Below are positions 1-40,407 of a stretch of DNA of 40,407 bases, piece after piece. Both the position numbers and the translations under genes were made by a program. A model generated the notes under the pieces. The model saw only the letters and a program-made list of their open reading frames with translations. It was not told where the DNA came from and searched no databases. The DNA comes from Planctomycetaceae bacterium. GTDB taxonomy: Bacteria; Planctomycetota; Planctomycetia; Pirellulales; Pirellulaceae. The stretch's first letter is position 1, and every line of letters begins with the position of its first letter. The DNA is taken from contig CANHVO010000019.1 in assembly GCA_947463915.1 (NCBI GenBank), positions 1 to 40,407 on the forward strand, read 5' to 3'.

Positions 1-1
1 A

Positions 2-661
2 AATGGGTTCGGTAACGGAATGGGGAACAGAGGAATGTCAAATCCCGGCCCCTTTGCAGTCGGTAAATTGCCTGCTGGCTCAAGCCCACTTGCTCCATGC
101 CTGACATTTATCGGTGTCGACGAAGCCTCAAAGCTCATGAAAAAAGCCGTTCAAGAAGGCTACGATGGATTGATGCTTTTCGAGGTAACGGTCGGTATGA
201 ACAATGTTATCCAAAAGGTTACCAATGATACCTTGATTCGTGTGGTGCAACCGAGCTTGGTTGCGAAAGACGTCAAGCGAGTTTATGTCTCTAACTCGAT
301 CAACAATATCCAATTCGCAAAGAGTCAGGCCAAGGGAGATGCCGATGGCTTAGAGGACATCGTCGAGAAGACCGTTAAAATGACCAAGGAAGGACTGTCA
401 TTGCAACCCATTCCGGCAGGGCTAACGCCAGAATTGATCGCAAGCAAACGTATTCCGTCTCTGGCGAGCGATAACGAGACGTCGGTGATCGACCGATTAA
501 GCGAAGTGAATTTCTACTACTACAAAGGCTTTATCGACGAAAACCAAAAAGCCGAAGCGTTTGAGCAAATTGCAAGCCAAGCAGGACGATCTCTCGCGAT
601 GGGGACAGAGGCCGAAAAGAGAACGGCCGTGGAGAAATTGCTCGAGCGCGAGTTGAAGTAG
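2..661 (+). CDS. C-terminal part of an unidentified protein, cut by the left window edge
   Basis: The frame is open from the first bases of the window. The first in-frame ATG is at 20, but the codons before it read N-G-F-G-N-G and continue a glycine/asparagine-rich style, so the true start is probably outside the window. About 220 residues are visible. After a Gly/Pro-rich linker comes a mixed alpha/beta region (residues about 30-120 from the ATG) and a helical, charged C-terminus ending in ERELK. I see no cysteine motif, nucleotide-binding loop or membrane segment. The next gene is 180 bp away with a palindromic repeat between, so they may not share a transcript. I do not recognise the family and assign no function. 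Confidence 0.6.
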   Translation, partial: NGFGNGMGNRGMSNPGPFAVGKLPAGSSPLAPCLTFIGVDEASKLMKKAVQEGYDGLMLFEVTVGMNNVIQKVTNDTLIRVVQPSLVAKDVKRVYVSNSINNIQFAKSQAKGDADGLEDIVEKTVKMTKEGLSLQPIPAGLTPELIASKRIPSLASDNETSVIDRLSEVNFYYYKGFIDENQKAEAFEQIASQAGRSLAMGTEAEKRTAVEKLLERELK

Positions 662-704
662 AAGGTACGAAGTAGTTCATACATAGTCTAGTGATTTACG
701 TGTC

Positions 705-784
705 AATTAGCCGATGGGCGTAAGCCCCGGTTCCCTGGGGCCCGACCTTGGTCGAGAACCGCGGCTACCAACGATCCGCTAATC
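705..784. repeat. Intergenic palindrome, family A copy 1
   Basis: The left arm (705-732, AATTAGCCGATGGGCG then AAGCCCCGGTT) pairs imperfectly with the right arm (757-784, AACCGCGGCTACCAACGAT then CCGCTAAT). The centre, GACCTTGGTCGA, is itself palindromic. Related copies lie at 17932-18017 (most complete), 24686-24732 (half copy, opposite orientation) and 16021-16089 (diverged). It overlaps the longest possible reading frame of the next gene, which argues against a start at 748. Confidence 0.8.
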
Positions 785-843
785 AGTTCATTGCACCCAA
801 AGACTCTAGCGCAAATGCTTGGCGGTCTGGAATTGGAGCCAAA

Positions 844-3717
844 ATGCATCAGCCAAGATCAATCTCGCAATGTGCGGTCTGGGCATGTGCTTGGGTGTTG
901 TTATCTAACGCACCTCTTTTCCCCCAGGATTCGGCGGATCGAAGGCAGGAGTTTTTTGAACGGAAAGTTCGGCCTCTTTTGGTTGAACGTTGCTTAGAAT
1001 GTCACTCGACAGAGACCGAAACCAATGGTGGTCTCTCTCTTGATTCTAAAACAGGTTGGTCAACGGGTGGTGATTCTGGCCCTGCAATCAATCTTGAGGA
1101 TTGGCAAAAAAGCCTACTGTGGATCGCTGTAGACTACCGCAATCTCAAACTCCAAATGCCCCCTGATTCAAGATTAACAGAAGCAGAAAAAGAAATAATA
1201 CGGACCTGGCTCAGCACAGGTGCGTTTGACCCAAGAGAGCAACCGAAGTCAACCACACCCAAAACGTCGTCTGCGTTATCTGTCGCGGATGCTCAGACTC
1301 ATTGGGCTTATCGTGCCCCAAAGCCTGCCGCTATTCCAACCTTCGAAAATTATCATCGCAGCGCGATTGACGCCTTTCTTGCAAAGGCCCAAGCCGACAA
1401 TGGAGTGGAACCGAGCGACACAGCTGCCGCTTCGATTTTATCCCAACGCTTGTCTGTCGATCTGCATGGCATCCGTCCAGTTGCGAATCAAACAGATGAG
1501 TCGATTGTCAGCTACGAGGAACTGGTTGACTCTATGCTTGCGTCTCCGCGTTTCGGGGAGCGGCTTACTCGGCATTGGATGGATGCGGTCCGATTTGCAG
1601 AGTCAATCACGCTCCGTGGGTTCGTGCTTCCCGATGCTTGGCGATATCGCAATTATTTGATCGACTCGTTCAATAGCGATAAACCAGTGAATCAATTCAT
1701 TCGCGAGCAAGTTGCGGGTGATTTGATGAAATCAGAAAATCTGAGGGAACGCCAATCGCAATTCGTCGCGACCACAGCGCTGGCGGTAGGTGATACGAAC
1801 CTGGAGGAGCAGGACAAAAAACAACTGGAGATGGATTATGTGGACGAACAACTTGATTTGATCGGAAAAGTCTTTTTGGCACAAACCATTGGCTGTGCTC
1901 GTTGTCATGATCACAAATTTGATCCCATACCAACACGGGACTACTATGCCTTAGCTGGCATCATGAAATCCTCGGTCGCGTTAGAGCATTCAAACGTGTC
2001 CAAATGGATTAGTGTTCCGCTTCCATTGACCAGCGAAGCCGAAACGCGATTCAATGACCTTTCAGCTCGACATGTTGCGTTAAAGAAAAGGTCGGATCAA
2101 TTGAAGAAACAAATCCAATCGGGCCCGGGAACGTCGCTGGTCGTCAAAGCGGAAGATCTGATGGGCATTGTTGTTGATGATGTGAACGCAAAAAAGATAG
2201 GTGAGTGGGAGCCATCGACTTCGGTAAAGGCCTATGTCGGAAACGGTTACCTTCATGACAAGAACGCGGGCAAGGGTTCTAAGTCCGTTACGTTTGAGCC
2301 TAGCGAATTGAAGCCTGGCACCTACAAGGTTCGGCTTTCGTATAACCATTCCGAAAGCAGAACAAAGTCGGCTCTGGTTCGGATTTTTAGCGCCGACGGT
2401 GAGGACGTTGTTCGCGTTAATCAATCCGAGAAGCCCGCCGATGATGGCCTTTGGCAGACCTTGGGGACCTATCGCTTTGAGCAGGGCGGTCAAGCTTTCG
2501 TTATCATCAGCAACGAGGAGACCAAGGGCCATGTGATTGCAGACGCAGTTCAATTCTTGCCAGACACTCCCCCTCAGACCGCATCATTGACGGCGGAGTC
2601 TTCGAAGCCTGCAGGCGAAGCGGTACCGAAGGAAATCGAATTGGAATCATTGGAGTCGCTTCGAAACGAGTCTGCAGCGATTGAAGTGGAGCTCAAATCG
2701 CTACGGGCGGAGCTCGATGCGAGACCTATGGTCATGTCGCTCCAACCGTCTGAGTCTCCGGCCGATATTGCCATTCACGTGCGTGGAAGTGTTCATCAAC
2801 AAGGAGCGATCGTTCCTCGTGGTTTTCTCAGTTGTGTTTCAGCTGTCACGAGTCCCATAGCGATCGAGCCTAAGTCGAACGGACGATTGGAACTTGCGAA
2901 TTGGCTTGCCAATGACAACAACCCACTAACAGCCAGAGTTTACGTAAACCGTGTTTGGAGCTGGCTCATGGGGGATGGTCTCGTTCGATCCATCGATAAC
3001 TTCGGTACAACAGGCGAGCAGCCCAGCAATCCTGAATTATTGGATTGGTTGACACTCGAGTTCATTCAACACGGTTGGTCGACGAAATGGCTGGTCCGTG
3101 AAATTGTGTTGTCCGATGCCTATCGGCGTTCTAGCAAAGCGAGCAAGCTCGCGATAGAAACCGATCCTGACAACCGACTATTTGCGAGGAGCAATGTTCG
3201 AAGACTGGATGCCGAAACCATCCGCGACACGCTTTTGAGCATTAGCGGTGAGTTGGATTTGGCGGTTCAAATCGAATCGACGATTCCCGACAAGACCAAA
3301 GAGGACTATGGTTTTAAGCATGTTGCGAGATATCGGTCCGTGTATGGTCCATGGTTTCGCAATTCCCTTCCGGAACTGTATAGCGAGTTTGATGGTGCCA
3401 ATCCTAGCTTTCCGATCAGCAAACGCAACCGATCGACGATCGCTCCTCAGGCGCTAACGTTGCTCAATAGTGAATGGATTTCGGAGCGTGCGCATCAGTT
3501 TGGGCTTCGACTTGCTTCGAAAACGGACCTTTCAGACGTCCAAAAAATGAACACCTGCTTTTTGGCTACACTTGCCCGGTTGCCTTCGAGCCGGGAAGCC
3601 AAGTGGGCCGAAGAACAGATTCTTCAAGCCAGGAAAAGAAACAACCCCGACGAGACTCTTTGGAGCTCATTGGTACACGATTTGATCGCTTCCGTCGATT
3701 TTCGTTATCTCGAGTAG
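844..3717 (+). CDS. Exported planctomycete cytochrome protein (PSCyt1-DUF1549-golvesin-like-DUF1553)
   Basis: A 957-aa exported protein. The frame is open from 748, but 748-784 lies in a repeat. The ATG at 844 has a GGAG at 835-838 and begins a signal peptide (hydrophobic AVWACAWVLL stretch). A first haem-binding CLECH is at about residues 50-54 (PSCyt1). The DUF1549 region holds the typical GERLTRHWMDAVRFAES block and a second CxxCH (CARCHDHKFDP) near 351-355. The DUF1553 region near the C-terminus shows NPLTARVYVNRVW and LVREIVLSDAYRRSS. Between them (about 433-573) is an extra domain reading like a golvesin/xanthan-lyase C-terminal-type beta domain (YVGNGYLHD, PGTYKVRLSYNHS, DGLWQTLGTYRF, IADAVQFLP). 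A charged helical stretch follows at about 590-630. The partner DUF1501 gene starts 12 bp downstream, so an operon is likely. Family biochemistry is not established; electron transfer or polysaccharide breakdown in the envelope is inference. Confidence 0.93.
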   Translation: MHQPRSISQCAVWACAWVLLSNAPLFPQDSADRRQEFFERKVRPLLVERCLECHSTETETNGGLSLDSKTGWSTGGDSGPAINLEDWQKSLLWIAVDYRNLKLQMPPDSRLTEAEKEIIRTWLSTGAFDPREQPKSTTPKTSSALSVADAQTHWAYRAPKPAAIPTFENYHRSAIDAFLAKAQADNGVEPSDTAAASILSQRLSVDLHGIRPVANQTDESIVSYEELVDSMLASPRFGERLTRHWMDAVRFAESITLRGFVLPDAWRYRNYLIDSFNSDKPVNQFIREQVAGDLMKSENLRERQSQFVATTALAVGDTNLEEQDKKQLEMDYVDEQLDLIGKVFLAQTIGCARCHDHKFDPIPTRDYYALAGIMKSSVALEHSNVSKWISVPLPLTSEAETRFNDLSARHVALKKRSDQLKKQIQSGPGTSLVVKAEDLMGIVVDDVNAKKIGEWEPSTSVKAYVGNGYLHDKNAGKGSKSVTFEPSELKPGTYKVRLSYNHSESRTKSALVRIFSADGEDVVRVNQSEKPADDGLWQTLGTYRFEQGGQAFVIISNEETKGHVIADAVQFLPDTPPQTASLTAESSKPAGEAVPKEIELESLESLRNESAAIEVELKSLRAELDARPMVMSLQPSESPADIAIHVRGSVHQQGAIVPRGFLSCVSAVTSPIAIEPKSNGRLELANWLANDNNPLTARVYVNRVWSWLMGDGLVRSIDNFGTTGEQPSNPELLDWLTLEFIQHGWSTKWLVREIVLSDAYRRSSKASKLAIETDPDNRLFARSNVRRLDAETIRDTLLSISGELDLAVQIESTIPDKTKEDYGFKHVARYRSVYGPWFRNSLPELYSEFDGANPSFPISKRNRSTIAPQALTLLNSEWISERAHQFGLRLASKTDLSDVQKMNTCFLATLARLPSSREAKWAEEQILQARKRNNPDETLWSSLVHDLIASVDFRYLE

Positions 3718-3729
3718 AGCATAAACAAA

Positions 3730-5154
3730 ATGATACACCGACGCTCTTTTCTCCATTCAACCGCATGTGGCTTTGGTTCTTTGGCCACGGCATCGCTTCT
3801 TTCGCAATGGTCGAGTCGTTGCGATGGGGCGACCAACCCTTTCATGGGAGCAAATGGGCTGCATTTTCCAGCCAAGGCAAAGAGAGTGATTTTTTTGTTC
3901 ATGCAGGGTGGGGTGAGCCAAGTCGATTCGTTTGATTACAAACCGTTGTTGGCGAGTCGCGATGGCGAAATGGTTGGCTTCGACGATGCTCGTGAGTTTG
4001 CGAACAAGGGGACTGTTGGCAGCCAGCAACGAGTCATGAAATCGCCATGGACCTTCAACCAGTACGGACAGTCGGGCCGTTGGGTATCGGAGCTGTTCCC
4101 CAAGATGGCTGAACACGTCGATCGAATGGCGTTCGTGCATAGCATGCATACCGATGGCGTTGCGCACGGGCCAGCCACCTTGTTTTTGCACTCGGGCTCA
4201 CAAAACTTTATTCGGCCGTCCATGGGCTCTTGGATCCAATACGGTATCGGATCGGAAAATGAGAACCTGCCAGGTTTCGTTTCCATTTCGCCTTCGATTG
4301 GAAACGGAGGCGCTCGCAACTATGGGAGCGCATTCCTGCCTGCCAAATATCAAGGAACGCCTATTGGGAAAGTAGGGAACGACGCATTAACTATCGATCA
4401 CTTGCAATCACTCGGCTTGTCGAACGGAGATTCTAGCCGTTCGAGGTTGGATCAGATTCAAGCGTTGAATCAAATTCAGCTTGAGCAGCGAGCATCCAAC
4501 GACAGCGAACTCGATGCTGCGGTTCAGTCGTACGAAATGGCTTGGCGAATGCAAAACGCAGCCCCGGAGTTGTTAGACTTTTCGACCGAAACGGAGGAGA
4601 CGACCAAGCTTTACGGATTGGATCAAAAGGAGACCCAAGCTTACGGCCGAAAGTGCTTGTTGGCGCGACGACTTTGCGAGTCTGGTGTTCGATTTGTGCA
4701 AGTCAATTACGGAGACAACTCCGCCAATCCTGCTTGGGACCAGCATTCTAATTTACCGAAGCATGCTGAGCACGCTCGCGCGGTGGACCAGCCGATCGCC
4801 GGACTTTTGACCGATTTGGCGCAACGAGGATTGCTTGAAGACACGCTTGTTTGGTGGGGCGGGGAATTTGGTCGCGCTCCGTATGCGGAGAAAAATGGCA
4901 CGGGCAGGGACCACAATCCAGGCGGGTTCACGATGTGGCTAGCGGGTGGTGGCGTCCAGCCGGGCGTCGCATACGGTCGAACGGACGAATTCGGCCATTT
5001 GGCGATCGAAAACAAGGTCCATATGCACGATATGCACGCGACGATTCTGCATTTGTTGGGCATCGACCATGAAAAGCTGACATTTAAGCATGCCGGGCGT
5101 AATTTTAGGCTGACGGATGTGCATGGTAGGGTTGTTCGCGGCATCCTTTCTTAG
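3730..5154 (+). CDS. DUF1501 family exported protein (alkaline-phosphatase/sulfatase-like fold)
   Basis: A 474-aa protein with an N-terminal twin-arginine-like signal (RRSFLHS, then an alanine/leucine-rich segment), so probably Tat-exported and folded before export. The body has the DUF1501 hallmarks: FLFMQGGVSQVDSFDYKP near the N-terminus, HSMHTDGVAHGPAT, RFVQVNYGD, GGEFGRAP followed by GRDHN, GGFTMWLAGGG, and a C-terminal HMHDMHATILHLLGI. These histidine/aspartate clusters suggest a metal-binding alkaline-phosphatase-superfamily core, but no substrate is established. It starts 12 bp after the cytochrome/DUF1549 gene, the usual planctomycete pairing, and is likely co-transcribed. It resembles the second DUF1501 protein at 22862-24346 throughout. 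Confidence 0.93.
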   Translation: MIHRRSFLHSTACGFGSLATASLLSQWSSRCDGATNPFMGANGLHFPAKAKRVIFLFMQGGVSQVDSFDYKPLLASRDGEMVGFDDAREFANKGTVGSQQRVMKSPWTFNQYGQSGRWVSELFPKMAEHVDRMAFVHSMHTDGVAHGPATLFLHSGSQNFIRPSMGSWIQYGIGSENENLPGFVSISPSIGNGGARNYGSAFLPAKYQGTPIGKVGNDALTIDHLQSLGLSNGDSSRSRLDQIQALNQIQLEQRASNDSELDAAVQSYEMAWRMQNAAPELLDFSTETEETTKLYGLDQKETQAYGRKCLLARRLCESGVRFVQVNYGDNSANPAWDQHSNLPKHAEHARAVDQPIAGLLTDLAQRGLLEDTLVWWGGEFGRAPYAEKNGTGRDHNPGGFTMWLAGGGVQPGVAYGRTDEFGHLAIENKVHMHDMHATILHLLGIDHEKLTFKHAGRNFRLTDVHGRVVRGILS

Positions 5155-5286
5155 CCTTTGTGCAAGGCTTCAACTATCGGTTTTGAGGCATGCCGCTTAT
5201 AGTAGAAGCGTGCATTCAATAGCACATTTTCTTTGCGTAAAGTCAATTGCCGTTGGCTTCGCCCCTTATTCGAATGTGTTCTTGGA

Positions 5287-6624
5287 ATGCAAAATACTGA
5301 CGTTGATCCGTTGATGGGCCTTGTGCCGCCGAAAAACTCCGTGATGGGGGTTGTGCACGTAAGTCGGCCAATGCTCCACCCGAACATTTACCGTCGCCGA
5401 ATTCTCGAAGTCGAGGGGAATCCAGCTCCTGGTCAATGGGTCGCCGTATATCATCAACAGCTGCCGCTGAGTTCGCGGTCAAACGAGCCTCAAGAAAGAA
5501 GCGACTCCCCTTACAAGCCCAGGACGCCCAAAGCTCCCGAGCCAAGTGGAACGCCACAGCTTTTCGCCTACGGAATCTACAATCCAAAATCGGAAGTCGC
5601 CGTACGACTTTACGCTTGGTGGGGGCAATGGCCCGATGAGGCTTTCTGGCAACAGAAAGCCCGAGAGGCCGTCTCCTTGCGGCGCGATGTGCTTCGACTC
5701 GATGAGACCACGGACGCTTATCGCGTTCTCCATGGCGAATCCGATGGGTTTCCTGGACTTGTTGTTGATCGCTACGGCGATTGCTTGAGTGCGGAAGTGT
5801 TTAGTCTCGGGATGTCCAAGCGATGCGAACCGATTTTGGAAATGTTGGCCGAGGAGCTTGGCACCAAGCATTATCTGATTCAAGAGTGCCCACAGTTTAT
5901 CAGCCAAGAAGGCTGCACGGTTCCAAACCGATCGTCAGAGAACTTGCCGCCCGTGGTTACGATCACGGAGAACGGGGTTAAGTACAAAGTGCACTTTGGC
6001 ACTGGCCACAAGACGGGCTTCTTTTGCGATCAACGGGACAACCGCCGCAAACTGGCTGAAATGTGCAAAGGCAAAACCGTGTTGGACCTCTGCTGCTACA
6101 CAGGTGGTTTCGCAGTCCAAGCGGCGAAAGCGGGGCAAGCGTCCGAAGTCACTGGAGTCGATCTCGACGCCGAGCCGCTGGCGTTTGCAAAGAAGAATGC
6201 GGACATTAACCATACGCGAGTACGCTTTGTTCAATCGGACGCCTTTGCGTTCATGCGAGACATGCAGCGAATCGGTCGACAATACGATGTTGTTGTGCTT
6301 GATCCACCCAAGCTGATTCGATCCCGATTGGAGCTGGAAGAAGGAACGCACAAGCACTTTGACCTTAATCGCTTAGCCATGCAAATGGTCAAACCGGGTG
6401 GGATTTTGTTAACGTGCTCATGCGCTGGGTTGCTTGATAGCGAAGCGTTCAATGGAGTCGTTCGTTCGGCCGCCAAAGCCACCGGGTTCGATGATCAAGG
6501 AAACCCGCATCCTCCGCGCACGCTCCAAATCCTGCACTCTAACGGAGCCGCCCCAGACCATCCGGTCGTGGCCCATTGCCCCGAAACGAGTTACTTAAAA
6601 AGTATTTGGGCGCGAGTTTTGTAG
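5287..6624 (+). CDS. Class I rRNA large-subunit cytosine methyltransferase, RlmI-like
   Basis: About 445 aa from the ATG at 5287. A longer TTG start (5233) and shorter ATGs (5314, 5344) are possible; none has a convincing ribosome site. The N-terminus (VHVSRPMLHPNIYRRRILEVEG) is a PUA-type RNA-binding domain, interrupted by about 30 proline/serine-rich residues before FAYGIYNPKSEVAVRLY. The middle region, HGESDGFPGLVVDRYGD, is typical of RlmI/YwbD proteins. The SAM site VLDLCCYTGGF is near residue 265, the motif VVLDPPKL near 337, and the catalytic-type TCSC near 380. By family, it would place 5-methylcytosine on 23S rRNA; target position is inference. It lies 30 bp upstream of uvrB on the same strand. 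Confidence 0.9.
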   Translation: MQNTDVDPLMGLVPPKNSVMGVVHVSRPMLHPNIYRRRILEVEGNPAPGQWVAVYHQQLPLSSRSNEPQERSDSPYKPRTPKAPEPSGTPQLFAYGIYNPKSEVAVRLYAWWGQWPDEAFWQQKAREAVSLRRDVLRLDETTDAYRVLHGESDGFPGLVVDRYGDCLSAEVFSLGMSKRCEPILEMLAEELGTKHYLIQECPQFISQEGCTVPNRSSENLPPVVTITENGVKYKVHFGTGHKTGFFCDQRDNRRKLAEMCKGKTVLDLCCYTGGFAVQAAKAGQASEVTGVDLDAEPLAFAKKNADINHTRVRFVQSDAFAFMRDMQRIGRQYDVVVLDPPKLIRSRLELEEGTHKHFDLNRLAMQMVKPGGILLTCSCAGLLDSEAFNGVVRSAAKATGFDDQGNPHPPRTLQILHSNGAAPDHPVVAHCPETSYLKSIWARVL

Positions 6625-6654
6625 TCACGCCAACAGGAAAGGAATCTTACGAGC

Positions 6655-8751
6655 ATGAACCCCTTCGAGCGATTCACCCCCTTTGATTTGGACAGTCGCT
6701 TCAAGCCCTCTGGCGATCAGCCGCAAGCGATCGCCGAACTCGTTCGCGGATTGAATGCCGGCAAAAAACACCAGGTTCTCATGGGTGTTACCGGCTCTGG
6801 CAAGACGTTCACGATGGCAAACGTCATCCAAGCAGTCCAAAAGCCGACGTTGGTCTTGAGTCACAATAAGACTCTGGCCGCCCAGCTTTATTCGGAGTTC
6901 AAAGAGTTCTTCCCTCGCAACGCGGTTCATTACTTCGTCAGTTATTACGATTACTATCAGCCCGAAGCGTACATTCCGCAGCGCGATATCTACATCGAAA
7001 AGGACGCGTCGATCAACGAAGAGATCGATCGCTTGCGGTTGGCTTCGACTAGCGCGCTGGTCAGCCGTCGCGATTGCATTATCATCGCCAGCGTCTCATG
7101 CATCTACGGATTGGGGTCCCCGGATGAATACAAACGGAGCGTGGTGCCCATCCGTGTTGGCGAGTCGATCAACCGTGAGGATTTGTTGCTCCGTCTAATC
7201 GATATTCAATATGAGCGAAACGATATCGCCTTCGAACGGAGCAAGTTTCGAATCCGGGGAGATACGATGGAACTCTGGCCATCGTACGAGGAGTTTGCGT
7301 ATCGAATCGAATGCTGGGGGGACGAAGTCGAGCAGATTTCGATCATCAATCCGACCAGTGGCGAAGTCATCTCAAAGCTCAGTGAAGTCTACATTTATCC
7401 GGCTAAGCACTTTGTAACTTCCGAGGAGCGGATCACCAATGCGATCAAAGTGATTCGGGCAGAACTGGAGTCTCAACTCGAAAAGTTTAAAGGTGAAGGC
7501 AAGATTTTGGAGGCGCAGCGGCTCAATGCCCGGACTCGTTTCGACTTGGAAATGTTGCAACAAGTTGGCCATTGCCCGGGCATCGAAAACTACTCACGAC
7601 CCCTATCTGGAAAAGAGCCTGGGGCGACGCCAGACACGCTTTACGATTTCTTTCCTGATGATTTTTTGCTGATGGTGGACGAGTCGCACGTCTCGATACC
7701 GCAGGTCCGCGCGATGTACGCAGGGGACCGTAGCCGAAAGACTACGCTCGTGGAGCACGGTTTTCGCTTGCCCTGCGCGTTGGACAATCGGCCGATGAAA
7801 TTCGATGAGTGGGAAGCCAAAATCAACCAAGTCGTCTTCGTATCAGCGACTCCGAGCGACTACGAGCTTGAGCAAACACAAGGGGAAGTCGTTGAGCAGA
7901 TTATTCGACCAACTGGATTGCTCGATCCGATTGTCGAGGTAGTACCCGCCCGCGGCCAAGTCATGCATTTGCTTGCACAAATCCGCGAACGCATCGCCAT
8001 GGGGGACCGCACGCTGGTGACTGCGTTGACCAAGCGATTGGCGGAAGATCTATCCAACTTCTTTGTCGAAAATAATCTCAAGTGCCGTTGGTTGCATAGC
8101 GAGTTGGACGCATTTGAGCGGGTCGATTTGCTGAGGGAATTGCGTGAGGGACGCTGTGACGTATTGGTCGGCGTCAACTTGCTTCGAGAGGGGCTCGACC
8201 TGCCTGAGGTTTCTCTTGTCGCCATCTTGGATGCTGACAAAGAGGGCTTTCTACGAAGTGAGACATCGCTCATTCAGACGATTGGCCGAGCCGCTCGAAA
8301 CTCGAACTCCAAGGTTATTTTGTATGCCGACCGCATGACTGCTTCGATGCAGACAGCAATCGAGGAAACGCAACGTCGTCGCAAACTACAAGAAGCTTAC
8401 AATGTGGAGCATGGAATCACGCCAGAGACGGTCAAGCGTGGGGTCACGGCCAGCATTCTTCAAGCGGCAGAGAATCGTAAGCGGGCAAGAGACATGGTCC
8501 GCATCGACGCAACCTCGGAACGCATCACGGAAGACTATCTCAAGACGATGGAAGAGGAGATGCTGGCCGCCGCAGAGAATCTCGAGTTTGAGAGAGCCGC
8601 AGCCTTGCGGGACAAGATCATGCGAATGCGAGAAAAGATTGGTCAGCCGATTGAATCTGACGTCGACGACGAGCGCATGGTCGGCGGCCGCCAGAAAAAA
8701 CGATCCGCCAAAGGCTCCGGGGCACGCGTGCCAAGGCCAAAGAGTAAGTAG
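6655..8751 (+). CDS. uvrB: UvrABC system protein B (excinuclease helicase subunit)
   Basis: A 698-aa protein of normal UvrB length. The Walker A loop GVTGSGKT is at residues 44-51, and the damage-verifying beta-hairpin HYFVSYYDYYQPEAYIP starts near 92. DESHVSIPQ is the helicase motif II region; GVNLLREGLDLPEVSLV and QTIGRAARN are the C-terminal helicase motifs. A UVR domain (KTMEEEMLAAAENLEFERAAALRDKI, shown here only as landmark positions about 630-655) binds UvrC, and a basic tail ends the protein. It acts in nucleotide excision repair, loaded by UvrA onto damaged DNA and recruiting UvrC. The ATG at 6655 has an AGGAAAGGA upstream at somewhat long spacing. No SOS box was recognised in the 30-bp gap, so it may be read through from the methyltransferase gene. 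Confidence 0.98.
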   Translation: MNPFERFTPFDLDSRFKPSGDQPQAIAELVRGLNAGKKHQVLMGVTGSGKTFTMANVIQAVQKPTLVLSHNKTLAAQLYSEFKEFFPRNAVHYFVSYYDYYQPEAYIPQRDIYIEKDASINEEIDRLRLASTSALVSRRDCIIIASVSCIYGLGSPDEYKRSVVPIRVGESINREDLLLRLIDIQYERNDIAFERSKFRIRGDTMELWPSYEEFAYRIECWGDEVEQISIINPTSGEVISKLSEVYIYPAKHFVTSEERITNAIKVIRAELESQLEKFKGEGKILEAQRLNARTRFDLEMLQQVGHCPGIENYSRPLSGKEPGATPDTLYDFFPDDFLLMVDESHVSIPQVRAMYAGDRSRKTTLVEHGFRLPCALDNRPMKFDEWEAKINQVVFVSATPSDYELEQTQGEVVEQIIRPTGLLDPIVEVVPARGQVMHLLAQIRERIAMGDRTLVTALTKRLAEDLSNFFVENNLKCRWLHSELDAFERVDLLRELREGRCDVLVGVNLLREGLDLPEVSLVAILDADKEGFLRSETSLIQTIGRAARNSNSKVILYADRMTASMQTAIEETQRRRKLQEAYNVEHGITPETVKRGVTASILQAAENRKRARDMVRIDATSERITEDYLKTMEEEMLAAAENLEFERAAALRDKIMRMREKIGQPIESDVDDERMVGGRQKKRSAKGSGARVPRPKSK

Positions 8752-8908
8752 CTCATTGGTTAGGCATGTCTCACCTCTACTTTCTGGATACCGGGGCACA
8801 CAATTGGACTGTCGCTCCACCGCTCCAAACATCTTTGCAACGCGTAGTGCCTTATAGACCAACGAGAGAGCCAGGCTATTCCGAATGCCGTTGAATTAAG
8901 CCTGTACT

Positions 8909-8975
8909 CGTAGCGGAAGCTGTAAAACTTCCTGGAGTTCGAGGCACTACAGGAACTCTTACGAGATTCCACTAC
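8909..8975. repeat. Inverted repeat, family B copy 3 (diverged)
   Basis: GTAGCGGAAGCTGTAAAACTTCCT pairs imperfectly with AGGAACTCTTACGAGATTCCACTAC. The layout matches the better copies at 19006-19080 and 35752-35822 (TGTAGCGAAA...TTTCGG...CCGAAA...TTCGCTACA). It lies between uvrB and the transposase gene. Confidence 0.55.
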
Positions 8976-9025
8976 TTGCTATCTCGACGCCATTCGAGGC
9001 TACTCCGAGCTTGCGACGCCACGTT

Positions 9026-9039
9026 TCGGCAGGAGCCTC
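9026..9039. repeat. 'GSCRA'-type short repeat core at the transposase 3' end
   Basis: TCGGCAGGAGCCTC is identical to 18053-18066. Read on the minus strand this core yields the spurious peptide G-S-C-R seen in many planctomycete intergenic repeats. The stop codon of the transposase gene (TGA, complement of 9038-9040) overlaps its end. Confidence 0.6.
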
Positions 9040-10228
9040 ACGCTGCTTCAGGACGGGAATTATGTCCCCCCACGACAAAGCATTCGGCTGCGGAATTCTG
9101 ACCGTGAGCAAATTTGCGATTTCGACATCGAGCGGATTCTTTAAGGCTCTTTGGTGCCCCTGCGGCGCTGCTTCGACCAAAGTACCGCTTGAAGTTCCAG
9201 ACCAAGTCACACCACATCGTACAATCAATTCCGATCTTCTGAAGGATGTGTTCGAGGTCCTTCGGGACGGTGATTTTTTCGAGACTTCCAACTCGTTGGC
9301 GGCTCGTCCAAGTGAGTAGCTTCAAGTAGTCGGATAGGTTCATCCATAGGAAACCCTTGTCACTGGCTCGAACACCGCTGCGGCTTATTTGGGCTCCAGT
9401 TAGTGCTCGTTCATTGAGCGTGAGCGGCGAGAGCCAAGCATCTCGCAGGATCAAGGGGCCTCGTTTCTTTTTGTTTTCGGCTTTTTGCCTGCGAAGTTCT
9501 GTCGGTGTTTTCGTTCGGCGGATTCGGCCCGCCTCCTCCGTCTCGATCGCAACCAATTCGACAGCGGCTGATTGGATCGTTTTTCCTTCAAGAGCTTTGA
9601 TGCGATCGTATGCTGACGTGTGAATCGAATCCTTGGGGGACGAGGCAATGGCGGCACGGACGGGGTTGAGGTCAACGTACATGCTGCACGCGAGCAAGCC
9701 CGCTTCGTCGGTAATGGCTTGTGCTTTGAAGCGGCCTTCCCAGAAGTGGCCAGTGGCCTTGTCTTGGAAATTGGCAAGTCGGGCGATTGGTTCGCTCAGG
9801 GCTTTCATAAACCAAGAGGGATCCGACAAACGCAAACGAATCAACTTGATTCGTTCTGTGTTGTTGGCAAGGGTATCAACGGAATTGGTGGTGGGTTCAG
9901 CTAGATGTTCGTCGATTCGTTGGCCGGGGAAGACGCGTAGCCAGCGAATCGCGACTTCTTTGTCGGACCATTCCTGAACAATGTCGGGTCGCGTACGAAC
10001 GACGAGGTGAAGATGATTCGAAAGAATTGCGTAGGTAAGCACATCAATTCCAAAGACGGACGCGAGTCGCTCCATACGGCAACGAATCCATTCCCGACGG
10101 TGGGAGTAGTCTTTCCCAGTCGAGTCGTCGAAACCGGTCAGGAAAGATCTGCGCACGCATCGCTGAATCAAATGCACGATGCAAACTTGGTTCGGGTCAA
10201 ATTGTTCGGCACGTGGTATACGCGGCAT
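9038..10228 (-). CDS. REP-associated tyrosine transposase (RAYT), IS200-like Y1 HUH enzyme with long C-terminal extension
   Basis: A 396-aa protein. The HUH metal site is NHLHLVV (H72-x-H74). The region GHFWEGRFKAQAI, followed by SMYVDLNPVRAAI with the presumed nucleophile Tyr184, matches the conserved end of the Y1 transposase fold; from my memory of E. coli RayT, its catalytic tyrosine sits in the equivalent D-Y-I-x-I-N-P-V motif. Residues 200-396 are an extension with a basic, Lys/Arg-rich stretch (about 235-260) that classic 160-aa RAYTs lack. Such enzymes nick single-stranded DNA at hairpins and are associated with dispersal of REP palindromes. Two short palindromes lie 50-90 bp upstream of its start (10279-10321). 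Both catalytic motifs are intact and the frame is unbroken, so it may be active. Confidence 0.9.
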   Translation of the reverse strand: MPRIPRAEQFDPNQVCIVHLIQRCVRRSFLTGFDDSTGKDYSHRREWIRCRMERLASVFGIDVLTYAILSNHLHLVVRTRPDIVQEWSDKEVAIRWLRVFPGQRIDEHLAEPTTNSVDTLANNTERIKLIRLRLSDPSWFMKALSEPIARLANFQDKATGHFWEGRFKAQAITDEAGLLACSMYVDLNPVRAAIASSPKDSIHTSAYDRIKALEGKTIQSAAVELVAIETEEAGRIRRTKTPTELRRQKAENKKKRGPLILRDAWLSPLTLNERALTGAQISRSGVRASDKGFLWMNLSDYLKLLTWTSRQRVGSLEKITVPKDLEHILQKIGIDCTMWCDLVWNFKRYFGRSSAAGAPKSLKESARCRNRKFAHGQNSAAECFVVGGHNSRPEAA

Positions 10229-10278
10229 ATTGAATCTCCTCCAACGAATTCTAACAAATCAGCTCAGCCTGTCAAGGT

Positions 10279-10321
10279 AAGTGCCTGGCACCTATCTAAA
10301 AAAGGCAAGTGCCTGGCACCT
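10279..10321. repeat. Pair of REP-like palindromes beside the RAYT gene
   Basis: AAGTGCCTGGCACCT occurs at 10279-10293 and again at 10307-10321, in direct orientation with a 28-bp period; the spacer is ATCTAAAAAAGGC. Each unit is a near-perfect short hairpin (GTGCC-T-GGCAC). Position immediately upstream of the transposase gene is the arrangement expected for the enzyme's own recognition sequences. I saw no further copy in the window. Confidence 0.8.
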
Positions 10322-10503
10322 AACTATTTGTACCACCACTGCTCAGCAGTTGAGTTTGCCGCTGATAGATTATCGATCAGCCGCACGCTACCTTCGCAGA
10401 GCAAAGGGCGACATTGTCGCTCGTCGCTCTGCGACGATTGCGTATACAATGTAGAATCCCAGAGAAGTCAGGTAGAAACAGAAGTTCGTTTTGAATTGCA
10501 ACC

Positions 10504-10640
10504 GTAGAACAATTCCTCAATGGTTGCAGCGCTGGAAACCACAGTCGCATGCATAACCATGCTCGAAGCGATCCATGACCGTGACAACAAGCTGGGTCTA
10601 AAGTGCCGGCCGAGCGATTGGGACAATCGCTTTACACTCC
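10504..10640. repeat. MITE-like inverted-repeat element, family C copy 1
   Basis: It begins GTAGAACAATTCCTCAATGGTT and ends AAGTGCC...GAGCGATTG GGACAATCGC TTTACACTCC. The terminal arms are roughly complementary to each other, and both ends match the copy at 28416-28574 along with the internal ACCACARTCGCAT. The middle differs. No coding capacity is visible. Confidence 0.6.
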
Positions 10641-10697
10641 AACCAATTTTGTCGTTACACTATTGTGCCACGTTCCGTCTTGACACTCGCTCTCCTC

Positions 10698-10704
10698 GGA
10701 GGAG
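10698..10704 (+). promoter_or_regulatory. Strong ribosome binding site for the esterase gene
   Basis: GGAGGAG, three bases before the ATG at 10708 (five from the GGAGG core). It is one of the few consensus Shine-Dalgarno sites in the window and decides this start over the in-frame ATG at 10747. Confidence 0.65.
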
Positions 10705-10707
10705 TTC

Positions 10708-11814
10708 ATGCACACTGCCCCAATCACTCCTTCGAAAATCTTCATCATGCTCTCCACTTTGAATGCTTTTTGTTTTCATGCTTATGGGTGCTTTACCCTT
10801 TCATTTATTGGCTTCGCAGCGACTTTGGCTATCGCTGACGACACACGCGTCGAAAAGCCTAGTGCGAACGGAAATGGCAACTTCGTCATCGGCCCCGATT
10901 ACGTATTAGCACCAGAACTGAAAGACCAAGGAAACCCCAAGGGCAAGGAGTTCCAGTTCAAGATGGCGTTGGCGGAAAGCAAAATCTTTCCAGGAAACGA
11001 TCCGACACTTGATCCTAAAAAGCCAGTTCGGAAGGAACGCAAAATCACAGTCTATGTCCCGGCTGCCTACCAAGACGGGACGAAGGCACCGATTCTGGTC
11101 ATGCATGACGGACCGAGTAACCTCAACTTGGTCCGCAATGCGTTAGACAACTTGACGATTTCAAAGGATGTAGATCGCAGGCTGCCTGCGTTTATTGCCA
11201 TTGCGGTTGAAAACGGCGGTGATGATGGCAAGGGAAGCCAGCGGGGTCTTGAATACGATACGATGTCGGACCGGCTGGCCAGATTTATTAACGATGAAGT
11301 ATTACCTACAGTCCTAAGCAATGCAGAGATCAAAGCCGCCTATCCAAAGATCGCATTCACGGAAGATCCATGGGGCAAGGCCGCTATGGGATGTAGTTCG
11401 GGCGGGGCTGCAGCTTTGACCATGGGCTGGTTTCGCCCAGATTTGTTCCGACGCTTAATTACTTACTCGGGAACCTTCGTCGATCAACAAGACGACGATG
11501 CGCCAGAGGAGGCAAAGTACCCGCTGGGCGCCTGGGAGTACCACTCCAGCATGAATCTCATCGAAAAAACCGATAAAAAGCCACTTCGGATTTTCACCCA
11601 CGTTGCGGAAAACGACAATCGAGCCAATGACCCGGAAGAAACGTATCACAACTGGGTTATGGCTAACGAGCGAACTGCAACCGCTCTGAAAGCAAAGGGA
11701 TATGATTACCGCTATATCTTTAGCAAAGCCACAAAGCACTGCGATCGAAAGGTTTTTGAACACACGCTCGCCGAAACACTGCTTTGGACATGGCGAGGCT
11801 ATGTAGCTGAGTAA
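10708..11814 (+). CDS. Secreted esterase-family alpha/beta hydrolase (enterochelin-esterase/esterase D-like)
   Basis: A 368-aa protein with a hydrophobic export segment (about residues 11-42, ending ...LAIADD). The body has RKITVYVPAAYQDGTKAPILVMHDG, typical of the esterase D/enterochelin esterase fold, and the nucleophile motif GCSSGG (Ser230). The C-terminal THVAENDNRA (likely acid) and THSE-type KATKHCDRK (His344 candidate) would complete the triad. Members hydrolyse ester bonds of carbohydrates, siderophores or acyl groups; the substrate here is unknown. The start is set by GGAGGAG at 10698. It converges with the next gene, the two stop codons being only 2 bp apart, so a shared bidirectional termination region would have to lie inside the coding sequences. 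Confidence 0.88.
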   Translation: MHTAPITPSKIFIMLSTLNAFCFHAYGCFTLSFIGFAATLAIADDTRVEKPSANGNGNFVIGPDYVLAPELKDQGNPKGKEFQFKMALAESKIFPGNDPTLDPKKPVRKERKITVYVPAAYQDGTKAPILVMHDGPSNLNLVRNALDNLTISKDVDRRLPAFIAIAVENGGDDGKGSQRGLEYDTMSDRLARFINDEVLPTVLSNAEIKAAYPKIAFTEDPWGKAAMGCSSGGAAALTMGWFRPDLFRRLITYSGTFVDQQDDDAPEEAKYPLGAWEYHSSMNLIEKTDKKPLRIFTHVAENDNRANDPEETYHNWVMANERTATALKAKGYDYRYIFSKATKHCDRKVFEHTLAETLLWTWRGYVAE

Positions 11815-11816
11815 CC

Positions 11817-13193
11817 CTATCGGACCGGGTGAGTTAATTCGCTACTGAGTGGCTTCCATTCGATCGACGGATGCTCCGAGGTACCATCCGCGAGACTCAA
11901 TCCAATCGAAAGACTGCAGTGGAGCCATTCATTGCGATGCAACGTAAGCTCATCAACGATCGCATGTGCCCGCTGGGAAACTTCGTTTTGTTGCCATCGA
12001 TCATCCGGAGTTGCAAACAATTCCACACGCTGAACAGCATCTGATTCGTCGCTGGTTTCCGTTGACCAACGACAACTCCAAGCTGGAACCGCCACATGCA
12101 CTTGACTCTGATAGGCAGAATACGCGAGTTGATTTTTCATCGGCCAGTTTTCGGCAGGCAACGTACTCGTTTCCCTTACTAAGTCTGTTCGCACCCCGTC
12201 ATCCGCCACACATCTTGTATTCGTATCGTGATCGAGCCAGTTTTCTATCGTTTTCAGAATCGAATTTGGCTGAACCATAAACGGCACTCGAACGCCAACG
12301 TCTAGTTGATTGCCGGGCCGAACGATGAGTGGCAAATGAAGTGTTTCTGCATAGAGCCCTTCTGCTATTTGGCCAACAAACCCGTGTTCACCAATCGGAT
12401 AGCCTTGCACGCCAGCCAAAATCTGAAGGCAATCACTTGCGACTCCAATTTCCTCTAACACTTCTTCGATCATAGCCCAGGCGTCATCGAGCACCATCGA
12501 TTGAGCTCCCATCGAACAAGCAAGCCCGAAAACTTCGTCAGGATCCGTATCCTCCGTTATCTTCAGTTGTGCCGGAACCATGTCAAATGGCGGCTCCGGA
12601 TCACCTTCATCGCACATGACGCATCGGTATTCGTAGGGTGCATCCCAAGTGCCATTGAGTCCTCGCGAATGGATCCAAAGAATAGGAAACTCGTCGAGTT
12701 GTGTTGCCCATTTCCCCAATGCAGCTTGAAACAATCGGGTGATTTGAGGCTGAGTATCCTCATCTTCGCTCTCGGAATCAATTTTCTCCAAATCAATGCT
12801 GTCGAAGTCATCATCTTCTAAGCCGTCGCTGGAATCATCAGTTGGCGATTCGATAAGGAGAACGCTCCCAAAGTCGTCCCGGGTACTCTCATCAACAAGG
12901 TCTACGGAATCCGTAATCAACATCGCGCGTTCCAGAATCGACTCGCAATCGAACCGAGATTCTTTGGTACCAGGGTTCGCATTTCGAATGGCGAAGTGCA
13001 CACCGGTCCACATTGATTCTAAGATATCGATCGGACGAAAAGTGTCCGCCCAAAATTGATCAAAGACAATCGATCGGCACGCAAAGCTATCTAGGTTTTT
13101 GGTTGGCGCTATGGCCCCTCCATAACACCCCACCAAATTCGTCCCGAGTCCCTCGACGGTGACGATGACTGCATATCGAGGTTTATTACTCAT
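11817..13193 (-). CDS. Degenerate sulfatase-like protein (alkaline phosphatase superfamily), probably catalytically inactive
   Basis: A 458-aa protein without a signal peptide. The N-terminus, VTVEGLGTNLVGCYGGAIAPTKNLDSFA, matches the opening of sulfatases (VDDLG...GCYG...TPNLD), and GEHGFVGQIAEGLYAE followed by TLHLPLIVR matches their HGE...YEES...VPLII region. The metal-binding Asp-Asp is replaced by Val-Glu, and the C/S-x-P-S-R formylglycine site is absent: the equivalent stretch reads DTFRPIDILESMWTG. Residues about 104-147 form a very acidic insert (DDSSDGLEDDDFDSIDLE). By what is seen this is a pseudoenzyme; a binding or regulatory role is inference. It lies 198 bp upstream-to-downstream from the SseB-like gene on the same strand, separated by a strong palindrome. 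Confidence 0.75.
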   Translation of the reverse strand: MSNKPRYAVIVTVEGLGTNLVGCYGGAIAPTKNLDSFACRSIVFDQFWADTFRPIDILESMWTGVHFAIRNANPGTKESRFDCESILERAMLITDSVDLVDESTRDDFGSVLLIESPTDDSSDGLEDDDFDSIDLEKIDSESEDEDTQPQITRLFQAALGKWATQLDEFPILWIHSRGLNGTWDAPYEYRCVMCDEGDPEPPFDMVPAQLKITEDTDPDEVFGLACSMGAQSMVLDDAWAMIEEVLEEIGVASDCLQILAGVQGYPIGEHGFVGQIAEGLYAETLHLPLIVRPGNQLDVGVRVPFMVQPNSILKTIENWLDHDTNTRCVADDGVRTDLVRETSTLPAENWPMKNQLAYSAYQSQVHVAVPAWSCRWSTETSDESDAVQRVELFATPDDRWQQNEVSQRAHAIVDELTLHRNEWLHCSLSIGLSLADGTSEHPSIEWKPLSSELTHPVR

Positions 13194-13264
13194 GGTAGTA
13201 GCTTATTCTGAGCCGCGGCCGCACACGGTACATTCGGACCAACGCACGCGGCCTGTTGATTTCG

Positions 13265-13333
13265 TCGTTTAACAGTCAGCCGAAGGCGTACTGTTTTGCT
13301 TTGGAAGTACGCCTAAGGCTGACTGTTAAACGA
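13265..13333. repeat. Strong palindrome, family D copy 1 (27-bp stem)
   Basis: TCGTTTAACAGTCAGCCGAAGGCGTAC (13265-13291) pairs with GTACGCCTAAGGCTGACTGTTAAACGA (13307-13333) at 25 of 27 positions; the loop is 15 nt. It could fold in RNA from the SseB-like gene into the sulfatase-like gene and attenuate it. Its flank (CTGTTGATTT...CGTTTAACAGTC) recurs at 35682-35724. Confidence 0.8.
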
Positions 13334-13391
13334 ATTGCCTTACGCAATTACTCCGTTACTAGCTTCCCAGCCGTACAGTCCGTAATGATCA

Positions 13392-13808
13392 TTACGCTTC
13401 GTCGTCGTCTTCGTCAACCGCGTCGCCCGACTGCAATAGCTTAGGTTCGATCATAACTGCGTCATCCGATTCTGGATTGATCAGCAATCCGAATTCGGAA
13501 GAAAGAGGGGCCAGGAGATCTTCTCCTTCGACTTCGAACAAGTCCACCTCTTCGCCTTCGATTTGATCTGAAATCGAATCGACGAATTGTTCTGCGTGTT
13601 CTGAGCTAAGAAAAGCGACCAAAGCAGGAAATTCTTCTGTTTCCAGGATCATGGCAGAAAGCGATTCTTCGTCGTTACTGAGCGAGACGAGCGTAAAGTG
13701 CTCACTGCGAATCCAATCCAAAATCGCTGGCTTATCCTCGGCTTCAATTGCGGCTACCAAACCGTCCAAGCGGGATTCGAATTCGTTTTCAGCTTCTTCG
13801 GACTGCAT
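13392..13808 (-). CDS. Small acidic SseB-like protein
   Basis: A 138-aa, strongly acidic cytoplasmic protein. The core EFPALVAFLSSEHAEQFVDSI then LFEVEGEDLLAPLSSEFGLLINPES fits the SseB N-terminal domain (a small alpha/beta fold; function unclear in most bacteria). The N-terminal third (RLDGLVAAIEAEDKPAILDWI) is helical, and the tail ends AVDEDDDEA. The ATG at 13808 has AAGGAAAG about ten bases upstream on the minus strand, a good ribosome site. It is followed by the family D palindrome and then the sulfatase-like gene. Confidence 0.7.
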   Translation of the reverse strand: MQSEEAENEFESRLDGLVAAIEAEDKPAILDWIRSEHFTLVSLSNDEESLSAMILETEEFPALVAFLSSEHAEQFVDSISDQIEGEEVDLFEVEGEDLLAPLSSEFGLLINPESDDAVMIEPKLLQSGDAVDEDDDEA

Positions 13809-13942
13809 TTTTCTCTTTCCTTTGCGAATATTTCGTTAGAACGGCCCGTAAGTTTGACAAACGATGGGGCAATGGCCTAGGGGAAATTCGCGAAAAAGAC
13901 GGCATTTCGCGATTAAGCGAGCGCAACCTCACGGTCGACCTT

Positions 13943-14923
13943 TCAAAAACCCAACCATTGGGCTCCGAAAACCATCCACAATGGAATCGTGACGATTCCC
14001 AGCAACGATGTACCGACGATCACTGTCCATGCCGTTTCCACGCTTTGATCGTAAAGCCTGGTCATCACCAACGGGAATGTCGCGGTAGGCATGGCTGCCT
14101 GTAACAACAAGACTTCTTGCAGGTCACGCGATAATTGTCCGTACTTTGCAATCGTGAGAAAAGCGATTGGCAAAAGCAGTACTCGAACCAAAATGGCCAA
14201 GGTTAGCGGCCGCAATGCGTCCGAAAATTTCACTCGGCCGGCATAGTCATAAATAATTGCGCCGCTCAATACCAAGCCCAATGGAATAGAACATCTCCCC
14301 AACTGTTCGCTCATATGAAGCACGGGAGTTGGAACCAAGGTCTGGCCGCCCATTTGCCGAATCGTGAGTGCAATCGTGACGGAAACGAGCGGCGGGCTAA
14401 ATACGATCCGCGACCACGATTCCTTGAGCCCTTGGCCTGAGATGATAAACAACCCGAAGCTCCATAATGCGATATCCACTCCAACGTTGTGTACTAGTAA
14501 AGTGACGATACAGCCTGGGTAAAACACTTCTGCCAACGGGAACGGAATATAGCCATAATTTGCGATCCCAGTGCAGAGGGAAAAGGTACGCCGCTCCGAC
14601 GAATCATTGAGCCCGAACCATCGCCCAAAGGCCCAGACCATCGCAAGTGCGAAGGCAAATCCAAAAGAGGTCAGCGCGGCTCCGTAAAGCGACGGAGTCC
14701 AAGCTGTTAGGTCGGCCGACAATTTCGTGTCGGTCATGATTCGATGAAAGAAAAAGGACGGGAGCAATGCGTTGGTCGTAAATCCAGCTAGTGACCTATC
14801 GGCTTCACTGGTCAGCCATTTCATGTAGCGGGCAAACGCTCCGACCGCCATCACCAAGAAAACGCCGGAAACCGTCGTGGCAATACTGAGAAAATTGCTA
14901 CCCGTATCGGGTTCCATGTGCAT
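13943..14923 (-). CDS. AEC-family (auxin efflux carrier-like) membrane permease
   Basis: A 326-aa integral membrane protein, the usual size for the family, with about ten hydrophobic segments in the two five-helix halves. Family landmarks are VGAFARYMKWLTSEADRSLAGFTTNALLPSFFFHRI (read as positions about 27-62), the broken-helix-like CTGIANYGYIPFPLAEVF in the middle, and LLQAAMPTATFPLVMTRLY near the C-terminus. Family members move small carboxylates or other organic anions; the substrate here cannot be told. The ATG at 14917 is an equally possible start. The next gene upstream on this strand ends 66 bp away, so co-transcription is possible. Confidence 0.9.
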   Translation of the reverse strand: MHMEPDTGSNFLSIATTVSGVFLVMAVGAFARYMKWLTSEADRSLAGFTTNALLPSFFFHRIMTDTKLSADLTAWTPSLYGAALTSFGFAFALAMVWAFGRWFGLNDSSERRTFSLCTGIANYGYIPFPLAEVFYPGCIVTLLVHNVGVDIALWSFGLFIISGQGLKESWSRIVFSPPLVSVTIALTIRQMGGQTLVPTPVLHMSEQLGRCSIPLGLVLSGAIIYDYAGRVKFSDALRPLTLAILVRVLLLPIAFLTIAKYGQLSRDLQEVLLLQAAMPTATFPLVMTRLYDQSVETAWTVIVGTSLLGIVTIPLWMVFGAQWLGF

Positions 14924-14989
14924 TCTAACGCTTCCGCTTCGTCCTACTCGGTTTGGAAATTGAGCCGTCGCGTTAAGTTTTGCTTTAGC

Positions 14990-15565
14990 CTAACGTTTCA
15001 TGAACGGCAAATCAGGAACCATTCCAGCCAGCATAGACGTATCATCCTGCCTGACAACCACATGGTCGCCAGCTCGCAGCGAATAGTTTTGGCCTTCCAT
15101 GACACTCTTGCCCGAATCATCAAAATCGACATCTAGCCGAACTGGGGGCAAGTTCTTGCCGTTGGGACGAAGGATGGTTGTTCTAATGCGTCCAAATTTC
15201 TTCTGAAGCTTGGCATCGCGTATCAAATCGGCGATGAAAAGAGACTGGCCCGGCACCAAAGGAATTTTCTCGAAATGACGCTTTCCATTGTTTACTTCTA
15301 GAACGATTGCTGGACTACCGTCTTCGGTGGTTATTGGCTTTTGTGCCCCGTATTCACCGAAGGTATAGCCCGCTTGCTTGAGGCTTTTTGTATCCACGTT
15401 ATCCATGGGGCCTTTTGTTTTGCCCAAGAGAGTTGAACACCCCGCAGAAAAAAACGTGGAACTGATCAATGCGAGCAACATTAGGCTCGAAGCTCGACGA
15501 CTTTCCGAGGCATGTTGAGATTGGATGAAGTGTTCGCTAGCGTTTTTTGTGAGTATGCTCATCAT
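14990..15565 (-). CDS. Lipoprotein with SLBB/polysaccharide-export-like segment
   Basis: About 191 aa from the ATG at 15565 (15562 and a shorter start at 15481 also possible). A hydrophobic stretch ending FFSAGC is a clear lipobox, so the mature protein should start at Cys and be lipid-anchored. The C-terminal half, LVPGQSLFIADLIRDAKLQK...NGKNLPPVRLDVDFDDSG followed by YSLRAGDHVVVRQDD, resembles the SLBB beta-grasp part of Wza-type polysaccharide export proteins (the 'GD.V.V' ending is typical). It is far shorter than full Wza and no PES domain is seen. The role is unknown; a capsule or envelope function is inference. Confidence 0.72.
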   Translation of the reverse strand: MMSILTKNASEHFIQSQHASESRRASSLMLLALISSTFFSAGCSTLLGKTKGPMDNVDTKSLKQAGYTFGEYGAQKPITTEDGSPAIVLEVNNGKRHFEKIPLVPGQSLFIADLIRDAKLQKKFGRIRTTILRPNGKNLPPVRLDVDFDDSGKSVMEGQNYSLRAGDHVVVRQDDTSMLAGMVPDLPFMKR

Positions 15566-15888
15566 CAACAATCCAAAAGGCAAAAACCGAGGTGGGAACG
15601 GTCTGGAAACGTGCTACTTCCAAGTTGTCGGCATCCGTAACGCATCGACTTTAAGGAAAAGTCCGCTTTATCGGAAAAGTCGCTCCAAGTCGCCGCATCC
15701 GCTTTATTTATCCCCGCTTTCCACACGCCCCAAAAGTATGCATGCTCCTCTTTTTTGCCGGTAGAAGCCGAAAGAAGCCGAAAGAAAATCGAATGGATGC
15801 TTCGTTAAATCTCGATGATCGTTGGTCGTCAGGCTATTCATTTACGGCGATCTTTTGACTTAAGCGAACCCATTTGTTCGAACATCAC

Positions 15889-15959
15889 TTTTTTCGGTTC
15901 TTTTCTTTTTTTTCGGCTCGAGAGTCTATTCGAAAAACCGGAAGGAACTTCCGGTTTTT
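15889..15959 (+). repeat. Element F copy 1 (T-rich tract plus GGAAGGAACTTCCGG hairpin)
   Basis: TTCTTTTCTTTTTTTTCGGC, then about 15 unrelated bases, then GAAGGAACTTCCGGTTTTT. The same order (TTCTTTCGTTTTTTTTCGGC ... GAAGGAACTTCCGGTTTTT) recurs at 18901-18955 in the same orientation. The two copies bracket the TadE/TadG cluster. Confidence 0.6.
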
Positions 15960-15961
15960 CG
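15931..15961. terminator. Perfect 14-bp stem hairpin, terminator-like
   Basis: CGAAAAACCGGAAG - GAA - CTTCCGGTTTTTCG: a 14-bp perfect stem with a 3-nt loop and A/T-rich outer part giving a U-run on either strand. The form is that of a bidirectional intrinsic terminator, yet both neighbouring genes point away from it, so it would end no known transcript unless an unseen RNA is made here. Confidence 0.5.
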
Positions 15962-16020
15962 CACCAGCGACCGCGGCTCAGTAATTCGCTTGTGCAAATT
16001 GCAAAGTGAGTGCCATTGTC

Positions 16021-16089
16021 GTTAGCCCCGGTTTCCAAGATTGCTCAAAAATCGTAGTGAACCGCAGCTAAAGCGGTTCGGCTAATTTG
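16021..16089. repeat. Intergenic palindrome, family A copy 4 (diverged)
   Basis: GTTAGCCCCGGTTTCCAAGA, then TTGCTC in the centre, then GAACCGCAGCTAAAGCGGTTCGGCTAATTT. It shares the AGCCCCGGTT, TTGCTC and CGGCTAATT blocks of the complete copy at 17932-18017. Confidence 0.55.
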
Positions 16090-16263
16090 TTGTTTTGACC
16101 CAAAGACGTTGGTCTGAGTAAAAATCGATAAATTCGGAAACTTCCACCCGATCGATAAAAGTGGCTTCGCTTCGACAGAATATACCCAGACTTCTTCACC
16201 CCTCCATTGGAATTGAGCTACGTTTTCTCAGCACCTCCCCCAAATGGAAATCCATTGAATTCG

Positions 16264-16683
16264 ATGCTCACTCCTTCCAAGATCAAATCATTAAACTCAA
16301 AGAATCGTCAAGGTGCTGCTTTGATCGAGTTGGCAATTTGTCTGCCGGTGTTCTTTTTGATCACGATGGCGACCATCGAAACGTGCCGCATGATTTACTT
16401 GCGACAATCGCTTAAAATTGCAGCGTATGAATGTGCGAGACTGGCCATTGTTCCCGGTACGACCCAACAGAACTTAACCGATCAGTGCGATTTGATTCTT
16501 CTTGGACGCAAAATCAATGGCTACCAATTTTCATGTGCACCAACAGACCCGGCCATTCTAGCCTACGGCGATCTTTTTAAAGTAACCATTCAGATTGCGG
16601 CGAAGGAGAGTTCGCTTGTTGGGACTTGGTTTTATCAAAACAAAATCTTTACCGAGTCCGTTACAATTATGGCCGAGTACTAA
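16264..16683 (+). CDS. TadE-like pseudopilin/pilus assembly protein
   Basis: A 139-aa protein from the ATG at 16264; a longer TTG-started frame (16207) is less likely because it adds low-complexity residues before the basic N-region. The sequence RQGAALIELAICLPVFFLITMATIE is the TadE signature (about residues 16-40): a basic lead, a glycine cleavage point with Glu five residues later, and one membrane helix. It is followed by ETCRMIYLRQSLKIAAYECAR, as in the family. In Tad systems TadE is processed by a prepilin peptidase and is needed for Flp pilus assembly. The next gene begins 2 bp after its stop, so the two are translated together. Confidence 0.88.
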   Translation: MLTPSKIKSLNSKNRQGAALIELAICLPVFFLITMATIETCRMIYLRQSLKIAAYECARLAIVPGTTQQNLTDQCDLILLGRKINGYQFSCAPTDPAILAYGDLFKVTIQIAAKESSLVGTWFYQNKIFTESVTIMAEY

Positions 16684-16685
16684 AT

Positions 16686-17900
16686 ATGAGCGTGATACGG
16701 GAAAACGTCGAATCGACATCTTCGAATCAAAAGCCCATTGCAGGTTCATTGCATTCCTCGCGCCCACTTTGTACGGTTTCGTCTGCGGCCTTGCATTCGC
16801 TTACGACCAAAAGACGAATGCGGACACGCCAAGGTGCTACTGCCGCCACTTTAGCACTGATGCTCCCGGTGGTTCTGGCTGTTGCAGCCTATGCGATCAA
16901 TGTGGTCTACATTGAGCTTGCTCGAACGGAGCTTCAGATCACAATCGACGTTGCGACCAGAGCTGCTGGCCGCGTTTTGGCTGTTACGCAAGATAAGACT
17001 CAAGCCGCCGCAGCCGCCGAAAAACTGATGCTGGAAAACCCGTTTGCCAACGAAAAGATGAACCTAAGTGGGAGCGATCTTGTATTTGGGGTCTCCACGC
17101 GATACTCCGAGACGCGACGCTACGATTTTCGGCCAGGGCCGAACCCAAACGCAGTTCAAATCCAAGCCAACGGGAAGATCAAGGTTCCAATGCTGTTCCC
17201 GACAATGGGCGTGCCGATCGATTTTCGCCCGATTAAGACCTCCATTTGTACTCAAGCAGAGATGGATATTTCATTGGTCGTCGACCGATCAGGTTCAATG
17301 GCATTTTCAGCAACGGAGATTTCAGGCAACTACAATCCTGCCGCGGCCCCTGTGGGATGGAAGTACGGCGATCCCGTTCCGCCGAATGCTCGTTGGTTGG
17401 ATGCGGTTAACGCGGTTCAAGCATTTTTGCTCGTGATTGAACAATCGAGCCAAGAAGAGCACGTCTCTCTAACAACGTACAACAGTACGGCGAAAACAGA
17501 TGTCACTCTGACTAGCGATTACCTTCCAATCGAAACCGCAATGGATGGGTATTCCGCAAAGTTTGATAGCGGTGCCACCAACATTGGAGATGGAATTCTG
17601 TTTGGGGCAAGCGCACTCGCCAACAAGAAGACAGCAAGATCTTGGGCGACTCGTGTCATGATTGTCTTGACCGACGGCATTCACAATACAGGGACCGATC
17701 CTCTTTACGCAGCCCAAACAGCTGCGGCTGAGAACATACTCATTTACACAGTAACATTTTCGGACGAAGCAGATAATGCGAGGATGGAACAGGTCGCGGC
17801 AGCGGGATCTGGCAAGCATTACCATGCATCTACCGGGCTTCAACTGGTCGAAGCGTTCGAAGACATCGCGCATAGACTACCGACGTTGATCACGTACTAG
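16686..17900 (+). CDS. TadG-like membrane-anchored von Willebrand factor A protein
   Basis: A 404-aa protein from the ATG at 16686, two bases after the tadE-like stop; a TTG-started extension inside the upstream gene is rejected. Residues about 48-75 (RQGATAATLALMLPVVLAVAAY) form the TadE/G-type N-terminal anchor, followed by a helix. A complete vWA domain follows: MIDAS D200-R-S-G-S204 in LVVDRSGSMAF, T298 in GATNIGDGILFG, and D330 in VMIVLTDGIHNTG. All metal-coordinating residues are present, so it should bind a divalent ion and a partner protein outside the membrane. In Tad loci such proteins act with TadE in the envelope. It is flanked by two tadE-like genes on the same strand. Confidence 0.9.
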   Translation: MSVIRENVESTSSNQKPIAGSLHSSRPLCTVSSAALHSLTTKRRMRTRQGATAATLALMLPVVLAVAAYAINVVYIELARTELQITIDVATRAAGRVLAVTQDKTQAAAAAEKLMLENPFANEKMNLSGSDLVFGVSTRYSETRRYDFRPGPNPNAVQIQANGKIKVPMLFPTMGVPIDFRPIKTSICTQAEMDISLVVDRSGSMAFSATEISGNYNPAAAPVGWKYGDPVPPNARWLDAVNAVQAFLLVIEQSSQEEHVSLTTYNSTAKTDVTLTSDYLPIETAMDGYSAKFDSGATNIGDGILFGASALANKKTARSWATRVMIVLTDGIHNTGTDPLYAAQTAAAENILIYTVTFSDEADNARMEQVAAAGSGKHYHASTGLQLVEAFEDIAHRLPTLITY

Positions 17901-17931
17901 GCACGAACGAATGAATCTTCGAGTGAAACAA

Positions 17932-18017
17932 ACCAATAGCCGGTGGGCGTCAACCCCGGTTTTCCCATTGCTCGACCTTCGTCGAGAACCGGGGCTAGCG
18001 CCCAACGGCTAATTGGT
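17932..18017. repeat. Intergenic palindrome, family A copy 2 (most complete)
   Basis: ACCAATAGCCGGTGGGCG...CCCCGGTT (17932-17961) pairs with AACCGGGGCTAGCGCCCAACGGCTAATTGGT (17988-18017, quoted as two arms); the centre GACCTTCGTC is also self-complementary. Translated, the element gives the spurious peptides RWALAPVLDE. It separates the vWA gene from the second tadE-like gene. Confidence 0.85.
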
Positions 18018-18047
18018 CTGAGAAACTCATGCCGAACCTTTGCACCA

Positions 18048-18080
18048 TTGGCTCGGCAGGAGCCTCGCCCTCCCAAGTGC
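18048..18080. repeat. 'GRGSCRA'-type intergenic repeat
   Basis: TTGGCTCGGCAGGAGCCTC followed by GCCCTCCCAAG. On the minus strand it encodes the spurious LGGRGSCRA motif that marks planctomycete intergenic repeats. The 14-bp core is identical to 9026-9039. It overlaps the longest possible N-terminus of the next gene, arguing for a later start. Confidence 0.75.
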
Positions 18081-18091
18081 TTAAAACTATC

Positions 18092-18634
18092 ATGCACGAA
18101 CCCGCGAAACTAACCGGACGACAGGCTATGCGTCAACAACAACGTTTCACAAACAAGAACCGGCGAGGTGCTGCCCTCGTCGAGTTTGCTGTCGTTTTGC
18201 CGATCGTATTGTTGATCTTTGCAGGAATGATTGAAATCAGTCGGGTATTGCTTTTGCAGCACTCTGCCGACACAGCATCCTACGAAGGGGCGAGAAACGC
18301 CATGGTCCCAGGTGCCTCGGCCGACGAGGCAACACAAGCTGCTCGCACCTTGTTGCAGGCCGCAGGGCTCAAGTCGGCAACAATAACGGTAACTCCACAG
18401 GTTGTAACCGAAGCGACTCCGTTGATCACGGTTCGCGTCGAAGTACCAATTGCGCCAAACGCTTGGATTTCTCCAAGCTGGTTCAAGGAGAGCAAGGTCG
18501 TCAGCGAAACCACACTCTTTTGCGAACGGCCCCCGATGATTCAATTGACCGGCGTGCCACAAATGCAGGCAATGAGCGCTCAAGCCAAGAAAACGAAGGG
18601 TAAGGGTGGAAACGCGATTGTTCCTGGCCTCTAA
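18092..18634 (+). CDS. Second TadE-like pseudopilin protein
   Basis: About 180 aa from the ATG at 18092, or 168 aa from 18128; the ATG at 18029 would translate a 'GSCRA' repeat and is rejected. The sequence RRGAALVEFAVVLPIVLLIFAGMIE is again the TadE signature with the Gly/Glu+5 processing point, followed by ISRVLLLQHSADTASYEGARNA. A soluble beta-rich part (TITVTPQVVTEATPLITVRVEVPI) and a lysine/glycine-rich tail (KKTKGKGGN) end the protein. It is a paralogue of the protein at 16264-16683 and belongs to the same cluster; no Tad ATPase (TadA), TadB/C or secretin is in the window. Confidence 0.87.
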   Translation: MHEPAKLTGRQAMRQQQRFTNKNRRGAALVEFAVVLPIVLLIFAGMIEISRVLLLQHSADTASYEGARNAMVPGASADEATQAARTLLQAAGLKSATITVTPQVVTEATPLITVRVEVPIAPNAWISPSWFKESKVVSETTLFCERPPMIQLTGVPQMQAMSAQAKKTKGKGGNAIVPGL

Positions 18635-18900
18635 ATCGTGCGGCAGCCGACTCTATGCCCTTGTGTAAAATTCGATTTTCGTTTCCTTGAGCCTGAGACG
18701 CCAGCCGATTTCTGTGAGCCGAAAGAGCCAGGCTAGTGCTAAAAACAGAAAGTTCCTTCCAGATATTGATCGAACAATTTAGCCGAAAAAGTGACGATCG
18801 AATAAACGAGTTCACGCGGACCAAAGTTTCCCAGCAAATTGATCCGTAGCCTCAATAACCACCGAATGAAAACTTAAGAACGTAACAATTCGATTCTCTT

Positions 18901-18955
18901 TCGTCTTCTTTCGTTTTTTTTCGGCAATGAATAGAAGAAGGAACTTCCGGTTTTT
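18901..18955 (+). repeat. Element F copy 2
   Basis: TTCTTTCGTTTTTTTTCGGC then GAAGGAACTTCCGGTTTTT, same order and orientation as 15889-15959, but without the left AAAAACCGG arm, so the long hairpin cannot form here. Confidence 0.55.
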
Positions 18956-19005
18956 ATGTTCAACTTACCCTCGTTCCAGGGCTTTGCCCAACACCGTGAA
19001 GCATG

Positions 19006-19080
19006 TTGTAGCGAAACTCGTTAAGAGTTTCGGTTGTTTAGGCGATGCAGCCGAAAGTCTTGACGACTTTCGCTACACAA
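19006..19080. repeat. Inverted repeat, family B copy 1
   Basis: TTGTAGCGAAACTCGTTAAG-AGTTTCGG (19006-19033) pairs with CCGAAAGTCTTGACGACTTT-CGCTACACAA (19051-19080). Each arm also contains its own small palindrome (CGAAACTCGTTAAGAGTTTCG; GAAAGTCTTGACGACTTTC). Copies are at 35752-35822 and, diverged, at 8909-8975. Confidence 0.8.
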
Positions 19081-19152
19081 CAGCCGGCGCCAGGGGACGA
19101 GTGGCCATTCCGCCGGCCCCTCAATTGCGTTTCGAGTTAGGATGATTCGTTT

Positions 19153-19905
19153 TCATTCCGGCTCTGGAGTAAACACGATTAACCCTTGCGGAAGCGGTGC
19201 AAGCTTCTCGACTGCTTGTATCAGCTTGTAGTCGAAGTGCTGTTGCAAAAACTCGAAGAGTCGATCGCGTTCGTTGGGCGTTAATGACTTTAGAATCGTT
19301 TCGTTGACGTGGGTACAAATTCGTCCAGAATAGTCGACGTCACGAAAGGTTTGATCAGCAGGAAGCACCGCAGCAAAATTCATTCGAAACCGCAACAATA
19401 CTTCATTGCGAATCTTGCCGACGATTTCCTGAATCTTAGTAATCGAATTGTCAGAGATGTTTAGCCTCTCCTTGAAACTGATTCGTGTCAATGCAGCAAG
19501 TCCGTCGAATCGGATAGCCAGAGCGTCCAGTTTCGTACGTTGCGCATCATTCAGAAAAGAGTAAAAGTCAGGATTGACGGCTTGCTCGTCGATTGAATCG
19601 TTCTCTGGTTTTTCAACGCTCTCAATAGGACTCAATTCTCGAATTGTCTCGATTTGCACCTTCGTAAACTCAAAACGATCCGCTATTTCCGGAAACTTCA
19701 GAGAGGCTTTGAGCAATAGAAACCGAGTTGAATTTCCAGCACGAAATGCGTTATGAAAGAGCATGGAATTTGGGTACCCCAAAAACTTGACGATCCTTTC
19801 CGATTCATCTTTCGGAGGTTGTTCTTTCTTGACTGTTTGAGCTGATGAATAAGCTGCAAAAAGCAAGAAAAGCACTGGGAGCAACCCATTTCGTAGTCTT
19901 CGCAT
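19153..19905 (-). CDS. Secreted protein of unknown function
   Basis: About 250 aa from the ATG at 19905. The frame extends to 20031, but only the ATG at 19905 puts the signal peptide (MRRLRNGLLPVLFLLFAAYS, then SAQ) at the N-terminus. The mature part is helical and charged, with repeated segments of the form 'LNDAQRTKLDALAIRFDG' and 'SLTPNERDRLFEFLQQHFD' that resemble the short helical motifs of planctomycete periplasmic proteins of unknown function. No catalytic motif or cysteine pair was seen. The gene is divergent from the cytochrome gene at 20126. Confidence 0.72.
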   Translation of the reverse strand: MRRLRNGLLPVLFLLFAAYSSAQTVKKEQPPKDESERIVKFLGYPNSMLFHNAFRAGNSTRFLLLKASLKFPEIADRFEFTKVQIETIRELSPIESVEKPENDSIDEQAVNPDFYSFLNDAQRTKLDALAIRFDGLAALTRISFKERLNISDNSITKIQEIVGKIRNEVLLRFRMNFAAVLPADQTFRDVDYSGRICTHVNETILKSLTPNERDRLFEFLQQHFDYKLIQAVEKLAPLPQGLIVFTPEPE

Positions 19906-20024
19906 AAAAATCCTGATTTGATGAGAAGGGCCGGATGAAATCGTTTTTCTCCGAGCCGAACAATCGATGATCATACCGGAATCGAGTTGTTTTTTGCATT
20001 TCGGTTTCCGCATTAGCCTCTGAT

Positions 20025-20054
20025 TTGCCAATTGGCCCGGTTTTCACTTATGAT
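20025..20054 (+). promoter_or_regulatory. Possible sigma-70-type promoter before the second cytochrome gene
   Basis: TTGCCA (20025-20030), 18-bp spacer, TATGAT (20049-20054): one mismatch from each vegetative consensus hexamer. It would start transcription near 20061, about 65 bp before the ATG at 20126. Planctomycete promoter consensus is not well known to me, so this is tentative. Confidence 0.35.
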
Positions 20055-20125
20055 AGTGACAAGGGATGGCACCATCCTCCCATCATCCTCCCACCGTCCT
20101 GCCCCCTTCCTGATCGCAGTTCCTC

Positions 20126-22852
20126 ATGCGCTTCCTCGAGTCCAACAGGTTTCGATACGCTCAGCTTCTCGAGTCTGTTGCCGTTCTACTGATGGGACTG
20201 GCCCTCCATGGAGCGATCCTTGCCGACGAACATGATCACTATCTCAAGTCGGTTAGGCCGGTCCTACAATCGCGTTGCTTCGCTTGCCATGGAGCACTGA
20301 AGCAAGAAGCCAATTTGCGATTGGATACGGTTGCGTCCATGCTTCGCGGTGGTGATACCGGACAAGCTATTCAGTCCGGTGATGCGAGCACAAGTCTGAT
20401 GGTTGAACGCATCGCGGCCCACGAGGAATCGTCTCGAATGCCACCGGAGGGAGAGCCTCTCCTCGCGTCTCAAATAGAAGCGATCAAGAAATGGTTGAAC
20501 GAAGGGGCGATTGCTCCACCGAATGAACAGCCAGAGCGAGATCCGAGAGAACACTGGGCCTTTGTCGCACCAGTTCGGCCGGCTTTGCCGGTAAACACGG
20601 CTGCGAATCCGATCGATGCTTTTTTGTCGGAAAAGTATGCTGAAAAAAGCTTGGTGCCCCAACAAGATGCCGAACCCGCGATTTGGTTGCGAAGGGTTTC
20701 GCTCGATCTTGTAGGTTTGCCACCGACTAGCGACGAACTCAAAAATTTCGAACTAGATCACACACCTCAAGCTCAGCGTCTTGTTGTCGAGCGATTGCTA
20801 AACAGTCCACACTATGGCGAACGCTGGGGCCGTCATTGGATGGACATTTGGCGTTACAGCGATTGGTGGGGATTAGGAGAGGAAGTTCGCAATTCGCAAA
20901 AGCACATGTGGCACTACCGCGATTGGGTAGTGGAGTCGTTGAACACCGATCAAGGATACGACCAAATGCTGCAGGACATGTTAGCCGCGGACGAACTTCA
21001 CCCAAACGACCTCAAACGGCTCCGCGCTTCCGGCTTTCTCGCTCGGCAGTATTTCAAGTTCAATCGGACAAGCTGGCTTGATGAAACGATCGAGCACACG
21101 TCCAAGGCGATGATGGGATTAACCTTTAACTGCTGCAAGTGCCACGATCACAAATACGACCCCATCAGTCAGGAAGACTATTATCGACTTCGCGCTGTCT
21201 TCGAGCCGTATCAAATTCGGCAGGAAATGACGCCAGTTGGAATCGATTTCCAAAAAGACGCGATCCCTCGCGCGTTTGATTGCAATCTCGAGTTGCCAAC
21301 GTACGTCCACACGCGAGGCGACGATCGCAACCCAAATACTTCTCGTTCGATGGAGCCAGCAGTGCCTGCAATCCTTCGTTGGGAACCGTTTTCGATTCAT
21401 CCGGTTTCGCTTCCGAAAGAAGCGTACGAACCTGGGCTACGCGATTTTGTCGAAGAGGCATATCGGCGCGATGCAGAATCGAACTTGATGGTGGCCCAAA
21501 AGAAGGCTTCCGAAGCAAAGGAGCAACTGGATAAAGCTCAGGGGGTGCCAGCTAGCGAGTCTGAAACGGAAAACGCCGCAAGGAAAACGGCGATTGATGT
21601 CGCGACAGGAGAGTTCGTCATCGCAGAGAAGTCCTCGGAAAAATGGAGATTGGAGCTGGAGGCGATTGCCAAGCGATTTGCGGCCGACCGGGCAAAACAC
21701 GGAGAAACACCAGTCGATGCTCTTGCACTGCTTGTTAGAGCAGCCGCTATTTCCGATCTCAGTTTGGCACTAGCGAAAGCGGAGGAGGGAGTTGCACGGG
21801 CTGAGCTAGAATCGTTGAAATCCACACCAGCAACCAAAGAGGCTTCTGAGAAAAAGGTCGCGGACGCGCGAACAGCTCTAGAGCTCGCCAAAAAACAAAT
21901 GGATGCACCTGGGGAAATCTATGTGTCGATGCGAGGTGCAGAAAAGTCGGCGGAATCGAATTTGGAAAGCGAAGAGTCTCGCAAAAAAGCGTTTCCAAAA
22001 ACGAGCACGGGTCGGCGAACTGCATTGGCGCGTTGGTTGATTGATCGTCGCAATCCATTGACCGCGCGCGTCGCAGTCAATCACATTTGGTCGCGGCATT
22101 TTGGCCGCCCCATCGTGGCGACGGTTTTTGATTTTGGACGCAAAGGGGCTGCGCCGACAAATCAAAAGCTTCTTGATTGGCTTGCCGTGGAGTTGATGGA
22201 AAACAATTGGAGCTTAAAACATATTCATCGCATCATCCTGAGTTCGGACGCTTACCGTAGAACATCCTCCAATCGCAATGCCGATCCCAAGAATTTGGCA
22301 ATCGATCCTGAGAACCAATTTCTTTGGCGGATGAATGCCATAAGAATGGAGTCGCAAATGGTGCGAGATAGCTTACTTGCACTTGCGGGTGAATTGGACC
22401 TGAAAATGGGGGGCCCACCACTTCCTGCTGCGGACGAAAAATCGCGGCGACGAAGTCTCTATTTCTTTCATTCGCACAATGAACACAACAAGTTGCTTTC
22501 GGCCTTCGATGATGCGAATGTTCTCGATTGCTATCGACGAGGCGAAAGCATTGTCCCTCAACAAGCGTTAGCCTTGGAGAATAGCAGCCTTGCCATGGAA
22601 ATGGTGGAACAAATTACCAAGAAACTAACGGGAGAGAATCCGATGGCAGCTGACGTAGATTTTGCACGAACCGCATTTGTGAGGCTATTGGCATCGGAGC
22701 CCTCTCGCTCCGAGCTCGAATGGATGGAAACGTCGATGCAAAAGATTCGGTCGTTGTCGGAGAACGCAAGTTCTGAAAATGCGGCAAAGCAAGCTCGATT
22801 AGGACTGGTTCGCGGGCTGGTCAATCACAATGACTTTATCACGATTCGCTGA
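20126..22852 (+). CDS. Exported planctomycete cytochrome protein (PSCyt1-DUF1549-coiled coil-DUF1553)
   Basis: A 908-aa protein with an N-terminal hydrophobic signal (LLESVAVLLMGLALHGAILA). The first haem motif is CFACH at residues 51-55 (PSCyt1). DUF1549 has the block GERWGRHWMDIWRYSDW and a second CxxCH, CCKCHDHKYDP, at 336-340. Residues about 440-595 are alanine/glutamate/lysine-rich and look like a long coiled coil. DUF1553 follows with NPLTARVAVNHIWSRHF, HRIILSSDAYRRTS and SIVPQQALALENS. It is paralogous to 844-3717 but carries a coiled coil instead of a golvesin-like domain. The DUF1501 partner starts 9 bp after its stop, with a GAGGA overlapping the stop codon, so the two are tightly coupled. 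Enzymatic role not established. Confidence 0.93.
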   Translation: MRFLESNRFRYAQLLESVAVLLMGLALHGAILADEHDHYLKSVRPVLQSRCFACHGALKQEANLRLDTVASMLRGGDTGQAIQSGDASTSLMVERIAAHEESSRMPPEGEPLLASQIEAIKKWLNEGAIAPPNEQPERDPREHWAFVAPVRPALPVNTAANPIDAFLSEKYAEKSLVPQQDAEPAIWLRRVSLDLVGLPPTSDELKNFELDHTPQAQRLVVERLLNSPHYGERWGRHWMDIWRYSDWWGLGEEVRNSQKHMWHYRDWVVESLNTDQGYDQMLQDMLAADELHPNDLKRLRASGFLARQYFKFNRTSWLDETIEHTSKAMMGLTFNCCKCHDHKYDPISQEDYYRLRAVFEPYQIRQEMTPVGIDFQKDAIPRAFDCNLELPTYVHTRGDDRNPNTSRSMEPAVPAILRWEPFSIHPVSLPKEAYEPGLRDFVEEAYRRDAESNLMVAQKKASEAKEQLDKAQGVPASESETENAARKTAIDVATGEFVIAEKSSEKWRLELEAIAKRFAADRAKHGETPVDALALLVRAAAISDLSLALAKAEEGVARAELESLKSTPATKEASEKKVADARTALELAKKQMDAPGEIYVSMRGAEKSAESNLESEESRKKAFPKTSTGRRTALARWLIDRRNPLTARVAVNHIWSRHFGRPIVATVFDFGRKGAAPTNQKLLDWLAVELMENNWSLKHIHRIILSSDAYRRTSSNRNADPKNLAIDPENQFLWRMNAIRMESQMVRDSLLALAGELDLKMGGPPLPAADEKSRRRSLYFFHSHNEHNKLLSAFDDANVLDCYRRGESIVPQQALALENSSLAMEMVEQITKKLTGENPMAADVDFARTAFVRLLASEPSRSELEWMETSMQKIRSLSENASSENAAKQARLGLVRGLVNHNDFITIR

Positions 22853-22861
22853 GGATTTAAG

Positions 22862-24346
22862 ATGGCAATGAATTCAAAGAGAATCAACTCGCGTGACATG
22901 GATTCGGCCAATCGGCGAGCATTCTTGTCGAACTGCGGCATGGGATTTTCCAGTTTGGCGTTGGGGGCTATGCTCGCTCGTGATGGAGTCGGTAGAGTCA
23001 ACGATCCGCAAGACTGGCAACCACCAAACGGCCAACCGCATTTCCCGCCGAAGGCCAAGAGTGTTATCTGGCTCTTCATGAACGGCGGCGTCTCACAAGC
23101 GGAGTCGTTTGACCCAAAGCCGGAACTGACCAAGTACGCGGGCAAATCGATTAGCGAAACACCCTTTGCCGATGTTCAAAATCCGGAGAAGCTGAAGCTA
23201 GCCCGCGTCACGGTGATCAACGATGCCAACGGCCAGCAGAGGAATAAACTGTACCCATTGCAAGTTGGCTATCGCAAGTATGGCGAATCAGGCATTGAGA
23301 TGAGCGACTGGGTGCCGAACATTGGCAGCTGTGCCGATGATCTAGCGGTGATTCGTTCGATGTGGACAACGGATGACAATCACGGTGCACAAACCCAGTT
23401 TCATTCGGGACGGCATATGCTCGACGGCGAATTCCCTACGCTGGGTGCATGGGTCCATTATGGTCTCGGCTCGCTCAATGATAATTTGCCCCAATTCATT
23501 TCGATGGGGAATCGCGAATACTGGAATATCAAGGATGGGCATTATCTTGGTCCGGCTCACGACGCTGTGCCGATTCGAGTCGATCCTGCGAACCCACTCG
23601 ACTTTGGCAAGCCCGCTGTTGGTCTTTCCGAAGCCGAACAAAAATTAGGGTTCGATCTGGTCAACGGATTGAATCGACTACGGGCCGACGCATATCCGAA
23701 TGACTCGGCTTTGGAAGCTCGCATCAAGGCATATGAGTTAGCCTTTCGCATGCAGACCTCAGTACCGGAGTCGCTCAACTTTCAAGAGGAAACGGCCGCG
23801 ACTCATGAGATGTATGGATTGAATGAACCAGAGACAAAGGAATTCGGCATGCAGATGCTGGCAACTCGCCGGCTAGTAGAACGTGGTGTTCGCTTCATCC
23901 AAGTGCAGCATGGTGCTGGCGGTGCAGGTGCGTGGGACGCGCATGGTGGTCTCAAGGCGAATCATGAAAAGAACTTCAAGGCCGTTGACAAGCCGATTGC
24001 TGGTCTCCTAAAAGATCTGAAACAGCGAGGTCTTTTGGATTCAACCTTGGTCGTCTTCGCCAGCGAGTTTGGTAGAACCCCAGGGACGCAAGGTTCAGAC
24101 GGTCGCGATCACCATATCTTCGGCTTCTCAGTATGGATGGCGGGTGGTGGAGTCAAAGGTGGTGTCGTGCACGGTGCGACCGATGAAATTGGTTTTCATG
24201 CAGTCGAGAATCGGCATTACGTAACCGATATCCATGCCACGATTCTTAAACAACTTGGGCTGGATTCTCGCAAGCTGGAAATTCCAGGCCGCAAACGGCT
24301 GGATATCGATCACGGGAAGGCGATCGACGAGATCTTGAAAACTTAG
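22862..24346 (+). CDS. DUF1501 family exported protein, second copy
   Basis: A 494-aa protein. The N-terminus carries a Tat-like signal ([20 protein letters not shown]). Family landmarks are [75 protein letters not shown] and [13 protein letters not shown]. The start has GAGGA at 22851-22855, overlapping the TGA of the upstream cytochrome gene; this decides the ATG at 22862 over the second ATG at 22868. It pairs with the cytochrome protein as at 3730-5154, supporting a fixed two-protein unit. What the putative metal centre acts on is unknown. Confidence 0.93.
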
Positions 24347-24431
24347 TAAGTAGGTTGGTCTAGGCTTGCGTTGAAATGAACGAATTAGCCGCACGGCAAT
24401 AGCCTCGTCGATACGATACTTTTTACTTTGC

Positions 24432-24611
24432 TCCCCTCGCCCCTCTTAGGGGAGAGGGGCTGGGGGTGAGGGGTTTTGCATTGTGTTTTGATTGGAATTT
24501 TGTTTCGCTCGCAGTGCTAAAAAGCTATAAACAAATAACTGAACCGAAGACTTGTTACTGACAATTCAACCCCTCACCCACTGCCCCTCTCCCCGATTCG
24601 GGGCGAGGGGG
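24432..24611. repeat. Inverted pair of CCCCTCACCC-type elements, family E
   Basis: Left copy 24432-24475 (CCCTCGCCCCTCTTAGGGGA then GAGGGGCTGGGGGTGAGGGG); right copy 24568-24611 is its approximate reverse complement (CCCCTCACCCACTGCCCCTC then TCCCCGATTCGGGGCGAGGG). Each copy contains its own hairpin (CCCCTCTTAGGGGAGAGG; CTCCCCGATTCGGGG). 92 bp separate them. Elements of this wording are widespread in unrelated bacteria. Confidence 0.75.
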
Positions 24612-24685
24612 AGAAAATCACGTCGTTGCCGTTTAATTTCAAGGAAATTAGACTTCTATGCACTTCGGCATAAGTTTTTCGGACG

Positions 24686-24732
24686 AATTAGCCGTTGGGC
24701 GCTAGCCCCGGTTCTCGACGAATGTCGAGCAA
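24686..24732 (-). repeat. Intergenic palindrome, family A half copy (copy 3)
   Basis: AATTAGCCGTTGGGCGCTAG, then CCCCGGTTCTCGACGAATGT, then CGAGCAAT: nearly the exact reverse complement of the right half of the copy at 17932-18017. The second arm is absent. Confidence 0.75.
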
Positions 24733-24922
24733 TCTAGGAAACAGTGGGTCAGGAACGCATTGGAGGGAAAAGGAGGCGAGGTTATGATGTTGCCGTTTTG
24801 ATGGGCAAATTAGGTTGTTCCTTCGGATTTCAACATTGCCAACCATCTAAAATTGCATCGGGCCTGCCAATTTTTTCTTTTGTCACTTACCAATCGAAAT
24901 CAGATCTGTGGGAAACATTTCA

Positions 24923-27900
24923 ATGTCGACGAATCGTTTTTGCAATGTCATCAGTCGTGCGAACAAAAGATTGGCGTTCGTAGTCGCCCTGGCACTAGCC
25001 ACCCAGTTCAGTGTCTCATCCCGCGCAGACGACACGAAGCAACGCCCTGCACCCGAGATGCCTAAATTGGCCGAAAAGTCTGCCGATGCGGCAACAGCGA
25101 TCGGTTCATTCAAGCGGCCCGCTGGGATGACTTGCGAGCTGTTTGCTGCCGAGCCGATGGTCGGCAACCCCGTTGCGTTTACGATCGACAATCGGGGTCG
25201 AGTCGTTGTTTGCGAAAGTTACCGACAAGAAAATGGCGTCACGGACAACCGAGGTCACGACGAAAAGTGGCTTTCTGCAGACTTGGCTGCGGTAACCGTA
25301 GCAGATCGAATTCGTTATCACCGCGAGCAGTTGGGGGACAAAGCCGCCGACTATGAAAAGCAAATCGACTTGCTCCGCATGCTGATCGATACCGATGGAG
25401 ACATGAAAGCAGACAAGGCTACGGTGTACGCATCTGGCTTTAATAGCATCGAAGAGGGGACCGGAGCGGGCGCCTTGGTTCGAGGCGACACCATTTACTA
25501 CACGAACATTCCAAAGCTCTGGGCGTTGGTCGACAAAGATAAAGATGGAGTTGCCGACGAAAGAATCGTGCTGGCCGATGGCTTTGGTGTGCGTGTTGCA
25601 TTCCGAGGACACGATATGCATGGGCTTATCATGGGCCCCGATGGTCGAATCTATTTCTCGATCGGTGATCGTGGATACCATGTCGAAACACCGACGGGAC
25701 TTCTTGCCAATCCAGAGAGTGGTGCCGTCTTTCGCTGCGAGCTCGATGGTTCCAATCTAGAAGTTGTGGCGACTGGCCTTCGCAATCCTCAAGAACTTGC
25801 TTTCGATGACTATGGAAACTTGTTCACGGGTGATAACAATTCGGATTCAGGGGACAAGGCTCGTTGGGTGTACATTGTCCGCGGTGGCGACACAGGCTGG
25901 CGAATGATGTATCAGTACATATCCGACCGCGGCCCCTTCAATCGGGAAAAGATCTGGTATCCGTTTAGCGATGAATCGCCGGTCTACACGGTCCCGCCGA
26001 TTGCCAATATTGCAGATGGTCCATCTGGGCTAGCTTGTTATCCAGGGACAGGTTTAACAGCCTCGGAAGGAACTCCCGACCAATTCCAGAATGCGTTTTT
26101 CCTATGTGATTTTCGCGGGCAGTCTTCCAATAGCGGGGTCCGAATGGTCAAAGTCGACCCAAAGGGCGCCTTCTTTGAACTCAAAAGCAACGAGCAATTT
26201 GTCTGGAACATCCTGGCAACGGACGTTGAGTTTTCACCCGACGGTGGCATGTACGTAAGCGACTGGGTCAACGGATGGAAGGGTGAAAACAAAGGGCGGA
26301 TCTATCGTTTTGCGGACCAAAAAGCCCAGGCGACTGAACTGGTAAAGTCCACTCGTATTTTGTTGCGAGACGGCATGAAGTCGCGGAACAAGGGCGAGTT
26401 AGGCGACTTGCTCGGTCATGCCGATCGACGTGTTCGATTCGAAGCGCAATGGGAGCTTGCAAGCCGTGGTGACGGCGACATCTTGGAGACAGCAACTCAG
26501 TCAGCGAACGCTTCCACCATCAAGCAACTTCATGGTGTCTGGGGCTTAGGGCAACTGTTGCGTGCGAAGCCGAAGGATGCCAAGGTAACCAATGCACTCG
26601 TCAAATGCCTTTCCCACTCGGAGCCGATGGTCGTATCGCGTGCCATGGAAGCACTAGCCGATGCTGGCTACAAGCCTGCCCAGCCTGTGTTGGAACCACT
26701 GCTCAAGCATGAGTCCGCGGTGGTAAAGTCAGCGACCTGCATGGCGGTCGGACTACTTGGTTCCGACGATTCCATGCCTAGCATCATCCGCATTCTAGAG
26801 GAGAACAACAATCAAGATCCGATCTTGAGACACGCGGGCATCATGGGCTTGGTTGGTGTGAAGGACTACGAAAAGCTGAAAGCTTTAAAGAATCATGCGA
26901 GTGAAGCGGTTCGAGTAGCCGCGGTGGTCGCGCTTCGCAAACAAGCCAACCCGATCGTTTTCGAATTCCTCAAGGACAGCTCGCCAAAGGTCAGAAAAGA
27001 AGCCGTCCTCGCTATCCACGATGTGCCTCAGTTGCATAGTCAACTGCCTGCTCTTGCGGAACTCCCTTTAGCAGCCGATACGGAAGAGCCCGTAGTCAAT
27101 CGTGTTCTTAACTCGAACTTCCGATTAGGTCGCGAACAAGATGCGAATCGGCTTGCAAGTTTTGCGGCACGTGCAGGCGGCAAGGACTCGATGCGGATTG
27201 AGGCCCTTGAGATGCTCGCAAATTGGGCAAAACCTGGCGACCGTGACCGTGTTATGAATCGACATCAACCTCTGAGCGATCGCAGTGCAGACTTTGCTAC
27301 GAAAGCACTGAAGGCTCGTATCGAGGAGCTGGCTGCAGCCCCCCAAGCGGTTAGCGATAAGTTCCTAGAGGTAGGAGCGAAAGCAGGGTTGACCGAGATC
27401 GCCAAGATACTAACTGTCACTGCCAAGGATCCAAAATCGGAGGGGACGCGACGTGGCGCTGCCATCCGGGCCTTGATCAATCTTGCTCCTAATGCCATCC
27501 AATCTATGATCCCTGACTTCGTTCGCGATGCCGATGTGGATGTGCGAATGGCGAGTATGGCCTTTCAAGTTGCGAAGACTCCAAATGACGCAACGAAAAG
27601 CTTGAAGCAAGCGATCAGCTCGAAAATCGTTCGAGAACGTCAGTTTGCTTGGGATCAACTTGCAATCATGAACAACGAAGAGTCAAAAGAATTGGTCGCA
27701 AAGGGAGTTGAGGGGTACCTGAATGGGACGTTGGAACGCGATTGCTGGATCAATGTTGTCGAGGCAGCCAAAGGTAAACTCAAGGGGGATTTGGAGAAGC
27801 GACTCCAGGAAAAGGTTGCCGTTCTCGATAACCTGAAGGAGTCAGAGCCCAAGAGGCACTATGAAGATTGCGTTGACGGCGGAGATGTCGCACAAGGTCG

Positions 27901-28354
27901 AACGCTCTTTTTCACTCGAAGCAGTTTATCCTGTGTTCGATGCCATAAGGTTGGAAACACAGGTGGCGAAGTCGGACCGAACTTGAGCGCACTCGGCACG
28001 CAAAAGACGCGTGAGTATTTGCTGGAGGCGATCGTAGCTCCAAATGCGGCCATTGCACAAGGGTTCGAAACTGTTGTCATTTTGGACGAGGATGGAAAGA
28101 CCGTTTCGGGAATTCTCAAGTCCGAAGATGATACCAATTTGACTTTGATGGACGCGCAAGGTGCACTCATCAAAATCCCGAAGGATAAGATCGACGAACG
28201 CAAAAAAGGCCAGTCCTCGATGCCGATAGATCTGCTGAAGTATCTCAATAAGCGAGAATTGAGAGATCTTGTGGCTTACCTCGCAACGCTAGACGGCAGC
28301 CCTGGGGCTGTAGCGAGCCCAAATGAAGCACAAGGTGGTCACAAGTTGGAGTAG
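24923..28354 (+). CDS. Large exported PVC-type haem protein: dehydrogenase-like propeller, HEAT repeats, cytochrome c
   Basis: About 1143 aa from the ATG at 24923 (a GTG at 24908 is in frame but less likely; GGGAA lies upstream of the ATG). A signal peptide is present (RLAFVVALALATQFSVSSRA). Residues about 45-480 match the Pirellula/Verrucomicrobium membrane-bound-dehydrogenase-type propeller (GMTCELFAAEPMVGNPVAF, GLRNPQELAFDDYGNLF, YVSDWVNGW). Residues about 480-900 form HEAT-like repeats (RRVRFEAQWELA, ILRHAGIMGLVGV). The C-terminal cytochrome c has CVRCH at about 1004-1008 and continues GGEVGPNLSALG, a Met-rich axial region, and ends YLATLDGS. A PQQ-like sugar/alcohol dehydrogenase role passing electrons to haem is family-based inference; no substrate is known. 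Confidence 0.92.
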   Translation: MSTNRFCNVISRANKRLAFVVALALATQFSVSSRADDTKQRPAPEMPKLAEKSADAATAIGSFKRPAGMTCELFAAEPMVGNPVAFTIDNRGRVVVCESYRQENGVTDNRGHDEKWLSADLAAVTVADRIRYHREQLGDKAADYEKQIDLLRMLIDTDGDMKADKATVYASGFNSIEEGTGAGALVRGDTIYYTNIPKLWALVDKDKDGVADERIVLADGFGVRVAFRGHDMHGLIMGPDGRIYFSIGDRGYHVETPTGLLANPESGAVFRCELDGSNLEVVATGLRNPQELAFDDYGNLFTGDNNSDSGDKARWVYIVRGGDTGWRMMYQYISDRGPFNREKIWYPFSDESPVYTVPPIANIADGPSGLACYPGTGLTASEGTPDQFQNAFFLCDFRGQSSNSGVRMVKVDPKGAFFELKSNEQFVWNILATDVEFSPDGGMYVSDWVNGWKGENKGRIYRFADQKAQATELVKSTRILLRDGMKSRNKGELGDLLGHADRRVRFEAQWELASRGDGDILETATQSANASTIKQLHGVWGLGQLLRAKPKDAKVTNALVKCLSHSEPMVVSRAMEALADAGYKPAQPVLEPLLKHESAVVKSATCMAVGLLGSDDSMPSIIRILEENNNQDPILRHAGIMGLVGVKDYEKLKALKNHASEAVRVAAVVALRKQANPIVFEFLKDSSPKVRKEAVLAIHDVPQLHSQLPALAELPLAADTEEPVVNRVLNSNFRLGREQDANRLASFAARAGGKDSMRIEALEMLANWAKPGDRDRVMNRHQPLSDRSADFATKALKARIEELAAAPQAVSDKFLEVGAKAGLTEIAKILTVTAKDPKSEGTRRGAAIRALINLAPNAIQSMIPDFVRDADVDVRMASMAFQVAKTPNDATKSLKQAISSKIVRERQFAWDQLAIMNNEESKELVAKGVEGYLNGTLERDCWINVVEAAKGKLKGDLEKRLQEKVAVLDNLKESEPKRHYEDCVDGGDVAQGRTLFFTRSSLSCVRCHKVGNTGGEVGPNLSALGTQKTREYLLEAIVAPNAAIAQGFETVVILDEDGKTVSGILKSEDDTNLTLMDAQGALIKIPKDKIDERKKGQSSMPIDLLKYLNKRELRDLVAYLATLDGSPGAVASPNEAQGGHKLE

Positions 28355-28415
28355 GGGGCGGCCTGAACTGCGTGATGAAAATGACACCTTCGGATTCGTC
28401 GCACCGCCAGGGGCG

Positions 28416-28574
28416 AGTGTAAAACGATTGTCCTCAATCGTTTCGGAAGTGCAGACCACAATCGCATTCCAATTGCACCATCTAGTCGCGGCTTCTTTCA
28501 AGTCGGGGCTTCTTGGTTCTGCGGTATGGGACCTAAAGTGCCCGTAGAGCGATTGAGACAATCGCTCTACACTA
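28416..28574. repeat. MITE-like inverted-repeat element, family C copy 2
   Basis: Left end AGTGTAAAACGATTGTCCTC-AATCGTTT, right end GTAGAGCGATTGAGACAATC-GCTCTACACT. The terminal arms are complementary over about 25 bp with mismatches. Both ends and an internal ACCACAATCGCAT match the copy at 10504-10640. It occupies most of the gap between two convergent genes. Confidence 0.7.
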
Positions 28575-28628
28575 CGCGACGAAACTACGCGACGAATCCA
28601 GAGTTGTGCGATAATCGCATGCGTTTCG

Positions 28629-29471
28629 TTATCGATCAAAAGCCACATGCTCCATCTTTGCTATTAATCGATCCAGCGCAGTTCGAAACTCTTCCGACTG
28701 CGGATCATTGTGTTTGCCGTTTTCAATTCGAACGAATTCTTTTGGTTGGTTCGCGGCTTCGAAAAGTCGCCTACCATGCTCGAAGGATATTGTCTCGTCC
28801 GCATCTCCATGACTTATGAGTAAAGGTCCATGGTAGTTCTTGATTTTGTCAATCGAAGCCAATTTCAGAGTCATGTTCCATTTAGGCAACATCCATGGGA
28901 ACACATCGGATGCAGCGTCTGGCAGGGATGTAAATGTACTTGCCAACACCAGTCCACCCGCACCATCCTTGGCTGCGAGGTCGACGGCAACAGCTCCGCC
29001 AAGCGATTGCCCGAGTAGCAAAATCGATGCTTCGGAAACCCCTTTTCGTTTTGCAAGCCAAGCTCTAGCGGCACGGGCGTCCATGAGTATCCCTTTTTCC
29101 GACGGCGCACCACTGCTTTTGCCATAACCACGATAGTCCATGGTCATCGCGGCAAGTTGATGACGACGATTCAAAAGCTTGAGCGATTCATCGCATAACG
29201 AAACATTACCCGCGTTTCCATGAAAGAATAGTGCGACGGCTTTTGGAGCAGGATGATCGATAAACCAACCATGCAACTCAGTTCCGTCTGGCGATGCAAG
29301 ATAAGCGTCTTCGATTTCGGGACTTCGATTTTCGTAGTTGCCCAATGGGAATTTCGCGGGCTGAAAAACGAGTTTCTTTTCGAAAGGACGCAAAGGAGAA
29401 AAGACACCGAGTGGCGCACAACCAGCGGTGCTAAATACAATCAATAATGACAAAAATCGCAGGCGATTCAT
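28629..29471 (-). CDS. Lipoprotein alpha/beta hydrolase (YfhR/Bem46/ABHD17-like)
   Basis: About 280 aa from the ATG at 29471; the longer start at 29486 adds only five residues. The lipobox STAGC puts the lipidated Cys at residue 18. The fold is recognised from ALFFHGNAGN (oxyanion region), MDYRGYGKSSG, the nucleophile elbow GQSLGG (Ser156), HGDADETI (acid Asp223 or 225) and ENGKHND (His254): a full catalytic triad. It belongs with the Bem46-type serine hydrolases, whose bacterial substrates are mostly unknown. It is convergent with the haem-protein gene upstream and divergent from the ThuA fusion gene. Confidence 0.88.
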   Translation of the reverse strand: MNRLRFLSLLIVFSTAGCAPLGVFSPLRPFEKKLVFQPAKFPLGNYENRSPEIEDAYLASPDGTELHGWFIDHPAPKAVALFFHGNAGNVSLCDESLKLLNRRHQLAAMTMDYRGYGKSSGAPSEKGILMDARAARAWLAKRKGVSEASILLLGQSLGGAVAVDLAAKDGAGGLVLASTFTSLPDAASDVFPWMLPKWNMTLKLASIDKIKNYHGPLLISHGDADETISFEHGRRLFEAANQPKEFVRIENGKHNDPQSEEFRTALDRLIAKMEHVAFDR

Positions 29472-29632
29472 ATTCAAGCAACTCATCGGGCGTTTTGCTG
29501 GTAGGGCAAGTCGTTTCTGCCTGACGCGAGATTAGAGAAGTTGATGTCGACGATCAATCCCAATCGCGACTTGCTAGAATAGATTGGTTGGCCAAAACCT
29601 CTTCATCATCGACTTGCGAAAAGATTTTTAAA

Positions 29633-32600
29633 ATGCGGTGCATGTGTGCTATCACTAGTTGTTTAACCCTTTATTGCCGTTGCCTAAACATCGCACCTTT
29701 CCAATTCCTCTTGCTTGCCCTGTTTGCGACGGATTGCCTACTCTCACAAGCCACAGCGCAGATTCCAGATTGGGCGGACAAAAGACTCACGACTCGAGAT
29801 GGTTTGGTTCTTTGGTTGGACGCAAACGCAATTCCAGCGGCTAGGAAAGCCAACAATTCGACTTCGATTCCGAACCGTGGTGCATTAGAGCAATGGCAAG
29901 ATGGTTCTGGGACTAGACGGCATTTCCTACAGGCATCTGCAGGAGATCAACCGCAATTGGTTCAAATGGGTGACGCTTGGAGCGTTCGCTTTGATGGCGA
30001 GTCAGATCACATGCGCTGCCTGTCTGTGCCGGGTAAGATCGAAGCGGCAACTTTGTTCCTAGTGGCAGCCCCGCATGACAATGTTGGCGAGTTTCGCGGT
30101 CTCTTTGCTACCAATGCGCCCCAAAAACGCGACTACGAATCGGGTCTAACAGTCGATCTTGGTGCGGCCCCGACCGCCTCGCTAGAATACGTCAACGTCG
30201 AGGGCTATGGTTTCGGTGGTGCTCGGAGTTTGTTGAAGGGCACTCAGCGCTTTGGCACGCTGCAAATATTGGAAACGGTTTTCGATCCACAGAGTCGCAA
30301 AGTCACTTTGTCGATCGATGGCAAACAACCTGGCGAGCGAACTTTCGAACCGAAAGGTCTCTCCATCGACCAACTGACTTTGGCTGCTCGGTTTTACACG
30401 AATGGTCCGGGGGAACACGTAGTGCGTGGGCCGTTGAAATGCGATATCGCAGAAGTACTCTTCTACGATCGCGTTCTCAGCGACGATGAAAGAGCCTCCG
30501 TTCGCGCTTACCTCTCAGCCAAGCATGCTAATTTGGCCGATCGGTTGCCAGCCGAATTGAAATTGACGCCGGGCGTCACTCTGGTGAAAGCAGAAAACCC
30601 GCCCTTGATTCAGATGTTCGTGCCAGGGTTCACGGTCCGCGAGTTGCCTGTCGAGTTAACCAATGTCAACAACGTTCGCTATCGTGAAGATGGCCGACTG
30701 ATGACCTTGGGGTACAACGGCGACCTGCACCTCCTGGCTGATACCGATGGCGATGGAGTCGAAGACAAAGCAGAGTTGTTTTGGAAGAACGAAGGGAGCT
30801 TACGAGGACCACTTGGGATGCTCTTGACTCCCCCTGGATACGCAAAAGGTCGCGGAGTCTTTGTACCGAGCAAAGGGAAAGTTTCTCTCATCGTCGATAC
30901 CAACGGCGACGACAAAGCGGACGAGGAAATCGTGATCGCAACCGGTTGGAAAGAGATCGCTCAAAACGTCGATGCCGTTGGAATCACCATGGACAAAGAG
31001 GGTGCTATCTATTTTGGTCTTGGGACGGCCAATTATGCGAACGCTTACATGGTCGACGAGTCAGGCAAAGCCGAATATGACATCAAGAGCGAACGGGGAA
31101 CGGTCCAGCGCATTTCACCGGATTTCAGCAAGCGAGAAACCGTCTGTACCGGTATCCGTTTTCCCATTGCGTTCGCGTTTAACGATTCGGGGGATTTGTT
31201 TTGTTCCGAACAAGAAGGGGCAACTTGGCTTCCCAACGGGAACCCGCTCGACGAGCTTTTGCATATTCAAGCCGGTCGTCACTATGGGTTTCCCCCTCGA
31301 CATCCTCGCCATAATCCAGACGTGATCGATGAACCATCCACCTTCGATTACGGTCCGCAGCATCAGTCAACTTGTGGAATGGTCTTCAACAGCTCAGTGA
31401 ACGGAGGACCAATCTTCGGACCTGCGGCGTGGGCCAAGCAAGCTCTTGTTTGCGGTGAGTCACGCGGGAAACTTTGGCGCACCCAGTTGTTCAAAACGGA
31501 TGCAGGATACGTCGCGTCGACTCAGCTATTTGCGGGTCTCCAAATGTTGACGATCGACGGGTGCGTTGCGCCGGATGGCGACTTTGTTGTGGCGTGTCAC
31601 AGTGGACCTCCCGATTGGGGAACTGGACCAACAGGGATTGGGAAATTGTTTCGGATCAAGTACTCCGATCCATCCGCGCCGCAACCGGTGGCGACGTGGT
31701 CGGAATCCCCGAACGAAATACGAATTGCCTTTGACCGTCCGATCGACCCGCTCAAGATGCGAAATTTGGTCGAGCAAGTCAAAGTGGAATTCGGTGAATT
31801 TGTGCGAGCTGGCGATCGATTTGAAACACTGGTTCCTCCCTACGCCGTGGTCAAACGTCAACTTGCAACTCCACGCTTCGAATTGCCTGTAGCTGGAGCC
31901 TCGCTAACCAGCGACCTAAGAACCTTGATCGTAAGCACGGCGACCATGAAAGCCAATTCGCACTATGCTGTCACCTTGCCTCGCCCCGAAGAATCTCAGA
32001 AATCGGACGCAAAAACTACGAAGCATTCGCAAATCGATCTCGATTTATCGCTGACAGGTGTGCAAGCAACATGGACGCCTAAAAACGCTTTGCAAGTTGC
32101 CTTAGTTAACACCACAGGCTGGCTGCCGCACCTCAATTTGCAGGTGGCTCGGGAGTTCACTCAAGGCAGTTCACAGCACGATGACTTGTGGTCTGCCATG
32201 GAATCGCCGGGCGAATTGAAACTTCGAACGAGCCTTGATCTGCACAACCTGTTGCGTCCGGTCGTCCAACCTGGCTCCAAGATCGATTACGAGTGGCCTG
32301 CTGAGTCGATCACGCTGGTTCTCTCCTCGCCCCAACCCCTCGCGGTTTCATCTTCTCTCGGGAAAATAGAATCGCAGTTTAGCAATGGCGTTCACGTTGT
32401 TCGATTAACATGCTCTGGTGACTCCGCAGCACTGGTGGACCTTGAGATCAAGCTGACGAAGTCTACCGATTTGAAGCCGCAACTCCACGTCTCCGTACAC
32501 ACAGCCGAAGATCCCCGTGATCGACCGTTGCCTTTGCATCGATTCTTTATGCCTTGGGTAAAATCCAAAGAAGCGACCCAGCTTAACGATGACAAGCCAA

Positions 32601-33823
32601 TGAAGATTGCTGAGATCGAGGGGGGCAACTGGGGGCTAGGACGCCGCGTGTTCCACAGCGAGGCTGCCGGATGTTTTAAGTGTCATGCCATGGGGGGCGT
32701 GGGGGCCAGGATAGGTCCTGATCTCTCAAACCTAATCCACCGCGACTACGCCTCCGTGTTGCGCGACATTGTCAATCCAAGCTTCGCCATTAACCCCGAC
32801 TACATCGGGCACATGATTATGATGAGCGATGGCCAAGTGCTGACAGGGGTTTTACGCGATGAAGCCGGGCAGTTGATTTTGGGGGACGAAAAAGGAAACT
32901 CGACCAAGATCGTTCGGTCGGAAGTCGATCAGATGAAGCCTGCGAAATTATCGGTCATGCCTACGGGCTTGGCGGAAAAACTGTCTAGGGAGCAATTGCG
33001 CGATTTGATGACCTACTTGCTGACAGCGCCACCGAGAATGCCGCTCGAAGGACCGCTCCAGGCACCGCCGCTCCGTTCTCAAGCCGAATTAGCAGCGGTC
33101 TTGGCTGGCTCAACTCCATTACCGAAAGAGCTCAAGCCGCTAAAAATCGTTTTGGTGTCGGGCAAAAAGGATCACGGCCCCGGCGAACACGACTATCCAG
33201 CTTGGCAGATTCAGTGGGGCCAATTAATGGCAGCAGCACCCAATGTCGACGTGAGTGCCGCGTGGGATTTCCCTAGTGAGGAACAGCTAGCGACCGCTGA
33301 CTCTCTGATCTTCTTTCAGAAGGGAGCATGGAATGACGATCGAGCGAAGAAACTGGATGCGTTTCAAGCTCGCGGCGGTGGTTCGGTTTACATTCACTGG
33401 GCAGTCAATGGGGACGATCGAGTTGCAGACTTTTCGAAGCGAATTGGTCTGGCGTCCAAAGGGGGCAGCATTGGTTATCGACACGGGCCGTTGACGCTCG
33501 ACATGCACAATACCGATCACCCGGTCCTACGCAACATCGATCGGCTAAAACTGTACGACGAGAGTTATTGGAAGCTCACCGGAGACGTGAAGAACGTAGC
33601 ATTGCTCGCCACGAGCACGGAGGAAGGGAATGCTACGCCACAGGTTTGGGCGTACGAAAAAGGAGCGGGCCGCGTTTTTGTCAGTATTCCGGGGCATTAC
33701 AGTTGGACATTCGACGATCCGATCTTCCGAGTTCTATTGCTTCGCGGGATCGCTTGGACGGCTCGCGAGCCAGTCGACCGGTTTAACGAACTCGCGCCAC
33801 TTGGTGCCCGACTCTCGAAATAA
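29633..33823 (+). CDS. Giant exported fusion: LamG-like, dehydrogenase-like propeller, cytochrome c, ThuA-like
   Basis: About 1396 aa from the ATG at 29633 (a TTG at 29588 is also in frame). A hydrophobic signal (FQFLLLALFATDCLLSQATA) lies near the N-terminus. Residues about 50-310 are a LamG/concanavalin-type region (GLVLWLDANAIP, WSVRFDGESDHMRC, IAEVLFYDRVLSDDERA). Residues about 320-690 are a propeller of the PVC dehydrogenase type (FTVRELPVELTNVNNVRYRE, LLADTDGDGVEDKAELFW, GIRFPIAFAFNDSGDLF). Residues about 690-980 are a beta-rich linker. The cytochrome c has CFKCH at about 1014-1018 and GARIGPDLSNL. Residues about 1169-1390 are ThuA-like (KIVLVSGKKDHGPGEHDYPAW, GGSVYIHWAV, HYSWTFDDPIFRVLLLRGIAWT). 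ThuA-type domains occur in carbohydrate oxidation contexts. The function of the fusion is unknown. Confidence 0.9.
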   Translation: MRCMCAITSCLTLYCRCLNIAPFQFLLLALFATDCLLSQATAQIPDWADKRLTTRDGLVLWLDANAIPAARKANNSTSIPNRGALEQWQDGSGTRRHFLQASAGDQPQLVQMGDAWSVRFDGESDHMRCLSVPGKIEAATLFLVAAPHDNVGEFRGLFATNAPQKRDYESGLTVDLGAAPTASLEYVNVEGYGFGGARSLLKGTQRFGTLQILETVFDPQSRKVTLSIDGKQPGERTFEPKGLSIDQLTLAARFYTNGPGEHVVRGPLKCDIAEVLFYDRVLSDDERASVRAYLSAKHANLADRLPAELKLTPGVTLVKAENPPLIQMFVPGFTVRELPVELTNVNNVRYREDGRLMTLGYNGDLHLLADTDGDGVEDKAELFWKNEGSLRGPLGMLLTPPGYAKGRGVFVPSKGKVSLIVDTNGDDKADEEIVIATGWKEIAQNVDAVGITMDKEGAIYFGLGTANYANAYMVDESGKAEYDIKSERGTVQRISPDFSKRETVCTGIRFPIAFAFNDSGDLFCSEQEGATWLPNGNPLDELLHIQAGRHYGFPPRHPRHNPDVIDEPSTFDYGPQHQSTCGMVFNSSVNGGPIFGPAAWAKQALVCGESRGKLWRTQLFKTDAGYVASTQLFAGLQMLTIDGCVAPDGDFVVACHSGPPDWGTGPTGIGKLFRIKYSDPSAPQPVATWSESPNEIRIAFDRPIDPLKMRNLVEQVKVEFGEFVRAGDRFETLVPPYAVVKRQLATPRFELPVAGASLTSDLRTLIVSTATMKANSHYAVTLPRPEESQKSDAKTTKHSQIDLDLSLTGVQATWTPKNALQVALVNTTGWLPHLNLQVAREFTQGSSQHDDLWSAMESPGELKLRTSLDLHNLLRPVVQPGSKIDYEWPAESITLVLSSPQPLAVSSSLGKIESQFSNGVHVVRLTCSGDSAALVDLEIKLTKSTDLKPQLHVSVHTAEDPRDRPLPLHRFFMPWVKSKEATQLNDDKPMKIAEIEGGNWGLGRRVFHSEAAGCFKCHAMGGVGARIGPDLSNLIHRDYASVLRDIVNPSFAINPDYIGHMIMMSDGQVLTGVLRDEAGQLILGDEKGNSTKIVRSEVDQMKPAKLSVMPTGLAEKLSREQLRDLMTYLLTAPPRMPLEGPLQAPPLRSQAELAAVLAGSTPLPKELKPLKIVLVSGKKDHGPGEHDYPAWQIQWGQLMAAAPNVDVSAAWDFPSEEQLATADSLIFFQKGAWNDDRAKKLDAFQARGGGSVYIHWAVNGDDRVADFSKRIGLASKGGSIGYRHGPLTLDMHNTDHPVLRNIDRLKLYDESYWKLTGDVKNVALLATSTEEGNATPQVWAYEKGAGRVFVSIPGHYSWTFDDPIFRVLLLRGIAWTAREPVDRFNELAPLGARLSK

Positions 33824-33921
33824 ACTGAAAATCACATGTCGCTAGCCATGTCACGAAAAAGCCTCGACTATCGGATTCATAAAAACATTTTCCAGTTCCA
33901 AGTTTGCAATGATGGGAAACA

Positions 33922-35559
33922 ATGAGCAAGAATTTTCGTAGCCATCTTGGCGTATTGTTCGCATTGATATTCAGCCCTATCTGTTTTGCTCAAGAACCTG
34001 AGTCGCCAACCGTCGCAGCGGTTCGAAAAAACAAAACTTTTCCTAACGATTGGTTCGGCAATTGGAAAGGTGAGGTTCAAAGTCGTAGCCCCAGCGGCAA
34101 GCAAGACGCGTTTCAAATGGAGTTGAGGGTTGCTCCGACGGAAACACCGGACCGCTTTCATTGGACCATCATCTACGAGGGGGTACAGGGACGAAGCGAA
34201 CGACTCTATACGCTGGTCGCCAAAGATCCGGACAATGGCCTATTCGTTATCGACGAAAACAATGGCATCTTGTTGGACGCGACCCTGATCGGTGACACTC
34301 TAACGGAACACTTTACTGTCGGCGGACAGCGCATTTGGACGACGAGCAGATTGCAACAGACCGTCTCTGGACGCGAGATTCATTTCGAATTGTCGACGGC
34401 CAACGATACTCAAGCCAACAAGTCAGGCGGGAAGGACGGAATCCCGGAGGTTAGTAGCTTACGACTGAGCAATCAGCAGCGAGCGATTCTCAAACCAGTT
34501 GCAAACAACGAGGCACCTAAGCCAGAGGCTAGCAGCAATACCTACGCATGGAAAAAGCTCGAGACCGAAGCGTATCGAGGAAAGCAAGATGATATCTACT
34601 TCGTCAATGAGCGACTGGGCTGGTACGTCAACGGTTCTGGCAAGATCTTTAAGACGACCGATGCGGGCGAAAATTGGACGATGCAGTTGCACAAGCCAGG
34701 AACGTTTTTCCGATGCATCGCCTTTGTGGATGAGATGAGAGGTTTTGCTGGGAATATTGGGCCTGGTTATTTCCCCAATGTTTCCGATAACGTACCACTT
34801 TATGAAACATCGGATGGGGGAACGACATGGACGGCAGTCACGAACATCGAAGGGCCGCCGGTTGTTGGTCTTTGCGCCATGCAAGTGCTTCGAGAGAAGT
34901 TTGTGAACGCTGGAAATTTGGATACGCGAATTCGTATCATTGGAGTGGGGCGAGTTGGCGGCCCAACTGCAATGTTGTATTCCGATGACCTTGGGAAATC
35001 ATGGCAACAAATCGATATTCAGGCCAAAGCAGCGATGGCCTTTGACGTGCATTTCTTTAATCGCAATGAAGGCTACATTGCCGCAGCCACCAACGCAGAC
35101 CCGGCTCAGTCCAACGCGTTGATCCTATCAACGATTGACGGCGGCAAAACTTGGACGAACGCTTGGCAATCGACAAGATCCTTTGAGTTAACTTGGAAAA
35201 TCGCATTCCCAACGCGCGAAGTTGGCTACGTTACGATTCAATCTTACAATCCGGACCTTGCAGTCAAAGAACGTTTTGTTGCCAAGACAACGGACGGCGG
35301 GAAGACTTGGGCTGAGATGCCATTGGTCAGCGACCACAAAGTGCGAGAGTTTGGCGTCGGATTTTTGGATGCGCGAACCGGCTGGGTGGGAGCGGTTCCA
35401 AACGGATTCCAAACGATGGATGGCGGAGCAACTTGGCAGGCAGTCGAAATGGGGAATGCAGTGAACAAGATTCGGATCCTTGAAACCGATTCAGGCCATG
35501 TTGGGTATGCAATCGGAATGAATGTCCATCGGATGGAAGTGCCAAAACCCAAGAAGTAA
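33922..35559 (+). CDS. Secreted BNR/Ycf48-like propeller protein with N-terminal beta-barrel-like domain
   Basis: A 545-aa protein with a signal peptide (LGVLFALIFSPICFAQ). Residues about 35-165 are a beta-rich domain (FGNWKGEVQSRSPSGKQDAF, FHWTIIYEG, LTEHFTVGGQRIW) that reads like a small lipocalin/DUF1579-type barrel. Residues about 200-545 form a propeller with repeated Asp-box/BNR turns: TTDAGENW, TSDGGTTW, SDDLGKSW, TIDGGKTW, TTDGGKTW and TMDGGATW. This matches the Ycf48/photosystem-II-assembly-factor-like group, which in non-photosynthetic bacteria are secreted proteins of unknown function. No sialidase catalytic residues were seen. It is downstream of the ThuA fusion gene, 98 bp apart and on the same strand, so co-transcription is possible. 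Confidence 0.88.
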   Translation: MSKNFRSHLGVLFALIFSPICFAQEPESPTVAAVRKNKTFPNDWFGNWKGEVQSRSPSGKQDAFQMELRVAPTETPDRFHWTIIYEGVQGRSERLYTLVAKDPDNGLFVIDENNGILLDATLIGDTLTEHFTVGGQRIWTTSRLQQTVSGREIHFELSTANDTQANKSGGKDGIPEVSSLRLSNQQRAILKPVANNEAPKPEASSNTYAWKKLETEAYRGKQDDIYFVNERLGWYVNGSGKIFKTTDAGENWTMQLHKPGTFFRCIAFVDEMRGFAGNIGPGYFPNVSDNVPLYETSDGGTTWTAVTNIEGPPVVGLCAMQVLREKFVNAGNLDTRIRIIGVGRVGGPTAMLYSDDLGKSWQQIDIQAKAAMAFDVHFFNRNEGYIAAATNADPAQSNALILSTIDGGKTWTNAWQSTRSFELTWKIAFPTREVGYVTIQSYNPDLAVKERFVAKTTDGGKTWAEMPLVSDHKVREFGVGFLDARTGWVGAVPNGFQTMDGGATWQAVEMGNAVNKIRILETDSGHVGYAIGMNVHRMEVPKPKK

Positions 35560-35681
35560 TGCGAGCGACGGGTTCCAATGTATCTAGCACGACGCGCAAG
35601 CTAGTGAATCTAAAGAACCTAGCCCGACGTACACGTTTTGAACGTTTCGTTTAGGGGAAAAGCCCCGGTCGTTCTCACGGG

Positions 35682-35724
35682 CTGTTGATTTAGTGCTTTT
35701 CCAAATGCATTTCGTTTAACAGTC
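35682..35724. repeat. Partial family D element
   Basis: CTGTTGATTTAGTGCTTTTC...CGTTTAACAGTC shares the outer blocks CTGTTGATTT and CGTTTAACAGTC with 13253-13277, and the first CTGTT can pair with AACAG. The long stem of the 13265 copy is missing. Confidence 0.5.
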
Positions 35725-35751
35725 CGCTTGCTGGGCTGGGCACAGGCTTTT

Positions 35752-35822
35752 GTGTAGCGAAAGTCGTCAAGACTTTCGGCTGCACAAACTAACGGCCGAA
35801 ACTCTTGACGAGATTCGCTACA
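35752..35822. repeat. Inverted repeat, family B copy 2
   Basis: GTGTAGCGAAAGTCGTCAAG-ACTTTCGGC (35752-35780) pairs with GGCCGAAACTCTTGACGAGA-TTCGCTACA (35794-35822). Same construction as 19006-19080. It lies between the stops of two convergent genes and could act as a bidirectional terminator. Confidence 0.8.
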
Positions 35823-35878
35823 AAATGCTTCACGGCATTCCCTTCGGGGATTGCCTTGCGATCAACAGCATTCGCAAA

Positions 35879-36538
35879 TTACTTGACTACCAGTTCATTC
35901 TTGACTCGATCGATCCCCGGTTCGAAGGACAAGAGCTGGGCCAATAGCTCGGCCTCGCGATTTGACGAGACGGTCCCGCGAAGTACGGCCGTGGTGCCTG
36001 CCATGGACACGTTGGCGCGACCTTTGGAGAATTCTGCAATCCTTTCCGTCGCTGCCGCGCTGGCAGGTCGTATGCTTGGCAACTCGTTTGATGTTTCGCT
36101 ATCCGATTCAAACGTGAGTCGAGGGTAGTACATTCCTTTTGCCGGTTGAGGAGGCAGTGGTCGATTGATGCGATCCGCTTTCGCTGTCTCAAGCCTTAAA
36201 GTCTCAGCTGTCGTCGGAACTCGTCCCAATCCAATGGCTTGACCGGACCCCACAAAGCCCTTCAAGTCCGTTCGGTTTGAGCCAACGAAATCCTGACGCG
36301 AGCGATTCCCCCGCAGATACCGGGCGTTTGCTCCTTGTAAGCCAGAGGTGGCACCTACGGAGGCGCCACCAGCTGACGTAGCGGCGGCAGCAGTGCCGGC
36401 GCGTTGTTGCTGTAGTGACAAAGCGGGGGAACCGAGGGTTCGATTCCCGATTAACTGTGCGGATACATTGGGCAGATTGATCGCATAGGCCGCTACCAGG
36501 CATAGCACCTTAAGCAAAGTTTGCCGAAAAGATTTCAT
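35879..36538 (-). CDS. Exported BON-domain protein, last gene of the secretion-like operon
   Basis: About 219 aa from the ATG at 36538, which overlaps the TGA of the upstream gene (ATGA); the longer frame to 36604 would overlap that gene by 70 bp and lacks a signal at its start. A signal peptide is present (MKSFRQTLLKVLCLVAAYAI then NLPNVSAQ). The middle is low-complexity (Ala/Gly/Ser/Arg, GTAAAATSAGGASVGATSG). The C-terminus, ERIAEFSKGRANVSMAGTTA and then VLRGTVSSNREAELLAQLLS followed by FEPGIDRVKNELVV, is a BON domain. BON domains bind membranes or lipids and occur beside secretin systems. Here it is translationally coupled to a PilO-like gene, suggesting a periplasmic part of the same machine. 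Confidence 0.8.
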   Translation of the reverse strand: MKSFRQTLLKVLCLVAAYAINLPNVSAQLIGNRTLGSPALSLQQQRAGTAAAATSAGGASVGATSGLQGANARYLRGNRSRQDFVGSNRTDLKGFVGSGQAIGLGRVPTTAETLRLETAKADRINRPLPPQPAKGMYYPRLTFESDSETSNELPSIRPASAAATERIAEFSKGRANVSMAGTTAVLRGTVSSNREAELLAQLLSFEPGIDRVKNELVVK

Positions 36539-37461
36539 CGTTGCTCTCCTTTTTCTGGTTTGGGCGCACACACTTGGCCAATAGTTTGCCCCAAGTGGAG
36601 CCAATGCGGTTCATCGTTAACACGAACCAGCACTTGATTGTTTAGCACTTCTAAAACCGAAATGTCATGCAGGGCGACCGGAAGCTGATTGCCTGCAGCA
36701 ACGGTCTTGGTTGTCCCTCTCGAATCGATTCGGAACCAAGCCTGCGCGACACCTTCTCGATTCGATGTGATCGCTTTCAACTCGATTTCGTACAATGCTT
36801 TCGCAAAACCTCTCGCAAAAAGATTTCGGCGCACAAGGTCGTCGAAGGTGCTTTTCGCGACAGAGGAATCGTCCACGAGCTGCCAATCACCAAGAGTGTC
36901 TTTATTGGTTGAGGCAGACAAGCATAGTACTTCGATCGTCAAATCGGCATCCAGTCTCCCTTCGTTGCCAACGGGATTCAATGCGATGGAGCGGATCTTG
37001 TGCAAATGCCCTGCTTTGCGAAAATCGTTCAGGAACGACGCAAGTTTGCTAAGGGAGGCTTGACCTCGCAACGAGAAATTGATGCGATGACCTATTGTCT
37101 GACGCTTTCCTTTTTTCGTTCGCGATCGAATCTCGACACGAACAGGCTGGGCCGCATCGACCGAAGCCGAAGTCAACTCATTGGCCTCGACCAAATTCAA
37201 AAGCCATTGCTGATAGAGCGAACGAGCGAGTTGAGGATCGTCTGGCAAAGCTCTGGCGGCATAAGCATCCAGTCGCTTGCCTTGCTTCTGCGCAGCGAGT
37301 TGTTCAGACTTGGCAGTGTTCAGTTTGCTGGTGAGATCGTCTAACTCAGCCGTTATTTGTAGATGGGGTTGTTCGATCCAACTGCGGTAGAGCGAGTCCA
37401 GACCGTACAGTCCGAATACCACTGCTCCGGCAACCATTAGCCATTTGATACGTGGGCTCAT
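36535..37461 (-). CDS. PilO/GspM-like inner-membrane protein with PilP-like C-terminus
   Basis: A 308-aa protein. One membrane helix (IKWLMVAGAVVFGLYGLDSL, residues 5-24) is followed by a coiled coil (ELDDLTSKLNTAKSEQLAAQ) and an alpha/beta domain around residues 90-185 (HRINFSLRGQASLSKLASFL, IRSIALNPVG) like the ferredoxin-like domain of PilO/GspM. The C-terminal 90 residues (FDDLVRRNLFARGF, VAQAWFRIDSRGTTKTVAAG, ISVLEVLNNQVLVRVNDEPHWLHLGQTI) resemble PilP/GspC-type beta domains. It would bridge the inner-membrane platform and the secretin. Its ATG overlaps the TGA of the PilM/N-like gene and its own TGA overlaps the BON gene's ATG. The assignment rests on layout and weak motifs. Confidence 0.72.
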   Translation of the reverse strand: MSPRIKWLMVAGAVVFGLYGLDSLYRSWIEQPHLQITAELDDLTSKLNTAKSEQLAAQKQGKRLDAYAARALPDDPQLARSLYQQWLLNLVEANELTSASVDAAQPVRVEIRSRTKKGKRQTIGHRINFSLRGQASLSKLASFLNDFRKAGHLHKIRSIALNPVGNEGRLDADLTIEVLCLSASTNKDTLGDWQLVDDSSVAKSTFDDLVRRNLFARGFAKALYEIELKAITSNREGVAQAWFRIDSRGTTKTVAAGNQLPVALHDISVLEVLNNQVLVRVNDEPHWLHLGQTIGQVCAPKPEKGEQR

Positions 37462-39164
37462 TTTGGCCCCACTGGTGATGGGGTAGCGGTTTCAACATTG
37501 GGTTGAACAGCGGTGTTTTCAGCGGTGTTTTCTGGGGTGCTGTCTGAGTTGTCTTTGGAAGGAACGTCTGGCTCTTTTTGGTCTGCGTTCGGCGACTCGT
37601 TGGCTTGTATGGGTTTATCCGATGGCGAGGCGGGTTCTGCCGGTGGAGGTTCTGCCGGTGGAGGTTTTGGACCAAATGTGTTTTGCTTCTGCGCTTCGAT
37701 TGGAAACGAGACTCTAGTTTCGAACTGCCAAGGGTACTCCGCTGAGGAAGCATTCTGGCTGATTTGTTTGCTTGTTGCCGAATACTTAGCGCTGCGAATT
37801 CGCGACTCCAATTGCGATATGAATTCTTGCTCTGCAACTTGAACCGAGAGATCGATGGTTGCGGCGTTAGGTCCAGCCGATGCCGTCAATCGTCGAACTG
37901 TCGCATCTTGACCATCGGGCAATCTCCGAGATAGATCGTTGAGCTCTGCCAACCAATCGACTTGGTCTGACATCCAGGCTTGAACCGCTTGAACTTGATC
38001 GGATTTCTCCTGGTACTTTGCCGCGACTTTCTTGGCGTTGTCCAACTCGATGCGGATATCATCGACTTCGCGCTGCAATTGCCAAACATCGGACAACATA
38101 AAGTACAGACCAATTCCAACCACAGATGCTACGCCAACGCCTAAGCCTACCCAACGTACCATTGGGTTCGCGGGCTTGGGAGCCCGCTTGGGAGCGAGCA
38201 AATTGACTGGCAGCGCGTTGTTGACAAAGTCCCAAGCAGCACCTGCGTTGGCTGCCGATCGCGTAGGAGAATCAGCATTCTGATCCTTGTTTGAGGAATC
38301 GAATTCCCAATCCGACAGCGGATCGATGACATGGATCGAAGATTCGCCCCGTTCCTCGAGGGCTTTGGCAACTTGACCGGCAGCATCACTGGTCGCAAAA
38401 ACGTACCAATCTAGTTTAAGCTCTGCCGTCTCTTGGGTGAGCAACGTCAAGCATCGTTGCATTTCCATCCAAATCTGTTCTGCAACGCGTGCCGAATCAT
38501 CGGTGCTCAATCGAATCGTACGCAACAAGATAGGATCAGAGCCGCGGCAGACAGCCAGTTCAACTTCACCGGTATATAGATGAACGGACACAACTAACGT
38601 GTCGCTGGAGATATTCCGTCGGCGAAGGATACTGAGGGGAGCAAGATGTCGCGAGCAGATGGCGGCAAGTCGAAACGCCGTTTCATCCACTTGCTTCTTA
38701 AGCGACTGAAGCTCCTTGGCTGGCAATGCAAACGCCAAAACTTGGCTGGCTGAATTCGCGTCCACTTTGGAATTGGCGACGACCAAGTAGTCGACGATTG
38801 GCGGTTCCTCGGTCTCGCCCAATTGCTGCTCGACTTCGCTCGCGATCAAGCCTGGAAGTTCGCTTTCCTCGGCGGGAGGCAGATTGAGCGTTGGTAAGTC
38901 CAACTCCGGTCTCGACAAGAGCACGACGAGTCGTTGAACCGTAATGCCTTGATCCCGAAAGTAGTCCGACAAAGCGAGCAGAGGATTGCCTAGGTTCGCA
39001 TGGCTAATTGCTCCGAAATCTTTCGAACCAATCCGTCTTGACTTTGGAGAGACGACTAAGAAATAGATCTGCTCTCGATCCCAATGGACGATCGCGATTC
39101 GACCTGTCCCTGGCTTTCGGGCAGTGCTTTGTCGGAGTCTCGTTATGCGTTCCAATAGGTTCAT
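37458..39164 (-). CDS. PilM/GspL-like actin-fold protein fused to a PilN-like membrane part and a proline-rich tail
   Basis: About 568 aa from the ATG at 39164, which overlaps the upstream TGA; a longer frame to 39209 is rejected for that reason. Residues about 20-290 have the PilM/GspL cytoplasmic actin-like character (GRIAIVHWDREQIYFLVV, LPGLIASEVEQQLGETEEPP, VVSVHLYTGEVELAVCRG, RTIRLSTDDSARVAEQI). A membrane helix lies at about 337-357 (VGLGVGVASVVGIGLYFML), then a coiled coil and a PilN/GspL periplasmic-like domain (VRRLTASAGPNAATIDLSVQ). From about 497 the tail is Pro/Glu/Ser/Asn-rich and disordered, with a DNA-level tandem repeat (GGTTCTGCCGGTGGA twice). It should anchor the assembly ATPase in the inner membrane. 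Confidence 0.8.
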   Translation of the reverse strand: MNLLERITRLRQSTARKPGTGRIAIVHWDREQIYFLVVSPKSRRIGSKDFGAISHANLGNPLLALSDYFRDQGITVQRLVVLLSRPELDLPTLNLPPAEESELPGLIASEVEQQLGETEEPPIVDYLVVANSKVDANSASQVLAFALPAKELQSLKKQVDETAFRLAAICSRHLAPLSILRRRNISSDTLVVSVHLYTGEVELAVCRGSDPILLRTIRLSTDDSARVAEQIWMEMQRCLTLLTQETAELKLDWYVFATSDAAGQVAKALEERGESSIHVIDPLSDWEFDSSNKDQNADSPTRSAANAGAAWDFVNNALPVNLLAPKRAPKPANPMVRWVGLGVGVASVVGIGLYFMLSDVWQLQREVDDIRIELDNAKKVAAKYQEKSDQVQAVQAWMSDQVDWLAELNDLSRRLPDGQDATVRRLTASAGPNAATIDLSVQVAEQEFISQLESRIRSAKYSATSKQISQNASSAEYPWQFETRVSFPIEAQKQNTFGPKPPPAEPPPAEPASPSDKPIQANESPNADQKEPDVPSKDNSDSTPENTAENTAVQPNVETATPSPVGPK

Positions 39165-40407
39165 GGTTTTGAATCGGCCAGTTGCTCGATGGAAAAGCCT
39201 CGGTCCCAAGGATGCCAGACTTTTTTATTTCGCAATTGTGTTGGGCTTTGACAAGCGTCAATCGTGGCCGTCATCCGGTAGACAGCGCTCTGATTGTCAC
39301 GATATCCGACGGCCTGTACCGAATAGACATCGCTGCGGAAGGTCAGGTAGGGTTCAAGTTCTTTCAGTTTGGCAATATCGACGGTATCCAGCAACCAAGT
39401 CACAGTGTCGAGCGTCTGTGGAGTCGCTGAAGGGTTATTCGATGCGTTGCGATTTTGAACAATTCGCTGCGCCAGGGCTAAGTCCAAGCCGGGGACTCCC
39501 GCGAGAACTTCCACGGTCGCCTCCGACACGTCGATCCGGCCTTCTGAAACCAAAAGACCGTTCACCGTTACGTCGTCGATCAACCGTTCAAGGTAATTGC
39601 GAACCGAGGCCAAGTCACTTGAAAACGGATTGCGAATGGTCCTTTTTGTAAGAGTTGCCGAATTCTTGGGACCGCTTACGCCGACTGTAGCGGGCAGTTC
39701 GACTACGGCCCCGACCAAATCGAGCGGACTTCGGAACGAGTACACTGCTGCTTTGCTAAAATCAGGCTGCCAATCCTGCACAATCGTTGCGGAAGTATTT
39801 TGAGCTGATGCCGCTCCAGCCGTTCCAATTGCCGAACTGGAAACTGCCGCCCCGGGCAAGTTGATCGTCGTGGGAGCTCCCAATTGACTGCTCGGTCCCA
39901 ATTGCCGCATGGCGATGACAAAGTTGGCCCAGTCCTGAGACCAAATCATCGATAGTGTTCGATGCAATGAACGCAAATCCGATTCGTTCAAATTTACCCG
40001 AGGCTGGCCGTTACTCCTAACGTTGCGGTGCCCGCTATACCAAGTCAAATACCGTTGAAGCGGTCGAAAAGCATTCGTTGAGCTTGACCTGTCCGTCGGC
40101 TGCACCGGTGCCGTACGATTTTGTCCCATTCTCTGGCTCTCGAAACGAATCTCCAATGGGTCCAGCTGGTAATTTTGATTCAGGTCGCCACCAAACCAAA
40201 CATGCTTAACATCATCTAACGAAGTGCGCTGTTCCGAGTTGCCGCCGCGATCGATCGGTTTGGATATTCCAAGTTCCATCAGCCAAGTATCTACCATAGC
40301 CTCATTCATACCGGGCAGTCCCAACAAAGTTAGCCTTGCATGTCCCGGTTTCATGCGGTCCCATGCGAGCAAAGTTGGGATGTGAAGTTTGGCTGACTCA
40401 TTTTCCA
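39161..40407 (-). CDS. GspK-like minor pseudopilin, 5' end cut by the right window edge
   Basis: The frame is open to the right edge; upstream codons read E-N-E-S-A-K-L-H-I-P-T-L-L-A-W-D-R, matching the GspK pattern of 'D/E-E-S-A/G-K-L-N' after the N-terminal helix, so the true start lies outside. About 415 residues are visible. Landmarks are LTLLGLPGMNEAMVDTWLME (the first helix-hairpin-helix-like region of GspK), LTWYSGHRNVRSNGQPRVNL (followed by NESD), VLAGVPGLDLALAQRIVQNR and the closing YLTFRSDVYSVQAVGYRDN. In type II secretion GspK caps the pseudopilus. Residues about 165-210 are an alanine/serine-rich insert. It heads the ATGA-coupled group followed by PilM/N-, PilO- and BON-type genes. 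Confidence 0.82.
   Translation of the reverse strand, partial: ENESAKLHIPTLLAWDRMKPGHARLTLLGLPGMNEAMVDTWLMELGISKPIDRGGNSEQRTSLDDVKHVWFGGDLNQNYQLDPLEIRFESQRMGQNRTAPVQPTDRSSSTNAFRPLQRYLTWYSGHRNVRSNGQPRVNLNESDLRSLHRTLSMIWSQDWANFVIAMRQLGPSSQLGAPTTINLPGAAVSSSAIGTAGAASAQNTSATIVQDWQPDFSKAAVYSFRSPLDLVGAVVELPATVGVSGPKNSATLTKRTIRNPFSSDLASVRNYLERLIDDVTVNGLLVSEGRIDVSEATVEVLAGVPGLDLALAQRIVQNRNASNNPSATPQTLDTVTWLLDTVDIAKLKELEPYLTFRSDVYSVQAVGYRDNQSAVYRMTATIDACQSPTQLRNKKVWHPWDRGFSIEQLADSKP

Follow-up and report, generated by a model that had tools for sequence, protein, structure and literature searches.

Modules of the fusion protein

The window, by which we mean the whole stretch of 40,407 nucleotides that was analysed, contains a single uninterrupted frame (29633-33823, forward strand, as for all parts of the protein below) that translates into a protein of 1396 amino acids. 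A TTG lies 45 bases 5' of the frame start and would possibly add another 15 residues. The protein consists of a leader, a LamG-type sandwich, a propeller with the fold of soluble glucose dehydrogenase (sGDH), a linker, a haem-c domain of the TIGR02603 type and a ThuA domain, in this order. Because the identical one-frame order is found in many separate assemblies, the fusion is neither a product of chance nor an assembly error, and the original prediction of four modules joined without a break was correct. The leader (residues 1-43; 29633..29761), as read from the sequence, resembles a signal peptide, with a hydrophobic stretch followed by ...QATAQ. Hydrophobic N-terminal leaders were also seen by eye in many relatives, and the fusion protein is apparently exported. 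In the family alignment of 36 rows, 35 of which reach the haem and ThuA positions, the propeller (67/373 invariant positions) and ThuA (40/226) are similarly conserved, and far more so than the LamG module (7/249) and the linker (11/304).

The LamG/concanavalin-type sandwich (residues 45-312; 29765..30568) was assigned from Laminin_G_3 (PF13385) matches in relatives and from fold matches with Z about 19. In a model of residues 41-990 (model number plus 40 gives the protein number), concanavalin-type sandwiches match at model residues 10..270, for example the arabinofuranosidase 1wd3 (Z 19.2, 235 aligned), and a viral fold library returned mostly LamG-type look-alikes. The whole window protein has no Pfam match to LamG at E 0.01, and the cut-out module scores 13.1 bits against a Laminin_G_3 cut-off of 27.6. 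Of nine family modules scanned, the window's included, two pass this cut-off (L067, 29.9 bits; L058, 31.8 bits), L050, L054, L061, L062 and L066 match below it like the window module, and L051 has no match; a relative without ThuA, L133, passes with 36.8 bits. That this module binds a carbohydrate, as originally proposed, is suggested by its fold as sole basis; the module shows, for its length, the fewest invariant positions and is missing from several relatives.

The propeller (residues 318-690; 30584..31702) was identified with Pfam, Foldseek and VIA-align. It is followed by a linker (residues 691-1000; 31703..32632) that is predicted to consist mostly of strands and has no assigned family in the whole-protein Pfam and NCBIfam scans. 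This stretch of about 310 residues between the propeller and the haem domain had been overlooked originally.

The haem-c domain (residues 1001-1132; 32633..33028) matches TIGR02603 with 94.4 bits at 1003-1130 (NCBIfam cut-off 68.15) and Cytochrom_C with 22.6 bits at 1011-1043 (Pfam cut-off 21.3). Its model (model number plus 689 gives the protein number, for haem and ThuA alike) matches the C-terminal domain of the diheme cytochrome c Kustd1711 of Kuenenia (7zs0) with Z 15.0. Both cysteines and the histidine of the CFKCH attachment motif (C1014-H1018; 32672..32686) are present in all 35 rows that reach them. So is M1109 (32957..32959), the probable distal haem ligand, which aligns to M292 of Kustd1711, the ligand that was mutated in that protein. 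C1014, C1017, H1018 and M1109 thus align to a solved His/Met haem domain of the same fold, and the CxxCH domain read from the motif is well founded. Kustd1711 itself, as described in PMC11791136, has cytochrome domains and a small "nose" insertion without enzyme modules, whereas the fusion carries enzyme-type modules besides its haem domain.

The ThuA domain (residues 1165-1390; 33125..33802) passes its Pfam cut-off (PF06283; 81.2 bits against 33.4, at 1201-1376) and matches 4e5v with Z 21.1, in agreement with the C-terminal ThuA originally claimed. It shares GGGxVxxH, DExY and GH with 4e5v (total alignment E 3.5e-8, the first stretch being weak alone), and H1255, E1310 and H1355 are found in 35/35 rows reaching them. 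The family score, fold and motifs are those of ThuA, the trehalose utilisation family, but here the domain stands behind a leader and is joined to a cytochrome domain. At the level of fold, then, all four module names hold and structure prediction agrees with the domain searches; ThuA and the haem domain pass their cut-offs in the window protein itself, whereas LamG does so in relatives only and the propeller stays below that of TIGR02604.

A conserved propeller with an altered pocket

The propeller matches DUF7133 (PF23500) with 48.9 bits at 362-536 (Pfam cut-off 27). The TIGR02604 propeller model is matched by all 23 rows of alignment A1 at E 0.001 (best E-value 6e-20), but the window protein, with 56.4-57.2 bits, stays under the curated NCBIfam cut-off of 122.2, and a Pfam scan gave it no match to PF07995, the sGDH/Asd family, at E 0.01. 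Sugar dehydrogenases match model residues 290..640 best (7cgz, Z 20.0; 3a9g, Z 19.7; Asd 2g8s, Z 18.7), closely followed by designed six-bladed Pizza6 propellers (Z 18.1-18.5) and, further down, by propellers of the lactonase type (3e5z, 2dg0; 8djf, Z 17.2); a family missing from the VIA-align lists is not thereby excluded. The six-bladed fold class is firm as judged from the predicted model, and the dehydrogenases do not hold the top rank by a wide margin.

The known proteins closest in plan are the PVC-type haem-binding CxxCH proteins (TIGR02604 plus TIGR02603; DUF7133), which likewise have a propeller, a linker and then a TIGR02603 haem domain. In contrast to them, the fusion falls below the TIGR02604 cut-off, has no HEAT match, has lost the catalytic-type histidine and carries LamG before and ThuA behind. 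The upstream gene P0002 (24908-28354) encodes a standard protein of this type, a propeller-haem dehydrogenase with HEAT repeats. Since a profile of the A1 half matched none of the solved sequences, we mapped the sGDH residues indirectly, through P0002. The position of the catalytic histidine of PQQ-dependent sGDH, which we take to be His144, is occupied by Val in 34 and by Ile in 2 of the 36 rows. The conserved Arg of sGDH/Asd is kept (R509, 36/36), but the Asn after it is replaced by F, Y, V or W. We had considered Asp447 as a substitute for the catalytic histidine and dropped it, as the BLAST alignment places V446 there with D447 beside it. In six of the 36 rows (L029, L030, L058, L061, L064, L065) a His stands two residues ahead of V446. 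Of 19 further DUF7133 proteins that the window's genome encodes, 8 have His in the P0002 column and 7 one column earlier, whereas L098, L100, L101 and L114 have it in neither; this paralogue alignment left out 5 of 23 loci (L110, L115 and L117, which are second pieces or a fragment, and L113 and L116), L113 (P0002) and L116 (the window gene) being entered separately.

Other parts of the pocket are strictly kept. In the loop region at residues 527-582 (31211..31378), Q527 E528 G529, D540 E541, H550, H557 and Q576 H577 occur in 36/36 rows and C581 in 35/36; within it, the blocks 531-540 and 571-580 are modelled with low confidence (pLDDT 43 and 41). The invariant propeller residues include D447, R509, E528, H550, H557, H577 and H656. 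As its conservation equals that of ThuA and its loops hold invariant Asp, Arg and His, the propeller more plausibly has a changed active site than none at all. The subfamily also provides a case from nature where the position of the textbook catalytic His differs in every relative seen and other pocket-loop residues are strictly kept. The name of dehydrogenase-type propeller is supported by DUF7133 and by the sugar dehydrogenase fold, but weakened by the TIGR02604 score and the V/I substitution. No PqqC match was found in the window's genome, nor in the control genomes; the matches in 6 of 199 genomes of the phylum all stay below the cut-off. The host might import PQQ rather than synthesise it.

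Occurrence and probable repeated joining of ThuA

All modules are in one frame in 17 of 22 loci compared and in 18 of 146 genomes of the host order, so the genome survey suggested originally did recover the same domain order. Among the 39 genomes of the order that match, no form is as frequent as the full fusion (18/39). The arrangement is therefore common in the host order, but no characterisation of it was found: among the matches listed in the open-licence literature, none is a paper on the fusion protein or on ThuA joined to cytochromes, and we know of no substrate or activity for any member of the fusion family. Partial forms occur as well, lacking LamG or ThuA, or consisting of haem and ThuA only or ThuA alone. 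Twelve of the 39 matching genomes have only the ThuA part of the family (E <= 1e-60), and L131, L132 and L133 are propeller-haem forms without ThuA. These two groups argue against an obligate all-in-one machine.

ThuA was probably joined to propeller-haem proteins repeatedly, since the window's genome encodes three further fusions of ThuA, DUF7133 and haem domains in the reverse order, with ThuA first. Two of them carry another carbohydrate-binding-type module, one F5/8 type C and one NPCBM. In a midpoint-rooted tree, with long branches to other ThuA and low inner support in places, their ThuA domains lie far from that of the window, each beside a different unfused ThuA; the tree does not include L069, whose locus lacks ThuA, or the own-genome places L080 and L081, which gave no domain-profile match. 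The cooperation of modules originally envisaged gains from the occurrence of both orders within one genome, and loses from the ThuA-only genomes and ThuA-less forms.

In the comparison of neighbours (L050-L071), a relative of P0002 is kept upstream in only one of the 22 loci, that of the closest relative L050 (94% identical). At least 6 of the 22 (L050, L055, L056, L057, L065, L066) have relatives of the window's DUF1501 genes nearby, and 5 of these six also have relatives of its PSD1 genes; many loci are short, and these counts are lower bounds. We dropped both families as a clue to the substrate, as they are too general in planctomycetes. A DUF1552 gene adjoins L131 and a pectate-lyase-like gene adjoins L138, too few to use.

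A possible role in sugar processing

This long planctomycete protein represents a real, recurring family, whose role is probably to work on sugars outside the cytoplasm. In rhizobia, the ThuA/ThuB route is thought to handle disaccharides as 3-keto derivatives. Our tentative reading, which we put forward with less than even confidence, sees in the fusion an exported protein of modular build that processes sugars oxidatively. LamG, though dispensable, would dock it to a glycan or surface. The sGDH-fold propeller with its altered pocket would bind and probably oxidise a sugar or glycoside with the help of a cofactor. The covalent haem c, whose His/Met ligands are assigned by alignment, would receive the electrons and hand them to further cytochromes. 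In a manner akin to the rhizobial route, ThuA may then convert the oxidised product, for instance by cleaving the glycosidic bond where this product is a 3-keto glycoside. This reading is favoured by the modules and their folds, the conservation of propeller and ThuA, the intact haem ligands, the motifs shared with 4e5v, the recurrent joining and a chemical precedent in other enzymes, namely sugar C3 oxidation, elimination, hydration and reduction (PMC7676230). Against it stand the lost catalytic His and Asn, the near-equal match of generic propellers, the lack of a PqqC match in the genome, ThuA without propeller, the ThuA-less forms and an upstream dehydrogenase kept in the closest relative only. 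The mechanism originally proposed is accordingly supported in part, better for the haem and ThuA domains, with ligands and motifs intact, than for oxidation by the propeller.

We give somewhat less weight to the possibility that the propeller is a binding platform that has lost catalysis, the haem serving electron storage or docking, with ThuA as the sole enzyme and the propeller presenting the ligand on which ThuA acts. Such a platform would fit the missed TIGR02604 cut-off, the presence of ThuA without propeller in several genomes and the Val or Ile in 36/36 rows where 15/19 other DUF7133 proteins of the genome have His in or just before the column. Yet an invariant share as large as that of ThuA exceeds what a scaffold would be expected to need, and the haem ligands are intact. 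It is rather unlikely that the modules share only a location or substrate class, with no hand-over between them, the fusion being a by-product of the domain shuffling that is frequent among cytochrome proteins of planctomycetes. Many sub-combinations of modules do occur, and each of 15 genomes searched has 7 to 12 ThuA matches, many in short frames, but ThuA is fused with the propeller-haem pair in two orders and the full fusion prevails among matching forms. A hydrolytic propeller, lactonase- or gluconolactonase-like rather than an oxidase, appears quite improbable: the lactonase-type structural matches and a fusion of ThuA with a Lactonase-type propeller (L139) point to it, but sugar dehydrogenases rank higher (Z 18.7-20.0) and hydrolysis leaves the haem domain unexplained.

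Within the sugar-processing reading, a bolder version, which we consider unlikely, would make the protein an oxidative glycosidase that works outside the cytoplasm as a single chain and independently of NAD. In the propeller, a new Asp/Arg/His/Cys site, perhaps with a metal, which the invariant His and Cys led us to consider, would have taken the place of the PQQ-dehydrogenase active site and would oxidise the bound glycan; the electrons would go to the haem c of the same chain, and the keto-glycoside would be cleaved by the tethered ThuA. Many planctomycete propeller-cytochrome proteins have no assigned function, with 23 DUF7133 stretches in the window's genome alone, and the repeated fusion with ThuA hints, in a way that can be tested, that ThuA acts on glycosides which some of these proteins have oxidised. 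A role in carbohydrate metabolism has also been suggested for the PSCyt/PSD cytochrome proteins of PVC bacteria, some of them with Laminin_G_3 (PMC5615132); compared with these as described there, the fusion is built from other parts, namely the propeller, the TIGR02603 haem domain and ThuA.

Modules and their conservation

The fusion gene is an uninterrupted frame (29633-33823, plus strand) encoding 1396 aa, to which an upstream TTG, as an alternative start, could add 15 residues. ThuA and the DUF7133 propeller (Pfam) and the TIGR02603 haem domain (NCBIfam) match over their cut-offs, and TIGR02604 (NCBIfam) scores far under its own. LamG scores under threshold here and for six of eight relatives scanned alongside; it passes in the other two (loci L067 and L058) and, in a separate scan, in L133. 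Whole-protein Pfam and NCBIfam scans name no family for the ~310 residues separating propeller from haem domain. We compared AlphaFold models of residues 41-990 (mean pLDDT 82.6) and 690-1396 (76.3) against solved structures. At the N-terminus the fold is that of a concanavalin-type sandwich, the haem domain is nearest to Kustd1711, a diheme cytochrome c of Kuenenia, and the C-terminus is nearest to ThuA-like proteins. PQQ sugar dehydrogenases give the propeller its best structural matches, reaching Z 20.0, and designed propellers score almost as high (Z 18.1-18.5). The original prediction was right in describing a one-frame fusion.

Across 35 aligned family sequences (columns with at least 24 rows; near-identical L050, the closest relative locus, excluded), invariant positions number 67/373 for the propeller, 40/226 for ThuA and 16/132 for the haem domain, and the counts are low in LamG (7/249) and the linker (11/304). 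The haem ligands C1014, C1017, H1018 and M1109 are present in all 35 rows reaching them. M1109 aligns to M292 of Kustd1711. According to the paper on that protein, its haems are ligated by His and Met, a Ca ion sits at 6.9 Å from each iron, and the potentials are ~+350 mV (PMC11791136). By alignment, the ThuA domain retains the motifs of 4e5v, a solved ThuA-like protein.

Propeller active site and PQQ

When P0002, the PVC-type dehydrogenase encoded upstream, is aligned to soluble PQQ glucose dehydrogenase (sGDH), His144 of sGDH meets the first His of P0002's HDMHG. Alignment of the fusion protein to P0002 places V446 at this position, which is V or I in 36 of 36 family rows, six of them with a His two positions before. 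Among the 19 other propellers of the same genome, 15 have a His in the His144 column or one column before. R509, equivalent to the sGDH Arg, is retained in all 36 rows, as are D540, E541, H550, H557, Q576 and H577 of the loop region 527-582; C581 of this region is found in 35. Parts of the region are nevertheless modelled with low confidence, which would fit a loop that becomes ordered when a ligand binds.

Two profile searches found no PqqC in the genome carrying the fusion, and no control genome matched in either. The PqqC model can detect relatives, since 6 of 199 genomes of the phylum gave matches, all under the cut-off (the best, in G136, in two pieces of ~110 bits); the fusion's own genome gave no match even at that level. 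Because PqqC was not found, and the PqqE match is sub-cut-off and of a kind also seen in 14 of 14 controls, PQQ is unlikely to be made by the host; uptake from outside is possible.

Gene neighbourhood

P0002 (24908-28354), upstream on the same strand, is a PVC-type dehydrogenase of the standard kind: it has HEAT repeats and a haem domain (Pfam, NCBIfam). Its counterpart in L050 is 94% identical and also upstream; none was found at such identity in the remaining 21 loci. A PSCyt1/PSCyt2/PSD1 cytochrome protein followed by a DUF1501 protein occurs twice: at 748-5154, there also with Golvesin_C, and at 20126-24346 (Pfam). Near the fusion gene in relatives, the PSD1 kind is found in 5 of 22 loci and the DUF1501 kind in 6. 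Directly downstream (33922-35559) is a YCF48/BNR-repeat type protein (Pfam) with no relatives in the 22 loci (E 1e-8), followed by two long minus-strand frames (36535-37461 and 37458-39209) with no Pfam or NCBIfam match (E 0.01).

Distribution and probable repeated joining of ThuA

All modules occur in one frame in 9 of 40 close relatives, own genome counted. Two (G008 and G011) lack just the start of LamG, apparently because of a contig end, and others carry partial or broken forms. In the species collection the four modules are complete in 17 of 22 loci; four lack LamG (L057, L070, and L064 and L068, both titled as Verrucomicrobia), and L069 ends after the propeller, at a contig end. At E <= 1e-60, 39 of the 146 genomes searched in the order match. 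By manual sorting of match rows at this threshold, 18 have all modules in one frame (including G352, aligned as two pieces), 4 are without LamG, 12 have the ThuA part only, 2 are without ThuA and 3 are split between contigs. Of these three, G454 apparently has LamG-propeller-haem without ThuA across two contigs, plus a separate ThuA gene. Among 294 genomes of the phylum, 9 reach the same threshold, 4 of them in full, own genome counted. The fusion is therefore widespread within the order and patchy across the phylum. Same-family propeller-haem forms with neither LamG nor ThuA in frame were also observed in L131 (5159-7696), where a DUF1552 gene comes after, and L132 (5448-8051).

In the ThuA-domain tree, haem-ThuA forms (L082; L084 with L085) and a stand-alone ThuA clade (L083, L137, L140-L143) are nested among fused ones, which suggests, with several inner nodes poorly supported, that both lost the front part. 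Ten ThuA places were located in the window's genome. In three of them (L087, L088 and L089) ThuA comes first in a DUF7133-haem protein, which in L088 also has F5/8 type C and in L089 NPCBM. Since these three ThuA domains are distant from that of the fusion, each pairing with a different unfused ThuA (long branches, midpoint root), ThuA was probably joined to propeller-cytochromes several times. Such repeated joining is the strongest argument for the modules belonging to one process.

The further proposal, an all-in-one machine that oxidises a carbohydrate and passes electrons to haem, is plausible but half supported: both ThuA and the haem carrier appear functional, and their recurrent fusion suggests a shared process, but the oxidation step is without its textbook residue. 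We class the protein, whose role is a predicted one, as a variant within the PVC-type haem-binding family that differs by its altered propeller and C-terminal ThuA.

Another ThuA-propeller combination is a single 672-aa frame in L139 (5703-7718), with ThuA followed by a Lactonase-type propeller. Two adjacent ThuA matches share one frame of 1829 aa at G034:C112 33030-34424, and two more share one of 1751 aa at G037:C17 113108-114424.
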